From Lachnospiraceae bacterium (GTDB lineage: Bacteria > Bacillota > Clostridia > Lachnospirales > Lachnospiraceae), in assembly GCA_017476665.1 (NCBI GenBank), contig JAFUZJ010000064.1, positions 1 through 64,000 of the forward strand: a stretch of DNA of 64,000 nt, read 5' to 3'. The notes beneath the pieces are model-generated. The model made no database searches. It was given only the letters and a program-made list of their open reading frames with translations, and was not told where the DNA came from. Position numbers and translations under genes: made by a program. Positions 1-64,000 of the stretch are shown here, one piece after another; within the stretch, counting starts at the first letter, position 1, and the number at the start of each line of letters is the position of its first letter.

Positions 1-2
1 CA

Positions 3-317
3 ATCAATGATGAAAATGAGAGATTGTCACAGATCTACGGTGGCAATTATGCCTTTGTAAAGACCTATCAGGATGCAATCGAAAAATATTCCGCGGATAA
101 GTCAGAGATAGAGAAGATGTTGGTGTATATCTATCATGACATCAAAGATGTGATTGCGGCAGACACTCTGATCGTGCAGGGACGGAAGAATTTTGCGGCT
201 GCGATCAAACACGATGTGACAAAACTTCTCCTGAAAGATGGAGTTTACGCCAAAATCAAGAACTTTTACGATCAGATATTAAGTGAGTTATATACGAATT
301 TACAACTTTTCAGATAA
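3..317 (+). CDS. hsdR: Type I restriction enzyme R subunit, C-terminal fragment
   Basis: The frame is open to the left window edge, so this is the last roughly 104 residues of a longer protein. It holds no helicase or nuclease motif because those lie upstream. The helical end (INDENERLSQIYGG, then a lysine-rich stretch and YTNLQLFR) resembles the C-terminal helical domain of HsdR, which holds the motor subunit on the methylase core. The assignment rests mainly on context: hsdM follows 14 bp later and hsdS after that, which is the usual R-M-S order. A TTG at 24 is only an internal codon and not a start. The identity is probable and the missing upstream sequence would settle it. Confidence 0.75.
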   Translation: MNDENERLSQIYGGNYAFVKTYQDAIEKYSADKSEIEKMLVYIYHDIKDVIAADTLIVQGRKNFAAAIKHDVTKLLLKDGVYAKIKNFYDQILSELYTNLQLFR

Positions 318-331
318 GGGAGCATGGAGAA

Positions 332-2008
332 ATGCCGGATATTTTTACATTAGAGAAAAACATCAAACAGATCATTGATGAATTAAAGGGACTCTGCCAG
401 ACCAACGGACTGGCGAATCAGGCGAGTGAGGAAGTCGTTATCACGTCTGTCTTTCTATACAAATTTTTGAACGATAAATTCATGGCAAATTTGAAGGCGT
501 TTGCGGAGGATATGGGACTTTCCTATGAGGACGTGCTGAAGAATGAGAATTCGGAACTGGACGCATTTTATGACACCAATTCTAATGATGTCGCTTTTAC
601 CTATGACGAGACGATTGAATACCTGATCAATAAGGTTTCCTATAATGAGTTTTATATGTTGTTCGATGATGCGTTGGAGAAGATATCCAATGACAGCAAA
701 AATGAAATCTTTTCAGTGGAGACGGCAGACGGAACGAGAAAGCCTTTGTTTACCAGAATCACAGAAAATGTGGAGGCTTCCAAGAGAAATAATTTCGCGA
801 AAAATATTTTCGGTATCATTAGTCAGGAGAAGTTTGATTTCGGGGAGGCGTTCAAAGGAAACTTTGACTTCTATTCCGCGATTTTCGAATATCTGATCAA
901 GGATTATAATGTGGCGAGCGGCGTCTATGCGGAATATTTCACGCCCCAGGCGATCAGCGCCATCATTGCGAAGATATTGGTGAACATGTCCCCCGTGGAA
1001 GACAAGATTTATGAAATCTATGACCCGTCTGCAGGATCCGGTTCTCTGGTGCTGCATCTGGCACATGAGCTGGGGCAGGGTTCCTTTGGAGATAAAGCAC
1101 AGGTCTACACGCAGGATATCTCCGGCAAATCCTCCCGCTTCCTGCGGATCAATATGCTATTAAACGGGCTTACCAGCTCTTTGGACAATATCATCGAAGG
1201 GGACACGCTGGATACCCCTGCACATTACAATATTCCCCATGAACCCAGTTCGGGGGTAAAACGGTTTGACTACATCACTTCCAATCCGCCGTTCAAGATG
1301 GACTTTTCTTCCACGAGAGACGGTATTGAGCAGAAGTGGGCAGAGTCGGAGGAGCGGGATGGCATCCGGAGATATTTTGCAGGTATCCCGAAGATACCCA
1401 ATGCGAAGAAGGAATCTATGTCCATTTATCTGTGCTTTATCCAGCATATACTCTGGAGCCTGAAGGAGGACGGAAAGGCTGCAATCGTAGTGCCCACAGG
1501 ATTCATCACCGCACAGTCGGGGATTGAGAAGACAATCCGGCAGAAAATCGTGGAGAAGAAATGGCTCAAGGGCGTGATCTCCATGCCGTCTAATATCTTT
1601 GCCAATACGGGCACGAATGTGTCCGTGCTGTTTATTGATAAATCCAATACAGACGGAGATATCATGCTGATCGATGCCTCTAAGCTGGGCAAAAAAGTCA
1701 AGGACGGCAAGAACCAGAAGACCGTATTGAGCGAGGATGAGGTGAAGCGGATTGAGGATACGTTTATTGAGCAGAAGGTGATCGATGATTTCTCTGTGAA
1801 GGTGTCCTATGAGAAGATTACGGAGAAGAATTATTCCTTCTCGGCGGGGCAGTATTTTGAAGTGAAGATTGAGTATGTGGAGTTGTCGGAGGAAGAGTTT
1901 AATCAGAGAATGCGGGAGTATGCGACGAGGCTGAACCAGTTGTTTGCGGAGGGGAAGAAGCTTGAAGAAGATATTGAGGAGAGGTTGGGGGAGTTGAGGT
2001 ATGAGTAG
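332..2008 (+). CDS. hsdM: Type I DNA methyltransferase, M subunit
   Basis: This 558-residue protein is the N6-adenine methylase subunit of a type I restriction-modification system, using S-adenosylmethionine and guided by HsdS. An N-terminal helical HsdM_N region is followed by motif I (DPSAGSGSL from about residue 231) for cofactor binding and the catalytic motif IV SNPPF (N318). A long helical C-terminus contacts HsdS. The length is normal for the family. ATG 332 has a purine-rich site (AAGGGAG) upstream. The stop overlaps hsdS by 8 bp, which implies translational coupling. Its base composition is richer in G and C than the genes that follow it. Confidence 0.95.
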   Translation: MPDIFTLEKNIKQIIDELKGLCQTNGLANQASEEVVITSVFLYKFLNDKFMANLKAFAEDMGLSYEDVLKNENSELDAFYDTNSNDVAFTYDETIEYLINKVSYNEFYMLFDDALEKISNDSKNEIFSVETADGTRKPLFTRITENVEASKRNNFAKNIFGIISQEKFDFGEAFKGNFDFYSAIFEYLIKDYNVASGVYAEYFTPQAISAIIAKILVNMSPVEDKIYEIYDPSAGSGSLVLHLAHELGQGSFGDKAQVYTQDISGKSSRFLRINMLLNGLTSSLDNIIEGDTLDTPAHYNIPHEPSSGVKRFDYITSNPPFKMDFSSTRDGIEQKWAESEERDGIRRYFAGIPKIPNAKKESMSIYLCFIQHILWSLKEDGKAAIVVPTGFITAQSGIEKTIRQKIVEKKWLKGVISMPSNIFANTGTNVSVLFIDKSNTDGDIMLIDASKLGKKVKDGKNQKTVLSEDEVKRIEDTFIEQKVIDDFSVKVSYEKITEKNYSFSAGQYFEVKIEYVELSEEEFNQRMREYATRLNQLFAEGKKLEEDIEERLGELRYE

Positions 2009-3245
2009 GCATAAACTTGGGGATTTATTGAAAATTCAACATGGTTATGCCTTTAAGAGCGATAATTATGTTGCTAAAAGTCAATATAGATTAGTTACAC
2101 TAGGAAATTTTGCAAGTGGAAATAGTTTTAAATACAATGATGAGAAGGCTACTTACTATGGGGCAGAATTTCCAGAAGAGTTTATTTTGAAAGAGGGAGA
2201 TTTAATTATGCCTATGACTGAACAGGTAATAGGATTGTTCGGTAATACGGCGTTTATCCCAGAAACAACAGATTATACTTTTATATTAAATCAGCGCGTG
2301 GGGAAAGTAATTTATGATGAAGGAAAGGTGGATAAATATTATCTACATTATCTATTGGCTACGAGCAGTGTGAAGCAGCAGATTGAAGCTAGGGCGAGCG
2401 GGACAAGACAAAGAAATATATCACCGGAAAATATCTATGATGTGGAAGTGGATATCCCAGATATTAGTGTACAGGAAAAGATAGGACAATTCTTATATTT
2501 GCTAGAAGAAAAGCAAATTATGAATAACAAGACAATTCAAGAACTTGAAATAATGGCAAAGGTCATTTACGATTATTGGTTTTTGCAATATGATTTTCCA
2601 AATGAAGACGGCAAACCATATAAGTCATCTGGTGGCAAGATGGTGTGGAATGAGGAACTGGGGAGGAAGATCCCGGAAGGGTGGAAAGCTGGAAACCTAT
2701 ATGAAATTGCAGATTTTGTAAATGGCTTGGCATGTCAGAAATATAGACCGATTCATGAGAATAGAAAAATACCTGTAATTAAGATCGGTGAAATGCATAA
2801 TGGAATTACCGAATCAACAGAATTTGTTAGGGATGACATACCGGAAAAGAATATCATAAATAATGGGGATATATTATTTTCATGGTCTGCTACACTTGAA
2901 ACTATGATTTGGACAGGTGGCAAGGCGGGATTAAATCAGCATATATTTAAGGTTATTCCTAAATATGCGAAATATTATGTTTTTATGCAACTTTCATCAT
3001 ACATAGTTAATTTTGTGAAAATGGCAGAAGCTAGGAAAACTACTATGGGGCATATAACAACAGATCATATAAAACAAAGCAAGATAGCACTACCCCCAGA
3101 GAGTATTGCGGTGAATTATAGTAAACAGGTAGAGGGGATTTTTGATAAAGTCATTTCCAATAGTGCAACAAACAGAGAAGTTGTGTCTTTGAGAGATTTT
3201 TTGTTGCCATTGCTTATGAATGGTCAAGTAATGTTTAGTAAATAA
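2001..3245 (+). CDS. hsdS: Type I restriction specificity subunit
   Basis: This 414-residue protein is the DNA-recognition subunit that decides which bipartite sequence HsdM and HsdR act on. Two target-recognition domains are visible, about residues 1-150 and 225-390. Each is followed by a helical conserved region (QEKIGQFLYLLEEKQ and the end segment with SLRDFLLPLLMNGQV). The segment around residues 185-225 (YDYWFLQYDFPNEDGKPYKS) is the linker typical of HsdS proteins. It starts inside the end of hsdM. Codon use is markedly more AT-rich than in hsdM, in line with recombination-driven exchange of specificity genes. Confidence 0.93.
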   Translation: MSRHKLGDLLKIQHGYAFKSDNYVAKSQYRLVTLGNFASGNSFKYNDEKATYYGAEFPEEFILKEGDLIMPMTEQVIGLFGNTAFIPETTDYTFILNQRVGKVIYDEGKVDKYYLHYLLATSSVKQQIEARASGTRQRNISPENIYDVEVDIPDISVQEKIGQFLYLLEEKQIMNNKTIQELEIMAKVIYDYWFLQYDFPNEDGKPYKSSGGKMVWNEELGRKIPEGWKAGNLYEIADFVNGLACQKYRPIHENRKIPVIKIGEMHNGITESTEFVRDDIPEKNIINNGDILFSWSATLETMIWTGGKAGLNQHIFKVIPKYAKYYVFMQLSSYIVNFVKMAEARKTTMGHITTDHIKQSKIALPPESIAVNYSKQVEGIFDKVISNSATNREVVSLRDFLLPLLMNGQVMFSK

Positions 3246-3295
3246 GTATTATTTTGATATATCTAAGGGGAAAGAATAATTATGAGGAAAATTAA

Positions 3296-3997
3296 ATGAA
3301 TTTAGAAAGAATTTCAAAATTATACAATAAAATGGTTAGATTTCAGAGTCAACCTAATTGTTTTAATATTCTATTGCTACCGCAAGATATCGTAGGTATT
3401 AAAAGTGACCTAACTGATATATCTCAGGATATATTGAAAATTTTTCCGTATTATAGTCAAGAGTTGGTTCGTCTGCGGGATATTTTATTTTTGCAATATG
3501 GTAATTTTAATTCTGTTGCTTTTGGAGAAGTGTATACTATATTGAAGTTTTTGCAGAGTGATTCCGCAAAATGTGAACAAGATTTTTGGACATATATACA
3601 CCCAAGAATTATTAATTGTTCAAAAGGTCTGTACACAGACGGACATTACGCGGAAGCGGCAGAAAATGCGTTTATAGAAATTAATGCTAGAGTTAAAGAG
3701 TTATATAGGAAAATTACTTCTGATATAAAAGCGCCGGATGGGGCAAAGGCTATGACAGAGGTGTTTTCGGTCAATAATCCATTGTTAAAATTTGAGGACA
3801 TCGCGACGGAGACAGGGTATAACATACAAAAAGGATTTATGCAAATGTAAGAAGGCGCCATGGCGGCATTGAGGAATCCTAAAGCGCATGAAAATTTCCA
3901 GATAAGTGAAGGGGATGCGTTAAGACGATTGATGTTTGCAAGTATGCTCATGTACAAAATTGATGAAGCTGTTATATATACGGGGATTAAGGAATAG
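3296..3997 (+). pseudogene. Ymh/TIGR02391-type (abortive-infection-like) gene with in-frame TAA
   Basis: The first open stretch codes 184 residues ending ...GYNIQKGFMQM and stops at TAA 3848-3850. The same frame stays open from 3851 to TAG 3995-3997 and codes EGAMAALRNPKAHEN and about 30 further residues. That downstream piece holds the most conserved part of the TIGR02391/Ymh family, (F/Y)xGAM-xx-RNPxAHE, so the stop lies inside the conserved domain. The upstream part has the family's HYAEAAENAFIEINARVKEL helix and the DGAKAMTEVFS segment. One base change explains the break. Family members are small helical proteins often found near restriction systems; their activity is not established. Either the gene is dead, it makes a shortened product, or the base is a sequencing error. 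Confidence 0.75.
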
Positions 3998-4015
3998 AAC
4001 ATAAAGGAGAAAACA

Positions 4016-5509
4016 ATGGGAATTCGTGTAAAAATACATAATGTAAAAAACATCGATGATTTTGAATTTGAAATACCTACCGAAAAGGGTTTATATGCTT
4101 TAACAGGTGAAAACGGTTCGGGGAAAAGTACTGTAATTTCATGTGCCGCAGCAGCTTTTTATGTTCCATCATTTTATGATTATTTTGGAAACCCAAGGGA
4201 AGGGGCTTATATTAATTTTGACTTTGAAGGGAAACAGCGAAGTGTCAAGGAAAAAGATGGACGTTGGCAAGCTCCATCAAGGACAGAATTTCTAGGAATT
4301 ACAGGATTTTACGAAGGTAGCATCGTATTTGGAAATCGCTTTAAAGATATAGACTATTCTCTTTTAGGGAAATTAGCGTCTGTTGAAAGAGAAAATTTAA
4401 ATATGGCATCCGATTTTGTAAGAAAAAGTCTTGGTAGTATTCTTCATGATGATGAAGATTACTATAAGAATTTATATGTACTGAAGTATGAAGTCGTTCA
4501 AAAAATGAAATTACAGCGGACTCCATATTATTACGAAAATAAAGGGTCTATGATAAGCCAGCTGAATATGTCAACAGGTGAAAATTTATTGTTGACCATT
4601 TTGTATTCTATTGAAAGACGTATTAAAAAAGTTGTTTATGGAGAAACACCCGCATTTATGTTTCTTGATGAGATAGAATTGGCTCTTCATTCTTCGGCAT
4701 TAAGAAGACTTGTATTCTTTTTAAAGGATATAGCTGAAAAAAATAATACAGTGGTTCTTTTTTCGACACACTCCATAGAATTAATAAGAAGCATTGCACC
4801 AGAACATATATTTTATCTACAAAGACATGTTGATGGAAGTATGGAAACCATAAATCCATGCTATCCAGTGTATGCAACGAGAAATTTGGAATCATCTAAT
4901 TATGGACATGATTATATAATTCTTGTTGAGGATAATTTGGCTAAAATAATTGTTGAAAGAATTTTAAGAGAAAAGAGATTATTATCTAATAAGCGTGTAT
5001 TAGTTATAGCGGTAGGTGGTTGGACGCAGGTGTTGCGGTTTGCTCATGATACTATCAGGTCAAATTTAGCGTTAAGTACAACGAAAATTCTTATTATATT
5101 AGACCGAGATATTAAGGATAGTGTTCCTGGATTTATAAAGAATGAACAGATAGGATTTTCAATTGAGCCTAATTATTTGCCGATTAAGAGCTTAGAAAAG
5201 TATTTGCTAGATAAATTAACGAAGAATATTGATACTACGTTATTTAGGGAATTAAATGACTATTTGTTCCAAAGAAAGTCGCTAGATATTATAGTGAAAG
5301 ATTATATGACTGGGGTGAAAAACAATCAATATAAAGATTCAGAAAAGATTAATAATGGGAAAATACTATATGAAGAATTAAAACATGAGTTACATCAAAT
5401 CAGAAAAGATGATGCAGATTTAGTGGCAATTATAGTAGATTATTTGTTTAGTTCAAAAAGTGCTGAGATTGATGAGTTGACTGCTTTTTTGGAAGAGATA
5501 CTAAAATAA
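4016..5509 (+). CDS. OLD-like ABC-type ATPase with C-terminal TOPRIM domain
   Basis: The 497-residue protein starts with an ABC/SMC-like ATPase core. Walker A GENGSGKST spans residues 31-39, a signature-like MSTGEN lies near 188, Walker B is FLDEIELALH (D218, E219), and the H-loop is FSTHS near 253. After the ATPase comes a TOPRIM-like nuclease domain: E305 (ILVEDN) and an ILDRDI motif (D363, D365), the acidic residues that hold metal in OLD nucleases. The layout is that of the OLD family, whose members include phage P2 Old and the GajA subunit of Gabija. No UvrD-like GajB helicase follows. The next gene 26 bp on is a GHKL ATPase instead. ATG 4016 has a good AAAGGAG site. Codon use is strongly AT-rich. 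Confidence 0.8.
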   Translation: MGIRVKIHNVKNIDDFEFEIPTEKGLYALTGENGSGKSTVISCAAAAFYVPSFYDYFGNPREGAYINFDFEGKQRSVKEKDGRWQAPSRTEFLGITGFYEGSIVFGNRFKDIDYSLLGKLASVERENLNMASDFVRKSLGSILHDDEDYYKNLYVLKYEVVQKMKLQRTPYYYENKGSMISQLNMSTGENLLLTILYSIERRIKKVVYGETPAFMFLDEIELALHSSALRRLVFFLKDIAEKNNTVVLFSTHSIELIRSIAPEHIFYLQRHVDGSMETINPCYPVYATRNLESSNYGHDYIILVEDNLAKIIVERILREKRLLSNKRVLVIAVGGWTQVLRFAHDTIRSNLALSTTKILIILDRDIKDSVPGFIKNEQIGFSIEPNYLPIKSLEKYLLDKLTKNIDTTLFRELNDYLFQRKSLDIIVKDYMTGVKNNQYKDSEKINNGKILYEELKHELHQIRKDDADLVAIIVDYLFSSKSAEIDELTAFLEEILK

Positions 5510-5550
5510 GCACTTCAAAAATTGATTTCAAAGAAATGGAGAAAGATATA

Positions 5551-7548
5551 ATGGCAGAATTTTCTATTGATTTAGCAGGCAGAGTAAAAAATTTTGATTT
5601 ACCTAAGAATCAACCATTAATTCCTTTATTTGAGGCTATTGTAAATTCAATTTATGCAATTGAAGAAAGACAATTAGAAGATAGTAAGAATGGTTATATT
5701 AATATACATATAGTCAGAGAACCACAAGAAGTGGTTGGACTAGATGGAATAAATAAAGAAATAAATGAAATAACGGGATTTACAATTGTTGATAATGGAG
5801 TAGGATTAAATGATTCTAACATGAAATCGTTTTTGCAATCAGATTCTACATATAGAGCAGACAAAGGTGGGAAAGGAGTAGGCAGATTTTCTTGGCTTAA
5901 AGCGTTTTCCAAAGCTGAAATCGAAAGTGTATATAGAGATGAAATTGATAATGTTTGGGTAAAACGAAAATTTGATTTTTCTTTGAATAATCTTTATATT
6001 GATGATAGTTTAGAAGGAATTGATGATGTTCCAGACAACAAAACATGTATTAAATTAATTGATTATTTACCAACATATAGGAAAAATGTAAGTAAGAATG
6101 CAGAAACGATTGCCATGAAAATAATGCAGCATTGTATGATATATCTTATGTCTCCTAAATGTCCTATTATTACTATCTTAGATGAAGAGAAATATTGCAT
6201 TAATGATATGTTTGAGAAAATAATTCAACGAGAGAAAGAGGCTGTCAAGATTCAAATTGGAAAAGAGGAGTTTTCACTTTTAAATACAATGGTACAGGAT
6301 GCTTCATTAGGAGGCAGTAAACTGTTTTTATATGCAAATGACAGGATGGTAAAGCCAATAGATTTGGATAGACAAATCGTGGATTTGGATAAAAATATAT
6401 TTCATGATAAAGGATTTTATTATGTAGGTATTTTATCAGGTAAATATTTAGATAATAATGTAGATATGAACAGAACATCCTTTGATATACCAGAAAATAA
6501 AGAGGAAGGAGAAATCTCTATTGAAGATATTGTAACTTTTGCAAAGTTGCAGGTAGAAGATTATCTGTCAGATTATTTATCAAATGTAAGAGAAACAAAA
6601 AATGAACGTATAAAAAAATATATACATACAAATGCACCACAGTTTAGCCATTTGCTAAAGTATATGCCAGATGCTATAAACATGATAAAACCTACACTTT
6701 CCGATACTAAATTAGATGAGGAACTCTATAAAATAAAACGAAAATTTGATCTAGAATTAAAACAAACAAATGAAGAGATAATTGATAAAATTGATGTCGG
6801 TACTGAAAATTTAGATACATATAAAGATAAGTTTAAGGAACAATTTGAGAAGATAAGTGAGGCTAATAAGGCGGCATTAGCAGAATATGTGGCACATAGA
6901 AAGATTATTCTTGAATTACTAAAAAAGGGCATATTAATAAAAGATGATGGTAAATTTAACCTTGAATCATACGTTCATAACTTGATATATCCGATGAGGC
7001 GAACATCGGATGAAATTGAATTTGAATCACATAATTTATGGCTCATTGATGAAAGATTGGCATATTGCGAATTTATTTCATCAGATGTACCATTTGACAA
7101 TAATCCGAAAGAAAATAGAACTGATATTTTGATGCTAGATAGACCAGTAGCCATTTCAGATGAGGCAAATAATGGAAAAGAGTACGAAACTATTGTTATA
7201 TTTGAACTTAAAAGACCTATGAGAAATGATTACAACTTAGCTGATAATCCTATTGAACAATTATTGGGATATGTAGATAAATTATCTACAAATAAAGTAA
7301 CAGATAAAAATGGACGAATAATAAGAGTTGGGAATAATACACAATTTTATTTATATGCAGTGTGTGATTTAACTTCCAGCTTGATTAAAGTGGCTGAACA
7401 TAATGACTTTAAAGAAACACCTGATAGACTTGGAATGTATAAATATCATGATAAAAAACATGCATATATTGAGATTTTGTCATTTAATAAAATAATAAAT
7501 GACGCAGAAAAAAGAAACCGAATATTGTTTGATAAATTGGGGATTTAA
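5551..7548 (+). CDS. GHKL (Hsp90/MORC-like) ATPase with C-terminal PD-(D/E)XK-like motif
   Basis: This protein of about 665 residues opens with a Bergerat-fold ATPase. The N-box is LFEAIVNSIYAIEE (E28, N32), the G1 box DNGVGL is at residues 81-86, and the glycine lid GGKGVGRFSW at 106-115. A long charged helical middle (about 340-460, coiled-coil-like) leads to a C-terminal region with D525 (RTDILML) and E552-L-K554 (IFELKRP), followed by NPIEQLLGYVDKL. That is the D...ExK pattern of PD-(D/E)XK nucleases. I chose ATG 5551 over ATG 5536 because GGAG lies 9 nt before it. It pairs with the TOPRIM ATPase just upstream. I infer a DNA-acting defence protein; no family name is recognised with certainty. 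Confidence 0.72.
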   Translation: MAEFSIDLAGRVKNFDLPKNQPLIPLFEAIVNSIYAIEERQLEDSKNGYINIHIVREPQEVVGLDGINKEINEITGFTIVDNGVGLNDSNMKSFLQSDSTYRADKGGKGVGRFSWLKAFSKAEIESVYRDEIDNVWVKRKFDFSLNNLYIDDSLEGIDDVPDNKTCIKLIDYLPTYRKNVSKNAETIAMKIMQHCMIYLMSPKCPIITILDEEKYCINDMFEKIIQREKEAVKIQIGKEEFSLLNTMVQDASLGGSKLFLYANDRMVKPIDLDRQIVDLDKNIFHDKGFYYVGILSGKYLDNNVDMNRTSFDIPENKEEGEISIEDIVTFAKLQVEDYLSDYLSNVRETKNERIKKYIHTNAPQFSHLLKYMPDAINMIKPTLSDTKLDEELYKIKRKFDLELKQTNEEIIDKIDVGTENLDTYKDKFKEQFEKISEANKAALAEYVAHRKIILELLKKGILIKDDGKFNLESYVHNLIYPMRRTSDEIEFESHNLWLIDERLAYCEFISSDVPFDNNPKENRTDILMLDRPVAISDEANNGKEYETIVIFELKRPMRNDYNLADNPIEQLLGYVDKLSTNKVTDKNGRIIRVGNNTQFYLYAVCDLTSSLIKVAEHNDFKETPDRLGMYKYHDKKHAYIEILSFNKIINDAEKRNRILFDKLGI

Positions 7549-7624
7549 GGCAGTAGATTTTGAAAAAGTTGCAACCCTGACGCATTAACACCTTATTTGT
7601 TGTAATAATTAGATTCCGGCACCA

Positions 7625-7653
7625 TTGAGGATTAAGACATAATTTGGTATAAT
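7625..7653 (+). promoter_or_regulatory. Promoter of the sce7726-sce7725-RES operon
   Basis: A -35 box TTGAGG (7625-7630) and a perfect -10 box TATAAT (7648-7653) are separated by 17 bp, 33 bp before the start codon. It gives the three-gene set its own vegetative promoter, separate from the hsd operon upstream. Confidence 0.7.
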
Positions 7654-7686
7654 TAAATAGTCTCAAAGAAAGGGGTGATACTATCC

Positions 7687-8541
7687 ATGGAAGTATTTGA
7701 TACATATATGATAAACAAAATGTTCACCGTACCATATTTGGACAAGATGATCAGTGGAAACAGTATCCCTGAATTACTTCATCAATGCAAAAGATATATT
7801 AAAACAGAGGAAGCAACTGTAGGAAGGGCAATCAGCGAAATATACCATTTTATGGATGGAAATTACAGAAACGAGTATTTTTACAAAAATACAATATTAA
7901 ATCAATTAATGATACAAAAGCACGATTTATATAGTACCGCAGCTTTGACAGAGCTACCGATTGGAGAGTCTAAAGCGGATTTTATAATGATAAACGGCAG
8001 AGGTGTGGTTTATGAAATCAAAACCGATTTGGATAATTTAAATCGGTTGGAAAGCCAAATTCATGATTATTACAAAGTATTCAGTTATGTGTGCGTGGTG
8101 ACTGGAAGTAAACAATTGCAACATGTAAAAGAGTGCTTAAAAGAATCCAAAGCTGGCATATATGAGCTGACGGCAAAAGGGAAACTGATATGTCGTAAGC
8201 AAGCTCTTTGTAACAGACAATATCTGTCACATGAGGCAATGTTTCGGGTGTTGCGGAAGGGAGAATTTGAGTCTGTTTTGTTAAAACATTATGGGAAACT
8301 TCCGGAAGTGAACAGTTTTTTGTATTATCGGGAATGTCAAAAGTGGATTGAGAAAATCAATATTGTTACTTTGCAAAAGGATGTGATGGATTGTTTAAAG
8401 GCGCGGACTTTATTGCTTGTGGGAAATAAGTTGGACGAATTGATTCCATATGAACTAAGGTTCTATGCATATTTCTCAAAAAAATATAAAGCCAAATATG
8501 AAGGAATTAACACTTTTTGTACTGAGAGAATGGAGGGGTAG
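7687..8541 (+). CDS. sce7726 family protein, PD-(D/E)XK-like fold
   Basis: This 284-residue protein matches what I know of the sce7726 family, which is of unknown function. The centre holds a restriction-nuclease-like core: ELPIGESKADFIMI and then VVYEIKTDLDNLNRL, giving an acidic residue, D and ExK in order (about residues 95-120). The N-terminus is helical and the C-terminus basic. ATG 7687 is chosen because AAGGGGTG lies 9 nt upstream; a GTG at 7675 falls inside that site. It is the first gene of a tight operon, with the next start 2 bp after its stop. Nuclease activity is inferred from the motif and not known. Confidence 0.7.
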   Translation: MEVFDTYMINKMFTVPYLDKMISGNSIPELLHQCKRYIKTEEATVGRAISEIYHFMDGNYRNEYFYKNTILNQLMIQKHDLYSTAALTELPIGESKADFIMINGRGVVYEIKTDLDNLNRLESQIHDYYKVFSYVCVVTGSKQLQHVKECLKESKAGIYELTAKGKLICRKQALCNRQYLSHEAMFRVLRKGEFESVLLKHYGKLPEVNSFLYYRECQKWIEKINIVTLQKDVMDCLKARTLLLVGNKLDELIPYELRFYAYFSKKYKAKYEGINTFCTERMEG

Positions 8542-8543
8542 AT

Positions 8544-9512
8544 ATGTATTATCCGTATCTTAGGGGAAGACAGAATGAAATGTTATGTTTACGGGAATTA
8601 TTGGATGCAGGGAAATTAAGCGAGAAAGTTACTCCGATTATTGAGCCGGTACGTTTTAATAGTACTTTTTTTTCAACACTTACGAAGTTTATAGAAAATA
8701 ATCGAAAGATCATTCTGATCGTGAACGCTAAAGTAGGCTCATTCAATCAAGAATATGTCGAGATGAAACAGAAGATTGAGACAGAAACCGACGAGAGCAA
8801 AAAGGATAAGATTAAAAGTTTATTAGACACTTATTTAGAATTGCTGAAAGATCCTCATATTCAAAGGGCGTATATTGTAGATCGGCGTATTGTTGCGGAA
8901 ATGGTTGAGGGGAAAAAGAAAGCCGGAGATTATGTTTTGATTAATTTTGAGAACGGAAACTATCAATATTATGAAGAGTATACTAATTTGTTGGAGGCTA
9001 AAATCACATTGATCCCGAAGGACGAAGATTTTAAGGACGAAGTAGGGGGAGATGCGGTTGTTTTAGAAGACGGACTTATAAAGGCAAAGCGTAATGTTGA
9101 TTATATTGAGGCTCCGGATGAGTTTTTCAGCAGGAACCACGTGATTTATGCAAAAAGAGGATATATAGGCTTTTCCGATTATTCTATTGTTGGAAATGTG
9201 TATGAGGAGAGTGGCTTTGCGCCGGTGGCAATCGCAATCCACATTGTGTATTTTGGCAATAAGGAAGAAGTACGGGTACATCATTTTGTATCAGAGTCCA
9301 ATGAAAGTATTTCTGATCCCGCAAGAAAATTTGAAGAAGCAATGAAGAATTTAATGGAATGGGAGCAGTTTGAGGACATTCCAAAGACAATGGGATTGGA
9401 GAGTTTGATCGAATGCTATGATCAGGGGAAATTCCCCGGGTTAGGTGTAATAAAAAAATACTCGCTGATGCATCATATAGAAATGATGGGGAAATATTTA
9501 GAGGACAAATAA
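8544..9512 (+). CDS. sce7725 family (beta-protein-like) protein
   Basis: The 322-residue protein begins YYPYLRGRQNEMLCLRELL, the hallmark start of the sce7725 family, and contains VTPIIEPVR followed by a long alternating helix/strand body that fits a TIM-barrel-like beta-protein fold. No signal peptide or membrane segment is seen. Its role is unknown; sce7725 and sce7726 genes are commonly paired, so they probably act together. It starts 2 bp after the upstream stop and ends directly against the next gene, so the three are co-translated. GGAGGGGTAG supplies the ribosome site. Confidence 0.72.
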   Translation: MYYPYLRGRQNEMLCLRELLDAGKLSEKVTPIIEPVRFNSTFFSTLTKFIENNRKIILIVNAKVGSFNQEYVEMKQKIETETDESKKDKIKSLLDTYLELLKDPHIQRAYIVDRRIVAEMVEGKKKAGDYVLINFENGNYQYYEEYTNLLEAKITLIPKDEDFKDEVGGDAVVLEDGLIKAKRNVDYIEAPDEFFSRNHVIYAKRGYIGFSDYSIVGNVYEESGFAPVAIAIHIVYFGNKEEVRVHHFVSESNESISDPARKFEEAMKNLMEWEQFEDIPKTMGLESLIECYDQGKFPGLGVIKKYSLMHHIEMMGKYLEDK

Positions 9513-10589
9513 ATGATATGTTGTATTAATTGTTTTCGTGATACGGAAATTCGCGCTGCCATAGAAATGGTGGGACGCAGAGGAGACTGTCCAATTTGCA
9601 AGAAAGCGAATACGTGGATTTATGATTCGCAAAAAGATGCAAATAGGACAGATGTGGAAGAAATGCTAAATTCTATTCTGGACATATATGTTCCGGAATC
9701 TGACTTGCCTATTACTTATCCAGATGAAGAAAAAACATATATAGAGGACAGATTGCTAAAAGACTGGAATATATTTTCGGGGACGACAGGAGAGGTGAAA
9801 CAACTGGTGTCTCAGATTGTGGATGAATCATTAGATTTGGACACAAGGATAGATAAGGAGAGAGTTGGCATACCGCAGCTCTTTGACGAGGCGTATTTGA
9901 GGGACCATTCCATAATGGGAAAATACAGTTGGAGTGTTTTCAAGAAATATTTGCGCAATGAAAACAGATTTCACAGTAAATATATTAATCTGGAGATGCT
10001 GGAGTCTGTACTGAAAAGGACAGAAATGATCATTCCGGTTGGTACGAATCTATACAGAGCACGCGTCTCAAATAAAAAAGGGTATACCAGAAAAGAAATG
10101 TGGGCACCTCCGGATGATGTGGCATCTCCGGGAAGAGCAAATTCAAAGGGACAGAGTTGTTTGTATTTATGCAGTAATCGCAAAACAACTGTCAAGGAAA
10201 TCAGGGCGCATGCTTTTGATTATGTCACTATCGCTACTTTTAAATTGAATCGTGATATAAGGATATTGGATTTGAGTTCAATTGTGCATAGCTCGCCTTT
10301 TTATTCAGGTGAAGATAAAGTTGCATATCTGGTAAACGAAAGCAATCTGCGTCAAATACAAAATGACTTGGCAAAGCCGATGAGTAGACTGGATAGTGAG
10401 TTGGATTATTTACCCACGCAGTATATAAGCGACTTTGCAAAATTTCTAGGTTATGATGGAGTAAAGTATTTCAGTACATTTGATAAGACTTCTTACAATG
10501 TGGCTTTGTTTGATTCTTCTGCGTGTAATTGTACATATCATAGAAATTTTTTGATTGGTGATTTGGACTATCGATTGACGGCTGTTTAG
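9513..10589 (+). CDS. Zinc-finger RES-domain protein
   Basis: This is a 358-residue protein whose ATG follows the previous stop codon with no gap. The N-terminus carries a CxxC...CxxC pair (CINC near residue 4 and CPIC near 28), a likely zinc site. The C-terminal half has RES-domain features: LYRARVSNKKGY, then PGRANSKGQSCLYLCSNRKTTVKEIRA, and a late block around PTQYISDFAKFLGYDGVKY. RES proteins characterised so far are toxins that break down NAD+ by phosphorolysis or glycohydrolysis and are normally paired with an Xre-family antitoxin. No Xre-like gene is present here; the two sce proteins are the neighbours. The natural inference is an effector that is kept off until triggered. Confidence 0.72.
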   Translation: MICCINCFRDTEIRAAIEMVGRRGDCPICKKANTWIYDSQKDANRTDVEEMLNSILDIYVPESDLPITYPDEEKTYIEDRLLKDWNIFSGTTGEVKQLVSQIVDESLDLDTRIDKERVGIPQLFDEAYLRDHSIMGKYSWSVFKKYLRNENRFHSKYINLEMLESVLKRTEMIIPVGTNLYRARVSNKKGYTRKEMWAPPDDVASPGRANSKGQSCLYLCSNRKTTVKEIRAHAFDYVTIATFKLNRDIRILDLSSIVHSSPFYSGEDKVAYLVNESNLRQIQNDLAKPMSRLDSELDYLPTQYISDFAKFLGYDGVKYFSTFDKTSYNVALFDSSACNCTYHRNFLIGDLDYRLTAV

Positions 10590-11056
10590 GGGAGATATAT
10601 CCCGCTCAATAATAATGAAATGAGAAAAAATATCAGAGTTTTCCATGCAGTTCGAGAATGGGGGCAATATAAAGATGAATCGTATTTCTGCTTCACAATA
10701 GATTGTTTTTGAATGAGAAGCTACGCAAGCAGAAGATGTCTTAGTGGAAATTCTGAGCTAAAGAGATTGATTCGTATGTATGATCTGCTAAAATATAAAT
10801 AAAAATATCCCGACCAAATCATCCAATAGTGCGAACACCTAGAATCAGTGGGGGGATATATTTATTATTTCCAAATATAACATACCATCATGTATAGTGC
10901 GAACACCACAATTAAGTACAAAGAGATTATAGCAGAGTCTGTGCAGAAATTCAATAGTAAAATATTGGCGAAATAGGAGGATTGGTGTGGAAACGGGAGC
11001 AATGGACTATAAGCCAATAATTATAGAGCAAATAATAAGAATATAGAGGATGAGCG
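10590..11056. other. Gene-poor AT-rich gap inside the defence island
   Basis: These 467 bp hold no convincing gene. A frame from ATG 10620 runs 30 codons to TGA 10710-10712 and continues in frame from ATG 10713 to TAA 10800-10802. Neither piece has a ribosome site or a known match, so it may be a remnant of a decayed gene. Two identical 14-bp copies of ATAGTGCGAACACC occur at 10826 and 10894. The rest shows no clear structure. It looks like a scar between two blocks of acquired genes. Confidence 0.5.
10826..10907. repeat. 14-bp direct repeat pair
   Basis: ATAGTGCGAACACC occurs at 10826-10839 and again at 10894-10907, 68 bp apart, both preceded by a loosely similar (A)TCAT stretch. Only two copies exist. 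They could be recombination footprints or protein sites. Confidence 0.55.
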
Positions 11057-11698
11057 ATGAAATATTCAGGCATGCCCTTCGGAATGTGGGTATTATTTCA
11101 AAAATCATTCCGCCAAAATTTAATCACTGTCCTTGGCTATGATGCGCCCACTGCCAAGCAGATCACTGCATCCGCCAAGCCCAAATACAAATCCATCATC
11201 GCGAAGCTCCCAGAGTTTGAGCCGGAGGACCGCTTTCTCATGAACATTGTAAATTGTGCCATGCTGTCAGCGTTTTGTCTGAGTATGCCTGAGAGACCGA
11301 CGGTGGAGAAGCTGACGGAGTATTATGGGAAGTCCATGATGACAGGTGCCATGAGGTGGTTTTGCAGGCAGAGCGGCAAGAAGAAATTTACCCCCAAAGA
11401 CATTCAGGGGATGAAGGATACGGCGAAGCTCAGGGCGGCCGACCGGAATCCGTACTCATGGAACATGGAGTTTTATGAGTATGAGGACGGGAGCGGTTAT
11501 GAGGCGCGGTTTACAACGTGCGGGATCTGCACGCTGATGAAGGAGCTGGGACTGTATGACTTGGTGCCGGCAATGTGCAGGCTGGATTATACCATGAGCG
11601 AGGCGGGCGGTGCTTCGGAATTTGTGCGGGAGCAGACGCTGGCGTCCGGTGGGGCGTATTGCGACTGCGGGTATAAGAAACTGGAGGTGACGCAATAG
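11057..11698 (+). CDS. L-2-amino-thiazoline-4-carboxylic acid hydrolase family protein
   Basis: The 213-residue protein resembles the ATC hydrolase family, named after an enzyme that opens a thiazoline ring on a route to L-cysteine. Most relatives in gut Clostridia are uncharacterised. The conserved end SEFVREQTLASGGAYCDCGY carries the family's R-QTLA-GG-xCD pattern, and a CGICTL segment precedes it. Cysteines at these places are candidates for catalysis. The start ATG follows GAGGATGAGCG. Its codons are GC-richer than those of the genes before it. The real substrate is unknown. The next gene begins one base after its stop. Confidence 0.65.
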   Translation: MKYSGMPFGMWVLFQKSFRQNLITVLGYDAPTAKQITASAKPKYKSIIAKLPEFEPEDRFLMNIVNCAMLSAFCLSMPERPTVEKLTEYYGKSMMTGAMRWFCRQSGKKKFTPKDIQGMKDTAKLRAADRNPYSWNMEFYEYEDGSGYEARFTTCGICTLMKELGLYDLVPAMCRLDYTMSEAGGASEFVREQTLASGGAYCDCGYKKLEVTQ

Positions 11699-11699
11699 A

Positions 11700-13139
11700 A
11701 TGGCATTAGCAGAGATTATCAAGAATTTAATATCTCGCACTGATGAGGAAGAGTGGTTTGAATTTAAGGAAAACTGGTATGAACCGGATGGGATTGGGGA
11801 ATACATCTCTGCGCTGTCGAATGCAGCCGCTGAAAACGGGGAGGAGTTTGGATATCTTATATGGGGAGTTAGAAATAGTGATCATGCGCTCATAAATACA
11901 AGTTTCAATTTTAATCGAGATGTAAAGAATGAGCCATTGCAGCACTATCTTGCGAGGAAAGTTAAACCGGATTTGAACTTCCGATTTAAGGAAGAAGAGA
12001 TTAATGGCAATAGAGTAGTGGTGCTGATGATTCCAGCAGCAAGGAAAATCCCCACGGAATTTGATAAAGTTCGTTATATCAGAATTGGTTTAAGCAAAGA
12101 GGATGTTCGTAAGTTTCCGGATAGAGAAGCTTATCTGTTTAGTGTTTTGAGAAATGGAATTCCTACCATTGAAAATATGGAATCAGAATATCAGGATCTT
12201 ACCTTTGACAAATTATTTATGTATTATGCGACAAAGAAAGTACCGATTAACCGGAAAACCTTTAAGAAAAACTTGGGATTACTGACAGAAAATGGTAAAT
12301 ATAATTTGATGGCGCAGCTTTTGTCCGACAATAGTCATATTTCTATACGTTTTTTGATTTTTAATGGTACGACAAAGGCGTCAAAGATGTATCTTGTGCG
12401 GGAGTTTGGAAATGAATGTTTATTGATATCGCTTGATAAGATACTGGAATATGGCGAGGTATTGAATGAGCCATAGGCAGATGAACGGAATAGAAGGACA
12501 ACGAGAGATGAGGTGCCTCTTTTTCATGCAGAGGCTTTTTCGGAGGCGGTGATTAATGCTATTTTGCATAATCATTGGGTGGAAGAAAATGCCCCCATGT
12601 TTACAGTGTTCAAAGATAGAATTGAAATATTATCCAGGGGAAAATTGCCACCGAAACAGACTATAGAGGGATTTTACCTTGGAGAGTCTGTTTCGGTAAA
12701 CAAGAAATTGTCTGATTTGTTTTTGCGGCTTCATATCAGTGAGCGTTCCGGAAGGGGTGTGCCGAAGATTGTTGAGGTATACGGAAAAGAAGCAATAGAG
12801 TTTCATGATAATACTATCCTTGTAAAAATTCCGTTAGAGCGGTTAGAGCAGGGGGAAGAAGTAAACGGCGTTAAAAATGTAAAAAAAGCAAACTTCAATC
12901 AAAAAAATGAGCGAAGTTTGAGCGAAGTTTTGAGCGATGTCCTGTCTAAAAAGGATTATGATAAAATGGAACAGATCATTCTATATTTGGAAAAAAATGG
13001 TGAAATTTCTCCTAAAGATGCAGAGCGGGTGACGGGAAAATCGTCGGCAACGGTGAGAAGGTATTTAAAGAGTTTGAGCGAAGTAGGAGTAGTTGTAGCG
13101 TACGGAAGCACCACAAATATTATATATCGTCTTGTGTAA
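11700..13139 (+). pseudogene. AlbA_2/RecG-like ATP-binding transcriptional regulator split by in-frame TAG
   Basis: An AlbA_2 (Schlafen-like) DNA-binding domain lies at residues 1-130 (EEWFEFKENW, then FGYLIWGVRN). The frame stops at TAG 12474-12476 after VLNEP, then stays open in the same frame (ADERNRRTTRDEVPLF) through a HATPase_c_4-type domain (FSEAVINAILHNHW, RIEILSRGKLPP, ERSGRGVPKI) and a C-terminal winged helix (ITGKS-like ATVRRYLKSL). The whole would be 479 residues, the normal length of the family. A CAG-to-TAG change is the simplest cause. A second product could start at GTG 12513, but no good ribosome site precedes it. Intact relatives act as regulators near defence and stress genes. 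Confidence 0.8.
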
Positions 13140-13179
13140 GTGGAAAATAAGTCATTGATAACAGGAGGAAAGACTGCCT

Positions 13180-13290
13180 ATGAACAACAAAAAATTCACC
13201 AAGCTAGCCATTACCTCCATCCTCGGCATTCTGTCCGCCATCAGCGGGGCGGCGGTAGCGGAGTTTGTGAAAGCGTTTAGGAAGGATTGA
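13180..13290 (+). CDS. Small single-span membrane peptide
   Basis: A 36-codon frame (MNNKKFTKLAITS... ending KAFRKD) has an AGGAGG site 11 nt before its ATG. It has a positively charged start, one hydrophobic helix (about residues 10-28, rich in Ala, Ile and Gly) and a basic end. That is a plausible small membrane protein or a toxin-like peptide, but there is no family I recognise. It sits in the gap between the split regulator and the truncated metallo-hydrolase and is co-directional with both. Confidence 0.5.
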   Translation: MNNKKFTKLAITSILGILSAISGAAVAEFVKAFRKD

Positions 13291-13317
13291 GATCAAACAT
13301 CATAGAGGAGGCTTAAT

Positions 13318-13710
13318 ATGACAGAGAACATCACAGAAAATATTACAGTATTTACCCATAACAGTATCCGGATCAGGACCGGAGGCGAGGGCGCCGGAAA
13401 CAGAAATATCTACATCGATCCGTTTCAGATGAAGATTGCGCCGACGGATGCGGATTTTATTCTGATCACGCATGATCACTTTGATCATTTTTCGGTGGAA
13501 GATATTGAGAAAGCGGCGTGTGATCACACGATTCTGGTGGTGCCGGAGAAGATGCGGGACAAGGCGCAGGAAGCGGCCAAGCTTGTCAGCCAAATCATCA
13601 CGGTGGAGCCGGGAAAATCATATGAGCTGAGCGGGCAGGAGGAAAGGCTGGAGTTTGAAACGGTTCCCGCGTACAACCTGTTGAAGCCTTTCCACCCCAA
13701 GATTCCGTAA
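13318..13710 (+). pseudogene. MBL-fold metallo-hydrolase, 3'-truncated
   Basis: The 130-residue frame has a strong GAGGAGG site and codes the first half of a metallo-beta-lactamase-fold hydrolase of the UlaG-like type. The zinc motif THDHFDH is present near residue 45. The reading ends KPFHPKIP and stops, where relatives of about 210 residues continue with the second half, including the later zinc aspartate and histidine. Nothing resembling that second half follows; the argS promoter begins 12 bp later. The end looks like a deletion or rearrangement point, so an active enzyme is unlikely. Confidence 0.75.
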
Positions 13711-13721
13711 AATACATTCGG

Positions 13722-13750
13722 TTGCAAGAATTCCGAATTTAGGGTATAGT
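13722..13750 (+). promoter_or_regulatory. argS promoter
   Basis: TTGCAA (13722-13727) and TATAGT (13745-13750) are spaced by exactly 17 bp, 38 bp upstream of the argS start. No T-box or other leader fits in the remaining space. Confidence 0.7.
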
Positions 13751-13788
13751 AATAAATATTACCTAACAGGATCAGAGAGGACTTTATC

Positions 13789-15561
13789 ATGAAAAAACTT
13801 TTGGATTTACTCACGGAGGAGATGGGAAAGGCATTCGCGGCAGCAGGCTATGATGCGGCGCTTGGCAAAGTGTCTGTTTCGAACCGTCCGGATCTGTGTG
13901 AATACCAGTGCAACGGCGCGATGGCGGGGGCGAAGCAGTACAAGAAAGCGCCCATTATGATCGCGAACGAAGTGGCAAAAGAATTGCAGGGCGGTCAGGT
14001 GTTTGCCGAGGTGAATGCGGTGGCGCCCGGTTTCTTGAATTTAAAGCTGTCGGAGGCATTTCTGGCAGGCTATATCCGAGAGATGGAAGCGTCTGAGAAA
14101 TTCGGTCTGGACAAGCCGGCTAAGCGGAAGAAGATCATCATCGACTACGGCGGAGCGAATGTGGCGAAGCCGCTGCATGTAGGGCATATCCGTTCTGCGG
14201 TGATCGGCGAGAGTATCAAGCGGATCTGCCGTTATGCGGGACATGAGGTGATCGGCGATGTGCATCTGGGGGACTGTGGCCTGCAGATGGGGCTGGTGAT
14301 CACCGGAGTACAGGATCGTCATCCGGACCTGCCTTATTTTGATGAAAGCTTTACCGGGGAGTATCCTGCAGAGGCGCCGTTTACCATCTCTGAGTTGGAG
14401 GAGATTTATCCCGCAGCCAGTGCCAAGTCGAAGGCTGATTCGGAATATAAGGCCCGTGCCATGGAGGCGACGTTTAAGCTGCAGAGTGGTGTGCGGGGGT
14501 ATCGTGCACTGTGGAAACATATTTTGAATGTGTCGGTGGCGGATCTGAAGAAGAATTACGGCAGCTTGAATGTGGAGTTTGATCTGTGGAAGGGTGAGAG
14601 CGATGTGCATGATATCATTCCGGACATGGTGAAATATATGAAAGAGGGCGGTTACGCTTATATCAGTGACGGGGCGCTGGTGGTAGATGTGAAGGAGGAG
14701 ACGGATACCAAGGAGATGCCTCCCTGCATGATCCTGAAATCGGACGGCGCGTCCCTGTACAATACCACAGATCTGGCGACAATCATGGAGCGTATGAAGC
14801 TGTATCATCCGGATAAGCTGATCTATGTGGTGGATAAGCGGCAGGATCTTTACTTTGAGCAGGTATTCCGCTGTGCCCGCAAGACCAAGCTGGTGGAGCC
14901 GGAAACGGAATTAAAATTCCTGGGCTTCGGCACGATGAATGGGAAGGACGGCAAGCCATTCAAGACCCGTGACGGCGGCGTGATGCGGCTGGAGAATCTG
15001 ATCGCGGACACAAAGGAAGAGATGTATCGGAAGATCAAGGAAGGTCGGGAGATGTCCGACGAGGAGGCGCAGGCTGTGGCGGATATCGTGGCGGTATCGG
15101 CGCTGAAGTATGGCGACCTGTCCAATCAGGCTTCCAAAGATTATATTTTTGACATTGATCGGTTCACTTCCTTTGAGGGAGACACGGGACCTTATATCCT
15201 GTATACGATCGTGCGGATCAAGTCCATTCTGGCCAAGTATAAGGAGCAGGGCGGTGATCTGGAGGCGGCAAAGAAGTCGTTATGTGATGCACAGAATGAG
15301 TCGGAGAAGGCATTGCAGATGCAGATCGCGGGCTTTAACGCCATGATGGAGAACGCCTGCGAGGAGCTGGCGCCCCATAAAGTGTGCGCTTATATTTATG
15401 ATCTGGCCAATGCGTTCAATCATTTTTACCATGAGACCAAGATCCTGGCGGAGGAGGATGCGGCGCGGAAAGCCGGACTGGTGGCGCTGTTGATGCTGAC
15501 AAGGGATGTGCTGGAGGCCTGCATTGATGTTCTGGGCTTTGAAGCGCCGGAGAAGATGTAA
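13789..15561 (+). CDS. argS: Arginyl-tRNA synthetase
   Basis: This 590-residue class I synthetase charges tRNA-Arg with arginine in the cytoplasm. The N-terminal additional domain (residues 1-110) precedes the HIGH signature, here HVGH (130-133, in AKPLHVGHIRSAVIGE). The KMSKS region is degenerate, as usual for ArgS (FKTRDGG). The DALR anticodon-binding domain closes the protein (YIYDLANAFNHFYHETKIL). The length is normal and the ATG follows AGAGAGG. It has its own promoter and is the first clearly core gene after the defence island. Confidence 0.97.
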   Translation: MKKLLDLLTEEMGKAFAAAGYDAALGKVSVSNRPDLCEYQCNGAMAGAKQYKKAPIMIANEVAKELQGGQVFAEVNAVAPGFLNLKLSEAFLAGYIREMEASEKFGLDKPAKRKKIIIDYGGANVAKPLHVGHIRSAVIGESIKRICRYAGHEVIGDVHLGDCGLQMGLVITGVQDRHPDLPYFDESFTGEYPAEAPFTISELEEIYPAASAKSKADSEYKARAMEATFKLQSGVRGYRALWKHILNVSVADLKKNYGSLNVEFDLWKGESDVHDIIPDMVKYMKEGGYAYISDGALVVDVKEETDTKEMPPCMILKSDGASLYNTTDLATIMERMKLYHPDKLIYVVDKRQDLYFEQVFRCARKTKLVEPETELKFLGFGTMNGKDGKPFKTRDGGVMRLENLIADTKEEMYRKIKEGREMSDEEAQAVADIVAVSALKYGDLSNQASKDYIFDIDRFTSFEGDTGPYILYTIVRIKSILAKYKEQGGDLEAAKKSLCDAQNESEKALQMQIAGFNAMMENACEELAPHKVCAYIYDLANAFNHFYHETKILAEEDAARKAGLVALLMLTRDVLEACIDVLGFEAPEKM

Positions 15562-15610
15562 AAATAAAAACTACATCTTTCGGGGGGCCTCTTTTTTGTG
15601 AAAAAAGGGA

Positions 15611-15639
15611 TTGACAAAGCTAAAATCCCATTGTATACT
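15611..15639 (+). promoter_or_regulatory. Promoter of the tRNA-Val/tRNA-Met unit
   Basis: A consensus TTGACA (15611-15616) and TATACT (15634-15639) with a 17-bp spacer, about 28 bp before the first tRNA base. Confidence 0.8.
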
Positions 15640-15667
15640 AACATGGTCGGTTGCAAAATTAACCAAT

Positions 15668-15740
15668 GGAAGTTTAGCTCAGCTGGGAGAGCATCTGCCT
15701 TACAAGCAGAGGGTCATAGGTTCGAGCCCTATAACTTCCA
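15668..15740 (+). tRNA. tRNA-Val (anticodon TAC)
   Basis: A complete cloverleaf of 73 nt: acceptor GGAAGTT pairs with AACTTCC, the D arm is AGCTCAGCTGGGAGAGC, the anticodon TAC is at 15701-15703 in a CTTACAA loop, and the T loop is TTCGAGC. The CCA end is not encoded. Confidence 0.95.
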
Positions 15741-15770
15741 GTTCCGAAACAGTTTTGTTTCGGATCATAT

Positions 15771-15844
15771 GGCGAGATAGCTCAGCTGGCTAGAGCACAC
15801 GGTTCATACCCGTGGTGTCGAGGGTTCAAGTCCCCCTCTCGCTA
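15771..15844 (+). tRNA. tRNA-Met (anticodon CAT, elongator type)
   Basis: A 74-nt cloverleaf: acceptor GGCGAGA pairs with TCTCGCT (one G-U), anticodon CAT is at 15805-15807 in a TTCATAC loop, and the T loop is TTCAAGT. The paired first acceptor base argues against an initiator tRNA. The T stem reads GAGGG against CCCCC, leaving one A-C mismatch. CCA is not encoded. A tRNA-Ile with modified C34 cannot be fully excluded by anticodon alone. Confidence 0.9.
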
Positions 15845-15848
15845 TGAA

Positions 15849-15877
15849 AACCTCCGAAAATTTCGGAGGTTTTTTTG
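15849..15877 (+). terminator. Rho-independent terminator after the tRNAs
   Basis: ACCTCCGAAA and TTTCGGAGGT form a near-perfect stem immediately followed by a run of T residues, 5 bp after tRNA-Met. Confidence 0.9.
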
Positions 15878-15906
15878 TTGGCAATATCTCAATTATGGTG
15901 TATACT
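15878..15906 (+). promoter_or_regulatory. Promoter of the cupin gene
   Basis: TTGGCA (15878-15883) and TATACT (15901-15906) with a 17-bp spacer, directly after the tRNA terminator and 37 bp before the cupin start. Confidence 0.7.
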
Positions 15907-15943
15907 TTGATAAAGCAAAGCTGAAAGTGTGCGGAGGGAAACT

Positions 15944-16273
15944 ATGATACCGATCGTAAAATTACAGGATTTAATAGCACAGCAGGGTGAGAGAGGTTCT
16001 TACACACTTCTGGACGACAAGACCGGTTGCGTGAATGGCTGCCGATGCGGGATTTCCGTGTACAGGCACAAAGAGTATCTGAAAGAGGACACCCACGATG
16101 ACCAGGAGGGGTTCTTCGTGCTGGAAGGCAGAGGATTTGCCAAGGTTGACGGGGAGGAGTTTGTGATGGAGCCGGGGATGGCATTTATGGTTCCGGCAGG
16201 AGTCAGGCATGCCACAAAATGTGATCCGGAGTATGAGTTCTGTAAGGTGCTCTGGTTCCATGGAGCTGTGTAA
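15944..16273 (+). CDS. Small single-domain cupin protein
   Basis: The 109-residue protein is a one-domain cupin. It shows the two cupin motifs in reduced form: DTHDDQEGFFVLEGRGFAKVDGEEF and, after a short gap, PGMAFMVPAGVRHATK. The histidines and acidic residue that could bind a metal are there (H-D-D-Q-E and H). Proteins of this type bind sugars or small ligands or act as isomerases; the substrate cannot be read from the sequence. ATG 15944 has GGAGGG 7 nt upstream and was preferred over an upstream GTG. It is followed 20 bp later by the C39-like gene. Confidence 0.7.
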   Translation: MIPIVKLQDLIAQQGERGSYTLLDDKTGCVNGCRCGISVYRHKEYLKEDTHDDQEGFFVLEGRGFAKVDGEEFVMEPGMAFMVPAGVRHATKCDPEYEFCKVLWFHGAV

Positions 16274-16293
16274 GATAGGAAGGTTTGAAAGGC

Positions 16294-16962
16294 ATGATCA
16301 GTAATGTGATTCTGCTGGGAGCCTGGCAGCTGTTGACGGTGGCTGCGGTGCCTGAGCGGCAGATTGCGCAGAACAGGGCTGAGAATCAGCGTGCGCTGCA
16401 GACGGGAGTGAAGATCGAGCCGGGCAGATATATTGAGAATCAGCCGCAGCTCGGAAGGCTGAAGTTCGGGCGCGGCTTTGATTTTGACTATGGCGGGTGC
16501 AGTGTGATCGCGGTTTACAATACATTGCTTTCTTTGGGAGAGCAGGTATCCGGCGAGGCGTTGTGTGAGATTGCGGAAGAATTGCAGAGGAGGGGTGTAG
16601 CACTGGGCGGGAAGTTCGGTGTGGCGCCCCTTTCTTTAAAATATTATTTGAAGCGGCGGTTGGAGAACGAAGGTTTTTCTGTAAAGAGCACAATCAGCAG
16701 CCGGGCAGAGGTCCTGGATGAACTGGGTACAGAGAGCGATGCGGTTTTGGTGGTGCTGTGGAATGGAAAGCATATGCGAGATCAGTTTCACGCCATGCAT
16801 ATTGAGAAGCGGGAAGGAAAATTTATAATTCATAACGCTTGTTATTTTATAAATCAAAGCTATGGAGAGATGGGACCGTACGGCAGTCTTTCGGCGGCAA
16901 TCAAAGGATATGGTGCGGGTGGCGCAAAGGCAGCGCTGACATTAGGTATAAAAAGAGATTGA
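16294..16962 (+). CDS. C39-like papain-fold protein, probably exported or membrane-tethered
   Basis: A 222-residue protein with a hydrophobic N-terminus (ISNVILLGAWQLLTVAAV) that could be a signal or anchor. It contains the pattern of a C39-like cysteine peptidase: YGGCSVIAVYNTLLSL with the candidate nucleophile Cys near residue 70, and DQFHAMHIEKREGKFIIHNAC with candidate His and Asn. I chose ATG 16294 because AGGAAGG lies 10 nt upstream, while the in-frame TTG at 16285 is too close to that site. No bacteriocin gene or ABC exporter is adjacent. Function is open; peptidase activity is an inference from fold and residues. Confidence 0.55.
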   Translation: MISNVILLGAWQLLTVAAVPERQIAQNRAENQRALQTGVKIEPGRYIENQPQLGRLKFGRGFDFDYGGCSVIAVYNTLLSLGEQVSGEALCEIAEELQRRGVALGGKFGVAPLSLKYYLKRRLENEGFSVKSTISSRAEVLDELGTESDAVLVVLWNGKHMRDQFHAMHIEKREGKFIIHNACYFINQSYGEMGPYGSLSAAIKGYGAGGAKAALTLGIKRD

Positions 16963-16976
16963 AGGAGGACAGGAAA

Positions 16977-18221
16977 GTGGGTTTATTAGGCAGTCTTTTT
17001 GGGGGGAACAAGAATACGGAAAACCATGCGGTAGCAGGAACTCCTGCCGCTACAGCGGGTGCGAAAGCAAATGCGGCCGCAAAGGTAAATACAAATGCAA
17101 GTGCGGCGACGCCGATTGATCCGAAGCGGGAGATCCATTTTAAATTCGGCACAAAGGCGCCAATCTCATTTAAAGATGCGAAAACCGGACTGACGTTGAA
17201 AGTAAGAGGATTTGGAAACGCTTCTGTCCTTGTTGAAGATACGGCTTCTTACAAAAGTGCAGAGGAAGTCATGGAAACAGGGCGTGAAATGGCTTCGGAA
17301 GCGTTAGAGCGTTTTTTGCAGGAAAACAGCGGAAATGCGGATTTTATGAGGTTAATGTCGCGTCAGAATGAAATCAACGAAATGGTTGGTGAGACGCTGA
17401 AACAGGGCAGATGGAAGGTTATGATGGTCAGGCTTGCAGGACTGAGCATGGACGATGAATCCAAGCAGGCTTACGAAAAATTCAGAGAAAATCAGATCAT
17501 GGCAGAGAATCCGGCCTTGGCGCAGGCTATGGCGATCAAGCAGGAAGCGGAAGCTTTTATGGAAGCACAGAAAGAGCAGAGAAGGGCAAACGGCGAGGAA
17601 GAGAAAGTACCGGAGGATCTGGTCATTTACAGAGGAAATCCCCTGCCGGAAACAAAAGAGTTTCCCAAGGTTTTGACGAATCCCCTTGTCATTCCGTTTC
17701 ATACGCCAGCGGAAATTATCTTTCGCGATATTGAGACCAAAGCTTCTATGGGGGTCAGTATGGGGGGCGTGATCACCATGGATACCACGGATGTTCCGGT
17801 GGACAGGTACAAGACATATGCGGATGCTGCAAAATCGGTTGTGATTTCACAGCTTTCGGTGATCGTGACGAAAGTCTGTATGAATGAGTCTGTGGAAAAC
17901 TTACGGGATCATATCGGAGAGATGAATGAGGAAACTGCGGAAGCACTCCTGAAGCAGGGCCCTCGGGTGAAAGCTCAGGTGCGGATTGAAGAAATTGTAT
18001 TGCCGGCAAAGTATAGGGATATATTGGAGCATGTTCGTTTGGCGCAGGAAATGTCAGACCCGGAGAGAGCGAGGGCGGTGCTGGAAGAGAAAATGCGGGA
18101 GCAGGGAATCACTCCGGAGCAGCAACAGGCAGCCGTATATCGCCCGAAGTTTTGTCCCAATTGCGGGAGTTCCACCGGTGATTCAGGAAAATTCTGTCGG
18201 AATTGTGGTACAAAACTGTAA
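16977..18221 (+). CDS. SPFH-like protein with C-terminal double zinc ribbon
   Basis: The 414-residue protein starts with a low-complexity Ala/Thr/Asn linker (residues 20-45). A region IHFKFGTKAPISFKD...LKVRGFGNASV follows that looks like the SPFH domain of YdjI/virion-core-like proteins. The middle is a charged helix (AMAIKQEAEAFMEAQKEQRR). The C-terminus is a zinc ribbon, CPNC near 392 and CRNC near 408. GTG 16977 is chosen as start since GAAGGAGGACAGG precedes it; the open frame further upstream lies inside the previous gene. The SPFH call is weak, the zinc ribbon is firm. No function is claimed. Confidence 0.5.
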   Translation: MGLLGSLFGGNKNTENHAVAGTPAATAGAKANAAAKVNTNASAATPIDPKREIHFKFGTKAPISFKDAKTGLTLKVRGFGNASVLVEDTASYKSAEEVMETGREMASEALERFLQENSGNADFMRLMSRQNEINEMVGETLKQGRWKVMMVRLAGLSMDDESKQAYEKFRENQIMAENPALAQAMAIKQEAEAFMEAQKEQRRANGEEEKVPEDLVIYRGNPLPETKEFPKVLTNPLVIPFHTPAEIIFRDIETKASMGVSMGGVITMDTTDVPVDRYKTYADAAKSVVISQLSVIVTKVCMNESVENLRDHIGEMNEETAEALLKQGPRVKAQVRIEEIVLPAKYRDILEHVRLAQEMSDPERARAVLEEKMREQGITPEQQQAAVYRPKFCPNCGSSTGDSGKFCRNCGTKL

Positions 18222-18271
18222 AAAAGCCTTGCCGGGAATTGGTATAAAAATGCAGCAGGAGGATGGACAAA

Positions 18272-19417
18272 ATGGCAGACAGCATGAAAAAATTGGGTTT
18301 CGGAACGATGCGGCTTCCTCTTTTGGATGAGGGAGACCAGAAGAGTATTGATCTGGCGCAGTTTTCTGAGATGGTGGACCGGTTTCTGGAGCGGGGCTTT
18401 CTCTATTTTGATACGGCGTATCCGTACCATGAGGAGCAGTCCGAGATCGCGGTGCGCAAGTGCCTGGTGGAAAGACATGGCAGAGACGATTTTTGGCTGG
18501 CGGATAAGATGCCGCTGTTTCAGGTGAACAAAGCGGAGGATTATGAACGCATTTTCAAAGAGCAGTTGGAAAAATGCGGCGTGGAGTATTTTGATTATTA
18601 TCTGCTGCACAATTTGGGATCGGACCGGTACGGGAAGACTTTGGAGTTGGGGGGCTTTGAGTTTATATCCCGTATGAAGCGTGAGGGATATATCCGCAAG
18701 ATGGGTTTTTCGTTTCACGATTCCGCGGAGCTTTTGGAGCGGATCCTCACAGAGCATCCGGAGGTGGATTTTGTCCAGCTCCAGATCAATTATCTGGATT
18801 GGGAGAGTCCGGTGGCGCAGTCCAGGCTTTGCTATGAAACGGCCACGCGGCACGGCAAGCCTGTTGTGGTGATGGAACCGGTGAAAGGAGGCACACTCGC
18901 CACGCTGCCGGAGCGGGCGATGCAGGTGCTCAGGGAGGCGGAAGCAAGGCCGGCAGGGGCAGACGTGGCGTCGGACCTGAAGCATTCCCCGGCTTCTTAT
19001 GCGGTACGGTATGCGGCTTCTTTGGAAAATGTGTTTATGGTGCTCTCCGGTATGAGTAATCTGGCGCAGTTGGACGATAATACTTCTTATATGCAGGAGT
19101 TTGTGCCGCTTTCGGACAAAGAGCAGGCGGCGCTTTTGCAGGTGACGGATATCATGAATGAAACCATCGATATTCCCTGTACGAGCTGCAGGTACTGCAT
19201 GGAAGAGTGCCCTATGAATATCCACATTCCGGCCTATTTCGGGCTGTATAATCTGTACAGTGTGACGGGTAAGAAGACAAATATGTATTATCAGCGCTAC
19301 AGCATGGATCACGGCAAGGCTTCGGAATGTATCAGGTGCGGCAAGTGTGAGCGGATCTGTCCGCAGCATATCCCTATCAGAGAGCAGCTGGTGCGGTTTG
19401 CCAAGCTGTATGAATAA
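18272..19417 (+). CDS. Aldo/keto reductase with C-terminal 4Fe-4S ferredoxin domain
   Basis: The 381-residue protein has an aldo/keto reductase barrel: GFGTMRLPL start, FDTAYPYHEEQSE with Asp and Tyr of the active site, then LADKMP and YYLLHNLG. The C-terminus carries two iron-sulfur motifs, CTSCRYCMEECP and CIRCGKCERICPQHIP, each with four cysteines. This fused form is common in anaerobic Clostridia and Bacteroides and presumably takes electrons from ferredoxin for NAD(P)-linked reduction; the substrate is unknown. ATG 18272 sits 9 nt after AGGAGG and is preferred over ATG 18263, which overlaps that site. Confidence 0.9.
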   Translation: MADSMKKLGFGTMRLPLLDEGDQKSIDLAQFSEMVDRFLERGFLYFDTAYPYHEEQSEIAVRKCLVERHGRDDFWLADKMPLFQVNKAEDYERIFKEQLEKCGVEYFDYYLLHNLGSDRYGKTLELGGFEFISRMKREGYIRKMGFSFHDSAELLERILTEHPEVDFVQLQINYLDWESPVAQSRLCYETATRHGKPVVVMEPVKGGTLATLPERAMQVLREAEARPAGADVASDLKHSPASYAVRYAASLENVFMVLSGMSNLAQLDDNTSYMQEFVPLSDKEQAALLQVTDIMNETIDIPCTSCRYCMEECPMNIHIPAYFGLYNLYSVTGKKTNMYYQRYSMDHGKASECIRCGKCERICPQHIPIREQLVRFAKLYE

Positions 19418-19419
19418 GA

Positions 19420-19448
19420 TTGACTTTCCGGGAAAAAAGGCTTAAAAT
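19420..19448 (+). promoter_or_regulatory. Promoter of the ACT-domain gene
   Basis: TTGACT (19420-19425) and TAAAAT (19443-19448), spacer 17 bp, 46 bp before the start codon at 19495. Confidence 0.65.
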
Positions 19449-19494
19449 GTGAAGCGGAAATGTGACAGCGTATTTACGATGGGAGGAAATTGAC

Positions 19495-19896
19495 ATGAAA
19501 CAAGTATCCATATATGCGGAGAATAAGAAAGGAACCATGCAGAAGATCACAGGGATCCTTTTGGAGAACGGAATCAATATTCTGGGATCCGTGACAAATG
19601 ACAGTGCAGAGTACGGTATCGTGCGCATGGTGGTGTCCGAGGCGGAGACGGCGTTGACTGAGTTGGAAAAGAACGGATTTATCTGTAAGCTGGTGGAGGT
19701 TATCGGCGTGGAGGTTGAAGATGAGGTGGGGAATCTGAACCGGATGCTGAAAATTCTGGAGGAGAGCAATATCAGTGTAGATTATCTGTATCTATCCTTC
19801 AACCGTGATTCCGGAAAGCCGATCATGGTGTTCCACTGTGAGGACATTTTGGAAGTGAAGGCGTGCCTGGTGGCAAAGGGATACACAGTGCTGTAA
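19495..19896 (+). CDS. Tandem ACT-domain regulatory protein
   Basis: A 133-residue protein made of two ACT domains and nothing else. The first runs from KQVSIYAENKKGTMQKITGILLENGINILG, the second from about residue 70 with NRMLKILEESNISVDYLYLSF. ACT domains bind amino acids, and stand-alone pairs like this are thought to sense branched-chain or aromatic amino acids and to steer a partner enzyme. No partner is adjacent. ATG 19495 follows GGGAGGAAATTGAC. It appears to be a single-gene unit with its own promoter. Confidence 0.85.
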   Translation: MKQVSIYAENKKGTMQKITGILLENGINILGSVTNDSAEYGIVRMVVSEAETALTELEKNGFICKLVEVIGVEVEDEVGNLNRMLKILEESNISVDYLYLSFNRDSGKPIMVFHCEDILEVKACLVAKGYTVL

Positions 19897-19983
19897 GCTT
19901 ATGGGAAATGAGGCTGGAGGGATCATGGAACAGAGTGATTTCTCCGGCTTTTGTCATATTTAAAGAAAGATTGAGGAAAACAG

Positions 19984-21693
19984 ATGTCGGAAGAATGGAA
20001 AGACCGGTTAGGATCAGAGCAGGCAGAACAGGCTGATCAGGCCGGACAAACAGAGAAGGCCCCGGACAGTATCAGCGAGATTGAACCCTTGTTGGATGAG
20101 CGGATTGTCAGGGCGATCCATAAGATGGGATTTGAGAAGCTGACGCCGATCCAGCAGCAGGCGATACCGGCGCTGTTAGAGGGTGTGGATATTATCGGAC
20201 AGGCTCAGACGGGAACAGGAAAGACGGCGGCATTTGGAATCCCGGCGATTCAAAGGTGTGATCCGGAATTGAAGAAGCTGCAGACGATCATTCTGTGTCC
20301 CACCAGAGAACTGGCGATTCAGGCGGCTGCGGAGCTCAGAAAACTCAGTTTTTATATGAGTGGGATCAAAGTGCTGCCGATTTACGGCGGGCAGGACATT
20401 GGGAAGCAGATCTCGGGTCTGAAGGGCGTACAGATCATTGTAGGTACGCCGGGACGCGTCATGGATCACATGCGTCGCAAGACGATCCGTCTGGATCATG
20501 TGAACATGGTGGTGCTGGATGAGGCGGACGAGATGTTGAATATGGGCTTCCGGGAGGATATGGAGACGATTCTGGGACAGATTCCTGGGGAGCATCAGAC
20601 GGCGCTTTTCTCGGCTACGATGCCGCAGCCGATCTTAGAGATCACAGGTCAGTTCCAGAAAGATGCCCGCATGATCCGGGTGGCGGCGAAGGAATTGACG
20701 ATTCCGTTGGTGAGCCAGAAATTTTACCGGATCAAGCCGCAGGATAAGGATGCGGCCTGTGTGCGGCTTTTGGATTATTATCAGCCGAAGCTTTGTCTGG
20801 TCTTTTGTAATACAAAGAAAAAAGTGGACGAGCTGACCGCGGTGTTGAAGGAGGCCGGATATCAGGCGGAAGGACTGCACGGGGATCTGGCGCAGCATCA
20901 GCGGGATGTGGTGATGGGGCGTTTCCGAAACGGCAGTACGAATATCCTGATCGCTACGGATGTGGCAGCCCGGGGAATTGACGTGGACAATGTGGAAGCG
21001 GTCATCAATTATGATATTCCGCAGGACATTGAGTATTATGTGCATCGGATCGGCAGGACCGGCCGTGCAGGCAAGAAGGGACGTTCTTTTACATTTGTGA
21101 GCGGCAGGGAGATCTTCCAGCTCCGGGAGATTGAGAAGATCTGCCGGACCACGGTGGAGGAGAAGAAGCTGCCCAATGCCTCTAAAGTATTGAAATCCAA
21201 GGCGGACAAATATCTGGAGCAGGCCTGGGAGCTGCATGAGCATGAGGATATGGAGCTGATGAAAGAATTCCTGCAGCGCAAGATGGAGGAAGAAGATTGC
21301 GATGCCCTGGAACTGGCGGCTGCGATGTTAAAGTATCAGGTCGGAGACAAGGGCGAAGAAATTGAGGCGGATGAGTATAGGACCGGCAGAGAGCGTGGCA
21401 GAGACAGACAGGGCGGCAGGAATGGCAGAGGCAGCGGACGCGACGACAGGCGCGGAAACCGGGACGGGCAGCGCGATGGCCGCGGCAGCAGAGACGGCAG
21501 ACGCGGAGGCCGGGAGGAACAGCGCGATGACCGCAGCAACCGGCACGGCAGACGTGAAGATCGGGAGGAGCGGCGTGATGGCCGCAGCCGTGACGGCCGG
21601 AGCGGGCGCGGGAGCAGTCATAGTGACATCGACAACCGGGAGAGCCGCAGTAAGAGGAGAGAGAAGTTTACAGACTGGAGGAGCCGGATTTGA
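19984..21693 (+). CDS. DEAD-box ATP-dependent RNA helicase
   Basis: The 569-residue helicase has all motifs in order: Q motif (FEKLTPIQQQA), Walker A AQTGTGKT, PTRELA, GTPGR, DEAD (VVLDEADEML), SAT, ARGID and HRIGRTGRAG. It resembles CshA/DeaD helicases that unwind RNA in ribosome assembly and mRNA decay. The N-terminus (residues 1-30) is an extra acidic/Gln-rich lead. The last 110 residues or so form an Arg/Gly/Asp-rich disordered tail of repeated RDGR/RGG-like units, a likely RNA-binding or condensate-forming tail. The stop overlaps the next gene by 4 bp. Confidence 0.93.
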   Translation: MSEEWKDRLGSEQAEQADQAGQTEKAPDSISEIEPLLDERIVRAIHKMGFEKLTPIQQQAIPALLEGVDIIGQAQTGTGKTAAFGIPAIQRCDPELKKLQTIILCPTRELAIQAAAELRKLSFYMSGIKVLPIYGGQDIGKQISGLKGVQIIVGTPGRVMDHMRRKTIRLDHVNMVVLDEADEMLNMGFREDMETILGQIPGEHQTALFSATMPQPILEITGQFQKDARMIRVAAKELTIPLVSQKFYRIKPQDKDAACVRLLDYYQPKLCLVFCNTKKKVDELTAVLKEAGYQAEGLHGDLAQHQRDVVMGRFRNGSTNILIATDVAARGIDVDNVEAVINYDIPQDIEYYVHRIGRTGRAGKKGRSFTFVSGREIFQLREIEKICRTTVEEKKLPNASKVLKSKADKYLEQAWELHEHEDMELMKEFLQRKMEEEDCDALELAAAMLKYQVGDKGEEIEADEYRTGRERGRDRQGGRNGRGSGRDDRRGNRDGQRDGRGSRDGRRGGREEQRDDRSNRHGRREDREERRDGRSRDGRSGRGSSHSDIDNRESRSKRREKFTDWRSRI

Positions 21694-23336
21694 GAGAAAA
21701 ATGGCGTAAGTACAGCCCGTATGTTTTGCTGGGGGGCAGCTTTTTGTTACTGCTTTTGCTGAATGTATTCCGGCATGATCAGTGGCTGGATTCCGATATG
21801 GCTGCAGAAATGATGTTCTCAAGGCTGTTGGCGCAGGAGGGACGCTTTTTTGCGACGCCGGACTGGTACTATTCCACGGAATTTCGTTTTTTGTACACAC
21901 ATTGGATCATGGGACCGTTGTTCCGGATCTTAGCGAACTGGCATGTGATCCGTACGATCACAAATCTGGTCTCTTATGTGTTGATGGTGGCGGCCTATTA
22001 TTTTTTCATGAAGCCCTTTGATGTGAAACGGGAGCGGGTGGTGGCGAGTTCGGCCATCCTGCTGCTGCCGTTTTCCGAGACCATGATGACGCATATGGTG
22101 ATGGGAAATACGTACCTGTTTCATGTGATCATTGTGTTTACCGTCTTTGGGCTGTTTCTGCGGCTGGCAGGCGGGCATAAGGGGAAGCGTGTTGTATGGC
22201 TGGTTTGTTATCTGGTGTTTGCGGTGATCTGCGGTGTGTCCGGTGTGCGGTATCTGCTGGCGCTGCAGTGTCCCTTGGTACTGACCTCTCTTGTGGGAAT
22301 ATTCAGGTCTGCGGATTTTGCGCAGCTGCGCAGGGAATGGAGCGACCGGGAAACGGGAGAGAAGAACGGAAAGAACGGTAAGAGCGGCAAAACGCTGTGG
22401 CTGACGTTAGGAAAAAGTGTTTCCGCTAAGTATCTGTGGTACAGTCTGCTGGGTGCGGCAGGCAGCGTGGCAGGGTATGCGGTGAATGTGCTGTATGTCA
22501 GCAGAAGATATGTGTTCCAGACCTATGACGCCACCAATTTTATCGCAGTTTATCAGGGCATACTCATGGAACGGATCCAGAACGCCATCGGGAGTCTGAT
22601 CATGCTGTTCGGCTATATTCCGGACAGAGGAGTGCTCTCTCTGCGGGGCGTGATCACGCTGGTCGCTTTCCTGCTGCTTGCGGTGTTCGGATACTGCAGT
22701 GTGCAGGCGGGAAAAGAGTGCAAGGGACAGCGGGGATTTGTGACGTGGTTTCTGTACGTGTCATTTTTGCTGAATCTGTTTGTGTTTGTGTTTACCACCA
22801 GCACGATGGTGCCCAGATACTATCTGACCATCTATATCTTTTTGCTGCCGGTGCTGTGTTTTTATCTGGAAAAAGAGGAACACTATTTTGACAGGCTGGC
22901 GGTGTGCGTGCTGTTGATCTTAGGATTGACGCTGGCTACGGGAAAGACGGTGTTGTCCTATGTGACCATCGATAAAAATGCAGACAGGCGGAAAGTTGCT
23001 GCCGCGTTGGAGGAGCAGGGACTGAAGTTCGGATATGCGACTTACTGGAACGGCAATATTCTCACGGAACTCACAAACGGGCAGGTGGAGATCGCCAATG
23101 TGGGCGACGGGATTTATCTGGATTATTTTAAGTGGTCATCGCCGATGAAGTATTATGCGGATGACTATGCGGAGGGGCAGGTGTTTTTACTGCTTTCAGC
23201 GGAGGAACTGGAGGAAGCAGTGGCGGCAGGTGCGCGGACGGTGCAGGAAGGACGTGTGGTATACGCGGACAATGCTTATACCGTGTTGGTGTATGATTCC
23301 GCGGCAAAGCTCAGGTCTTTGGCGGCGGAGCGATAA
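21690..23336 (+). CDS. Polytopic GT-C-like membrane protein of unknown function
   Basis: The 548-residue protein has roughly ten to twelve hydrophobic segments. An N-terminal helix ([17 protein letters not shown]) is followed by a loop with [16 protein letters not shown], whose Asp residues sit where GT-C glycosyltransferases keep theirs, and by [10 protein letters not shown]. The C-terminal soluble part follows residue 440. I infer a lipid-linked sugar transferase but no family is certain. TTG 21690 is the likely start: TGGAGGAG lies 8 nt upstream and the codon overlaps the helicase stop, indicating coupling. Confidence 0.55.
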
Positions 23337-23373
23337 GCGGTCTGTGAGGATCGATTGGGAAAGGAACCGGAAC

Positions 23374-23919
23374 ATGAGAGTAGGAATGGGTTATGATGTG
23401 CATAAACTGGTGGAAGGACGCGATCTGATCATTGGCGGTGTGAAGATTCCTTATGAAAAAGGGCTTTTAGGTCATTCGGATGCGGATGTGCTATTGCATG
23501 CCATCACGGATGCGCTGTTCGGCGCGGCAGCGATGGGGGACATCGGAAAGCATTTTCCGGATACCGATCCGGCTTATAAGGGGGCGGATTCGCTTCAGTT
23601 GTTGCAGAAGGCCGGCGAGATGCTGGCGGAAGAAGGGTTTTTGATTGAAAATATTGATGCCACGATCATTGCGCAGGCACCGAAGATGCGTCCCTATATC
23701 GATACCATGCGGGAAAATATTGCAAGAGTGCTGGCGTTGGATGTGCGTCAGGTGAATGTGAAGGCAACCACGGAGGAAGGGCTTGGTTTCACCGGAAGCG
23801 GTGAAGGGATTTCCTCCCAGGCCATCTGTATGCTGACCAGTCCCTTTGATCTGACGGCGCAGGAGGTGCAGCCCGGAGGCGCGTGTGCGGGGTGTGGCGG
23901 ATGTCCCATGCGGAAATAG
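23374..23919 (+). CDS. ispF: 2-C-methyl-D-erythritol 2,4-cyclodiphosphate synthase
   Basis: The enzyme of the non-mevalonate isoprenoid pathway that cyclises CDP-methylerythritol phosphate to MEcPP. Visible motifs are GMGYDVHKL with the metal Asp/His pair, [31 protein letters not shown], and [15 protein letters not shown] for substrate binding. ATG 23374 gives the standard N-terminus; frames open further upstream are inside the previous gene. The protein is 181 residues, about 20 more than usual. The surplus is a tail ending with four cysteines ([14 protein letters not shown]), unusual for IspF and possibly metal-binding. Confidence 0.96.
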
Positions 23920-23925
23920 GGGCAT

Positions 23926-23979
23926 GCGGGCAGACCCATGACAAATTTTGTAGCGGGCAGACCCATGACAAATTTTGTA
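23926..23979. repeat. Perfect 27-bp tandem duplication
   Basis: The unit beginning GCGGGCAGACCCATGACAAA and ending TTTTGTA is present twice back to back, at 23926-23952 and 23953-23979, with no mismatch. The second copy ends exactly at the -35 box of the T-box promoter. Confidence 0.9.
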
Positions 23980-24008
23980 TTGACAAATGAAATGTTTTTG
24001 CATATTCT
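23980..24008 (+). promoter_or_regulatory. Promoter of the cysteine T-box transcript
   Basis: A perfect TTGACA (23980-23985), 17-bp spacer and TATTCT (24003-24008), placed about 30 bp before the first T-box stem and abutting the tandem repeat. Confidence 0.75.
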
Positions 24009-24039
24009 GTAATGGTGGGCAGTTTGAGTTAATAGTAAA

Positions 24040-24317
24040 AAGGCTGAGAACGGGAGAGTACTTTTTCAGTACGCGCCAGAGAGAGATTGTCACAGGCTGA
24101 GAGCAATCTTCACGGAAAGGAAAAGGAAGTGCATCCGGGAGCCGATTCCCTGAGAGTGTGTTACGCAGGTAGGGGAATCCGTGAGCGCACGTTACGCGTA
24201 AGAGAGGGAATGCAGTGCATTGGTGATGCGCAAAAGCAGGAAGCTTGGATGTATTTCCCTGAAACAGAGTGGAACCGCGGATAAATTCGCCTCTGAGGAG
24301 GAATTTATCCGTTTTTT
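24040..24317 (+). promoter_or_regulatory. T-box riboswitch, cysteine specific, with terminator
   Basis: The T-box sequence AGAGTGGAACCGCGG is at 24266-24280, followed by the terminator stem CGGATAAATTC/GAATTTATCCG (24278-24311) and six T residues. The T-box overlaps the 5' arm of the terminator, so antiterminator and terminator exclude each other. Upstream lies a Stem I of normal size with an AGAGAG segment, and a specifier TGC (24130-24132, Cys codon) followed by the usual purine. Uncharged tRNA-Cys should therefore raise expression of the downstream genes. In related bacteria this element sits directly before cysE-cysS. Confidence 0.9.
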
Positions 24318-24386
24318 AATTTCTTTTCACATTTGTGTATTCAAAATTGAATAATACAAATTGTAAGCTATATCAGGAAATACGAA

Positions 24387-24767
24387 ATGAAAAACAGAGC
24401 AAAATTAAGACAAATGACATTCAATGGAGAATCTTATTTATGGGCCTATTATTATGACGATATGGATTTTGACAATTATCCTTACTCATACTATTTGTTT
24501 GTTCCAAAAGATAATGATAAATTGAAGGTGAGAGTATACTTCGCGCGATATGCTCCAAACATGAATATGGATGCATATTCAGAAGAAGGTTCGATCTGTT
24601 TATATAAAGGTGAAAGGATCATTCTTAATCTGTGTCGCCCGTTTTTTGCCCGGCAAGTGATCGAGCATGTATTTTTAAATTGCTGTAATAAAACAGACAT
24701 TGGGGAAATTGAGATCAGAAATGGAGATGCTATACTTGAAAGGCTGGGTTATACAGAAGTTGACTAA
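24387..24767 (+). CDS. Hypothetical protein between T-box and cysE
   Basis: A 126-residue acidic, aromatic-rich protein (SYLWAYYYDDMDFDNYPYSYYLF) with no signal peptide, membrane helix or motif I recognise. A CC pair lies near residue 101. The ribosome site is weak (AGGAAA 9 nt before ATG). Base composition is clearly AT-richer than the genes on either side, suggesting later arrival. It would be read from the T-box promoter and so be induced by cysteine shortage, whatever its function. Confidence 0.55.
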   Translation: MKNRAKLRQMTFNGESYLWAYYYDDMDFDNYPYSYYLFVPKDNDKLKVRVYFARYAPNMNMDAYSEEGSICLYKGERIILNLCRPFFARQVIEHVFLNCCNKTDIGEIEIRNGDAILERLGYTEVD

Positions 24768-25072
24768 AAAAACAAATTTTTGAATTTAGTCCCAATAATT
24801 TACAGTTTTGCGACTTAATAAGAACAAAAAAGTGATAAATTTACAGAATTATTGACAAATATACATCAAAAAGAAATAATCCAAACGGAATTGCAAAAAA
24901 ACGGCTTAAAAAAATGACTAAAAATGGCAAAAGTCGTGTTTTAGTCCCAATTACAAGGTTAGTTCCAATTGCAAGGCTGGGAGACTAAAAATCAGCGGGA
25001 ATCACAATTGGCGAAAGAATGAAAATAGAATGGCAATAGCATGACAAGATAGAGAAGTTGAAGGTGACAGCA
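24768..25072. other. AT-rich gap with TTAGTCCCAAT repeats before cysE
   Basis: No gene is visible. TTTAGTCCCAAT occurs near 24784 and again at 24940, and an 18-bp tandem pair fills 24941-24976. A stem can form from TTTTAGTCCCA (24939-24949) and TGGGAGACTAAAA (24978-24990). Short A-rich runs with ACTAAAAATGGC lie before it. The segment could be a degraded mobile element or a transcript-ending structure. The cysE ribosome site (AAGGTGA) is at its right end. Confidence 0.5.
24941..24976. repeat. 18-bp imperfect tandem repeat
   Basis: TTAGTCCCAATTACAAGG (24941-24958) is followed directly by TTAGTTCCAATTGCAAGG (24959-24976), 16 of 18 positions identical. It lies in the loop of the possible hairpin 24939-24990. 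Confidence 0.8.
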
Positions 25073-25780
25073 ATGGGTTTTATCAAAAATATCCGAAAGG
25101 AAATCAAGATCATCAGAGAGCGTGATCCGGCGATTCACTCTGCTATGGAGGTGTTTCTGTATCCCAGCTTCAAGGTGATGATGCATTATCGGATCGCGCA
25201 TAAATTATATCTGTCCGGGCACTATTTTTGGGCGCGGTATGTATCGCAGAGAGGCGTGCGCAAGACCGGCATTGAGATCCATCCCGGAGCGCAGATCGGA
25301 GAGGGATTTTTCATCGATCACGGAACCGGAGTGATCATCGGTGAGACTACCATCATCGGTGATAACTGTACCCTGTATCAGGGGGTGACGTTGGGCGGTA
25401 CCGGCAAGGAGCATGGAAAGCGGCATCCGACCCTGGGAAACAACGTGATGGTGGGCGCAGGGGCAAAGGTGCTTGGTTCCTGTAAGATCGGTGACAATGT
25501 CAAGATCGGCGCCGGCAGTGTGGTGCTTCAGGAGGTGCCGGCAGGGTCGACAGTGGTCGGCGTTCCGGGACGGGTGGTGCGCATGAATAATATGGCGCTT
25601 CCGCAGGAGATGCTGGATCAGGTGGATCTGCCGGATCCGGTGCGGGAGGATATCACCAATCTGCAGCATGCCAACTCTGAGCTGACAAACAGACTGTTGG
25701 CTTTGGAGGAGGAGCTGCGGGCGTTGAAGCGGGAGAATAAAGAGAAGCTGGAAAAAGAAAAGGGAGAGAACGAACCATGA
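25073..25780 (+). CDS. cysE: Serine O-acetyltransferase
   Basis: The 235-residue enzyme transfers acetyl from acetyl-CoA to L-serine, the first step of cysteine synthesis. An N-terminal helical part (HSAMEVFLYPSFKVMMHYRIAH) precedes a left-handed beta-helix of hexapeptide repeats (IEIHPGAQIGEGFFIDHGTGVIIGE), with the catalytic His/Asp loop and GGTGKEHGKRHPTLGN. A charged coiled-coil tail (residues 190-235) extends beyond the short Firmicute form. ATG 25073 follows AAGGTGA. The stop overlaps cysS by 4 bp (ATGA). Control by the upstream cysteine T-box is expected if read-through passes the intervening gene. Confidence 0.95.
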   Translation: MGFIKNIRKEIKIIRERDPAIHSAMEVFLYPSFKVMMHYRIAHKLYLSGHYFWARYVSQRGVRKTGIEIHPGAQIGEGFFIDHGTGVIIGETTIIGDNCTLYQGVTLGGTGKEHGKRHPTLGNNVMVGAGAKVLGSCKIGDNVKIGAGSVVLQEVPAGSTVVGVPGRVVRMNNMALPQEMLDQVDLPDPVREDITNLQHANSELTNRLLALEEELRALKRENKEKLEKEKGENEP

Positions 25781-27192
25781 GCATTCAAATTTATAACACA
25801 CTGACCAAGAGAAAAGAGGAGTTTAAGCCCATTGAGCCGGGCAAAGTGCGAATGTATGTCTGCGGACCGACGGTTTACAACCTGATCCATATTGGGAATG
25901 CACGTCCAATGATCGTGTTTGATACGGTGCGTCGTTACATGGAGCACAAGGGGCTGGAAGTGAATTATGTGTCCAATTTTACAGATGTGGATGATAAGAT
26001 CATCAAGAAGGCAAATGAAGAAGGCGTGGAATCTATCGTGATCTCCAAGCGGTATATCGCGGAGTGCAAGAAAGATATGGCGGCCATGAATGTGAAGCCT
26101 GCCACCACACATCCGCAAGCGACGCAAGAGATCGACGGGATGCTGGAGATGGTGCAGACATTGATCGATAAGGGGCACGCGTATGTAGCGGAGGACGGTA
26201 CGGTTTACTATCGCACCAGAAGCTTTAAGGAGTATGGCAAGCTTTCCCACAAAAATCTGGATGATCTGCAGGGAGGCAATCGATCTCTGTTGGTGTCCGG
26301 TGAGGATCAGAAGGAGGATCCGCTGGACTTTGTGCTCTGGAAGCCCAAGAAGGAAGGCGAACCCTACTGGGATTCCCCCTGGTGTCAGGGGCGTCCGGGC
26401 TGGCATATTGAGTGTTCGGTGATGAGCAAGCGGTATCTGGGGGATGAGATTGATATCCATGCGGGTGGAGAAGATCTGATCTTCCCCCATCATGAGAATG
26501 AGATTGCTCAGTCCGAGGCGGCCAACGGCAAGACATTTGCGAGATACTGGATGCACAATGCATTCTTAAACATTGATAACAAAAAGATGTCCAAATCGGC
26601 GGGGAATTTCTTCACGGTGCGGGATATCAGTGAAAAGTATGACCTGCAGGTGCTGCGATTCTTTATGCTGTCGGCGCATTACAGAAGTCCGCTGAACTTC
26701 AGCGCGGAGCTGATGGAGGCGGCAAAGAACGGTTTGGACCGTATCGTGACCTGTGTGGAGAATCTGAAGTATCTGGAGGGGAAGGCGCAGGCGTCCGTGC
26801 TGACAGATGCGGAGCAGGCACTTCTGCAGGAGGCCAAAGGCTTTGTAGACAAATTTGACGAAGCCATGGATGATGATTTCAATACGGCAGATGCCATCTC
26901 TGTGATCTTTGAATTGGTGAAGTTTGCCAATTCCAATGCAAATGAGCAGTCCAGCAAAGCGTTTTTGCAGGGACTTAAAGAGGAAGTGCTTCTGCTTTCC
27001 GATATCTGCGGACTTGTGGTGGAGAAGCAGGAAGAGGCATTGGATGATGAGATCCAGAAGCTGGTGGAGGAGCGTACCGCAGCCAAGAAAGCAAAGAATT
27101 TTGCCAGAGCGGATGAGATCAGAGATGAATTGTTGGCAAAAGGAATTGTTCTCAAAGACACCAGAGAGGGTGTAAAGATCGAGCGGATCTGA
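25777..27192 (+). CDS. cysS: Cysteinyl-tRNA synthetase
   Basis: This 471-residue class I synthetase loads cysteine on tRNA-Cys. The HIGH motif appears as HIGN ([16 protein letters not shown]) with the first zinc cysteine; [10 protein letters not shown] and [10 protein letters not shown] add zinc ligands; KMSKS is intact ([13 protein letters not shown]). The C-terminal helical anticodon-recognition part is complete. It overlaps cysE, so serine acetylation and tRNA charging are made together, the arrangement known from Bacillus and Clostridia. Confidence 0.97.
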
Positions 27193-27205
27193 TCAGAGGA
27201 GAAGT

Positions 27206-27646
27206 ATGCAGGATTTTTTAAATGCAGTCAAAAGCAAATTTGAATTGCCGGGGCAGGATATCCGGACCTATTCACCGCTGACGCTGGCTTATATCGGTGA
27301 CGGCATTTACGAGTTGGTGGTGCGGACTGTGGTTGTGGAGCAGGCGAACCGTCCGGCGAATGAGCTGCATAAGATGACCACACGATATGTAAGGGCCGAG
27401 GCCCAGGCACAGATGTTGCTGGGACTGAAGGACGAGCTGACAGAGGAAGAAGCGGATGTGGCGAAGCGGGGACGCAACGCCAAACCTTATACGATGGCGA
27501 AGAATGCTTCCAGGGGCGATTACCACAAGGCCACAGGATTTGAAGCGTTGTTAGGATATCTGTATCTGACCGGGCAGACGGATCGCCTGCTGGAACTGGT
27601 ACAAAAAGGGATGGCATATTTGGAGCAGCATACGCCGCAGGTATGA
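27206..27646 (+). CDS. mrnC: Mini-ribonuclease III
   Basis: A 146-residue RNase III-like nuclease without a double-stranded-RNA-binding domain, which matures 23S rRNA in Gram-positive bacteria. It shows the catalytic signature LAYIGDGIYELVVR with the metal Asp, the RAEAQAQML segment, KRGRNAK, and the second acidic site in GFEALLGYLYLTG. The 13-bp gap to cysS with GGAGAAGT places it in the same operon, in its conserved position. Confidence 0.94.
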   Translation: MQDFLNAVKSKFELPGQDIRTYSPLTLAYIGDGIYELVVRTVVVEQANRPANELHKMTTRYVRAEAQAQMLLGLKDELTEEEADVAKRGRNAKPYTMAKNASRGDYHKATGFEALLGYLYLTGQTDRLLELVQKGMAYLEQHTPQV

Positions 27647-27687
27647 GAACGGTAGCGCAGGCGTGGCGGTAGAGGGGGAATGTGATC

Positions 27688-28443
27688 ATGGCAGAAGAAA
27701 GAGTAAAAGAATTTTTGATTGAGGGAAGGAATGCAGTGATCGAGGCGTTCCGTGCGGGCAAAACCATAGACAAACTCTATATTTTGGACGGTTGTAAGGA
27801 TGGGCCGATCCTGACCATCAAGAGAGAGGCTTCCAAGCATGATACCCAGATCAAGTATGTGGCGAAGGAGCGGCTGGATCAGTTGTCCGAGACCGGAAAG
27901 CATCAGGGGGTGATTGCTCAGGCCGCTGCTTATGAGTACGCTGAGGTGGACGATATTTTACAGCGGGCGAAAGAAAAAGGTGAGCCGCCTTTCGTCTTTC
28001 TGTTGGACAATATTGAAGATCCCCACAACCTGGGTGCCATCATCCGTACCGCCAACCTGGCAGGGGCCCACGGCGTCATCATCCCGAAGAATCGGGCGGT
28101 GGGACTGACCGCGACGGTGGCGCGTACCAGTGCGGGGGCTTTAAATTATACACCTGTGGCGAAAGTGACGAATCTGGCCAAAACAATTGAGGATCTGAAA
28201 GAGGAAGGCATGTGGTTTGTCTGTGCGGATATGGGCGGAACCACTATGTATGACCTGAATCTGACAGGCTCTATCGGTCTGGTGATCGGAAATGAGGGCG
28301 AGGGCGTGGGCAGACTGGTCAAGGAGAAATGTGACTTGATCGCGTCGATTCCCATGAAGGGAGACATTGATTCCCTGAATGCTTCCGTGGCGGCGGGCGT
28401 GTTGGCCTACGAGATCGTGCGGCAGCGTTTGGCGGCGAAATAG
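27688..28443 (+). CDS. rlmB: 23S rRNA 2'-O-methyltransferase, TrmH/SpoU family
   Basis: A 251-residue SPOUT methyltransferase. The N-terminal substrate-binding domain (EGRNAVIEAFRAGKTIDKLYI) is followed by the knotted cofactor domain with LLDNIEDPHNLGAIIRTANLAG (motif 1), VIGNEGEGVGRLV (motif 2) and IPMKGDIDSLNASVAAGVLAYE (motif 3). This is the group containing RlmB and YacO. ATG 27688 is preferred over an in-frame GTG at 27682 since AGAGGGGG lies at the right distance. The gene order fits the B. subtilis yacO position. Confidence 0.92.
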   Translation: MAEERVKEFLIEGRNAVIEAFRAGKTIDKLYILDGCKDGPILTIKREASKHDTQIKYVAKERLDQLSETGKHQGVIAQAAAYEYAEVDDILQRAKEKGEPPFVFLLDNIEDPHNLGAIIRTANLAGAHGVIIPKNRAVGLTATVARTSAGALNYTPVAKVTNLAKTIEDLKEEGMWFVCADMGGTTMYDLNLTGSIGLVIGNEGEGVGRLVKEKCDLIASIPMKGDIDSLNASVAAGVLAYEIVRQRLAAK

Positions 28444-28463
28444 TACCTCCGGAGGCAGTGAAG

Positions 28464-29090
28464 ATGGCAAAAGAGTATACAGATTACGACCAGTCCACGG
28501 ATGAGGAACTGATTCATCGTTTGAGAGAGGGTGAAAGCCCGATCATGGACTATCTCATTGAAAAGTATAAATATCTGGTCCGCAGTAAAGCAAAGTCCAT
28601 GTTCATTCTGGGCGGGGACAATGAGGATCTGATCCAGGAGGGAATGCTGGGGTTGTTTAAGGCTGTCAGAGATTATGACAGCGGACGGGACGCCAGCTTC
28701 CTGACCTTTGCGGAGCTTTGCGTCAGCAGACAGATCTATACGGCAGTGCAGGCTTCGCAGCGCAAAAAACATATTCCGCTCAATACCTATATTTCTCTCT
28801 CCGGTGAGTTAAAGGGGGATGATCTGGACGGCGAGGACAAGCGGGGATACGAGAAAGCGTTGGAGGACAAGGCGGAGCTCAGCCCTGAGGAAGTCTTTTT
28901 GGACAAGGAACGCGTGGAATATCTGGAGCAGCAGATGGAGAAGGAACTAAGTCCTTTTGAAAAGCAGGTGCTGGATCTGCACCTGACAGGAATGAGTTAT
29001 ACCCAGATTGCAAGGGTGCTGGGACGGGAGGAAAAGGCCACGGACAATGCCCTACAGCGGTTGAAAAGCAAGATCCGAAAAATGTTGTGA
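28464..29090 (+). CDS. sigH: RNA polymerase sigma-H factor
   Basis: A 208-residue sigma-70 family factor that directs transcription at the onset of sporulation. Region 2 is GDNEDLIQEGMLGLFKAVRDYDSGRDASFLTFAELC, and region 4 ends LTGMSYTQIARVLGREEKATDNALQRLKSKIRKML with the helix-turn-helix. Its place at the end of the cysE-cysS-mrnC-rlmB cluster supports SigH. The yacP gene that lies between rlmB and sigH in B. subtilis is absent. ATG 28464 lies 8 nt after GGAGG. Confidence 0.94.
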   Translation: MAKEYTDYDQSTDEELIHRLREGESPIMDYLIEKYKYLVRSKAKSMFILGGDNEDLIQEGMLGLFKAVRDYDSGRDASFLTFAELCVSRQIYTAVQASQRKKHIPLNTYISLSGELKGDDLDGEDKRGYEKALEDKAELSPEEVFLDKERVEYLEQQMEKELSPFEKQVLDLHLTGMSYTQIARVLGREEKATDNALQRLKSKIRKML

Positions 29091-29155
29091 TCCTTTCTGT
29101 GCATTTTATCTAAGGTTCTTTCTGTAATTTTAATAAATTCTATCAATATCTTTTA

Positions 29156-29184
29156 TTGACTTTCACCAATATAGTGCGTATAAT
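29156..29184 (+). promoter_or_regulatory. Promoter of the efflux operon
   Basis: TTGACT (29156-29161), 17-bp spacer, perfect TATAAT (29179-29184). The expected start of transcription is near 29191, just before the palindromic operator. Confidence 0.85.
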
Positions 29185-29198
29185 CGAGGATGTATTTT

Positions 29199-29218
29199 CC
29201 GACCGACCGGTCGGACGG
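29199..29218. promoter_or_regulatory. Palindromic operator for the TetR-type regulator
   Basis: CCGACCGACCGGTCGGACGG is a 20-bp inverted repeat around a perfect 12-bp core CCGACCGGTCGG, with one mismatched pair. It covers about +8 to +27 of the predicted transcript, a classic place for repression. CCGACCGGTCGG-like sites are typical of TetR-family repressors, and one is encoded in the same operon. Confidence 0.8.
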
Positions 29219-29243
29219 AATGTTTGACATAAGGAGTAAATAT

Positions 29244-30650
29244 ATGAAAAGGAAGAGTAAAAGCATGATCGGTCTGGTGCTTGGCGTCGGGCTTTGCCTC
29301 ACCGGCTGCGGCAGCACCGCACAGGAGCAGACTGCCGGTACATCAGCCGTGTTGGTGGACGTGGAAACGGCCGGAAAGGGAAGTCTGGTTTTGAGCAATC
29401 AGTTTGTGGGAACCATCTCACCGGAGAAGTCTGTGTATATCATTCCGCTGGCCCAGGGAACGGTGACGGAGACGTTTTTTGAGGTGGGCGATGAGGTACA
29501 GGCAGGAGATGTGCTGTTCAAGATTGATGACAGTGGTGCCAAATTGCAGCTCAGACAGGCGCAGTTGACCTACAACAACACGAAGCTGCAGGCAGACAGC
29601 GCACTGACGACCCAGCAGGAGTCGGCAAATATGCAGCTGGATACCAGTATCAGTGGTGCGGAAGCACAGTATGTGGCAGCCCAAGCCCAGTGGAAGGCGA
29701 TAGCCGATCAATATGATGAGATAGATGATATTTATGATCAAGCAGATGAAGCTTATGAAAAAGTTAAGGAGATCTGGGATCAGGCGAAAGCGGCAGGTCT
29801 GACATCTGTATCTAGCGGTGATATAGTGATTAATCAAGCGTATGTGGATGATCTTAAATCCAAAAGAGACCAAGCGAAGACAACCAGAGACAAGATTGAA
29901 CCCCAGTTAAATGCGGCTGAGAAGGCAATGGAAGTTGCTGGTCAGGCCTATGAAACGGCAAAAAAATCCAAGGAGTTGACACAGGGAGATGTGTTGGAAG
30001 ACACAAAGAAGCAGTTGAACACCGGCTTACAGCTTGCGGGATTGGGTGTGGATTCGGCAGAGCTTGCACTTTCTTACTATCAGGTAACGACGCCGATCTC
30101 CGGTAAGGTGACCGGCAAGAATGTGGAAGTGAACGGCATGGCGACGTCTGCTTCTCCGGCTTATGTGATCGCTAATGATAATACCATGAATGTTACATAC
30201 AATGTCAGCGAGGCGGTGAAAAATACGCTTACTGTAGGACAGAACATCATCGTGGAGAGAAACGGTGTGGAGTATACCGGTGTGATCACGGAAGTGGCAA
30301 ATGCTGTGAATCAGGCGACGGGTCTGTTCCAGGTGAAGGCTGCGGTGCAGGCAAACGGAGAGCAATTGCCCAGCGGTGTCAGTGTGAAGATCAGCAGTGA
30401 GACTTACAAGGCGGAAAATGATCTGATCATTCCGTACGATGCAGTTTACTATGACAATAAGGGTGCATATGTCTATGTAGTTGACAATGGGACAGCAGTG
30501 AAGACTTATGTTACGACAGGTATTTTCAACGATGAGGAGATTCAGATCCTGGACGGGATCTCGGAGGGGACAAAGATTGTCACCAGCTGGTCTCCCAGAC
30601 TGATGGACGGTGTGCAGATCACAGCACACGAGGCGCAGGAGGCAAAGTAA
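29244..30650 (+). CDS. Efflux membrane-fusion lipoprotein (HlyD/AcrA type)
   Basis: A 468-residue periplasmic-adaptor-like protein adapted to a Gram-positive cell. A lipobox LTGC (Cys near residue 22) follows a short signal peptide. The biotinyl-lipoyl half-motifs are present (GTVTETFFEVGDEVQAGDVLFKIDD and the later TPISGKVTGKNVEVNGMA), separated by a long coiled-coil hairpin (residues 100-275, Gln/Ala/Lys-rich). A beta-barrel part follows. ATG 29244 has AAGGAG 7 nt upstream. It is 3 bp from the RND permease and under the operator at 29199. Confidence 0.92.
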   Translation: MKRKSKSMIGLVLGVGLCLTGCGSTAQEQTAGTSAVLVDVETAGKGSLVLSNQFVGTISPEKSVYIIPLAQGTVTETFFEVGDEVQAGDVLFKIDDSGAKLQLRQAQLTYNNTKLQADSALTTQQESANMQLDTSISGAEAQYVAAQAQWKAIADQYDEIDDIYDQADEAYEKVKEIWDQAKAAGLTSVSSGDIVINQAYVDDLKSKRDQAKTTRDKIEPQLNAAEKAMEVAGQAYETAKKSKELTQGDVLEDTKKQLNTGLQLAGLGVDSAELALSYYQVTTPISGKVTGKNVEVNGMATSASPAYVIANDNTMNVTYNVSEAVKNTLTVGQNIIVERNGVEYTGVITEVANAVNQATGLFQVKAAVQANGEQLPSGVSVKISSETYKAENDLIIPYDAVYYDNKGAYVYVVDNGTAVKTYVTTGIFNDEEIQILDGISEGTKIVTSWSPRLMDGVQITAHEAQEAK

Positions 30651-30653
30651 GAG

Positions 30654-33600
30654 ATGGGTTTGACAAAACTTGCATTAAAAAGACCGGTCTCCTGTATGTT
30701 GATCATCCTGGCCTTGGCAGTGTTTGGTATTTCTTCCATCTTCGGATTTAAATTGCAGTTGATTCCGGACATGGAACTGCCGATGCTGATCGTGATGGAG
30801 ACTTATCCCGGCGCAGATGCGGAGAGTGTAGATAAACTGGTCACCTCCGTGATTGAGGATGCCGGTTCCGCTTTGAGCGGCGTAGACAGTACACAGACCA
30901 TATCTTATGATAACTACGGTCTGGTGTTGTTTACTTATGAGTATGGTGTGGATATTACCGAGTGCCACGATGAGTTGCGAGCGGCATTGGAAGTTGCACA
31001 GCTCTCCCTGCCGGATGATGCGGGGGAACCCACGATCATTGAGATGAATATCAGCAGTCTGGCATGTATGTCTTTGTCTGCCATCGAGACCGGTGATGTA
31101 GATCTGCTGAAGGTGGTAAATGAATCTGTGGTGCCGGAATTGGAATCTATCTCCGGCGTGGCGCAGGTGGAGGTCAGCGGCGGGGGTGAGGAGTATATTC
31201 GCGTGGAACTGAACGACACGCTGATGAATCAGTACGGTCTGACTATGGGCAGTATTGCACAGTTCCTGGCAGCAGTGGACTTTTCCTATCCTGCAGGCAG
31301 TGTGAGTCAGGGAACGCAGGATGTGGCTGTGACTACGACTATGGAATACAATACGGTGCAGAAGCTGAGAGAAGTGCCGTTGATGACCGGAAATGGGCAG
31401 GTGATCACGCTGCAGGATGTGGCCACGGTATCCATGTCCACACAGGAGGCGAGCTCTTTAAGCCGATACAACGGCATGGACAATGTCAGTATCAGTATCC
31501 AGAATAAGAGCAGCTTCGGTACAGTGAATGTCTGCAATGCGGTGAAGAAAGAATTGAAGAAGATCGAGGCGGAGAATCCGGCTATTCGGTTTGATATCAC
31601 TTATGACGCCAGTCAGTCGATCATAGACTCCTTGACCGCAGTGTTTGAGACGCTGATTTTGGGCGTGATTTTGACGATGATCGTGCTGTTTTTGTTCTTT
31701 GGAGATTTCAAGGCCAGCCTGATCGTTGGTTCCTCCATGCCGATCTCGCTGCTGTTCACTTTGATCATGATGAGCATGATGGGATTTTCCCTGAATGTCG
31801 TAACGCTGGGATCTTTGGTTATTGCCATCGGTATGATGGTGGATTCCTCCATTGTGGTCATTGAGAGCTGTTTCAGAACCCAGCGGGGTGAATTGAGTAT
31901 ACATGACGCAGTGCTTTTGGGCGCAAAAGAAGTGATGGCTTCCATCATTGCATCTACGATTACTACCATCGTGGTATATCTGCCGTTGGCGACCATGAAA
32001 GGGCTGTCAGGCCAGATGTTTTCCCAACTGGGTATGACCATCGTGGTGGCAATGGTGGCATCCCTGATCGCGGCAATGATGCTGGTTCCGTTGTTTTTCT
32101 GTATCTTTAAGCCGACGGAAAAAAAGGATCTGCCTGTTGATAAACTGCTGAAAAAAATCACAAACGGCTATCGGAAGATCATGCCGAAGATTTTGCATAG
32201 AAAGAAACTGGTGTTGTTTGTTTCCGTTTTGCTTCTGATCGGGTCCTTCCTGTTGGCGGGGCTTTTGAACGTGGAGATGATGCCGTCGGCGGATGAGGGC
32301 GTGGTCGCAGTGTCCATGACGTTCCGGCCTGGCACGAATCTGGAGACACAGAACCAGGTGATGACAGAGTGGGAGCAGATCGCGGAGAACCATCCGGATG
32401 TGGAGAGTTATACCATTTCTGTGGGTGGCAGCAGTATCATGTCCGTGGGCGGCGCTACCCTTTCTGCGAATCTGAAGAAAGAAAGAACGAAGACCACGGC
32501 GCAGGTGGTGGACGAATGGAACGCGTTGGGAGCAACCATGACAGGTGTAGATATCACTGTGCAGTCCAGCGGTAACAGTATGAGTTCCATGATGAGCACC
32601 AGCGGTTATGAAATCGATCTGGTGAGTTATGATATGGAGGCATTGAAAGCGGCTGCAGCAGAGGTCACTGACGGCATACGTGGGTTAGAAGGCGTTGTGA
32701 AGGCGGACAATTCCCTGGCAAATGCTTCCACCTTATTAAAGATTGATGTGGATCCATTGAAAGCTATGCAGTATGGCATGACACCGATTCAGGTAGGTAT
32801 GACTTTAAACAACGTGATAGGCGGCACCAAGGCGTTGACAATCAAGAAGGAAGGTTCTGAATATGAGGTGTGGTTAAAGTATCCGGAAGGTCAGTATGAC
32901 AATCTGAACCAGCTGATGAATCTGAACCTGACGACTTCATTTGGTACCATGATCCCGCTCAGAGATATTGCGCAGGCAGTCTATACGGAAGGCGAGGAGA
33001 GTATCTCCAGACAGAACAGCAAGTACAGTGTGAGTATTACGGCGACACTGAATTCTGAGACCCAGTTTGAAACGCAGGACAGGATCAATACCTATGCACA
33101 GAACGTTGTCCTGCCGGATGGTGTGTCATTGGTGGCGAGCATGGAAAACGATATGATGTACGATGAACTGTATGCGATTGCTAAGGCAATTTTTATCGCA
33201 GTGTTCCTGGTATTTTTGGTGATGGCGATGCAGTTTGAGTCGCCGCGGTTCTCGCTGATGGTCATGACCTGTATTCCCTTTGCGCTGATCGGTTCCTTCG
33301 GATTATTGTATCTGACGGGACAGAATCTGAGCATGGTTTCGCTGATGGGATTTTTGATGCTGATGGGAATCGTGGTAAATAACGGTATCCTTTTTGTGGA
33401 CTCCACAAACCAGATGAAGACGGTGATGCAGGTGGAGGATGCGCTGATCGAGACCGGCTGTGTGCGTCTGCGCCCGATCCTGATGACGACCTTGACGACC
33501 ATTCTGTCCATGGTGCCGCTTAGTCTTGGGCTGGGAACCAACGGCGTGATGATGCAGGGTATGGCAGTGGTTATCATCGGCGGATTGATCGCATCCACAG

Positions 33601-33704
33601 TGCTGACGATGTTATTGATTCCCAGCTTTTATCTGATCCTGGATAAAAGCAGCAAAAAGAAACGTCGGGGATGGTTTCGGAAGAGAGTAGCGGAGGCGGA
33701 ATAA
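30654..33704 (+). CDS. RND-family efflux permease
   Basis: A 1016-residue resistance-nodulation-division transporter. Twelve transmembrane segments are readable: one N-terminal, a group of five around residues 325-480, one near 520, and a second group in the C-terminal part. Between them lie two large extracellular porter domains. The start MGLTKLALKRPVSCMLIILAL and motif GSLVIAIGMMVDSSIVVIE with the proton-relay acidic residues are typical of HAE1/AcrB-like pumps. It must work with the upstream lipoprotein. The substrate is not predictable; bile salts or drugs are likely guesses for a gut anaerobe. Confidence 0.93.
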   Translation: MGLTKLALKRPVSCMLIILALAVFGISSIFGFKLQLIPDMELPMLIVMETYPGADAESVDKLVTSVIEDAGSALSGVDSTQTISYDNYGLVLFTYEYGVDITECHDELRAALEVAQLSLPDDAGEPTIIEMNISSLACMSLSAIETGDVDLLKVVNESVVPELESISGVAQVEVSGGGEEYIRVELNDTLMNQYGLTMGSIAQFLAAVDFSYPAGSVSQGTQDVAVTTTMEYNTVQKLREVPLMTGNGQVITLQDVATVSMSTQEASSLSRYNGMDNVSISIQNKSSFGTVNVCNAVKKELKKIEAENPAIRFDITYDASQSIIDSLTAVFETLILGVILTMIVLFLFFGDFKASLIVGSSMPISLLFTLIMMSMMGFSLNVVTLGSLVIAIGMMVDSSIVVIESCFRTQRGELSIHDAVLLGAKEVMASIIASTITTIVVYLPLATMKGLSGQMFSQLGMTIVVAMVASLIAAMMLVPLFFCIFKPTEKKDLPVDKLLKKITNGYRKIMPKILHRKKLVLFVSVLLLIGSFLLAGLLNVEMMPSADEGVVAVSMTFRPGTNLETQNQVMTEWEQIAENHPDVESYTISVGGSSIMSVGGATLSANLKKERTKTTAQVVDEWNALGATMTGVDITVQSSGNSMSSMMSTSGYEIDLVSYDMEALKAAAAEVTDGIRGLEGVVKADNSLANASTLLKIDVDPLKAMQYGMTPIQVGMTLNNVIGGTKALTIKKEGSEYEVWLKYPEGQYDNLNQLMNLNLTTSFGTMIPLRDIAQAVYTEGEESISRQNSKYSVSITATLNSETQFETQDRINTYAQNVVLPDGVSLVASMENDMMYDELYAIAKAIFIAVFLVFLVMAMQFESPRFSLMVMTCIPFALIGSFGLLYLTGQNLSMVSLMGFLMLMGIVVNNGILFVDSTNQMKTVMQVEDALIETGCVRLRPILMTTLTTILSMVPLSLGLGTNGVMMQGMAVVIIGGLIASTVLTMLLIPSFYLILDKSSKKKRRGWFRKRVAEAE

Positions 33705-33705
33705 T

Positions 33706-34338
33706 ATGGGTAAAATAACAGGACTTGAGTCCGTGGAGGATATTCCGTCCAAGGTGCTCCTGACCTACGGCGCCGTGCAGGAACTGGTGGGAGAGGGCAG
33801 AGATATCAACGATATTTCTGTTTCGGCCATCACGGAACGGGCGGGTATCGGCAAAGGGACAATTTACGATTATTTTGATTCCAGGGAAGAGATCATCGCT
33901 TGCGCGTTTTTGTTCTATGTCAGGCAGACGGCGGAAAGGATGACGGAGACCATGAGGGGGGTTGCCAGTTTTCAGGAAGAGATTCATTTGCTGTTCGACC
34001 AATTGGATGGCGATAGTGAGCAGAAAACCTGTTTTGTCCGGTTCGTTCACGGGGCGACGGATAATTCCAAGTACAGTCCCATCATTCGGGAGAAACTGCG
34101 GGAGACGGAGATCGGCAGAAAGCTGCCGGAGCAGCTGTTCGGTGAAATGATCCGGAGAGGTATGGAATCCGGGGAGATAAGCAGCGAACTGCCGGTGGAA
34201 TATGTGCTCTATGCGGTCTTTTGTAAAGTGATGACCTATATGATGTGTATCGCTACCCAGGAGAGCTTTGACATAGATACCAAGCGGATGCGGGAGCTTA
34301 TTATTGCGGGAATCCTGAAGGAGCTGAAACAGGCATGA
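33706..34338 (+). CDS. TetR/AcrR-family transcriptional regulator
   Basis: A 210-residue regulator with an N-terminal helix-turn-helix (SAITERAGIGKGTIYDYFDSREEIIACAFLFY, residues 42-73) and a helical ligand-binding C-domain. It starts one base after the RND stop. Because the palindromic operator lies at the head of this same operon, it most likely represses its own operon and is released by a pump substrate. Placing the repressor gene last but in the same transcript gives negative feedback. It overlaps the next gene by 4 bp. Confidence 0.9.
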   Translation: MGKITGLESVEDIPSKVLLTYGAVQELVGEGRDINDISVSAITERAGIGKGTIYDYFDSREEIIACAFLFYVRQTAERMTETMRGVASFQEEIHLLFDQLDGDSEQKTCFVRFVHGATDNSKYSPIIREKLRETEIGRKLPEQLFGEMIRRGMESGEISSELPVEYVLYAVFCKVMTYMMCIATQESFDIDTKRMRELIIAGILKELKQA

Positions 34339-35339
34339 TAAAAACGTTGAAAAGGATTAGTATTCGCAAGTCAATGCTATCCGTTTGTTTATATCTGACG
34401 TTGGGAATTTTGATCATGGCTGTAGGCGGATGGATGTATTATATTGCGGATAAACCGCTGGATTACACTGAGTTTAAGTTGGAAGATGTCCGGGGACAGA
34501 GAGATCAGATGGTGAAACTGGAATTGTCTGAAAATTACGGTCTCTTTCTGGAGCGGACCGACAGAAAAGATGCGACTCTGTGCTATGCCATCCAAGTGGA
34601 GGATGCAGATGGAAATATCTGTTATATGATGGTACTCATGCCCGAGAGCTATCGCGATGAGATGGATCGGATGGCGGAGCTGACCGCCCAGGGAAAAGAA
34701 GCGCAGCCTCTGGAATTGGTTGGGCTCGTGGACGGCATGAACGAAGAAGAATACTGGGCGATGATAAAACAGGGTTTCAGTATGGGGATTCTTTCCGTGC
34801 AGGGCAATCAGATCGACGGAAGCGTTATTTTTCCCTATAAGATTGCGGTACTCTCCAATCCCGGTTCAGGCATGACACAACAGAAGAAAATATATCTGAT
34901 CCTCTTTGGATTCGGTGCTTTGACCGCGGGCTGGATGCTGATCTGGACGGTGCTGGTGTTTGCCGGTATCCGGATGCGGTGGATCAAGGATGACATAAAA
35001 CGGTCCGGATATGAACTATATCAGGTGGAACAGGATTACTCCTCGGCGGTTCAATTGTCGGGAAATCCATTTGTGCGGCTGGGCAGAGAATTTTTGTATT
35101 GCTTTGACGGTGCGACGCCGAGAGCACCTATGCGCGCTGATATCGCCTGCATCAGCCTGTATATGGAAAGACATAAGTACAAGCATGCCATTACACTTTA
35201 TCGAACCTATAGCGTCAGAGTAACTCTGCGGGATCAGCGTTTTCTGGACATCACGATGCCGAACCGGGCAAAGGCGATGAGCATGATTGCCACACTGGTG
35301 AGAGAATTGGGGGTTTTGGTGCAGGAAGCGGAGCTGTAA
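34335..35339 (+). CDS. Two-span membrane protein at the end of the efflux operon
   Basis: A 334-residue protein I do not recognise. One transmembrane helix lies near the start (SMLSVCLYLTLGILIMAVGGWMYYI), followed by an outside domain of about 160 residues, a second helix (IYLILFGFGALTAGWMLIWTVLVFAG) near residue 205, and a cytoplasmic domain of about 110 residues. Its start overlaps the TetR stop (ATGA), so it is co-translated with the efflux genes and may assist or sense the pump. The terminator stem overlaps its stop codon. Confidence 0.6.
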   Translation: MIKTLKRISIRKSMLSVCLYLTLGILIMAVGGWMYYIADKPLDYTEFKLEDVRGQRDQMVKLELSENYGLFLERTDRKDATLCYAIQVEDADGNICYMMVLMPESYRDEMDRMAELTAQGKEAQPLELVGLVDGMNEEEYWAMIKQGFSMGILSVQGNQIDGSVIFPYKIAVLSNPGSGMTQQKKIYLILFGFGALTAGWMLIWTVLVFAGIRMRWIKDDIKRSGYELYQVEQDYSSAVQLSGNPFVRLGREFLYCFDGATPRAPMRADIACISLYMERHKYKHAITLYRTYSVRVTLRDQRFLDITMPNRAKAMSMIATLVRELGVLVQEAEL

Positions 35340-35363
35340 GCCAAACGGCGGCAGCTCCTTTTT
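35330..35363 (+). terminator. Terminator of the efflux operon
   Basis: GGAGCTG (35330-35336) pairs with CAGCTCC (35352-35358) and is followed by TTTTT. The 5' arm includes the last codons of the upstream gene. Confidence 0.8.
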
Positions 35364-35415
35364 GTATGCCCTGAAAGGGCTTCCAGGCAAGCATTCAGAC
35401 AGAAAATATCATGAA

Positions 35416-35445
35416 AAACCATATAAAACCATATAAAAACATATG
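35416..35445. repeat. Three 10-bp AAAACCATAT-like units
   Basis: AAAACCATAT occurs twice in tandem, and a third unit AAAAACATAT follows, in the 217-bp gap before the giant surface-protein gene. A small stem TCACAATTTTTGTGA lies just after (about 35450-35465). They may bind a regulator; no function is known. Confidence 0.6.
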
Positions 35446-35556
35446 GAAATCTCACAATTTTTGTGATATTGTTAATTTATAAACTATCTTATATAAAGTT
35501 TTTTGGATATTACAGTTTCATAGAAAATTCGGGATACTTTGGGGGAATGAAGTAAG

Positions 35557-38500
35557 ATGAACAAAAAAGCAATAAATATACATAAAAAAGTACAAAGAAG
35601 GATTCTGGCATTTGTTCTGGCGATGCTGCAGGTGCTTATGCTGTGCGGAAGTGACCTGGGTAGATTGAAGGTTCGGGCGGCTGAAACTTGCACGGTGTAT
35701 TTTACGGTTAATGACATTGCCAGGGATGATGGGATAAATCTGTCTTTTGGTGATAAAGATAATAATACGGATGATATTGCCGCCGGTGTAGAGGCAGATG
35801 AAAAATTTAACAATCTGGCACATCGCTATTTTAAGTTTCATCTGGATGTTGCAGTTGGGGCTGGAATCAGTAAGGAGATAAAACGTCAAGGGGGGAATAA
35901 AGATAATACGAAAGTTGTTGGTTGGTATTATGACCGAACATTGGTAGGGACAAACGTTCGCGATCAGGGCACTTCAATCCAACCAGACCAAATACTTGGG
36001 GGTCAAACATTTGTAATCATGTATGAGCCAGTCAATCCATCGGTGCATATTAGATATATTTCCGGCGAAGGCGGAAGTATATCCGGCGGAACAGTTCCGG
36101 CATTCAATTATGCAACAGCTAATAACGGAGCTGGAGAAAGAACATATGCATCGGATTATATTTATTCCGAGGGAACTTATATTTCAGGGGTTACTGCAGC
36201 CGCAAAGGCGGGCTATCAGTTTGTTGGCTGGTATGAGGAAGCCAAAGTAGGTAGTGAGGGGGCAGAACCTGTATCCAAAGAAGTAACACTTAAGCCAGGA
36301 GCAACCACAGGTGTAGATGTTCCTACATCAGATATTACATACGTTGCAGTTTTTAAGGAGAATCCAAAATATACGTTCAAGTATGAGAGTGATGAAAACG
36401 GTACGGTTTCTATTGCCACGGAGACTGTGGGAGTGGGTGAATCTGCAGACGGTTCTATTGCTGTGCCTGTAACCGGATATAAATTCAGCCATTGGGAAGA
36501 TCAAGACGGTAATAAGATCAGTACCAATTCAAGAATTGTTCCTACAAATTTTACACTCCCGGAGATAACGGAAGATATAACCTTGACATATAAAGCATGT
36601 TTTGTGGAGGAAGAGCAGTATACCATCACATACAAGAGTCAGAGTACAAATAGGGGGTCTGTTAATTTAGTCGGAGCATCAGGCAATGAAGCAACGGTCA
36701 CAGAAAAGGTTTATGAAAGCGGAAGCGCAAAAGGTGTAACAGTATCGTCGATTAAAGACGGCTATCGGTTTGCCGGGTGGTATGATGATCAAAAGGGGAC
36801 ATTGGTTTCGGAGAAAACCACTTTTGTCCCAAGCGGCACACAGATTTATGATGGAGCAGTCTATACGGCATTTTTTATACAGACCACAGAAGACCATTAT
36901 ATTGTAGCGTCTGTAAACGTGGATGACTATGGAAATATCAAATATAAGGGATTAGATGATTCAAATCGTAAAGGAGCAATTGTTTATCTGCCATTAGGCT
37001 ATAGTATTCAGGCTACGGCATTGGACGGGTATGAATTTCAGTATTGGATGCTGAATGGAAAGATTCTCAGCGATGACGAGTTGAGGAACGCAGGTGACAC
37101 AACGAAAGGGGCAATCAGATCTTATCTTACTGCGGAGACGCTAAACGAAGGCAGAAATGAGTTGATTGCTTATTTTGTACCCAAGGACTATTTGTTTTCT
37201 ATACAGTATAAAGCAGAGGGCTTCGGCTCGGTAAGTAACTTTGATGATAAGATTGTTGTCGGAAACAACCAGAATATTATCGGTTCAACAGCTACAGCGG
37301 ATGACGGATATGTATTTGCCAGGTGGGAAGATGAGGATGGGAATGTGGTATCCACAGATGCTGCCTTTGTGCCGGATTACACAAGTATCAGGCGAGACAT
37401 GGTTTACACCGCCGTATTCCGGGATAAGTATACCTTTACCATAACCTATCAAGTAAGCGATAAAGCAGGTGGTTATGTAAAAAAGAATACTGCCGGAAGT
37501 ACCAGCGGAGTTTCCGACAGTGAAAGTGTGATTGAAGGCGGAACAGCAGTCGGAGCAACCGCAGAAAAGAGAAGTTATGGATTTCTGTATTGGATGGATA
37601 AAACTGGAAAAGTGGTGTCCTATAAGGAAAAATTTGTTCCCGAGGGAACTTTGGTGTGCGATGCTGTATACACGGCTGTATTTACGAACAATAGCAGTAA
37701 AAGAGTGTATTACACCGTTAATAATACGGAGTGGGGATCTATATGGTTGGGTTCTGAAAATAAAACGAATACACTTGATGGAGTCCTGAATAGAACGTTG
37801 ACACTTCAGGCAGGGGCCAGCGATTATGAATATAGTGGACATATTGCTATTAACGGGGTTGAAGTCGATACCTCTGCTGTGAAGCCAAAGAGCTTTGAAA
37901 CTTATTTTGGTAAGGACGGAAATACACTTGTTGTTTATTTTAGGCCTGTCTCCTGTGACACGGAGATTCACTACGTTGCCGGTGTCGGCGGTGTTGTGAC
38001 GAATGCCTATGATTATCTGACAGACGGAGATATTCCGACCGGTTCCGTAGCTCAGCCTGTGGATGATACGTATGTGTTTACGGGTTGGTATAGTGAGGAA
38101 AAGAAAATTTATGTATCCACTGATCCTGTGTTTATTCCGAACGGGGATGAAATCACAAATACGACCTACCGTGCTGTCTTTGATAAGTTAAACAATGAGG
38201 GGAAAATCGCAGGTAAGGGACGTGTCGGGTATAACATGAATTTGACCGGCACAACCATTTTGCTGAAAAAGAATAGTGACCCTATAGATGATTTTGAAAT
38301 AGGTGCTACCTCGCGATTGGCTCCCGTTTACTATGAGAATAATAATAGTCATTATTATAACGGAAATGATTCTGCAAGAAATACATTTGTAGTAAGGGAT
38401 TTTGAACTGGATGCTGAGGGGTACATTTTTATAGGTTGGTTTGATAAGAAAAGAGATGAATCGCATCCAACAAAGGTCAGATATGCCGGTGATACGGTTG

Positions 38501-41500
38501 AATTTGTATATACAACAAGTGATGGAACAGGCAATCCAACTAATGATTATACGTTGGATGCACTTTGGATGTCTATAGACGCCGATAATATAACCCGTAT
38601 ATATGATGGTGACTATCACAGTACTACAGTAGACATGCAGATTGATAACGGATCGCTGAAGGATGAGTATTTAACCCAGATCAAAGCGCTTGCGGAAGAG
38701 GTGATATCCAGTAAAACATATTATATTTATACCGGATCCACAGATGGGGATGGAAAGCCAACAGAAGATTTAAAAACAACTGATAGCTGGAGAGAAATTA
38801 CAGCAGCGGATTTTGAAAAGGGCTTTAAAGATGTCGGCATACACCAGATGAAATGTGAGGTTGTTTCTCTTTTTGGTGAATACACCAATAAAAAGTCGGT
38901 TTATCCTTCCGTTACGATTCTTCCGACACCTCTGGTTGTTACAATAGATGATAAGAGTAAAGTGTATGGTGAGGCTGATCCCGACTTTACGTATACCATC
39001 AATGGATTGGTGGAAAGTGATGTTGATCCTCGATTTACGTTGACCCGAGAAACAGGGGAGGATGTCAATACAGACGGTTACAAAATATTTATTTCAGATG
39101 CAGAGTTGGAGGCTAAGAAGTCTCAGATTACTAACTATACACTTACCATTAAAACGGGTGCTTTAAACATTACTCCAAAGACAGTGATCGTGACTCCTGT
39201 GAATGATGGGAAAGTATATGGAACGAACGATCCCTCCAGTTTTGACTATACGGTAAAGGATAAAGCCACCGATACGGCACTGGATAAGACGATTCTTACG
39301 GGAATTGCGGTAGGAAGAGCAACCGGAGAGAGTGTAGGCACGTATGGTATGACGGCAAGCGGAAATGCAACGGCAAATCCGAACTATACCGTTGAGTATG
39401 AGACGGGAGTTTTCACGATTACCCCGAGGGGAGTGGTCATTAAGGCGGATGACGCGGAAAAAGGGTACGACGGAACTCCGCTTACGAAAGCGTCGTATAC
39501 ATTCCTGGATGGAACAAGCCTGCCCAGTGGCTACACACTGGAAGTTACGATGACAACAGATTCCACCATCACCAATGTGGGAACAAAGGACAATGAGATT
39601 GCATCGGTGGTGATCAAGGACGGTTCCGACGTAGATGTGACTACAAATTTTGAGGTTGATTATTCAGCCAAAGGCACCTTAAAAGTAACGCAGAAGGCGC
39701 TTACCGTTACGGCAAAGGACGCGGCTAAAGTCTATGACGGAACAGCTTTGACGGCAGCAGATACAGGCTACAGCATAGCGGGGCTTGTAACCGGCGACAC
39801 AGAGGCGGTGGAGTTGAGTGGAAGCCTGACAACTGTAGGTAATACCGAGAATAAAGTGGTGAGTGTTGTGGTCAGGAACGGTTCCGGTGCGGATGTGACA
39901 GGTAACTATGCCATCACGAAGAAGAACGGAACACTTACCGTAAATGCGAGACCGATAGAGCTGACGGCCGGCAGTAAGGATAAGGTTTATGATGGCACAG
40001 CCCTCACAGACAATAGTTACCGGCTTACAGATGGAACGCTGGCAGCGGGACAGAGTATAAAGACCGTGAAGGTCAGCGGCAGCCAGACAGAGGTAGGCTC
40101 CAGTCCCAATGTGATCGGAACGGGATCAGGAGATGTCGTCATTGTGGACGCATCGGATCATGACGTGACTGCTAATTATAATATCACAAGAAAGAACGGA
40201 ACATTAACGGTGACTTCAGCACCTGTTACAATCTCACATACCGTGACCTATGATCCTAACGGCAAGGCGGCAAGTGATATGCCTGCTGATGAGACCGTAG
40301 AAGACGGTGAGACGGCAACAGAGCCTGCGAGCAGTCCGACAGTTGCACCGAAGGTTACGGAAACCGATACCAAGACGATCACAACGACTTATACCTTTGT
40401 AAAGTGGACAACAGATCGGGAAGGTGAAAACGAATATGACTTTATGATGCCTGTGACAGAAAACGTCGTACTATATGCGCAGTGGAGTGAAAGCGTAGCG
40501 GAAGAAGATAAGCCTGTAACGCCGATTGAGAGAACGAAAGAATTTAAGGTCAGCGATTACTATGGTGTATATGATGCGGCGTCCCATACGGTTGCAGTAA
40601 CGAATCTGATGGAAGGGGACATTGTGGAGTATAGTCTTGATGGCGAGACCGGATGGACCACGGAAGCACCAACCTACATCAATATAACAAATGGTGCCAT
40701 ACCGGTTTATGTCAGAGTGGGAAATGCATCCACCGTGAAGCCTGCGGGAAGCAGAATCAGACTCTTAAAAGCGCCGGGAGCGGGAATTACCTATTCTGAT
40801 CCGGTAATGGCAACCGTGACAATTGTTCCGATCGAGGTATATATCAAAGCAAAAGATGTATCACTTCAATATGGGGAGGTCATACCGGATACTTTTGAAC
40901 TGGAAGCACCGCCGGCAACACTCCCGGGGGAAGAAGGACAAATATCCTACACATTGTCAACAGACGCAACAGATGATTCACCGGCGGGCGAGTATACGAT
41001 TTTCCTGACCGCGAACCGGATACAGGGTAATTATATTGTTTATACAGAAAACGGAAAGCTCACCATAGGGGAAATAGACCGCAATCCAGCTGATGTTACG
41101 GCAACGGGCTATTCGGGAGAGTACGACGGAGATTCACACAGCGTGATAGTAACGGGAACTTTGCCGGAGGATCTGGTTGAGTACAGTATTGATGGAGGAA
41201 ATACCTGGTCAACAGAACCGCCCGAGGAAACAAATGTAACAGATGGGGCTGTTGTAGTGGATATCAGAGTGACCAATCCCAATACCACACCCGGTGTTAT
41301 TACCAAGCAGGTTACGATTGTGATTACGCCTAAGGCAGTAACGGTAACCGCGAACGATAAAACTATAGGCTATGGGGAAGCACTTCCCGAATTTACTGCC
41401 ACGGTAACGGGAACGATCGGAGAAGATACAATAGACTATACGATCAGTACAACTGCAGTTGTTGGTTCAGTGGCAGGAGATTATCCGGTCACACCGGCGG

Positions 41501-42270
41501 GAGAAGAACGTCAGGGGAATTACAAGGTGACTTATGTGCCCGCCACGCTTACGATTACGCCGGCTATAAGACCCGGGATCAAGGTAACAAGCTATACCGG
41601 TGAATATGATGGCGACAAGCATACGGTTATGGTGGATGACAATGAGCTTCTTCCCGGAGATGTTGTGGAATACAGTGTGGATGGCGGACAGACATGGACT
41701 GTAGAGCCACCGAAGGTAACAGATGTTACGACGGGAGAGGACGGCAGGTCAGAGGTAAGAGTCAGAATTACTAATGTCAACTCAGATCCGCAGTCGACAG
41801 AGGCAGTCTTATCCTTTGTGAAGATAATCCCCAGAAAAGTTGTCGTGACTGCGATAGATAATTCCAAAGTGGAAGGTGAAAAGGATCCGGAACTGACCTC
41901 CAAGGTAGAAGGTTTGTTGGATGGTGATGCCATCAGTTATCAGGTAGGACGTGCGCCGGGTGAAGAGGTGGGGCAGTATGCTATAACGCCTGAAGGTGGG
42001 GTAAATCAGGGTAATTATATTGTGGAATATATACCCGCTACATTCACGATAACGCCGAAAAACGATGTGACAACACCTGAGGAAACGGCAAATGATACGG
42101 AAGAGGATGATTCTTCTGATGATTTCGGGGAGCAAGCAATAGCGGAGGAAGTTGTCTGTAAATCGCCTCAGACAGGCGAAAAGTCAGACGAAGTGCCAGG
42201 TTTGCTTTTTATACTTTTGGCTGCCGGAGGGGCCGCATTGGCGTGTGTCAGAAAGCGGCGAAACAAATAG
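35557..42270 (+). CDS. Giant cell-wall-anchored repeat protein (adhesin-like)
   Basis: A 2237-residue surface protein. A long signal peptide (basic start, hydrophobic FVLAMLQVLMLC, cleavage near VRAAE) leads to about eight InlB-type (Listeria-Bacteroides/Flg_new) repeats at residues 160-880, each with a GYxFxGWxxxxG...FxP...YTAVF pattern. A middle domain follows, then MBG-like units (KVYGEADPDFTYTINGL near 1134; VYGTNDPSSFDYTV), three YDG units (KxYDGTxL near 1301, 1391, 1476) and more MBG-like repeats with EYSxDGGxTW to about 2130. The C-terminus has the sorting signal SPQTG near 2203, a hydrophobic span and a basic tail RKRRNK. It is single-gene, with an AT-rich leader. Adhesion or carbohydrate binding is inferred. 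Confidence 0.93.
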   Translation: MNKKAINIHKKVQRRILAFVLAMLQVLMLCGSDLGRLKVRAAETCTVYFTVNDIARDDGINLSFGDKDNNTDDIAAGVEADEKFNNLAHRYFKFHLDVAVGAGISKEIKRQGGNKDNTKVVGWYYDRTLVGTNVRDQGTSIQPDQILGGQTFVIMYEPVNPSVHIRYISGEGGSISGGTVPAFNYATANNGAGERTYASDYIYSEGTYISGVTAAAKAGYQFVGWYEEAKVGSEGAEPVSKEVTLKPGATTGVDVPTSDITYVAVFKENPKYTFKYESDENGTVSIATETVGVGESADGSIAVPVTGYKFSHWEDQDGNKISTNSRIVPTNFTLPEITEDITLTYKACFVEEEQYTITYKSQSTNRGSVNLVGASGNEATVTEKVYESGSAKGVTVSSIKDGYRFAGWYDDQKGTLVSEKTTFVPSGTQIYDGAVYTAFFIQTTEDHYIVASVNVDDYGNIKYKGLDDSNRKGAIVYLPLGYSIQATALDGYEFQYWMLNGKILSDDELRNAGDTTKGAIRSYLTAETLNEGRNELIAYFVPKDYLFSIQYKAEGFGSVSNFDDKIVVGNNQNIIGSTATADDGYVFARWEDEDGNVVSTDAAFVPDYTSIRRDMVYTAVFRDKYTFTITYQVSDKAGGYVKKNTAGSTSGVSDSESVIEGGTAVGATAEKRSYGFLYWMDKTGKVVSYKEKFVPEGTLVCDAVYTAVFTNNSSKRVYYTVNNTEWGSIWLGSENKTNTLDGVLNRTLTLQAGASDYEYSGHIAINGVEVDTSAVKPKSFETYFGKDGNTLVVYFRPVSCDTEIHYVAGVGGVVTNAYDYLTDGDIPTGSVAQPVDDTYVFTGWYSEEKKIYVSTDPVFIPNGDEITNTTYRAVFDKLNNEGKIAGKGRVGYNMNLTGTTILLKKNSDPIDDFEIGATSRLAPVYYENNNSHYYNGNDSARNTFVVRDFELDAEGYIFIGWFDKKRDESHPTKVRYAGDTVEFVYTTSDGTGNPTNDYTLDALWMSIDADNITRIYDGDYHSTTVDMQIDNGSLKDEYLTQIKALAEEVISSKTYYIYTGSTDGDGKPTEDLKTTDSWREITAADFEKGFKDVGIHQMKCEVVSLFGEYTNKKSVYPSVTILPTPLVVTIDDKSKVYGEADPDFTYTINGLVESDVDPRFTLTRETGEDVNTDGYKIFISDAELEAKKSQITNYTLTIKTGALNITPKTVIVTPVNDGKVYGTNDPSSFDYTVKDKATDTALDKTILTGIAVGRATGESVGTYGMTASGNATANPNYTVEYETGVFTITPRGVVIKADDAEKGYDGTPLTKASYTFLDGTSLPSGYTLEVTMTTDSTITNVGTKDNEIASVVIKDGSDVDVTTNFEVDYSAKGTLKVTQKALTVTAKDAAKVYDGTALTAADTGYSIAGLVTGDTEAVELSGSLTTVGNTENKVVSVVVRNGSGADVTGNYAITKKNGTLTVNARPIELTAGSKDKVYDGTALTDNSYRLTDGTLAAGQSIKTVKVSGSQTEVGSSPNVIGTGSGDVVIVDASDHDVTANYNITRKNGTLTVTSAPVTISHTVTYDPNGKAASDMPADETVEDGETATEPASSPTVAPKVTETDTKTITTTYTFVKWTTDREGENEYDFMMPVTENVVLYAQWSESVAEEDKPVTPIERTKEFKVSDYYGVYDAASHTVAVTNLMEGDIVEYSLDGETGWTTEAPTYINITNGAIPVYVRVGNASTVKPAGSRIRLLKAPGAGITYSDPVMATVTIVPIEVYIKAKDVSLQYGEVIPDTFELEAPPATLPGEEGQISYTLSTDATDDSPAGEYTIFLTANRIQGNYIVYTENGKLTIGEIDRNPADVTATGYSGEYDGDSHSVIVTGTLPEDLVEYSIDGGNTWSTEPPEETNVTDGAVVVDIRVTNPNTTPGVITKQVTIVITPKAVTVTANDKTIGYGEALPEFTATVTGTIGEDTIDYTISTTAVVGSVAGDYPVTPAGEERQGNYKVTYVPATLTITPAIRPGIKVTSYTGEYDGDKHTVMVDDNELLPGDVVEYSVDGGQTWTVEPPKVTDVTTGEDGRSEVRVRITNVNSDPQSTEAVLSFVKIIPRKVVVTAIDNSKVEGEKDPELTSKVEGLLDGDAISYQVGRAPGEEVGQYAITPEGGVNQGNYIVEYIPATFTITPKNDVTTPEETANDTEEDDSSDDFGEQAIAEEVVCKSPQTGEKSDEVPGLLFILLAAGGAALACVRKRRNK

Positions 42271-42295
42271 GAAAGAAATAGATGAAAATTTATTG

Positions 42296-42324
42296 TTGAC
42301 AATCTTGGAGGCGTTTGCTATAAT
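42296..42324 (+). promoter_or_regulatory. tRNA-Thr promoter
   Basis: Perfect consensus TTGACA (42296-42301), 17-bp spacer, TATAAT (42319-42324), 34 bp before the tRNA. Confidence 0.92.
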
Positions 42325-42358
42325 CAAGAACGGTGATTGCGCAAGCGTCTCCGAGAGT

Positions 42359-42431
42359 GCTGCTGTGGCTCAGTCGGTAGAGCGTCACATTGGTAATGTG
42401 GAGGTCACGGGTCCGATTCCCGTCAGCAGCT
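42359..42431 (+). tRNA. tRNA-Thr (anticodon GGT)
   Basis: A 73-nt cloverleaf: acceptor GCTGCTG with CAGCAGC and discriminator T, D arm GCTCAGTCGGTAGAGC, anticodon GGT at 42392-42394 in a TTGGTAA loop, T loop TCCGATT. CCA is not encoded. Confidence 0.95.
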
Positions 42432-42442
42432 CTTATAAAAAG

Positions 42443-42478
42443 TGGGAACCCCTTATAAGATCAGGGGTTCCATTTTTG
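42443..42478 (+). terminator. Terminator after tRNA-Thr
   Basis: GGAACCCC (42445-42452) pairs with GGGGTTCC (42464-42471), followed by ATTTTTGTTT. Confidence 0.88.
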
Positions 42479-42538
42479 TTTCAGGAAATTATATTAAAAC
42501 GTATTGGTAGTTCATGAGAATCTTAAGGGGAAAACAAG

Positions 42539-43261
42539 TTGCGGACATCGTTATCGGAAAACACTTTGCATGTCATTGCCAAAATTTATACAGATTTTTC
42601 ATCCAAGTTCGGTATCCCCAGACAGAGCGGACTGGTTCCGGAGTTGAGAGGCGAGATTGTATTTGAGTCGGAATTTCGAAGACCAGAGGCAATTCTGGGA
42701 ATAGAGGAATTCTCGCATTTATGGCTTCTCTGGGAATTTTCCGAGGCAAGGAAGGAGAACTGGTCAGCCACAGTTTATCCGCCGAGATTGGGAGGAAAGG
42801 AGAAGAAAGGGGTGTTTGCCACGCGTTCTCCTTTCAGACCAAATTCCATCGGACTTTCCTGTGTGAAGTTGGAGGAGGTGATCCTTGCGGGAAAAGATGC
42901 GCCGAAGCTGATCGTTTCGGGGGTGGATCTTTTGGATGGCACGCCGATCTTTGATATCAAACCTTATCTGCCTTATGCGGATGCACATCCGGAAGCGGAA
43001 GGTGGATTTGGACAGGCACATAAGGAGGATTGCATAGAGGTGATTTTCCCGCAGGAACTTCTGAATCGTCTTCCAAAGGAAAAGAGACAGGCAGCTTGGG
43101 CGGTGCTGGCGCAGGATCCGCGCGCTGCATATAATAAACAGCCGGATTATGTATATGGCATGGCGTTTGCGGGATTTGACATCCGTTTTCGGGTGGAGGG
43201 AAATATTCTGATTGTGTGTGATGTGGTGCCCCGGACAGAAGATTTTCAAAGGATCAAATAG
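42539..43261 (+). CDS. trmO: tRNA (N6-threonylcarbamoyladenosine37-N6)-methyltransferase
   Basis: A 240-residue TrmO/TsaA protein. It methylates t6A37 to m6t6A37 in tRNA-Thr. Conserved blocks are GIPRQSGLVPELRGEIVFE, LGIEEFSHLWLLWEF, PPRLGGKEKKGVFATRSPFRPNSIGLS (the signature), SGVDLLDGTPIFDIKPYLPYAD and a C-terminal domain with RLPKEKRQAAWAVLAQDPR. TTG 42539 is the likely start, 8 nt after AAGGGG; no in-frame ATG lies near. A terminator separates it from the tRNA-Thr gene 107 bp upstream, which would be its expected substrate. Confidence 0.92.
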   Translation: MRTSLSENTLHVIAKIYTDFSSKFGIPRQSGLVPELRGEIVFESEFRRPEAILGIEEFSHLWLLWEFSEARKENWSATVYPPRLGGKEKKGVFATRSPFRPNSIGLSCVKLEEVILAGKDAPKLIVSGVDLLDGTPIFDIKPYLPYADAHPEAEGGFGQAHKEDCIEVIFPQELLNRLPKEKRQAAWAVLAQDPRAAYNKQPDYVYGMAFAGFDIRFRVEGNILIVCDVVPRTEDFQRIK

Positions 43262-43359
43262 ATTTTGCTTTCCAAGCAAGGGTCCCATATGTTATACTGT
43301 GATGCGGGCATTGCAGGAATCAACAAAAAATGCAAAGTATTTTGAGAGAGGAAACAAAG

Positions 43360-44049
43360 ATGACTGAATGGATTCAGAACTTTGGCAGTACATTTTATAA
43401 ATGTTTTATCAAAGAGGACAGATACAAGCTGCTTTTGAGCGGTATCGGCGTGACGATCAAGGTGTCGCTTCTGGCGGTTGTGATCGGTATCATTATCGGC
43501 ATGATCATAGCAATCTGCAATCTGTCGAAACACAAGCTGCTGAAGATCATCGGCGGCATTTATACGGACGTGATCCGCGGAACGCCTTCCGTAACCCAGC
43601 TGATGATCATTTATTTTGTGATTTTTGCATCGGTACATCTGGATAAGTGGATCATTGCGGCAATTGCCTTTGGCATCAATTCCGGAGCGTATGTGTCTGA
43701 AATTATCCGGGCCGGCATCATGTCCATTGACAAAGGGCAGACGGAAGCCGGCAGATCCCTGGGGCTGAATGCGTATCAGACCATGAGCCGCATCGTGATC
43801 CCGCAGGCGATCAAAAATATTTTCCCGGCGCTGTGTAATGAATTTATTGTGCTCATTAAGGAGACGGCCATTGTGGGATATGTGGGCCTGATGGATATCC
43901 AGAAGGCCGGCGACTTTATCAAGAGCGCAACCTTTATCGCATTCATGCCTTTGATCGGAACGGCAGTGATCTATTATGTGTTGATTAAGATTCTGACGTT
44001 GATCCTGAACAGGATTGAGGCAGCGCTGCGGAAGGCGGATGCAAGGTAA
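43360..44049 (+). CDS. Polar amino-acid ABC transporter permease
   Basis: A 229-residue HisM/GlnP-type permease with about five transmembrane helices. The start of the second third holds DVIRGTPSVTQLMIIYFVIF, and the EAA loop that docks the ATPase is EAGRSLGLNAYQTMSRIVIPQAIK. ATG 43360 follows GAGAGGAAACAAAG; upstream in-frame codons lack a site. The ATP-binding gene follows after 30 bp and the binding protein after that. No second permease gene is present, so it likely works as a homodimer. Confidence 0.92.
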   Translation: MTEWIQNFGSTFYKCFIKEDRYKLLLSGIGVTIKVSLLAVVIGIIIGMIIAICNLSKHKLLKIIGGIYTDVIRGTPSVTQLMIIYFVIFASVHLDKWIIAAIAFGINSGAYVSEIIRAGIMSIDKGQTEAGRSLGLNAYQTMSRIVIPQAIKNIFPALCNEFIVLIKETAIVGYVGLMDIQKAGDFIKSATFIAFMPLIGTAVIYYVLIKILTLILNRIEAALRKADAR

Positions 44050-44079
44050 TATACACAGTTGGGTGAAGAGGGACAGGGA

Positions 44080-44802
44080 ATGATTAAGGTAAAAAATTTG
44101 CATAAAACATTTGAGAATCTGGAGGTTCTCAAGGGGATTGACGAGCATATTGAAAAGGGCGAGGTGGTCGTGGTGATCGGTCCTTCCGGCTCCGGAAAGA
44201 GTACGTTTCTGCGTTGCCTGAACCTGCTGGAGGATGTGACGGCGGGCGAGATCTATGTGGATGATGAGATGATCAATGATCCGAAGGTGAATGTGAACCG
44301 GATCCGCCAGAAGATGGGGATGGTATTCCAGCAGTTTAATCTGTTCCCGCATCTGACTATCATGGAAAATATTACCCTGGCACCGGTGCTTTTGAAGAAA
44401 ATGACAAAGGAAGATGCGATTAAGCTCGGCAGGGAACTGCTTGCGAGACTCAATCTGGCGGAGAAGGAGAATGCGTATCCCGCGCAGCTCTCCGGCGGTC
44501 AGAAGCAGCGCGTGGCGATTGCGAGAGCCCTTGCCATGGACCCGGAGATCATGTTGTTTGACGAGCCCACTTCCGCCCTGGATCCGGAGATGGTGGGAGA
44601 GGTACTGGATGTGATGAAGGATCTGGCGAAATCCGGTATGACCATGGTAATCGTCACGCATGAGATGGGATTTGCCAGAGAAGTGGCCACCAGAGTGTTG
44701 TTCATAGACCAGGGTGTGGTGATGGAGAGCGGCACGCCGGAAGAGGTTTTCGGCAATCCGCAGAACGAAAGAACGAAGAATTTTTTGAGCAAAGTGCTTT
44801 AA
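44080..44802 (+). CDS. Amino-acid ABC transporter ATP-binding protein
   Basis: A 240-residue GlnQ/HisP-type ATPase: Walker [11 protein letters not shown]-loop [13 protein letters not shown], signature LSGGQKQR, Walker [14 protein letters not shown] and H-loop VIVTHEM are all intact. ATG 44080 follows AGAGGGA; an upstream in-frame TTG has no matching site. It energises uptake by the upstream permease and the lipoprotein encoded next. Confidence 0.95.
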
Positions 44803-44917
44803 GAAGTGTTTGTTTTCAAGTGAAAATTGGATATTCTGCGGATTTTCTTTGGTCAAAAAATTGGTATAATTACTAGAGACCGGTGAGGAAACCGGCGATA
44901 ACGAGGAGGATGATATT

Positions 44918-45751
44918 ATGAAAAAAGCAACAAAATTGGCAGCACTGGTACTTGCTATGACAATGCTTGTAAGTGTATTTGCGGCATGCAGCAATTCCGG
45001 TAGTGCAGGTGACAGTAACAGCAATGCAGCTTCTCAGGCAGCAGGCCAGAGCAGCGAGGCACAGGCACCCGCAGCAGGCACTGAATTGAAGTTCGGAACA
45101 AACGCAGAGTTTCCGCCCTTTGAATTTGTGGCTGCAAACGGTGTGATCGGTCAGTATGACGGAATCGATATGGCAATCGCAAAACAGATCGCTGAGGAGA
45201 ACGGCAAAACAGCTGTGATCGAGAACATGGAGTTTGACTCTCTGCTGGTAGCTCTGCAGAACGGTCAGATTGATGCGGTGATCGCAGGTATGACTGTGAC
45301 GGATGAGAGAAAAGAGAGCGTTGATTTCTCTACACCTTACTACACTGCAACACAGGTGATGATTGTGAAGGAAGGCTCTGATATCACCAAGGCTTCTGAT
45401 ATTGCAGATAAGAAGATCTGTGTGATTCAGGGTTACACCGGACAGACCTGCATGGACGAGATGGGTTATCCTTACGAGGCGTTCAAGAAGGGTACAGAGG
45501 CAGTGCTTGAGCTTGTAAACGGCAAGTGTGATGTGGTAGTGATCGACTCTGCAACAGCAGAAAAGTATGTAAGCGACAATCAGGGTCTGAAGATCGTGGA
45601 GGATCCCACCGCATTTGAGGGCGAAGAGTATGCGATCGCAGTTCAGAAGGGTAACACCGAGCTGCTGAACATGATCAATGCAGCGATCGAAAAGAAGCTG
45701 GCTGACGGCACAATCTCTTCTCTGGCAGCACAGTATGCAGAGGCTGAATAA
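44918..45751 (+). CDS. Amino-acid ABC transporter substrate-binding lipoprotein
   Basis: A 277-residue periplasmic-type binding protein. The signal peptide ends in a lipobox FAAC (Cys near 23), followed by a Ser/Asn/Gln-rich linker, then the SBP_bac_3 fold: LKFGTNAEFPPFEF, DGIDMAIAKQIAEENGK, IDAVIAGMTVTDERKESVDFSTPYY, and the second lobe with KICVIQGYTGQTC. Polar amino acids are the likely ligand; which one is not clear. It may have an extra start of its own, since TATAAT lies at 44865-44870 in the 115-bp gap. The ribosome site GAGGAGG is strong, matching the need for excess binding protein. Confidence 0.92.
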   Translation: MKKATKLAALVLAMTMLVSVFAACSNSGSAGDSNSNAASQAAGQSSEAQAPAAGTELKFGTNAEFPPFEFVAANGVIGQYDGIDMAIAKQIAEENGKTAVIENMEFDSLLVALQNGQIDAVIAGMTVTDERKESVDFSTPYYTATQVMIVKEGSDITKASDIADKKICVIQGYTGQTCMDEMGYPYEAFKKGTEAVLELVNGKCDVVVIDSATAEKYVSDNQGLKIVEDPTAFEGEEYAIAVQKGNTELLNMINAAIEKKLADGTISSLAAQYAEAE

Positions 45752-45784
45752 TCCGGCGAAACAGTATAAATTACAAATATTGAA

Positions 45785-45860
45785 ATCGACAAAAACCTTG
45801 CGGATGCAGGGTTTTTGTTTTAGTATAAAATATAGTACGCGTTATCGACAAAAACCTTGC
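45785..45860. repeat. 17-bp direct repeat flanking the terminator
   Basis: ATCGACAAAAACCTTGC occurs at 45785-45801, forming the left arm of the terminator, and again at 45844-45860, immediately before the AGGAGGG ribosome site of the next gene. The terminator's right arm could pair with either copy. Confidence 0.8.
45789..45822 (+). terminator. Strong terminator after the ABC transporter
   Basis: A 13-bp uninterrupted stem: ACAAAAACCTTGC (45789-45801) with GCAGGGTTTTTGT (45806-45818), loop GGAT, then a T-rich tail. One G-T pair. Confidence 0.88.
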
Positions 45861-45878
45861 AGGAGGGATTGATCAGAC

Positions 45879-48173
45879 ATGCATCCGTTTGCGAAAAGCC
45901 TTTTAAAGAAAAAAGCAGTTTGGATATATATCGGAGTGATTTGTATCCTGCTTTGTATTTGTTTTTTTCAATTGATCGTGAGCAGGTCAGTGCAGGAGTT
46001 CGATGGAGGCTATGTATTTGCGCCGGAAGATAGTGGGACGAGAACAATTTTTGAAAATATATCTTTAAAGCCGGGAGTTTATCAGATCATTCTCGACTAT
46101 CGCACCGATCAGGATTATTCTGCATATTGCAATATTCGTGATGATTCCGTAAATGCAGGAACTCTTTTGACAAATGGAGAGCATTTTTATGCGGGACGAG
46201 CGGAAACTACGTTTTATTTATGGTTATTTCAGCCGACGGATGACTTGCAGGTCGTAGCTGATTATGTGGGGGGATATTATGTTGAAACCGGGAATTTATT
46301 GATACGAAATACCGGTAAACTATGGAGTATCCGGTTTGTGCTTGTGTGTTTTGCAGGTGCACTTGGGATGGCTGGGATAGCAATGTTTTTCTACCAAAAA
46401 GAGTATGGTATTGCGACGGAGGCTTGGCTGACCGGTATTGTTTTGGTTGGGATTGCCCTGATGGCTTCGCTTTCGCAGTTGGGCGGCTATATGTATGGCG
46501 GAGCGGATCTGACCTATCATCTTATGAGAATAGAAGGGGTGAAGGACAGTATTCTTGCCCGGCAATTTCCGATCCGGATCGAGCCGGAATGGCTGTATGG
46601 ACATGGATACGCCAGCGGCATTTTTTACTGTGATGCGCTGTTTTATCTTCCTGCATTGCTCAGACTTGCAGGATTCCCGATCACCGCATCCTACAATGTT
46701 TATTGCATTTGTCTAAATTTTGCGACTGCTTGGATCGCATGGTACTGTTTTGGCAAAATATTCAGGGATAATCGCATTGGGCTTATGTGCAGTGGATTTT
46801 ATACTTTGTCCATTATGAGATTGTATCGGGTGGCTATCGTCAATGCGGTCGGAGAGGGAAGCGCGATCACATTCCTTCCGCTTATTTTTTATGGGGTTTA
46901 CTGTATTTTTGCGGGGAAAAATGATCGGGGCAGAAAAGCATGGATTCCTTTGGCACTGGGGTATACCGGTATTATTCAGACGCATGTGTTAACCTGTGAG
47001 ATTACATTATTTTTAATGCTCCTGTTTTGCGTGATCTGTATCAGAAAAGTGTTTCGCACGCCGGTGTTTACGGCACTTGTAAAAGCAGTATTGGCAGTAA
47101 TAGGTTTAAACTTTTGGTATATCGTTCCTTTTTTGGATTATTATCTGACGCAGGATATCAGGATCCGCCACGCCTCCGGCAGAACTATACAGGACAGAGG
47201 ACTTTATTTGTCACAGATGCTTGTAAACATATGGTCTGATGAGAAAATTCAAAGTTTTGAAGAGCGTGGGTTTCAGAATGTAGTGGCACTGAGTCCGGGA
47301 TATGTAGGTTTGTTGGCGTTAGGGGTATTTGGGGGTGTATGGATCTGGTGGAAGATAGTCGGCAGAGATATGAGTACGACTGTATGGCGGGCGGCTGAAA
47401 TTTCTTTTGTGTTTGCATTGATCATGCTATGTATGACATTGCAGAATTTCCCATGGAACAGCATTCAGAAATGGGGAGAGTTACCGGCAGTGTTGATCAG
47501 CAGCCTTCAGTTTCCATATCGTTTCCTGGGATGGGCAATGGTATTTTTGACCATGCTTTTTGGATGCTGCCTGTGGATATTCCGAAAAAAAAGAGTTACG
47601 TATCTGATCGGAGCAGTATTGGCGCTGTTTAGTATGTGTACGGCCGCTTATGGTGTGTGGCAGTTTACATGTAAAGAAGATTATCAATTGCGCATATACA
47701 ATGAAGGCGGAATGGGATATGGGTATATATCAGGTGCGGAATATTTGATCTACGGTGTGGATGAAGGAAAACTTTCTTTTGCGGGGGCGGTTCCCGGAGA
47801 ACATGTTAGAATAACGGAGTATGCAAAACAATATCTTACCGTGAATTTGGTTTGTGAAAATACAGGCAGCGAAGAAAGTTATATCGATTTTCCTTTGCTG
47901 TATTATAAGGGATATCAGGCTAAAACAGATACCGGAGAAAAGCTGCAGGTATGTTATGGAGATAATTATCTTGTCAGAGTGATCCTGCCACCCGGATATT
48001 CAGGCGGTGTGAAGGTTTGTTTTGTAAGTCCCTTCTACTGGCGGATCAGTGAGCTTGTCACACTGCTGACAATTGGAGTCCTGTGCCTGTACTTTAAAAG
48101 AGGGAAAGCCCGAAAAACCGACTTGACAGGGCGAAAAAAACGTGATACGCTGACTTCAGTTAAAAGGGAGTAG
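45879..48173 (+). CDS. Large GT-C-like membrane protein
   Basis: A 764-residue protein with an N-terminal transmembrane helix, an outside domain of about 110 residues, then about eleven hydrophobic segments and a C-terminal outside domain followed by one last helix. The loop GGADLTYHLMRIEGVKDSILARQFPIRI is characteristic of a family of Firmicute membrane proteins sometimes annotated as 6-pyruvoyl-tetrahydropterin-synthase-related; the Asp-His pair lies where GT-C enzymes bind metal and lipid-sugar. I infer glycosyl transfer to a surface polymer. ATG 45879 follows AGGAGGG at a long distance. The stop codon TAG is part of the riboswitch that follows. Confidence 0.6.
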   Translation: MHPFAKSLLKKKAVWIYIGVICILLCICFFQLIVSRSVQEFDGGYVFAPEDSGTRTIFENISLKPGVYQIILDYRTDQDYSAYCNIRDDSVNAGTLLTNGEHFYAGRAETTFYLWLFQPTDDLQVVADYVGGYYVETGNLLIRNTGKLWSIRFVLVCFAGALGMAGIAMFFYQKEYGIATEAWLTGIVLVGIALMASLSQLGGYMYGGADLTYHLMRIEGVKDSILARQFPIRIEPEWLYGHGYASGIFYCDALFYLPALLRLAGFPITASYNVYCICLNFATAWIAWYCFGKIFRDNRIGLMCSGFYTLSIMRLYRVAIVNAVGEGSAITFLPLIFYGVYCIFAGKNDRGRKAWIPLALGYTGIIQTHVLTCEITLFLMLLFCVICIRKVFRTPVFTALVKAVLAVIGLNFWYIVPFLDYYLTQDIRIRHASGRTIQDRGLYLSQMLVNIWSDEKIQSFEERGFQNVVALSPGYVGLLALGVFGGVWIWWKIVGRDMSTTVWRAAEISFVFALIMLCMTLQNFPWNSIQKWGELPAVLISSLQFPYRFLGWAMVFLTMLFGCCLWIFRKKRVTYLIGAVLALFSMCTAAYGVWQFTCKEDYQLRIYNEGGMGYGYISGAEYLIYGVDEGKLSFAGAVPGEHVRITEYAKQYLTVNLVCENTGSEESYIDFPLLYYKGYQAKTDTGEKLQVCYGDNYLVRVILPPGYSGGVKVCFVSPFYWRISELVTLLTIGVLCLYFKRGKARKTDLTGRKKRDTLTSVKRE
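48123..48151 (+). promoter_or_regulatory. Promoter of the riboswitch transcript inside the upstream gene
   Basis: A perfect TTGACA (48123-48128) and TACGCT (48146-48151, the three most conserved -10 positions kept) with a 17-bp spacer. It lies in the last codons of the upstream gene and would start RNA just before the aptamer. Confidence 0.6.
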
Positions 48174-48320
48174 TTGCAAGCGTGCAATCAACATACCCCG
48201 GCGACAATAGAGCAGAAGTGTCTGTTTTATTGTGTCGTGGTTGCACACTTTCAGGGCAGTTGTAAACGGCTATTGAGAGAACAAGACTTTTAGCACATTT
48301 GTGCTGAAAGTCTTATTTTT
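48162..48320 (+). promoter_or_regulatory. yybP-ykoY (Mn2+) riboswitch with terminator
   Basis: The 5' strand AAAAGGGAGTAG (48162-48173) matches the hallmark (G)GGGAGTAG of this class. It is followed by TCAACATACC, a GGCGACA...TGTCG hairpin and the closing GAACAAGACTTTT that pairs with AAAAG to form P1. The terminator stem AAGACTTTTAGCAC with GTGCTGAAAGTCTT (48283-48314) and a T run uses the same AAGACTTTT. Ligand-closed P1 and terminator thus exclude each other, an ON switch. Known members sense Mn2+ and control cation transporters, which fits the exchanger downstream. Confidence 0.82.
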
Positions 48321-48351
48321 AGTTTATGGATTTGGTAACAGGAGGGAAAAG

Positions 48352-49293
48352 ATGGAAATGATACTTCAGTTTGTATTGAGTGTGGTGGGCTTTGTGATGC
48401 TGATCAAAGGAGCCGACTGGTTTGTGGAAGGAGCATCCAAGGTGGCGGATCGTTTCGGAATCCCGCAGATTGTGATTGGACTCACCATTGTGGCTATGGG
48501 GACTTCCCTGCCGGAGGCCGCAGTGAGTATCTCTGCGGCTTTGAAGGGAAGTGCGGACATCACGATCGGCAATGTGGTCGGGAGCAATATCATGAATGTG
48601 CTGGTGATCCTGGGACTGACCTCCGTGATCCGGGCCATCGCGGTGAAGAAGAATACGATCCGGTATGAAATGCCTTTTACGATTGCGATTACGGTCATTT
48701 TGGCTGTCATGGGGCTGATGGACAATCAGGTGGGCCGGATGGAGGGGGGAATCCTGTGGGTATTTATGATCCTGTATCTGTCTTATCTGGTATGGGTGTC
48801 CAAGACGGACAAGGATGCCATTGAGGAAGCTGCCAAAGCGGATGAAAAAGAGTCCATCCTGAAAATGCTGGTGATGATCCTGATTGGTGCGGGGATGATC
48901 GTATGGGGAAGCGATATCACTGTGGATGCGGCGACTGCGATCGCTAAGAGTTTCGGAATGTCGGAGCGTCTGGTGGGACTGACCATTGTGGCGTTCGGGA
49001 CCTCACTGCCGGAGCTGGTGACCAGCTGTACAGCTGCAATCAAGGGAAAGGCAGACATTGCGGTGGGCAATATCGTGGGAAGCAATATTTTCAATATTTT
49101 GTTTGTAGTGGGTACCACTGCGCTGATCACGCCGGTGCCTTACAGTGCAAACTTTATGATAGACAGTATTGTAGCGGTGGCTGCGATGATCCTGCTCCTT
49201 GTCTGTGTGATCCCGAAGAAACAGCTGGGGCGCGTGGGCGGCATTTTGATGCTGTTGGGATATGCCGGATATTTTGTCTATCTGATCAAGTGA
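48352..49293 (+). CDS. CaCA-family Na+/Ca2+ (cation/proton) exchanger
   Basis: A 313-residue inner-membrane exchanger with about ten helices and the two inverted alpha repeats: GLTIVAMGTSLPEAAVSISAALKG...GNVVGSNIMN and GLTIVAFGTSLPELVTSCTAAIKG...GNIVGSNIFN, carrying the cation-binding Glu and Asn residues. It resembles E. coli YrbG. A short acidic loop (DKDAIEEAAKADEKE) joins the halves. ATG 48352 follows GGAGGG. The riboswitch upstream suggests that Mn2+ may induce it, so it might remove manganese or balance it. Confidence 0.92.
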   Translation: MEMILQFVLSVVGFVMLIKGADWFVEGASKVADRFGIPQIVIGLTIVAMGTSLPEAAVSISAALKGSADITIGNVVGSNIMNVLVILGLTSVIRAIAVKKNTIRYEMPFTIAITVILAVMGLMDNQVGRMEGGILWVFMILYLSYLVWVSKTDKDAIEEAAKADEKESILKMLVMILIGAGMIVWGSDITVDAATAIAKSFGMSERLVGLTIVAFGTSLPELVTSCTAAIKGKADIAVGNIVGSNIFNILFVVGTTALITPVPYSANFMIDSIVAVAAMILLLVCVIPKKQLGRVGGILMLLGYAGYFVYLIK

Positions 49294-49302
49294 TTATAGG
49301 GA

Positions 49303-49332
49303 TTGCATCCCACCCACTAAAAATGGTATAAT
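49303..49332 (+). promoter_or_regulatory. Promoter of the GGDEF-malQ-flotillin operon
   Basis: TTGCAT (49303-49308) and perfect TATAAT (49327-49332), 18-bp spacer. A run of eight G residues (49337-49344) lies between the -10 box and the start codon at 49351. Confidence 0.72.
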
Positions 49333-49350
49333 GAGCGGGGGGGGAAATGT

Positions 49351-51003
49351 ATGAGGGGATACTTTAAGAAATATACATTTATTCTGTATCTGGTATTGGC
49401 GGTACTTTTCTTCTTGGTGGTATTCCGCATATGGAGTAAGTATGATGTATATACGACCAGCAGGCAGTACAGGCATGGATATCAGACAATAAAAAATTAT
49501 GAATATGAGCGTTATGAAGATCCCCAGGCTCCGGCCGGTATCAGGCAGGAATTTCGCTTTCCGGTCGATAAGGTAACGGGGACTTACCGGGAATTAGTCT
49601 TTTTTACAAAACATCAGAATGTGTATGTCTATGTGGATGATGTACAGGTTTATTATATCTGTCCGGCGCAGGGCAATAAATTTGGGAAGACCCCGGGAGG
49701 AGTCTGGAACAGCATAGCTTTTGAGGAAGGCGAGGAAGGCAGTGAGATTCGGGTTGTGACTTATCCCGTTTATAAGGGAATGACAGCAAAGAAGCCGACC
49801 TTCTATTATGGAGAGAAATTTGAAATCGTTTTGCATGTGCTGTTACAGCAGCTTCCGGCTCTGTTCATTTGTTTTATCTGCATCTTGCTGGGGATATTGT
49901 TTATTGTGTATGAATTTTATCATCACAATGATGTGGAGAAAGTGGAAGGCAATCTCAGTATGCTGGGGAGTTTTGCCATTATCATTGCACTGTGGAAGCT
50001 GACGGACAGCGAGATTGCGTATCTGCTGTTCCCAAGCCGGCATGCAATGTATCTGGTGCCATCTTTTCTGCTGCATCTTGGAATGGTTCCGTTTATTCTG
50101 TTTGTCAAAGGTCTGAATATCGGTGTGCGCAGCAGAAAGTTTTGGGATATCTGTGTTTGTGCATCCATGGGAATCGCTTTGATCACGACGCTTTTGCAGA
50201 TATTTAATATCCTTGATCTGCGGGAAACATTGTGGGTGGTGCATCTGGAGATTGTTGCGCTTCTGGCATTGTTCTTCGGCATGGCGTTATATGAGATCCG
50301 GCACAGGGGGATGACGGAAAAGCTGCGGCTGCATATGATCGTATTACCAATCTGCGCAGTCGGCGTGATCCTGGATATGGCATTTTATTATACAGTGAAC
50401 AGCAACAGAAGTGGCTTCTTTGCAATCCTGGGTTTTGCAATCTATACGGTGATCCTCGGATTGGATTCCATAAAGGCCATCAAGGAATTGATCAGCATCG
50501 GCGTGCAGGCGAAGCATTTTGAGCAGAAAGCATATCACGATCAGCTGACAGGCCTGAACAACCGCATGGCATATGCGGATTATACCAACCGGGATGAGTT
50601 TTCGCCGCAACGTTGTATCATTGCGGTGTTTGATCTGAATAATCTGAAGAAGTGTAATGATATTCTGGGTCATGAGAAGGGGGATATCTACATCAGGGAA
50701 TGTGCGGATATCATCAAGGATACCTTTCAGGATATCGGGCAGTGCTATCGGATGGGCGGAGACGAGTTCTGTGTGCTGATGGAACAGGTTTCCCTGGAGA
50801 CCTGCCACAAGCGGATGAAGCAGATGGAGGAACTGGTGGTGCAGCGCAACCAGAGGAATCCGGAGATCAAGATGGGAATCGCTTACGGTTATGATATGTT
50901 CGATAACCGGATCGATCATAATATCAATGATACATCCAGGCGGGCGGATAAGAAGATGTATGACAGGAAGTTTAAGATGAAGCAGGAGGAAAACAACACA
51001 TGA
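49351..51003 (+). CDS. Membrane diguanylate cyclase (GGDEF)
   Basis: A 550-residue sensor enzyme that makes cyclic-di-GMP. One N-terminal helix, an outside domain of about 140 residues, a seven-helix membrane block (about 165-375), then a GGDEF domain: DQLTGLNNRMAY, AVFDLNNLKKCNDILGHEKGD and the catalytic RMGGDEF near residue 466. No RxxD inhibitory site lies five residues before GGDEF (the residues are GQCYR), so product inhibition may be absent. The layout is like 7TM-DISM sensors. The G8 run is its ribosome site. It overlaps malQ by 4 bp. Confidence 0.9.
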   Translation: MRGYFKKYTFILYLVLAVLFFLVVFRIWSKYDVYTTSRQYRHGYQTIKNYEYERYEDPQAPAGIRQEFRFPVDKVTGTYRELVFFTKHQNVYVYVDDVQVYYICPAQGNKFGKTPGGVWNSIAFEEGEEGSEIRVVTYPVYKGMTAKKPTFYYGEKFEIVLHVLLQQLPALFICFICILLGILFIVYEFYHHNDVEKVEGNLSMLGSFAIIIALWKLTDSEIAYLLFPSRHAMYLVPSFLLHLGMVPFILFVKGLNIGVRSRKFWDICVCASMGIALITTLLQIFNILDLRETLWVVHLEIVALLALFFGMALYEIRHRGMTEKLRLHMIVLPICAVGVILDMAFYYTVNSNRSGFFAILGFAIYTVILGLDSIKAIKELISIGVQAKHFEQKAYHDQLTGLNNRMAYADYTNRDEFSPQRCIIAVFDLNNLKKCNDILGHEKGDIYIRECADIIKDTFQDIGQCYRMGGDEFCVLMEQVSLETCHKRMKQMEELVVQRNQRNPEIKMGIAYGYDMFDNRIDHNINDTSRRADKKMYDRKFKMKQEENNT

Positions 51004-52511
51004 GACAACAGGGAATATTGATGCCGATTGCGAGTATTCCGTCTGCATATGGCATTGGGACATTTGGAAAAGAAAGCTATCGTTTTGTTGATTTTCTGGA
51101 GAAGGCGGGACAGACACTGTGGCAGATCCTGCCGTTGGGACCTACGAGCTACGGGGACTCGCCCTACCAGACTTTTTCTACTTTTGCGGGAAATCCGTAT
51201 TTTATCGATCTGGAGATGTTGGTTGCGGATGGATTGCTCACGCAGAAGGAATGTGATTCCTGTAATTTTGGAGAAGATGTTCTGTCCATAGATTATGAGA
51301 AGCTTTATTATGCCAGATTTCCTCTGCTGAGAAAAGCCTTTGAACGTGGCTATGAGACGATCAGTCAAACGGAGAGTTATGGGGAATTTAAGCAGAAAAA
51401 CGCAGATTGGCTGGAAGATTATGCATTGTATATGGCGGTGAAAGATTCCTTTGGCGGTGTGTGCTATATTGAGTGGCCGGAGGATATCCGCAGGCGGAAG
51501 AAGGCGGCTATGAACCGGTATCGGAAGCAGTTGCAGACCGAGATTGATTTTTATTTTTTCCAGCAATATCTGTTCTTTACGCAATGGAAAGCGTTAAAGC
51601 AGTATGCCAACGAGCGTAGCATAGAGATCGTCGGAGATATTCCGATCTATGTGGCCTTTGACAGTGCGGATACCTGGGCGAATCCGAAACTTTTCCAGAT
51701 GGACAGGCAGGGATATCCCACGGCGGTAGCGGGGTGTCCGCCGGACTATTTCTCGGAGACCGGACAGTTGTGGGGAAACCCGCTTTACGATTGGAATTAT
51801 CACAGAGAAACCGGATATGCGTGGTGGATGCAGCGGTTTGCCCATTGTTATGAACTGTATGATGTGGTGCGGATCGATCACTTCAGAGGTTTTGATGAGT
51901 ATTGGGCGGTGCCCTATGGTGAGTCTACGGCTGTGAACGGAGAGTGGCTGAAAGGTCCCGGATATGAGTTGTTTTCTACTTTGAAGAAAACGCTGGGTAA
52001 GAAAAGGATCATTGCCGAGGATCTGGGATTCATGACGAACAGTGTGAGAAAACTGGTGAAACGCACCGGATTTCCCAATATGAAGATCCTGCAGTTTGGA
52101 TTTGACTCAGAGGGGGAGAGTGAGTATCTTCCTCACAAATATGACCACAACTGCGTGGTATACACAGGAACGCATGACAATGACACGACGGTGGGCTTTA
52201 TCCGTCAGATGCGGGGGAAGGATCTGAAATTTGCCAGAAAATACCTGCACTGCAAGAATGACAAAAAGCTGTGTCGTGAGATGATTCGTGCGGGGATTGC
52301 CAGTGTGGCGGATCTGTGTATTATCCCAATGCAGGACTGGCTAGAGTTGGATAACAAAGCGCGCATCAATATTCCCTCCACGCTGGGCGAGAACTGGAAG
52401 TGGCGTATGGCGTCTGAGGCGCTGACGGAAGAACTGGCGAAGAAGATCTACAAAATGACAAAGTTGTACGGAAGAGTACAAGGTGAAGGAGGACAAGAGA
52501 GAAATGCCTGA
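51000..52511 (+). CDS. malQ: 4-alpha-glucanotransferase (amylomaltase)
   Basis: A 503-residue GH77 enzyme that transfers alpha-1,4-glucan segments between maltodextrins in the cytoplasm. Start RQQGILMPIASIPSAYGIGTFG, substrate loop LPLGPTSYGDSPYQTFSTFAGNPYFID, catalytic nucleophile region DVVRIDHFRGFDEYW, acid/base IIAEDLGFMT and transition-state Asp in GTHDNDTTVGF are all present. ATG 51000 overlaps the stop of the cyclase and its own end overlaps the flotillin gene by 8 bp. Glycogen synthase is encoded 9.5 kb downstream. Confidence 0.95.
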   Translation: MRQQGILMPIASIPSAYGIGTFGKESYRFVDFLEKAGQTLWQILPLGPTSYGDSPYQTFSTFAGNPYFIDLEMLVADGLLTQKECDSCNFGEDVLSIDYEKLYYARFPLLRKAFERGYETISQTESYGEFKQKNADWLEDYALYMAVKDSFGGVCYIEWPEDIRRRKKAAMNRYRKQLQTEIDFYFFQQYLFFTQWKALKQYANERSIEIVGDIPIYVAFDSADTWANPKLFQMDRQGYPTAVAGCPPDYFSETGQLWGNPLYDWNYHRETGYAWWMQRFAHCYELYDVVRIDHFRGFDEYWAVPYGESTAVNGEWLKGPGYELFSTLKKTLGKKRIIAEDLGFMTNSVRKLVKRTGFPNMKILQFGFDSEGESEYLPHKYDHNCVVYTGTHDNDTTVGFIRQMRGKDLKFARKYLHCKNDKKLCREMIRAGIASVADLCIIPMQDWLELDNKARINIPSTLGENWKWRMASEALTEELAKKIYKMTKLYGRVQGEGGQERNA

Positions 52512-54123
52512 TTTATCATTATTTGTTACTGCGATTCCTATTGTTATTGTGGTTTTGCTGATCCTTATCATTTTCCTGACCGGATATGTAAAAGCGTCGC
52601 CGGATACAGCGATCATTATCTCCGGTTTGCGGAAGAATCCCAAGGTTCTGATCGGTAAAGCGGGAGTGAAGATTCCGTTCCTGGAGAGGAAGGATGAACT
52701 GAATCTGCAGTTGATCCCAATCGACGTAAAGACTTCCAATGCGGTTCCGACGGCAGATTATATCAATATTAACGTGGATGCGACAGTCAATGTCAAGATC
52801 AGCGACAAGCCGGACACCCTGAGACTGGCGGCACAGAACTTCCTGAACAAGAAGCCGGAGTACATTGCCCGTGTGGCGAGAGAAGTGCTGGAAGGTAATG
52901 TACGTGAGATCGTCGGCAAGATGGCCTTGGAGGAGATGGTTTCCGACCGTCAGAAATTTGCAACGCTGGTAAAAGAGAATGCGGAGCCCGATCTGGCAGC
53001 CATGGGTCTGGACATTGTAAGTTTTAATGTGCAGAATTTTGTGGACGGAAACGGTGTCATTGAGAACCTGGGTGTGGACAACATCGTAAAAATTCAGAAG
53101 AACGCTGCGATTTCCCGTGCGGAGAGTGAGAAAGAGATCGCCAAGGCACAGGCAAATGCGAGAAAAGAGGCAAATGATGCCCAGGTAAGCAGTGAACTGG
53201 AGATTGCCAATGCACAGTCGAGAGCTCAGAAGGAGAAATCTATTGTGCAGGTCAATGCCCAGCGGGAGGCACAGGAGGCCAAGATCATCGCGGATACGCA
53301 GATTGCCCAGAAAGAGAATGAGCTGGCAATCACCAAAGCGGAATTGCAGAAAGCGGCAGATACCAAGCGCGCAATCGCAGATGCTGCCTATCAGATTCAG
53401 CAGGAGTCTGAGCGTAAATCCGTGGAGATCGCTACCGCGGATGCAAACATTGCGAGACAGGAGAAAGAGATCCTCCTGAAGCAGAAAGAGGCTGAGGTAA
53501 TGGAGCAGTCTCTGGATGCACAGGTAAAGAAGAAAGCTGAGGCTGAAAAGTTTGCAAGACAGCAGAAGGCAGATGCACAGCTTTACGAGATCCAGAGGAA
53601 TTCCGAGGCACAGCTGTTCGAACGTCAGAAGAACGCTGAGGCTGAGAAGTTTGAGAAAGAGAAGGAAGCGGAGGCTTTGAAGGCAACTGCTGAGGCGCAG
53701 AAGTACACCATGGAGCAGGAGGCACAGGGTATCCGTGCCAAAGGTATAGCGGAGGCTGAGGCAATCCGTGCCAAGGCGCTGGCAGAGGCGGAAGGTATTG
53801 AGAAGAAGGCGGAAGCTATGACCAAGATGGGCGAGGCTGCTGTGCTGGAGATGTACTTCAAGGCATTGCCTGAGGTGGTGAAGAATGCGGCGGAGCCGTT
53901 GTCCAATGTAGATAAGATCACCATGTACGGCGACGGTAATTCCTCCAGATTGATGAAGGATGTCATGGGTACGGTGGTGCAGGTGACAGACGGTTTAAAG
54001 GAATCCACCGGTGTGGATCTGTCAGCAGTATTGGCAGGATTCCTGGGCGGTAAGGTTGCCAGCGCACCGACGAAGGAAACTGAGTCTGGGGCGGAGCCTT
54101 CCGAAACCACGGAAACGAAATAA
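52504..54123 (+). CDS. Flotillin-like SPFH protein
   Basis: A 539-residue flotillin. One N-terminal membrane helix (LFVTAIPIVIVVLLILIIFLTGYV), then an SPFH/PHB domain (about 30-185; VLIGKAGVKIPFLERKDEL) and a long flotillin domain of Glu-Ala-rich coiled coil (190-430; repeats such as AEKFARQQKADAQLYEIQRN). It ends with an oligomerisation segment and a polar tail. Flotillins assemble into membrane scaffolds that organise signalling. ATG 52504 lies 9 nt after GGAGGACAAGAG, while the TTG upstream has no site. Overlap with malQ ties it to the operon. Confidence 0.9.
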   Translation: MPDLSLFVTAIPIVIVVLLILIIFLTGYVKASPDTAIIISGLRKNPKVLIGKAGVKIPFLERKDELNLQLIPIDVKTSNAVPTADYININVDATVNVKISDKPDTLRLAAQNFLNKKPEYIARVAREVLEGNVREIVGKMALEEMVSDRQKFATLVKENAEPDLAAMGLDIVSFNVQNFVDGNGVIENLGVDNIVKIQKNAAISRAESEKEIAKAQANARKEANDAQVSSELEIANAQSRAQKEKSIVQVNAQREAQEAKIIADTQIAQKENELAITKAELQKAADTKRAIADAAYQIQQESERKSVEIATADANIARQEKEILLKQKEAEVMEQSLDAQVKKKAEAEKFARQQKADAQLYEIQRNSEAQLFERQKNAEAEKFEKEKEAEALKATAEAQKYTMEQEAQGIRAKGIAEAEAIRAKALAEAEGIEKKAEAMTKMGEAAVLEMYFKALPEVVKNAAEPLSNVDKITMYGDGNSSRLMKDVMGTVVQVTDGLKESTGVDLSAVLAGFLGGKVASAPTKETESGAEPSETTETK

Positions 54124-54128
54124 GATTG

Positions 54129-54166
54129 GAAGAGTCCCCGGGGCGAAAAGCCATGGGGACTCTTTT
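54129..54166 (+). terminator. Terminator of the GGDEF-malQ-flotillin operon
   Basis: AGAGTCCCC (54131-54139) pairs with GGGGACTCT (54155-54163), followed by TTTTG. Confidence 0.88.
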
Positions 54167-54250
54167 GTCATGAAAGAAAAAATAGTTTCAGCAGGGAGAG
54201 GAGGGGGATATATGAGCAGCTTTGGCGGATAAAGATCATCTGTAAGGCTC

Positions 54251-54742
54251 TTATAGTTTTTTCATCGCCATGTAAGAATTATGATATTCTTTGCGATAGG
54301 TCACATCTTCTCCGAACCAGTCAGGGGGCAGGAAAGCATCCGCCGCTTCTGTGCTGCCGAATTCCACCTCCGCCATGATCAAGGGGGCAAAGGGGGCGTC
54401 GAACACGTCCAACTCGATCGTCAGCGCATAATCCTCCGGCGGAGTGGGAAAGCCTTCTTTGAATCCCGGATTCGTCAAGGGGATCAGATAGCGCTTTTTG
54501 GAGATGATGTTACCGTCTGCTTTTTCCCGTAAATGATAATAGGACATTTCATTTAAAGCCAGATTATGTTCTTCTCTGGCCATCATGCCACGCCCTTTAT
54601 AGGTCATATAGTAGTGGTCGTCCTCTTTGCGCACACGGACCACAGGATCTACATTCAGATAGGCCTGTTCTATGTGGTGACACGGGTAATCCTTCAGATT
54701 ATCCGGTAACTTTCTGATCAGATATTTTCGCTCGATTTCCAT
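54251..54742 (-). CDS. CYTH-domain triphosphate tunnel protein
   Basis: A 163-residue protein with the CYTH signature ExExK at the very start (MEIERKYLI) and the alternating charged strands of a triphosphate tunnel (VRVRKEDDHYYMTYKGRG, NIISKKRYLIPL, ALTIELDVFD, AEVEFGS). Members hydrolyse triphosphates such as tripolyphosphate or thiamine triphosphate; which one applies here is unknown. It is read leftwards. Its ribosome site AGAGGAA directly adjoins the TGCTTCGCA repeat cluster. Confidence 0.88.
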   Translation of the reverse strand: MEIERKYLIRKLPDNLKDYPCHHIEQAYLNVDPVVRVRKEDDHYYMTYKGRGMMAREEHNLALNEMSYYHLREKADGNIISKKRYLIPLTNPGFKEGFPTPPEDYALTIELDVFDAPFAPLIMAEVEFGSTEAADAFLPPDWFGEDVTYRKEYHNSYMAMKKL

Positions 54743-54756
54743 TTTATGATTCCTCT

Positions 54757-54896
54757 TGCTTCGCAGCCGCTTGTTTTTCTATCATAAACTCGAAAGCCCG
54801 CTGCTTCGCAGCTCTTTTGATTTGCTTCGCAAATCAGCTTCCTCGTTAAAACATGCACGAAAAACAAATGTCTGCTTCGCAGCCGCTTGTTTTTCT
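54757..54896. repeat. Cluster of four TGCTTCGCA mini-hairpins with a 24-bp direct repeat
   Basis: TGCTTCGCA occurs at 54757, 54802, 54823 and 54873. The first and last copies share 24 identical bases (TGCTTCGCAGCCGCTTGTTTTTCT, given here in two parts: TGCTTCGCAGCC and GCTTGTTTTTCT). The middle two form stems GCTGC/GCAGC and GATTTGC/GCAAATC. The cluster fills the gap between two divergent genes. Confidence 0.85.
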
Positions 54897-54943
54897 TTGC
54901 ATGTTTTATTTTATCATAACCATCGCAAAAAACCAACCCCGTG

Positions 54944-54972
54944 TTGAAAATGCATGAGAAAATGTGTATACT
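54944..54972 (+). promoter_or_regulatory. Promoter of the PfpI-M18 operon
   Basis: TTGAAA (54944-54949) and TATACT (54967-54972) with a 17-bp spacer, 50 bp before the start codon. Confidence 0.75.
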
Positions 54973-55022
54973 GAAATATAGATTGAACCGGTGAAATAAC
55001 AGGTGAAACGGAGGGATGTGCA

Positions 55023-55577
55023 ATGGGTAAAATTGCGGTTTTTTTTGCAGCGGGCTATGAGGAGATAGAGGCGCTCACGGTGGTGGATATCTGCCGCAGG
55101 CTGGGGCTTTCCATCGATATGGTGTCTGTCACGGGGGAAGATATCGTAGCGGGTTCTCATGGCATTGCAGTAAAGATGGATAAGCTGATTACACAGGCAA
55201 ATTTTGAGGAGTATGATATGTTGGTGTTGCCGGGAGGCATGCCGGGAACGAAGAATCTGGAGGCCTGTGAGCCGTTGATGGCGCAGATTGATGCCTTTTA
55301 TCAGGCGGGAAAGTATATCGGTGCGATCTGTGCGGCTCCCAGCATTTTCGGGCATAGAGGGATTCTGAAGGGCAGAAAGGCGTGCAGTTATCCTTCTTCC
55401 GAGAGTCAGTTGGAAGGGGCGCAGGTGACGGCGGGACCGGTGGAGATCGACGGCAATGTGGTGACGTCCAGAGGTATGGGAACAGCCATTGATTTCGGAC
55501 TTGCGATCGGCGGTCTGTTCTGCGGACAGGAGAAGGCGGACAAGCTGGCAGAGGGGATTGTCTATGGAAAAGCATAA
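55023..55577 (+). CDS. DJ-1/PfpI family protein
   Basis: A 184-residue class I glutamine-amidotransferase-like protein. The start KIAVFFAAGYEEIEALTVVDI with the conserved Glu and the elbow GAICAAPSIFG with the reactive Cys near 103 are those of the DJ-1/YajL/ThiJ branch. Relatives act as deglycases, chaperones or glyoxalases; which applies here cannot be read. GGAGGG lies 9 nt before ATG 55023. Its end overlaps the M18 gene by 14 bp. Confidence 0.9.
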   Translation: MGKIAVFFAAGYEEIEALTVVDICRRLGLSIDMVSVTGEDIVAGSHGIAVKMDKLITQANFEEYDMLVLPGGMPGTKNLEACEPLMAQIDAFYQAGKYIGAICAAPSIFGHRGILKGRKACSYPSSESQLEGAQVTAGPVEIDGNVVTSRGMGTAIDFGLAIGGLFCGQEKADKLAEGIVYGKA

Positions 55578-56964
55578 GGAGTCTATAGATTATACAAGAG
55601 AAATGCTGGCCTTCATCGACAAGAGTCCCAGTCCGTTCCATGTGATAGCCAATCTCTCGGAAAGGTTGGTGGGAGCAGGTTTTTTGCGGCTGAGTGAAAC
55701 CGAAAATTGGAAGGTGGAACCGGGCGGAAGCTATTTTGTGACCAGAAATGATTCCTCCCTGATCGCATTTTGTGTGCCGCAGTCAGGGAAGGACAGAGCG
55801 TGCAGGGGATTTCATATGGCTGCTGTCCACAGCGATTCGCCCACTTTTAAGATCAAGGAACATCCGGAGGAGGTGACAGACAGGAGATATCTGAAACTGA
55901 ATACGGAGAAATATGGCGGGATGATCCTGTCCACCTGGTTGGACAGACCCCTTTCCGTTGCGGGAAGAGTGGTGATCGAGGAACAGGCAGAAGAAACGGG
56001 GCGCGCAGCGCTGGTGACAAGGCTGGTTGATCTGGATAGGGATACGCTGGTGATCCCGAATGTTGCGATCCACATGAACCGTGATATGAACAAGGGAGTG
56101 GAGTACAATCCGCAGATTGATATGCTGCCGCTTTACGGAGATGTGCAGCAAAGAGCCGAGAACGGCGCAGCGGAAGACGGGAACGCGGAAGATGCGAATG
56201 AAAAAGATGCGAATGAGAAGGAGATGTTTCTGGCGGAGATTGCAGAGGCTGTCGGTGTACAGCCGGAGCAGATATTGGGGCATGATCTTTTCCTGTATGT
56301 GAGGGATAAGGGGCGGATATTCGGACGAAACGGTGAGTTTGTGCTGTCCCCCAAACTGGATGATCTACAGTCTGTGTACGCGGCCATGGAAGCATTTGTC
56401 ACTGCCGCGCCAAAGGAATTTATTTCACTCTGTGCTGTTTTTGACAATGAAGAAGTGGGGAGCCGTACCAGGCAGGGAGCCGATTCCACTTTTCTGGAAG
56501 ATACTTTGGAGCGGATCTGTGAAGCTCTGTGCGGCGCCTGTGGAGAAAACAGTGCGAAAACGCTTATGAAGCGGTGGATCGCAGACAGTTTTCTGATCTC
56601 GGCGGACAACGCCCACGCGGTGCATCCGAACCATCCGGAGAAAGCGGATCCGACGAATCGTCCCTATCTGAACAGCGGCATAGTGATCAAGTATCACGGC
56701 GGACAAAAGTATACTACGGATGCGGTTTCCACCGCAAAGATGAAGGCTCTCTGTAAACGGGCAGGCGTGCCGTATCAGACCTATGCCAACCGGTCTGACA
56801 TCGCGGGAGGCTCCACATTGGGGAATCTCTCCGCAGGACATGTGCCGGTTGCTTCTGTGGACATCGGTATGCCGCAGCTTGCCATGCATTCTGCCGTAGA
56901 AACAGGCGGTGCCTTGGACACCGCCTATGCCGTAAAAGTATTGCAGGAATTTTTCCGGGAATAA
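55564..56964 (+). CDS. M18-family aspartyl/leucyl aminopeptidase
   Basis: A 466-residue zinc aminopeptidase. Metal and catalytic motifs are FHMAAVHSDSPTFKIKEHP, YGGMILSTWLDRPLSVAGRV, FDNEEVGSRTRQGADS, SADNAHAVHPNHP and GHVPVASVDIGMPQLAMHSAVE, as in the M18 peptidase fold. It cuts N-terminal residues from cytosolic peptides. ATG 55564 overlaps the upstream gene. An acidic insert of about 20 residues with the unit DANEK twice (about 197-218) replaces a short loop in relatives. The frame meets the DUF362 gene head to head after 13 bp. Confidence 0.93.
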   Translation: MEKHKESIDYTREMLAFIDKSPSPFHVIANLSERLVGAGFLRLSETENWKVEPGGSYFVTRNDSSLIAFCVPQSGKDRACRGFHMAAVHSDSPTFKIKEHPEEVTDRRYLKLNTEKYGGMILSTWLDRPLSVAGRVVIEEQAEETGRAALVTRLVDLDRDTLVIPNVAIHMNRDMNKGVEYNPQIDMLPLYGDVQQRAENGAAEDGNAEDANEKDANEKEMFLAEIAEAVGVQPEQILGHDLFLYVRDKGRIFGRNGEFVLSPKLDDLQSVYAAMEAFVTAAPKEFISLCAVFDNEEVGSRTRQGADSTFLEDTLERICEALCGACGENSAKTLMKRWIADSFLISADNAHAVHPNHPEKADPTNRPYLNSGIVIKYHGGQKYTTDAVSTAKMKALCKRAGVPYQTYANRSDIAGGSTLGNLSAGHVPVASVDIGMPQLAMHSAVETGGALDTAYAVKVLQEFFRE

Positions 56965-56977
56965 AAACGAAATGGGA

Positions 56978-58018
56978 TCAAATCTGATTTCTTCCCTTGA
57001 ATGTATTATAAGCATCAGGCTTCCACTGCGGGAGAACGTCCGCCACGGCTTCTTCCGCAGTGATTTCTTTCTCTCCGTTGTCAATATCGATCAAGGCATA
57101 TCTGTCATTCCCCATGCCAAGTTCTTTCATATAGGATAGCTGTCGCAGTCCATGCCGGGTTTCCACACGCTCGATCATTGCTTTGCCGCCGCCGAAAGGC
57201 AGGTGGTAGATCAGGTCGATGCATGCCTGATCCACGGCCAGAATGTCCAGAGAAGCCAGAATGCCGATATCCGGTGTTACCACAGGTTCCGCACCGGCCC
57301 CCTCACAGTCGCAGGACACCGACATGTTTCGCATCACATTGATGAAGGAGATCCGGCTGCCAAAGTGATCCACGGTAGCATGGGTGCTCTCGGTCATACG
57401 CTCCATGAGTTCCTCCTCGGCAATATTCCACATATTCGATTGGCCGGGAGTGGTGTGGATCTCTTTCTTGCCGATGCGTCCGTCCGCGCAGCCGATGCCG
57501 ATATTTTTGTTGGAACCGCCGAAACCGCCCATGGCATGCCCCTTGAAGTGAGTCAGCGTCAGCATGGAATCATAGTTCAGTAGATTTTTGCCCACATGCA
57601 TTTCATCAAACCACTTGCCGTTCTTAACCGGGAGCTTGGCAACGCCGTCCTCATCCAGAATGTCCACAGGACAGAAAGTCCAACCGTTTATCCGAAGTGT
57701 CTCCCGGTGCGCCTCGGTGGTATAGCGGCTGCCTTCGTAATAGGTATTTGTCTCTACGATGGTTGCATCCGCCAATTTTTCCGCAAATAATTCTTTCACC
57801 CAAGGGCGGGGAATGATGTTGGGGCCCTCCGCCTCGCCGGTGTGGAGTTTTACACAGATCTTTCCGGTCAGATTCGCACTGACGCGGTCATAGATTTTCT
57901 GAAGACCCGCCGGACTTAATTCTCTGGTGAAAAAAACAGTAGAAGAATTACCGGTCCTTTGATCATATGGAATATAAAGATTTCCGTCTGTACCCGGAAT
58001 GGGGTGTTTTGTGCTCAT
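56978..58018 (-). CDS. DUF362 domain protein
   Basis: A 346-residue protein of the DUF362 family, common in anaerobes. Typical parts: KICVKLHTGEAEGPNIIPRPWVKEL, LTLTHFKGHAMGGFGGSNKNIGIGCADGRIGKKE and DILAVDQACIDLIY. Some members carry a ferredoxin domain; this one has no CxxCxxCxxxC cluster motif, only scattered cysteines (CDCEG). Function is unknown. It reads leftwards and converges on the M18 peptidase gene. Confidence 0.85.
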   Translation of the reverse strand: MSTKHPIPGTDGNLYIPYDQRTGNSSTVFFTRELSPAGLQKIYDRVSANLTGKICVKLHTGEAEGPNIIPRPWVKELFAEKLADATIVETNTYYEGSRYTTEAHRETLRINGWTFCPVDILDEDGVAKLPVKNGKWFDEMHVGKNLLNYDSMLTLTHFKGHAMGGFGGSNKNIGIGCADGRIGKKEIHTTPGQSNMWNIAEEELMERMTESTHATVDHFGSRISFINVMRNMSVSCDCEGAGAEPVVTPDIGILASLDILAVDQACIDLIYHLPFGGGKAMIERVETRHGLRQLSYMKELGMGNDRYALIDIDNGEKEITAEEAVADVLPQWKPDAYNTFKGRNQI

Positions 58019-58213
58019 AATGATTCCCTGCCTTTCTCAAATAATTCTTTTCTTTTATTATACACGGAATCCGTGGAAAAACGCAAATGCAGTTTTCCGG
58101 ATTGGGAAAGCCGGCGCATAATTTACTGCATCAATGAGGAAAACAAAACATATGATAGGATAACGTGACAGTTGCAAAGCCTTGCATGGTCAAACGGCAT
58201 ATGGGGGCAGATG

Positions 58214-59983
58214 ATGGAACAAAAACGGGAAAATCTTTTGAATCTTGCGCTGGAGACCCCGGAGGAGGAACGGGAGCAGACGGAGAATCTGAATGCCGGA
58301 TTCCTCCCGGAAACCAGAAGCTGGGAGATGATCGTAAAGTTTCACGGAGATCTGCGGGGAGCGGTGGCAGGTGTGGAAAGCCCGGACGCACAGATCCGGG
58401 TGGAAATATTGATTGCGGGATATGCGATCCTCACGGTGCCGGAATTTCTCGTGGATACGGTGACGGCGCTGGAAGAGATTGAATATATGGAACTGCCCAA
58501 ACGCTTTTATTATTCTGTGGACGGCTTTTTTGGGAATGGAGGCTTCGGCTTTGCGTCTGCAGACAGAGCCTGTTTCACTGCGGTCACACAGGGATCGCCT
58601 TTTTTAACCGGGCGCGGCGTGCTGATGCTGATTGCGGACAGCGGGATTGATTGGCAACGTCGGGATTTTCGCAACGGGGACGGAAGTACCAGGATTCGCT
58701 TCCTGTGGGATCAGACCCTGAATGCGGAATTTTCTGCTGCACAGATCGATGTGGCGCTGCTTGCGGCTAATCCGGAGGAACAATTCCGATTGTTGCCCAG
58801 TCTGGATGTGAGCGGACACGGCACTGCCGTGGCGGGAATTGCTGCGGGGGCGAATCCGGAAAGCGGCTATGAGGGAGCCGCGCCGAAGGCGGAGTACCTG
58901 ATTGTGAAGCTGGGATCTGCGGACCCGCTTGGCTTTCCCCGCACCACGGAATTGATGCGGGCCGTAGCATGGGGATTACAGAAAGCGGAGCTTCTGAGGA
59001 TGCCTTTGGTGATCAATTTAAGCTTTGGCAACAGTTACGGTGCCCATGACGGCAGTTCGTTGTTGGAGCGATTTCTGGACAACGCGGCAGAAATCGGCAG
59101 AACCGTCATTTGTGTGGGAAGTGGGAATGAAGGCGCAAATGGCGGTCATGCGGCGGGCAGAGTGCAGGATGGGCAGACCGCGAGACAGGAATTTGCCGTG
59201 GCAAATTATGAGCAGAATCTGAGACTGCAGCTTTGGCAGAACTACAGTGATGAATATCGGATCTATCTGGTATCGCCCGGCAGACGCAGAGTGGAGATGA
59301 CTGCTCCGATCAACGGGGGAAAGTATACGGTTTTTCTGGAAGATACAAAAATTCTTGCCTATCAGGGAGAGCCGGCACCTTACGCGGTGGCAAAGGAACT
59401 TTATCTGGAGTTTTTGCCCGAGGGCACACCTTACATCAGCAGTGGGATCTGGACCATCGAGTTGGAGCCGGTTCGCGTGGTGACGGGACAGTATTATCTG
59501 TATCTGTCGGATGGAGCGGCCAGAAATGCCGGAACTTTTTTCTTTACACCGACGCCGGAGGTGACACTGACGATCCCGTCCACCGCCGCAAAAGTGATCA
59601 CGGTGGGAGCTTATGACGCGTTATATGATGCCTATGCGGATTTTTCCGGAAGGGGCTATGCGGATGAGGACAGGACGATCGGTGTGGTGACGGCTGGGCT
59701 TGTCAAACCGGATATTGTGACTCCTGGAGTCAATGTTTCGGCACCTGACCTGTTTGGCGGCTATGTGCCCGTCACGGGAACTTCTTTTGCCGCGCCCATA
59801 GCGGCGGGAGCAGCGGCACTTTTGATGGAATGGGGAATTGTGCGGGGAAATGATCGTTTTTTGTACGGTGAGAAAGTGAAGGCGTATCTGCGGGCGGGGG
59901 CGCGCAGATTGCGCGGAGAACGCGCCTACCCCAATGACAGAGTGGGATATGGCGCGCTGTGTTTGTCGGAAAGTCTGCCGTAA
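58214..59983 (+). CDS. CspC-like S8 subtilisin-family protease
   Basis: A 589-residue subtilase with an intact triad: Asp in MLIADSGIDW, His in DVSGHGTAVAGIAAG, Ser in VTGTSFAAPIAAGAAALL. An N-terminal prodomain of about 120 residues precedes it and a jelly-roll insert (about 330-480) lies before the Ser block, the shape of Csp germination proteases of Clostridia. The lead LLNLALETPEEEREQTENLNAGF is typical of that group. A role in spore germination is likely but not proved, as vegetative relatives exist. ATG 58214 was chosen because GGGGG lies 6 nt before it; ATG 58211 is only 3 nt away from that site. Confidence 0.88.
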   Translation: MEQKRENLLNLALETPEEEREQTENLNAGFLPETRSWEMIVKFHGDLRGAVAGVESPDAQIRVEILIAGYAILTVPEFLVDTVTALEEIEYMELPKRFYYSVDGFFGNGGFGFASADRACFTAVTQGSPFLTGRGVLMLIADSGIDWQRRDFRNGDGSTRIRFLWDQTLNAEFSAAQIDVALLAANPEEQFRLLPSLDVSGHGTAVAGIAAGANPESGYEGAAPKAEYLIVKLGSADPLGFPRTTELMRAVAWGLQKAELLRMPLVINLSFGNSYGAHDGSSLLERFLDNAAEIGRTVICVGSGNEGANGGHAAGRVQDGQTARQEFAVANYEQNLRLQLWQNYSDEYRIYLVSPGRRRVEMTAPINGGKYTVFLEDTKILAYQGEPAPYAVAKELYLEFLPEGTPYISSGIWTIELEPVRVVTGQYYLYLSDGAARNAGTFFFTPTPEVTLTIPSTAAKVITVGAYDALYDAYADFSGRGYADEDRTIGVVTAGLVKPDIVTPGVNVSAPDLFGGYVPVTGTSFAAPIAAGAAALLMEWGIVRGNDRFLYGEKVKAYLRAGARRLRGERAYPNDRVGYGALCLSESLP

Positions 59984-60001
59984 AATAAGGTCAGATACCT
60001 G

Positions 60002-61168
60002 TCAGATATCGCCTGTGTCCGCAGTGTCTGTGCCCGCGGCGGAGCCTGATCCGCGCACGCGGATGCCGTTTACTTCCACTTCGCCGTCCAGTTGGATCAC
60101 CAGGCATTTTCTGCCGTCGATCTCTCGGGTTTCGATCAGATCCGTGCGGTCCGGACTTACTTTGATCACGATATCCGGCGTTTTCACGTCGAAAGTGCGG
60201 GAACTGAACACGTTGCTGGCGTAGAGAGTGGTCTGATCTCCGGCGGCGGTATCATAGTAAGTGTCGAACTCTGCCAGTTTTTCGTTGGCAACGCCGCTGC
60301 CTGCCAGCAGGGTTTTTACTTCGTTTTTATCCAATACAAGAGGCGCGGGATCTTCCTTGTGTTCCGCCGCCATCTCCTGAAATTTTTCATGGATATTTTT
60401 CACCATTTCCAGTTCACAGGTTTCTCCCAGCGTTTCCTCGATCAGCGTCTGGAAGGTTTCTTTCTGGGCACCAGCGGACATGGGGGTGGGGCAGCCCAGC
60501 AATTGGTCCATGAACGTTTCCTGCAGTTCCTCCGCATCTTTCGAGTAGTAGAGGGCACTGTGAATATCGGCCCCTCTGTCGTTGAAAGCGGGGAACAGGA
60601 AGCCGGTCTCCGGCATGCCTACGACCCAGTCGCGGATCCGGTTCTGAAACGCATTTTCCTCCACATTGTAAGACAGTCCGGGCTTGGAGAGTTCCACCGG
60701 ACAGATGCAGCACATGATGTATTCGTAGACTTCATCGGAGGCATCGTCCATATCCAGCCCGTCGGCAGTTTTGCCGGGAACGTCATAGACATCATGGATC
60801 AGCAGGATCAGATAATTTCCCACGTATTCATAAGTCTCGATCACCCGGTCATAAAAAGCCTCCAGCAGGATTTCGTCCTTCAGCTTGCTGTCCCGGAGGC
60901 GGAGCATGAAATTCTGGGTGCCCCCGCTTGCTTCCGATTCCAGAGGAAAGGACAGATCCAGCAGATTTTTGCCCAGGCGTCCGGACAGATTTTTGCGCAG
61001 AATGTCAAAATATTTAAACATTTCTTCTTCCGGCAAATTCAGAAAAGACTGTGCAAATTGCGTTTTTTTATTTTTTTCTCCATCCACATAACAGCCGCAG
61101 ATGCGGGTGATGGAGCATTTCTTGATGGTGAGAAGTCGCTTGATCTCACTGATCTCCTGTTTGGTCAT
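60002..61168 (-). CDS. DUF4317 family protein
   Basis: A 388-residue protein found mainly in Clostridia, with no known activity. The start TKQEISEIKRLLTIKKCSITRICGCYVDGEKNKK is the family hallmark. The chain is soluble with no signal peptide. Met encoded at 61166-61168 (minus strand) has GAGGAAAACC upstream, so the open frame beyond it is non-coding. It converges on the CspC-like gene with an 18-bp gap and is divergent from the Spo0A-type gene. Confidence 0.85.
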   Translation of the reverse strand: MTKQEISEIKRLLTIKKCSITRICGCYVDGEKNKKTQFAQSFLNLPEEEMFKYFDILRKNLSGRLGKNLLDLSFPLESEASGGTQNFMLRLRDSKLKDEILLEAFYDRVIETYEYVGNYLILLIHDVYDVPGKTADGLDMDDASDEVYEYIMCCICPVELSKPGLSYNVEENAFQNRIRDWVVGMPETGFLFPAFNDRGADIHSALYYSKDAEELQETFMDQLLGCPTPMSAGAQKETFQTLIEETLGETCELEMVKNIHEKFQEMAAEHKEDPAPLVLDKNEVKTLLAGSGVANEKLAEFDTYYDTAAGDQTTLYASNVFSSRTFDVKTPDIVIKVSPDRTDLIETREIDGRKCLVIQLDGEVEVNGIRVRGSGSAAGTDTADTGDI

Positions 61169-61271
61169 ATGGTTTTCCTCGCTGTTGAATTGATTGATTC
61201 CAGTATACACCCAAAATCCGTTTGCGGCAATGTGCAGATTTCCCCATAAATTTTGCCGCAAAATCCTACAA

Positions 61272-61291
61272 ATTGTCGGATAAATGACAAT
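61272..61291. promoter_or_regulatory. Inverted repeat in the divergent gap before the Spo0A-type gene
   Basis: ATTGTC and GACAAT flank 8 bp (61272-61291). The left half contains TTGTCGGA, one base from the Spo0A box TGTCGAA. GCCGCAAA motifs occur on both sides (near 61222 reversed, 61254 and 61292). A TATAAT at 61343-61348 with TTGATG 18 bp upstream is the probable promoter. Binding is speculative. Confidence 0.4.
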
Positions 61292-61384
61292 CGCCGCAAA
61301 ACCTGCGGTGAGTTGGAGTTGATGTCAGAATGGCTGTTATTTTATAATGAATTGGTAAAATTTAGTATGGTCGGAGGTAGTTTT

Positions 61385-61915
61385 ATGGAACAGTTAAACA
61401 TTACCGCTGCAAAGGATAATGAAAAAATATACAAAATTTTGGATAATCTGATGAATGCCGACAAAGAATTCCAGATCATGATCACGGTACCCTCCGTGAA
61501 AAGCGGAGCGGACAAGGCTGTCAGGCAGACGATTCCGCGGGAGCCTGTCAAAAAGGGACCACAGCATAACCTGGAGCAGGATGTGACGAATATGATCCAT
61601 GAGATCGGTGTGCCGGCGCACATCAAAGGCTACCAGTATCTGCGGGAGGCGATCATGATGTCCGTGGAGGACGCGTCGATGATCAGTTCAATCACGAAGA
61701 TCCTGTATCCCACCATTGCCAAAAGGTTCCAGACCACGCCCAGCCGCGTGGAGCGGGCGATCCGGCATGCCATTGAGGTGGCGTGGAGCAGAGGGCGCAT
61801 GGAGACTTTGGACGCGCTGTTCGGCTACACGGTGGATATCGGCAAAGGAAAGCCCACAAATTCGGAGTTTATTGCACTGATCGCGGACCATATCCGGCTT
61901 TCCTACAAAGAATAG
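61385..61915 (+). CDS. Spo0A C-terminal-domain protein lacking a receiver
   Basis: A 176-residue protein whose last 110 residues match the Spo0A DNA-binding domain closely: [57 protein letters not shown] (recognition helix region) and [17 protein letters not shown]. The N-terminal 65 residues are unlike a receiver and no phosphoacceptor Asp pattern is seen. ATG 61385 follows TCGGAGG; further upstream codons are not translated by any good site. It may bind 0A boxes without phosphorylation, adding to or competing with true Spo0A, or respond to another signal. Confidence 0.88.
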
Positions 61916-61936
61916 GTGCAAGAATGAAAAAAACAC

Positions 61937-61965
61937 TTTTCCAGTATGAGAAAATAGTGTATAAT
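61937..61965 (+). promoter_or_regulatory. glgA promoter
   Basis: A perfect TATAAT (61960-61965) with a weak -35 (TTTTCC, 61937-61942) at 17 bp spacing, 29 bp before the start codon. Confidence 0.5.
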
Positions 61966-61993
61966 TAGAGTATCTTACTTGGGAGGGTTTCAA

Positions 61994-63442
61994 ATGAAGA
62001 AAATATTATTTGCAGCATCAGAAGGGGTTCCTTTTATCAAAACGGGCGGTTTGGCAGATGTTGTGGGGTCTCTGCCTAAGTGTATTGATAAGGAATATTA
62101 TGATGTGCGTGTATTTATCCCGAAGTATACCTGCATGAAGCAGGAGATGAAGGATAAAATGCAGTATGTGACGCACTTTTACATGGATTTTAACTGGAAA
62201 AATGTGTATGTGGGCATCCTGGAGTCCGTTGTAGACGGAGTACATTATTATTTTATTGACAATGAGTCCTATTTTGGCGGATTCAAACCTTACGGGGACG
62301 ATCCCATCTGGGAGATCGAGAAGTACGCATTTTTCTGTAAGGCAGTGCTGTCGGCGCTTCCTGTGGTGGATTTCAGACCGGATCTGATCCACTGTCATGA
62401 CTGGCAGACCGGATTGATCCCTGTTTACCTGAAAGAGCGGTTTCATGACGGAGATTTCTATCGGGGGATAAAATCCGTTATCACGATCCATAATCTGAAG
62501 TTTCAGGGAAAGTGGAGTCCCAAGGATGTGCAGAGCATCACCGGGCTTCCCGCGTATTACTTCACGCCGGATAAGCTGGAGGCGTACAAGGACGCCAATC
62601 TGTTAAAGGGCGGCATCGTGTTTGCGGATGCGGTGACCACTGTGAGCGATACCTATGCGGAGGAGATCAAAACGACCTTCTATGGCGAGGGACTGGACGG
62701 ACTGCTTCGTGCCAGAAGCGGTGATCTGCGCGGTATTGTGAACGGAATTGATTACGATGAGTTCAACCCTTCGACAGATAAATATATTGTCAAAACCTAC
62801 GATGCGGTGAACTTCCGCAAGGAGAAGGTGAAGAATAAGCGTGCATTGCAGGAGGAACTGGGACTTCGCCAGGATGACCGGAAGATGATGATCGGCGTGG
62901 TTTCCCGACTGACGGATCAGAAGGGATTTGATCTGATCGCTTATGTGATGGATGAACTTTGTCAGGATGACGTTCAGCTGGTGGTACTGGGAACCGGCGA
63001 GGAGCGTTATGAGAATATGTTCCGTCATTTTGACTGGAAATACGGTGACAAGGTTTCGGCGAATATTTATTATTCGGAGGCATTGTCCCACAAGATCTAT
63101 GCATCCTGTGACGCGTTCCTGATGCCTTCGCTGTTTGAGCCCTGCGGTCTGAGTCAGCTGATGGCGCTGCGTTACGGCACGGTGCCGATCGTGCGTGAGA
63201 CCGGCGGTCTTAAGGATACGGTGCAGCCTTACAATGAATATGAAAGCACGGGTACGGGTTTCTCGTTTGTGAATTACAATGCGCATGAGATGTTAAATAC
63301 GATCCGGTACGCGGAGCAGGTTTACTATGACAGAAAACGTGAGTGGAACAAGATTGTTGACCGGGCCATGGCGGCAGACTTCTCCTGGAGCGTATCTGCC
63401 AGAAAATATCAGGAGATGTACGACTGGTTGATCGGGTATTAA
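61994..63442 (+). CDS. glgA: Glycogen synthase (ADP-glucose)
   Basis: A 482-residue GT5 glucosyltransferase that extends alpha-1,4-glucan from ADP-glucose. The donor-site lysine region KTGGLADVVGSLPK is at residues 15-28, DLIHCHDWQTGLIP, VNGIDYDEFNP, SRLTDQKGFDLIAYV and the C-terminal motif LFEPCGLSQLMALRYGTVPIVRETGGLKDT follow. ATG 61994 has GGGAGGG 7 nt before it. It is alone; no glgC or glgB is visible in the window. Confidence 0.96.
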   Translation: MKKILFAASEGVPFIKTGGLADVVGSLPKCIDKEYYDVRVFIPKYTCMKQEMKDKMQYVTHFYMDFNWKNVYVGILESVVDGVHYYFIDNESYFGGFKPYGDDPIWEIEKYAFFCKAVLSALPVVDFRPDLIHCHDWQTGLIPVYLKERFHDGDFYRGIKSVITIHNLKFQGKWSPKDVQSITGLPAYYFTPDKLEAYKDANLLKGGIVFADAVTTVSDTYAEEIKTTFYGEGLDGLLRARSGDLRGIVNGIDYDEFNPSTDKYIVKTYDAVNFRKEKVKNKRALQEELGLRQDDRKMMIGVVSRLTDQKGFDLIAYVMDELCQDDVQLVVLGTGEERYENMFRHFDWKYGDKVSANIYYSEALSHKIYASCDAFLMPSLFEPCGLSQLMALRYGTVPIVRETGGLKDTVQPYNEYESTGTGFSFVNYNAHEMLNTIRYAEQVYYDRKREWNKIVDRAMAADFSWSVSARKYQEMYDWLIGY

Positions 63443-63443
63443 A

Positions 63444-64000
63444 ATGAAATTAGGAATCAAAATCTCGGAAGAGAAGCAAGACAATAATTTTGTCCTGCAG
63501 GCAGGCATCCTTGCTGCAGCAGGCATCATAAGCAGGATCATAGGGCTCCTTTACAGGAGCCCTTTAACTGCTGTGATCGGCGTGCTGGGAATCGGATATT
63601 ATCAGTCCGCTTATAAGATTTATACGATTGTGCTGCTGGTATCTTCCTACAGCATACCGTCCGCCATTTCCAAGGTGATCGCGCAGAAGCTTGCCGTGAA
63701 GGAGTATCGGAATGCCCACAGGATTTTCAAGTGTGCGATGGCTTATGTGCTGGTTGTGGGCGGTGTGGCCAGCCTGTTATTGTTCTTCGGTGCAAACTGG
63801 TTTCTGGAGGAACAGGCGGCGGCTTCCGTGTTGAAGGTGTTTGCACCCACGATTTTTATTTACGGGATATTGGGTGTGCTGCGCGGGTATTTTCAGGCAC
63901 ACAGAAGTATGGTACAGACCTCCGTGTCCCAGGTGCTGGAGCAGATTGCCAATGCGGTGGTGAGTGTGGGGGCGGCTGTTTTTTTGATCCGGCATATGAT
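63444..64000 (+). CDS. SpoVB/MurJ-type lipid-linked polysaccharide flippase, 5' part
   Basis: ATG 63444 follows the glgA stop by one base, and the frame is open to the right window edge for 185 residues. The translation starts KLGIKISEEKQDNNF and then gives about five hydrophobic segments (LQAGILAAAGIISRIIGLLYR..., MAYVLVVGGVASLLLFFGA, FIYGILGVLRGYFQA). The pattern GxxxRxxGLLYRSPLT with RGYFQAHRSM is that of the MATE-like polysaccharide transporters including SpoVB and MurJ. It would flip a lipid-linked wall or polymer precursor. Completion beyond the window is needed to choose between the two. Confidence 0.8.
   Translation, partial: MKLGIKISEEKQDNNFVLQAGILAAAGIISRIIGLLYRSPLTAVIGVLGIGYYQSAYKIYTIVLLVSSYSIPSAISKVIAQKLAVKEYRNAHRIFKCAMAYVLVVGGVASLLLFFGANWFLEEQAAASVLKVFAPTIFIYGILGVLRGYFQAHRSMVQTSVSQVLEQIANAVVSVGAAVFLIRHM

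Follow-up and report, generated by a model that had tools for sequence, protein, structure and literature searches.

The window analyzed here, a stretch of 64,000 nucleotides from a Lachnospiraceae bacterium, begins at base 1 of its contig, and the contig start cuts its first gene, a putative hsdR of which the last 104 codons remain (3 to 317, + strand, called from the open ORF and its position). On the same strand follow the type I restriction-modification (R-M) methyltransferase gene hsdM (332 to 2008; PF02384, 1.6e-63; PADLOC MTase_I, 7.3e-196) and the specificity subunit gene hsdS (2001 to 3245; PF01420, 6.7e-27; PADLOC Specificity_I, 4.3e-108). Next comes a Hypoth_ymh gene split over two frames, from 3296 to about 4000; when each piece was queried separately against PF09509, the first (3296 to 3850, +) matched profile positions 3 to 80 of 119 (2.6e-13) and the C-terminal one, in another frame (3857 to 3997, +), positions 84 to 118 (1.5e-05). 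Two intact + strand ORFs lie behind it, at the positions first assigned to them and with the domains first proposed. Gene 1 (4016 to 5509, 497 amino acids) encodes an OLD-family ABC ATPase with a TOPRIM nuclease domain, as judged from PADLOC, Foldseek and motifs. Gene 2 (5551 to 7548, 665 amino acids) encodes a GHKL ATPase with an S5-type transducer and a nuclease-like PD-(D/E)XK-type end, the architecture of paraMORC3 and Shedu type I-D. The preliminary description saw both genes in an operon-like run directly behind the type I R-M genes; the common strand stands, but the broken Hypoth_ymh gene separates hsdS from gene 1. Downstream, also on the + strand, are a sce7726-family gene (7675 to 8541; NF033832, 6.6e-51), which probably belongs to a separate module, a sce7725-family gene (8544 to 9512; NF033831, 2.7e-93) and a RES-domain gene (9513 to 10589; PF08808, 6.5e-17). 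The GC content of bases 4001 to 8000 is 30 to 31%, against 43 to 55% in each 2-kb block from 14001 onward, and the AT-rich defence island that holds genes 1 and 2 is probably acquired DNA. A promoter scan gave 42 sites against 40.7 expected.

Gene 1 carries an ABC ATPase (Walker A GENGSGKS, Walker B FLDEIELALH, H-loop STHS) and a TOPRIM domain with E305 and the D363-D365 pair in a single chain, as is characteristic of the OLD family. When gene 1 was aligned with 11 relatives, D218, E219, H252, E305, D363 and D365 were invariant across the 12 sequences, which bears out the first reading of these motifs. The top Foldseek match of the gene 1 model was the OLD nuclease 6p74 (E = 3.2e-12, TM 0.32), with Eco8 also among the leading folds; the model has a pTM of 0.55 and superposes poorly on 6p74 over the whole chain (rmsd 17.9). 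The VIA matches listed span about residues 1 to 296, and the TOPRIM part is barely covered by them. TsOLD, the class 1 OLD protein in 6p74, resembles gene 1 in having the ABC ATPase followed by TOPRIM in a single protein of about 500 amino acids and in lacking a helicase or reverse transcriptase (RT) partner, although the two are only 13% identical and superpose poorly. Class 1 OLD genes are described as not being near other defence genes (PMC10568477), whereas gene 1 sits between type I R-M genes and a gene for a GHKL-nuclease.

The best PADLOC match of gene 1 was the retron type I-B effector (ATPase-Toprim_I-B, 3.8e-34, residues 1 to 445); AriA (7.4e-15) and the best GajA profile (1.5e-10) matched more weakly. 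A PARIS-like assignment was considered on the AriA score alone. Gabija (GajA-GajB) also has an OLD nuclease gene followed by a second gene, but there the second gene encodes a UvrD-like helicase and here a GHKL ATPase, and no helicase was found among the genes neighboring gene 1. The retron I-B effector (Eco8) shares the ATPase-TOPRIM layout, but its system includes an RT and a noncoding RNA; Rfam gave no retron RNA in bases 1 to 16000, and neither the profiles of the neighboring genes nor a crude scan for RT motifs across the window gave an RT. Both the Gabija and the retron readings were rejected because these partners are absent. One could still take gene 1 for the orphan effector of a degraded retron that has lost its defence function, given its best PADLOC match and the missing RT and retron RNA. 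We hold this to be very unlikely, since all catalytic residues are intact, the same crude scan found an RT at none of 25 loci with gene 1 relatives, and one relative is carried by the phage PfAC13; the RT-less form thus seems to be an established state rather than local decay.

For gene 2 there are two candidate ATG starts, at 5551 (665 amino acids) and at 5536 (670). The former fits better, because a GGAG ends 9 bases ahead of it and several homologues begin at the equivalent position, and with it the 41-bp gap after gene 1 given in the preliminary description holds. Residue numbers of gene 2 below count from ATG 5536, so that the D525, E552 and K554 noted previously (from 5551) become D530, E557 and K559. 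We aligned gene 2 with 52 hand-chosen homologues (45 from the 80 genomic loci described below and 7 others). In the GHKL part, E33, N37, D86, G88, G90, G111, G114, G116 and T170, which cover the four ATP-binding motifs, are invariant in all 53 sequences, and so are R313 and, in the C-terminal part, E477, D530, E557 and K559; such identity is not due to chance and confirms the proposed Bergerat-fold motifs and D...ExK signature. The gene 2 model (pLDDT 84) matches the folds of MORC2, Hsp90, MutL and gyrase (GyrB) over about residues 8 to 387, which together with R313 indicates an S5-type transducer behind the GHKL domain. A PDB sequence search with the gene 2 family gave nothing below E = 0.4.

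Around the E-D-ExK residues, the secondary structure of the model reads, in our interpretation, as alpha-beta-beta-beta-alpha-beta, and the pLDDT is low at residues 520 to 550 in this nuclease region. A PDB sequence search with the C-terminal domain alone gave nothing at E = 10 or below, and no Shedu chain was found among the 50 Foldseek/VIA matches listed, all of which were taken up by the GHKL part, so that this absence carries no weight. The gene 2 protein itself (P0002) has no Pfam match to SduA_C (DUF4263) at E up to 1, and hence none at the curated cut-off. Among 28 C-terminal domains of the family, 4 matched SduA_C within this same limit, the best with E = 4e-4, and the family profile compared with SduA_C gave E = 3.1e-6 and a score of 46.9, against 20.1 for the best of 60 shuffles. 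By these sequence comparisons, the C-terminal domain of gene 2 and the nuclease domain of Shedu are remote homologues.

The architecture of gene 2 has been on record since 2008 under the name paraMORC3, with GHKL, S5 and a C-terminal restriction-endonuclease-fold domain with E-D-ExK (Iyer, Abhiman and Aravind, PMC2292703). Compared by description, gene 2 agrees with paraMORC3 in domain order, in E-D-ExK (its endonuclease fold being predicted), in being R-M linked or stand-alone and in a patchy, mobile distribution, although no OLD neighbor features in the available part of that description (PMC2292703). Gene 2 also has the GHKL and PD-(D/E)XK fusion of Shedu type I-D, as seen from its motif, predicted topology and remote homology. 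The type I-D protein VcSduA of V. cholerae combines an N-terminal GHKL with a C-terminal PD-(D/E)XK domain and stops phage alone, with both ATPase and nuclease residues required (Adams et al. 2025, PMC12137116). By description, its catalytic lysine K557 is placed similarly to K559 of gene 2, but VcSduA is reported to carry SduA_C, which Pfam does not find in gene 2 (PMC12137116). The combination of an OLD nuclease with a GHKL ATPase bearing its own nuclease end had been put forward as one not recognized as a named system. For gene 2 this no longer applies, as its architecture is known from paraMORC3 and VcSduA. What survives is that PADLOC-DB 2023 does not recognize gene 2 (best match among 53 family members, 0.0069), and that two further loci combine OLD and GHKL genes (see below); no description of such a pair was found among the titles and abstract openings listed from the open-licence literature.

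To evaluate whether the two genes form one system, as was first proposed, we looked at their linkage. Gene 1 relatives were found at none of 80 genomic gene 2 loci, the best 80 of at least 512 confirmed stretches; these 80 come from many phyla and total 1452 kb, and flanks of at least 1.8 kb were available upstream at 71, downstream at 70 and on both sides at 64. Among 137 viral loci retrieved with one gene or the other, gene 1 was present at 88, gene 2 at 48 and both at none, the 88 representing 72 distinct proteins, with some contigs duplicated, and room on both sides being present at 69 of the 88 and 31 of the 48. Likewise, no plasmid accession was common to both genes among the matches listed (for gene 2, 40 of 56; for gene 1, all 49 at 1e-12), the phage collection gave one match per gene, in different phages, and for both genes the close relatives that we examined lacked the other gene. 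A gene 2 relative with 73% identity is preceded by an Eco57I-type methylase and one with 69% by what we read as methylase- and helicase-like ORFs, both without an OLD gene. Adjacency of the two families is therefore not conserved, and because of these counts an OLD-GHKL two-gene system was abandoned as the leading view.

Other OLD genes do occur near gene 2 relatives. In the distant genome G491, one lies 343 bp before the gene 2 relative (OLD 24% and GHKL 37% identical to those of the window), and in locus L092 a different OLD gene lies 199 bp after a gene 2 relative. OLD-type neighbors were thus present at 2 of 85 gene 2 loci (the 80 genomic loci, 4 from the class sample and G491; L017 and L018 have gene 2 at the start of the contig or close to it, and the copy in L020 is broken) versus none of 40 N6-methyltransferase control loci, a rough yardstick hand-picked among 56 listed, all clostridial, 3 from the window's genome, several contig-cut and totaling 662 kb. 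Chance could account for such a difference (Fisher p = 0.46). The OLD motif test used was a crude pattern of our own; a tighter first version found none at 80 loci and was then loosened once, and the loosened form found none at five loci (L010 to L013 and the phage locus L122), at the 48 viral gene 2 loci or at the 40 controls. Two OLD-profile matches, L082 11097-12899 and L072 4261-5871, failed it and were rejected as OLD-TOPRIM genes; the latter resembles, in our reading, an ABC transporter ATPase. Weaker and shorter OLD-profile matches lie near gene 2 in L079, L074, L059 and L067.

A facultative two-gene system, in which the OLD protein would be the sensor or effector partner of the GHKL clamp-nuclease and would have been recruited several times from different OLD subfamilies, would account for the 41-bp spacing in the window, for the loci in G491 and L092 and for the phylum sample, where only 2 of 398 genomes have either gene and the same two have both. 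The chance-level enrichment, the different subfamily and order of the partner OLD genes and the close relatives in which each gene stands without the other make it improbable. We regard with similar doubt a facultative OLD-paraMORC3 partnership, repeatedly assembled in the window, G491 and L092, in which one ATPase would sense phage and license the nuclease of the other; if true, it would be a double-nuclease system absent from the catalogues searched.

Gene 2 could also serve the type I R-M system as an accessory, policing unmodified DNA with HsdRMS, with gene 1 as a bystander, an explanation compatible with an independent gene 1. It belongs to the series of co-directional genes that follows hsdMS, and a role in R-M has been proposed for paraMORC families (PMC2292703). 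In a scan of co-directional neighbors (within 300 bp, at least 80 amino acids; 52 upstream and 37 downstream for the 80 loci), Methylase_S and ResIII each accounted for 5 of the 52 upstream genes, and hsdM-like genes were near gene 2 relatives at 9 of the 80 loci. However, the type of R-M differs between loci (Methylase_S, Eco57I, ResIII with RE_endonuc), several loci, by our reading, have no R-M gene, including one plasmid and one phage copy, and VcSduA protects when expressed with no R-M partner named in the available text (PMC12137116). We therefore consider the accessory role unlikely, if still worth keeping in mind.

From the architecture, motif conservation, remote homology and absence of linkage, we infer as the likely explanation that genes 1 and 2 are two autonomous anti-phage nucleases, one VcSduA-like and one like single-gene OLD, gathered behind a type I R-M system in a probably acquired island and not an obligate pair. 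ATP binding by the gene 2 protein would close the GHKL dimer on DNA, and the S5/helical clamp would then position or license the C-terminal PD-(D/E)XK nuclease so that it cleaves the DNA of an invader. In the gene 1 protein, dimerization of the ABC ATPase would gate the C-terminal TOPRIM nuclease, which an infection cue might unleash. The two genes may be co-transcribed; the 41-bp spacing and the lack of terminator-like sites between 3000 and 11200 allow co-expression or cooperation.

Gene 1, which is related to the retron I-B effector but has no RT beside it, bears on a question raised as open in PMC10568477, namely whether broad defence against phages can come from a lone OLD protein. The gene 2 family is widespread, with at least 512 genomic and 55 viral stretches, and PADLOC-DB 2023 missed the 53 members tested. 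The tie to the characterized VcSduA now allows defence-finding tools to include this GHKL-nuclease family.

Both genes are intact, and all the motifs named in the preliminary description were found. Its domain reading was good, the first gene (gene 1, 4016..5509, forward strand) coding for an OLD-TOPRIM ATPase and the second (gene 2, 5551..7548, same strand) for a GHKL ATPase with a nuclease-like end. Its 41-bp gap and residue numbering were reproduced with gene 2 starting at ATG 5551, which is the more likely start on sequence grounds, since a GGAG lies 9 bases upstream and several homologues start at that site. The residue numbers of gene 2 differ with the choice of start codon, and those used here count from ATG 5536. 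Aligning gene 2 with 52 homologues showed the GHKL motifs to be invariant (53/53), and E477, D530, E557 and K559 did not vary either. In gene 1, E305, D363 and D365 were likewise the same in all 12 aligned sequences, along with the acidic residues of Walker B and the histidine of the H-loop.

The proposal that the two genes form one defence system was not supported. We found no gene-1 relative (blastp, 1e-5) in flanks of up to 10 kb around the best 80 of at least 512 genomic gene-2 loci, which include relatives 73, 69, 64 and 59% identical to gene 2. The homologue adjacency expected from the proposal was equally absent from 137 loci fetched for either gene from viral contigs (gene 1 in 88, gene 2 in 48, both in none). 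In the class sample of 291 genomes, gene 2 occurred in five (E ≤ 1e-5) and gene 1 in two (E ≤ 1e-20), and only the genome containing the window had both. Each gene had a single match in a collection of 50,697 phage records, and the two matches were in different phages.

A looser partnership between OLD and GHKL genes is conceivable but not established. In the phylum sample, genes 1 and 2 (each in 2 of 398 genomes, at E ≤ 1e-30 and E ≤ 1e-20, respectively) were confined to the same two genomes. One is that of the window; in the other, G491, 343 bp separate a gene-2 relative from an OLD gene upstream of it, within what looks like an integrative element. Identity between this OLD protein and gene 1 is just 24% across 359 residues. 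At another locus, L092, a further, different OLD gene lies 199 bp downstream of a gene-2 relative. With these two, OLD-type neighbours were found at 2 of 85 gene-2 loci versus 0 of 40 N6-methyltransferase control loci (Fisher p 0.46). The surroundings of gene 2 at the 80 loci are varied, restriction-modification (R-M) genes included: immediate co-directional neighbours were Methylase_S (5), ResIII (5) and N6_Mtase (2) upstream (n=52), and Mrr_cat (3), HSDR_N (2), AAA_21 (2) and OLD-like_TOPRIM (1, presumably L092) downstream (n=37).

Both genes belong to already known kinds and most likely act apart from each other; the confidences of the explanations are not mutually exclusive, because some cover one gene only. 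The top PADLOC match of gene 1 was the retron I-B effector (3.8e-34), but neither reverse transcriptase (RT) nor helicase genes were found among its neighbours, nor a retron RNA (Rfam, 1-16000). By sequence, its relatives with solved structures include the retron Ec83/Ec78 ATPases, PtuA, AriA and OLD. The best fold match of the predicted model (pLDDT 82.5, pTM 0.55) was the class 1 OLD nuclease 6p74 (E 3.2e-12, 493 columns), although with a TM of only 0.32 and an rmsd of 17.9. By analogy with OLD and retron structures, the TOPRIM nuclease would be gated by ABC-type dimerisation. One relative (L119:2492-4003), annotated "putative AbiEii toxin", is apparently cargo at the edge of the filamentous Pseudomonas phage PfAC13. 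Two further relatives, on E. coli plasmids, had no R-M, RT or GHKL gene annotated in their flanks.

The architecture of gene 2 is already known, both as paraMORC3 and as Shedu type I-D. PMC2292703 defines paraMORC3 by the same GHKL, S5 and C-terminal restriction-endonuclease-fold domain with E-D-ExK, either R-M-linked or stand-alone. VcSduA, of the same architecture, is named Shedu type I-D in PMC12137116, where it protects V. cholerae and E. coli, requires both ATPase and nuclease residues, and gives infection curves that fit action on the phage with host survival. Extrapolating from MORC, MutL and VcSduA, ATP would close the GHKL dimer, trapping DNA and licensing the PD-(D/E)XK site. The chief point about this family is that it is widespread and that PADLOC-DB 2023 recognises none of the members tested. 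The nearest relative among the matches listed came from a Lachnospiraceae MAG. Another, in a clostridial genome (G152, L020 about 9660-10791), is in pieces 54-61% identical. The homologue in phage vB_RanS_PJN03 (L122:2485-4509, ON245412.1) adjoins an integrase; its annotation as N-acetylmuramoyl-L-alanine amidase seems wrong.

The window covers the opening 64 kb of contig 37, which belongs to a 3.6-Mb genome. From its left edge run the end of a presumed hsdR, hsdM, hsdS, a Hypoth_ymh gene (3296-3997) with profile positions 3-80 and 84-118 (of 119) in separate frames, either a broken gene or an assembly error, and then genes 1 and 2. GC is 30-31% in bases 4001-8000 versus 43-55% in every 2-kb block from 14001 onward, which suggests acquired DNA. 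After gene 2, a 126-bp gap precedes an sce7726-sce7725-RES row (7675-10589). Within the gap is a promoter-like site whose second hexamer is preceded by TG, a kind of site no commoner than chance expectation in the scanned region. The row looks like a mobile module of its own, since the same three kinds share a P. aeruginosa integrative element reported in PMC9394441; its sce7726 protein matches PADLOC "cll" (6.5e-16). Farther on, at 11700-13139, consecutive SLFN/AlbA_2 and HATPase_c_4 plus HTH ORFs, parts that normally form a single gene, are possibly a split regulator. A short ORF (13318-13710) matches metallo-beta-lactamase-fold profiles over their first part only and looks truncated.
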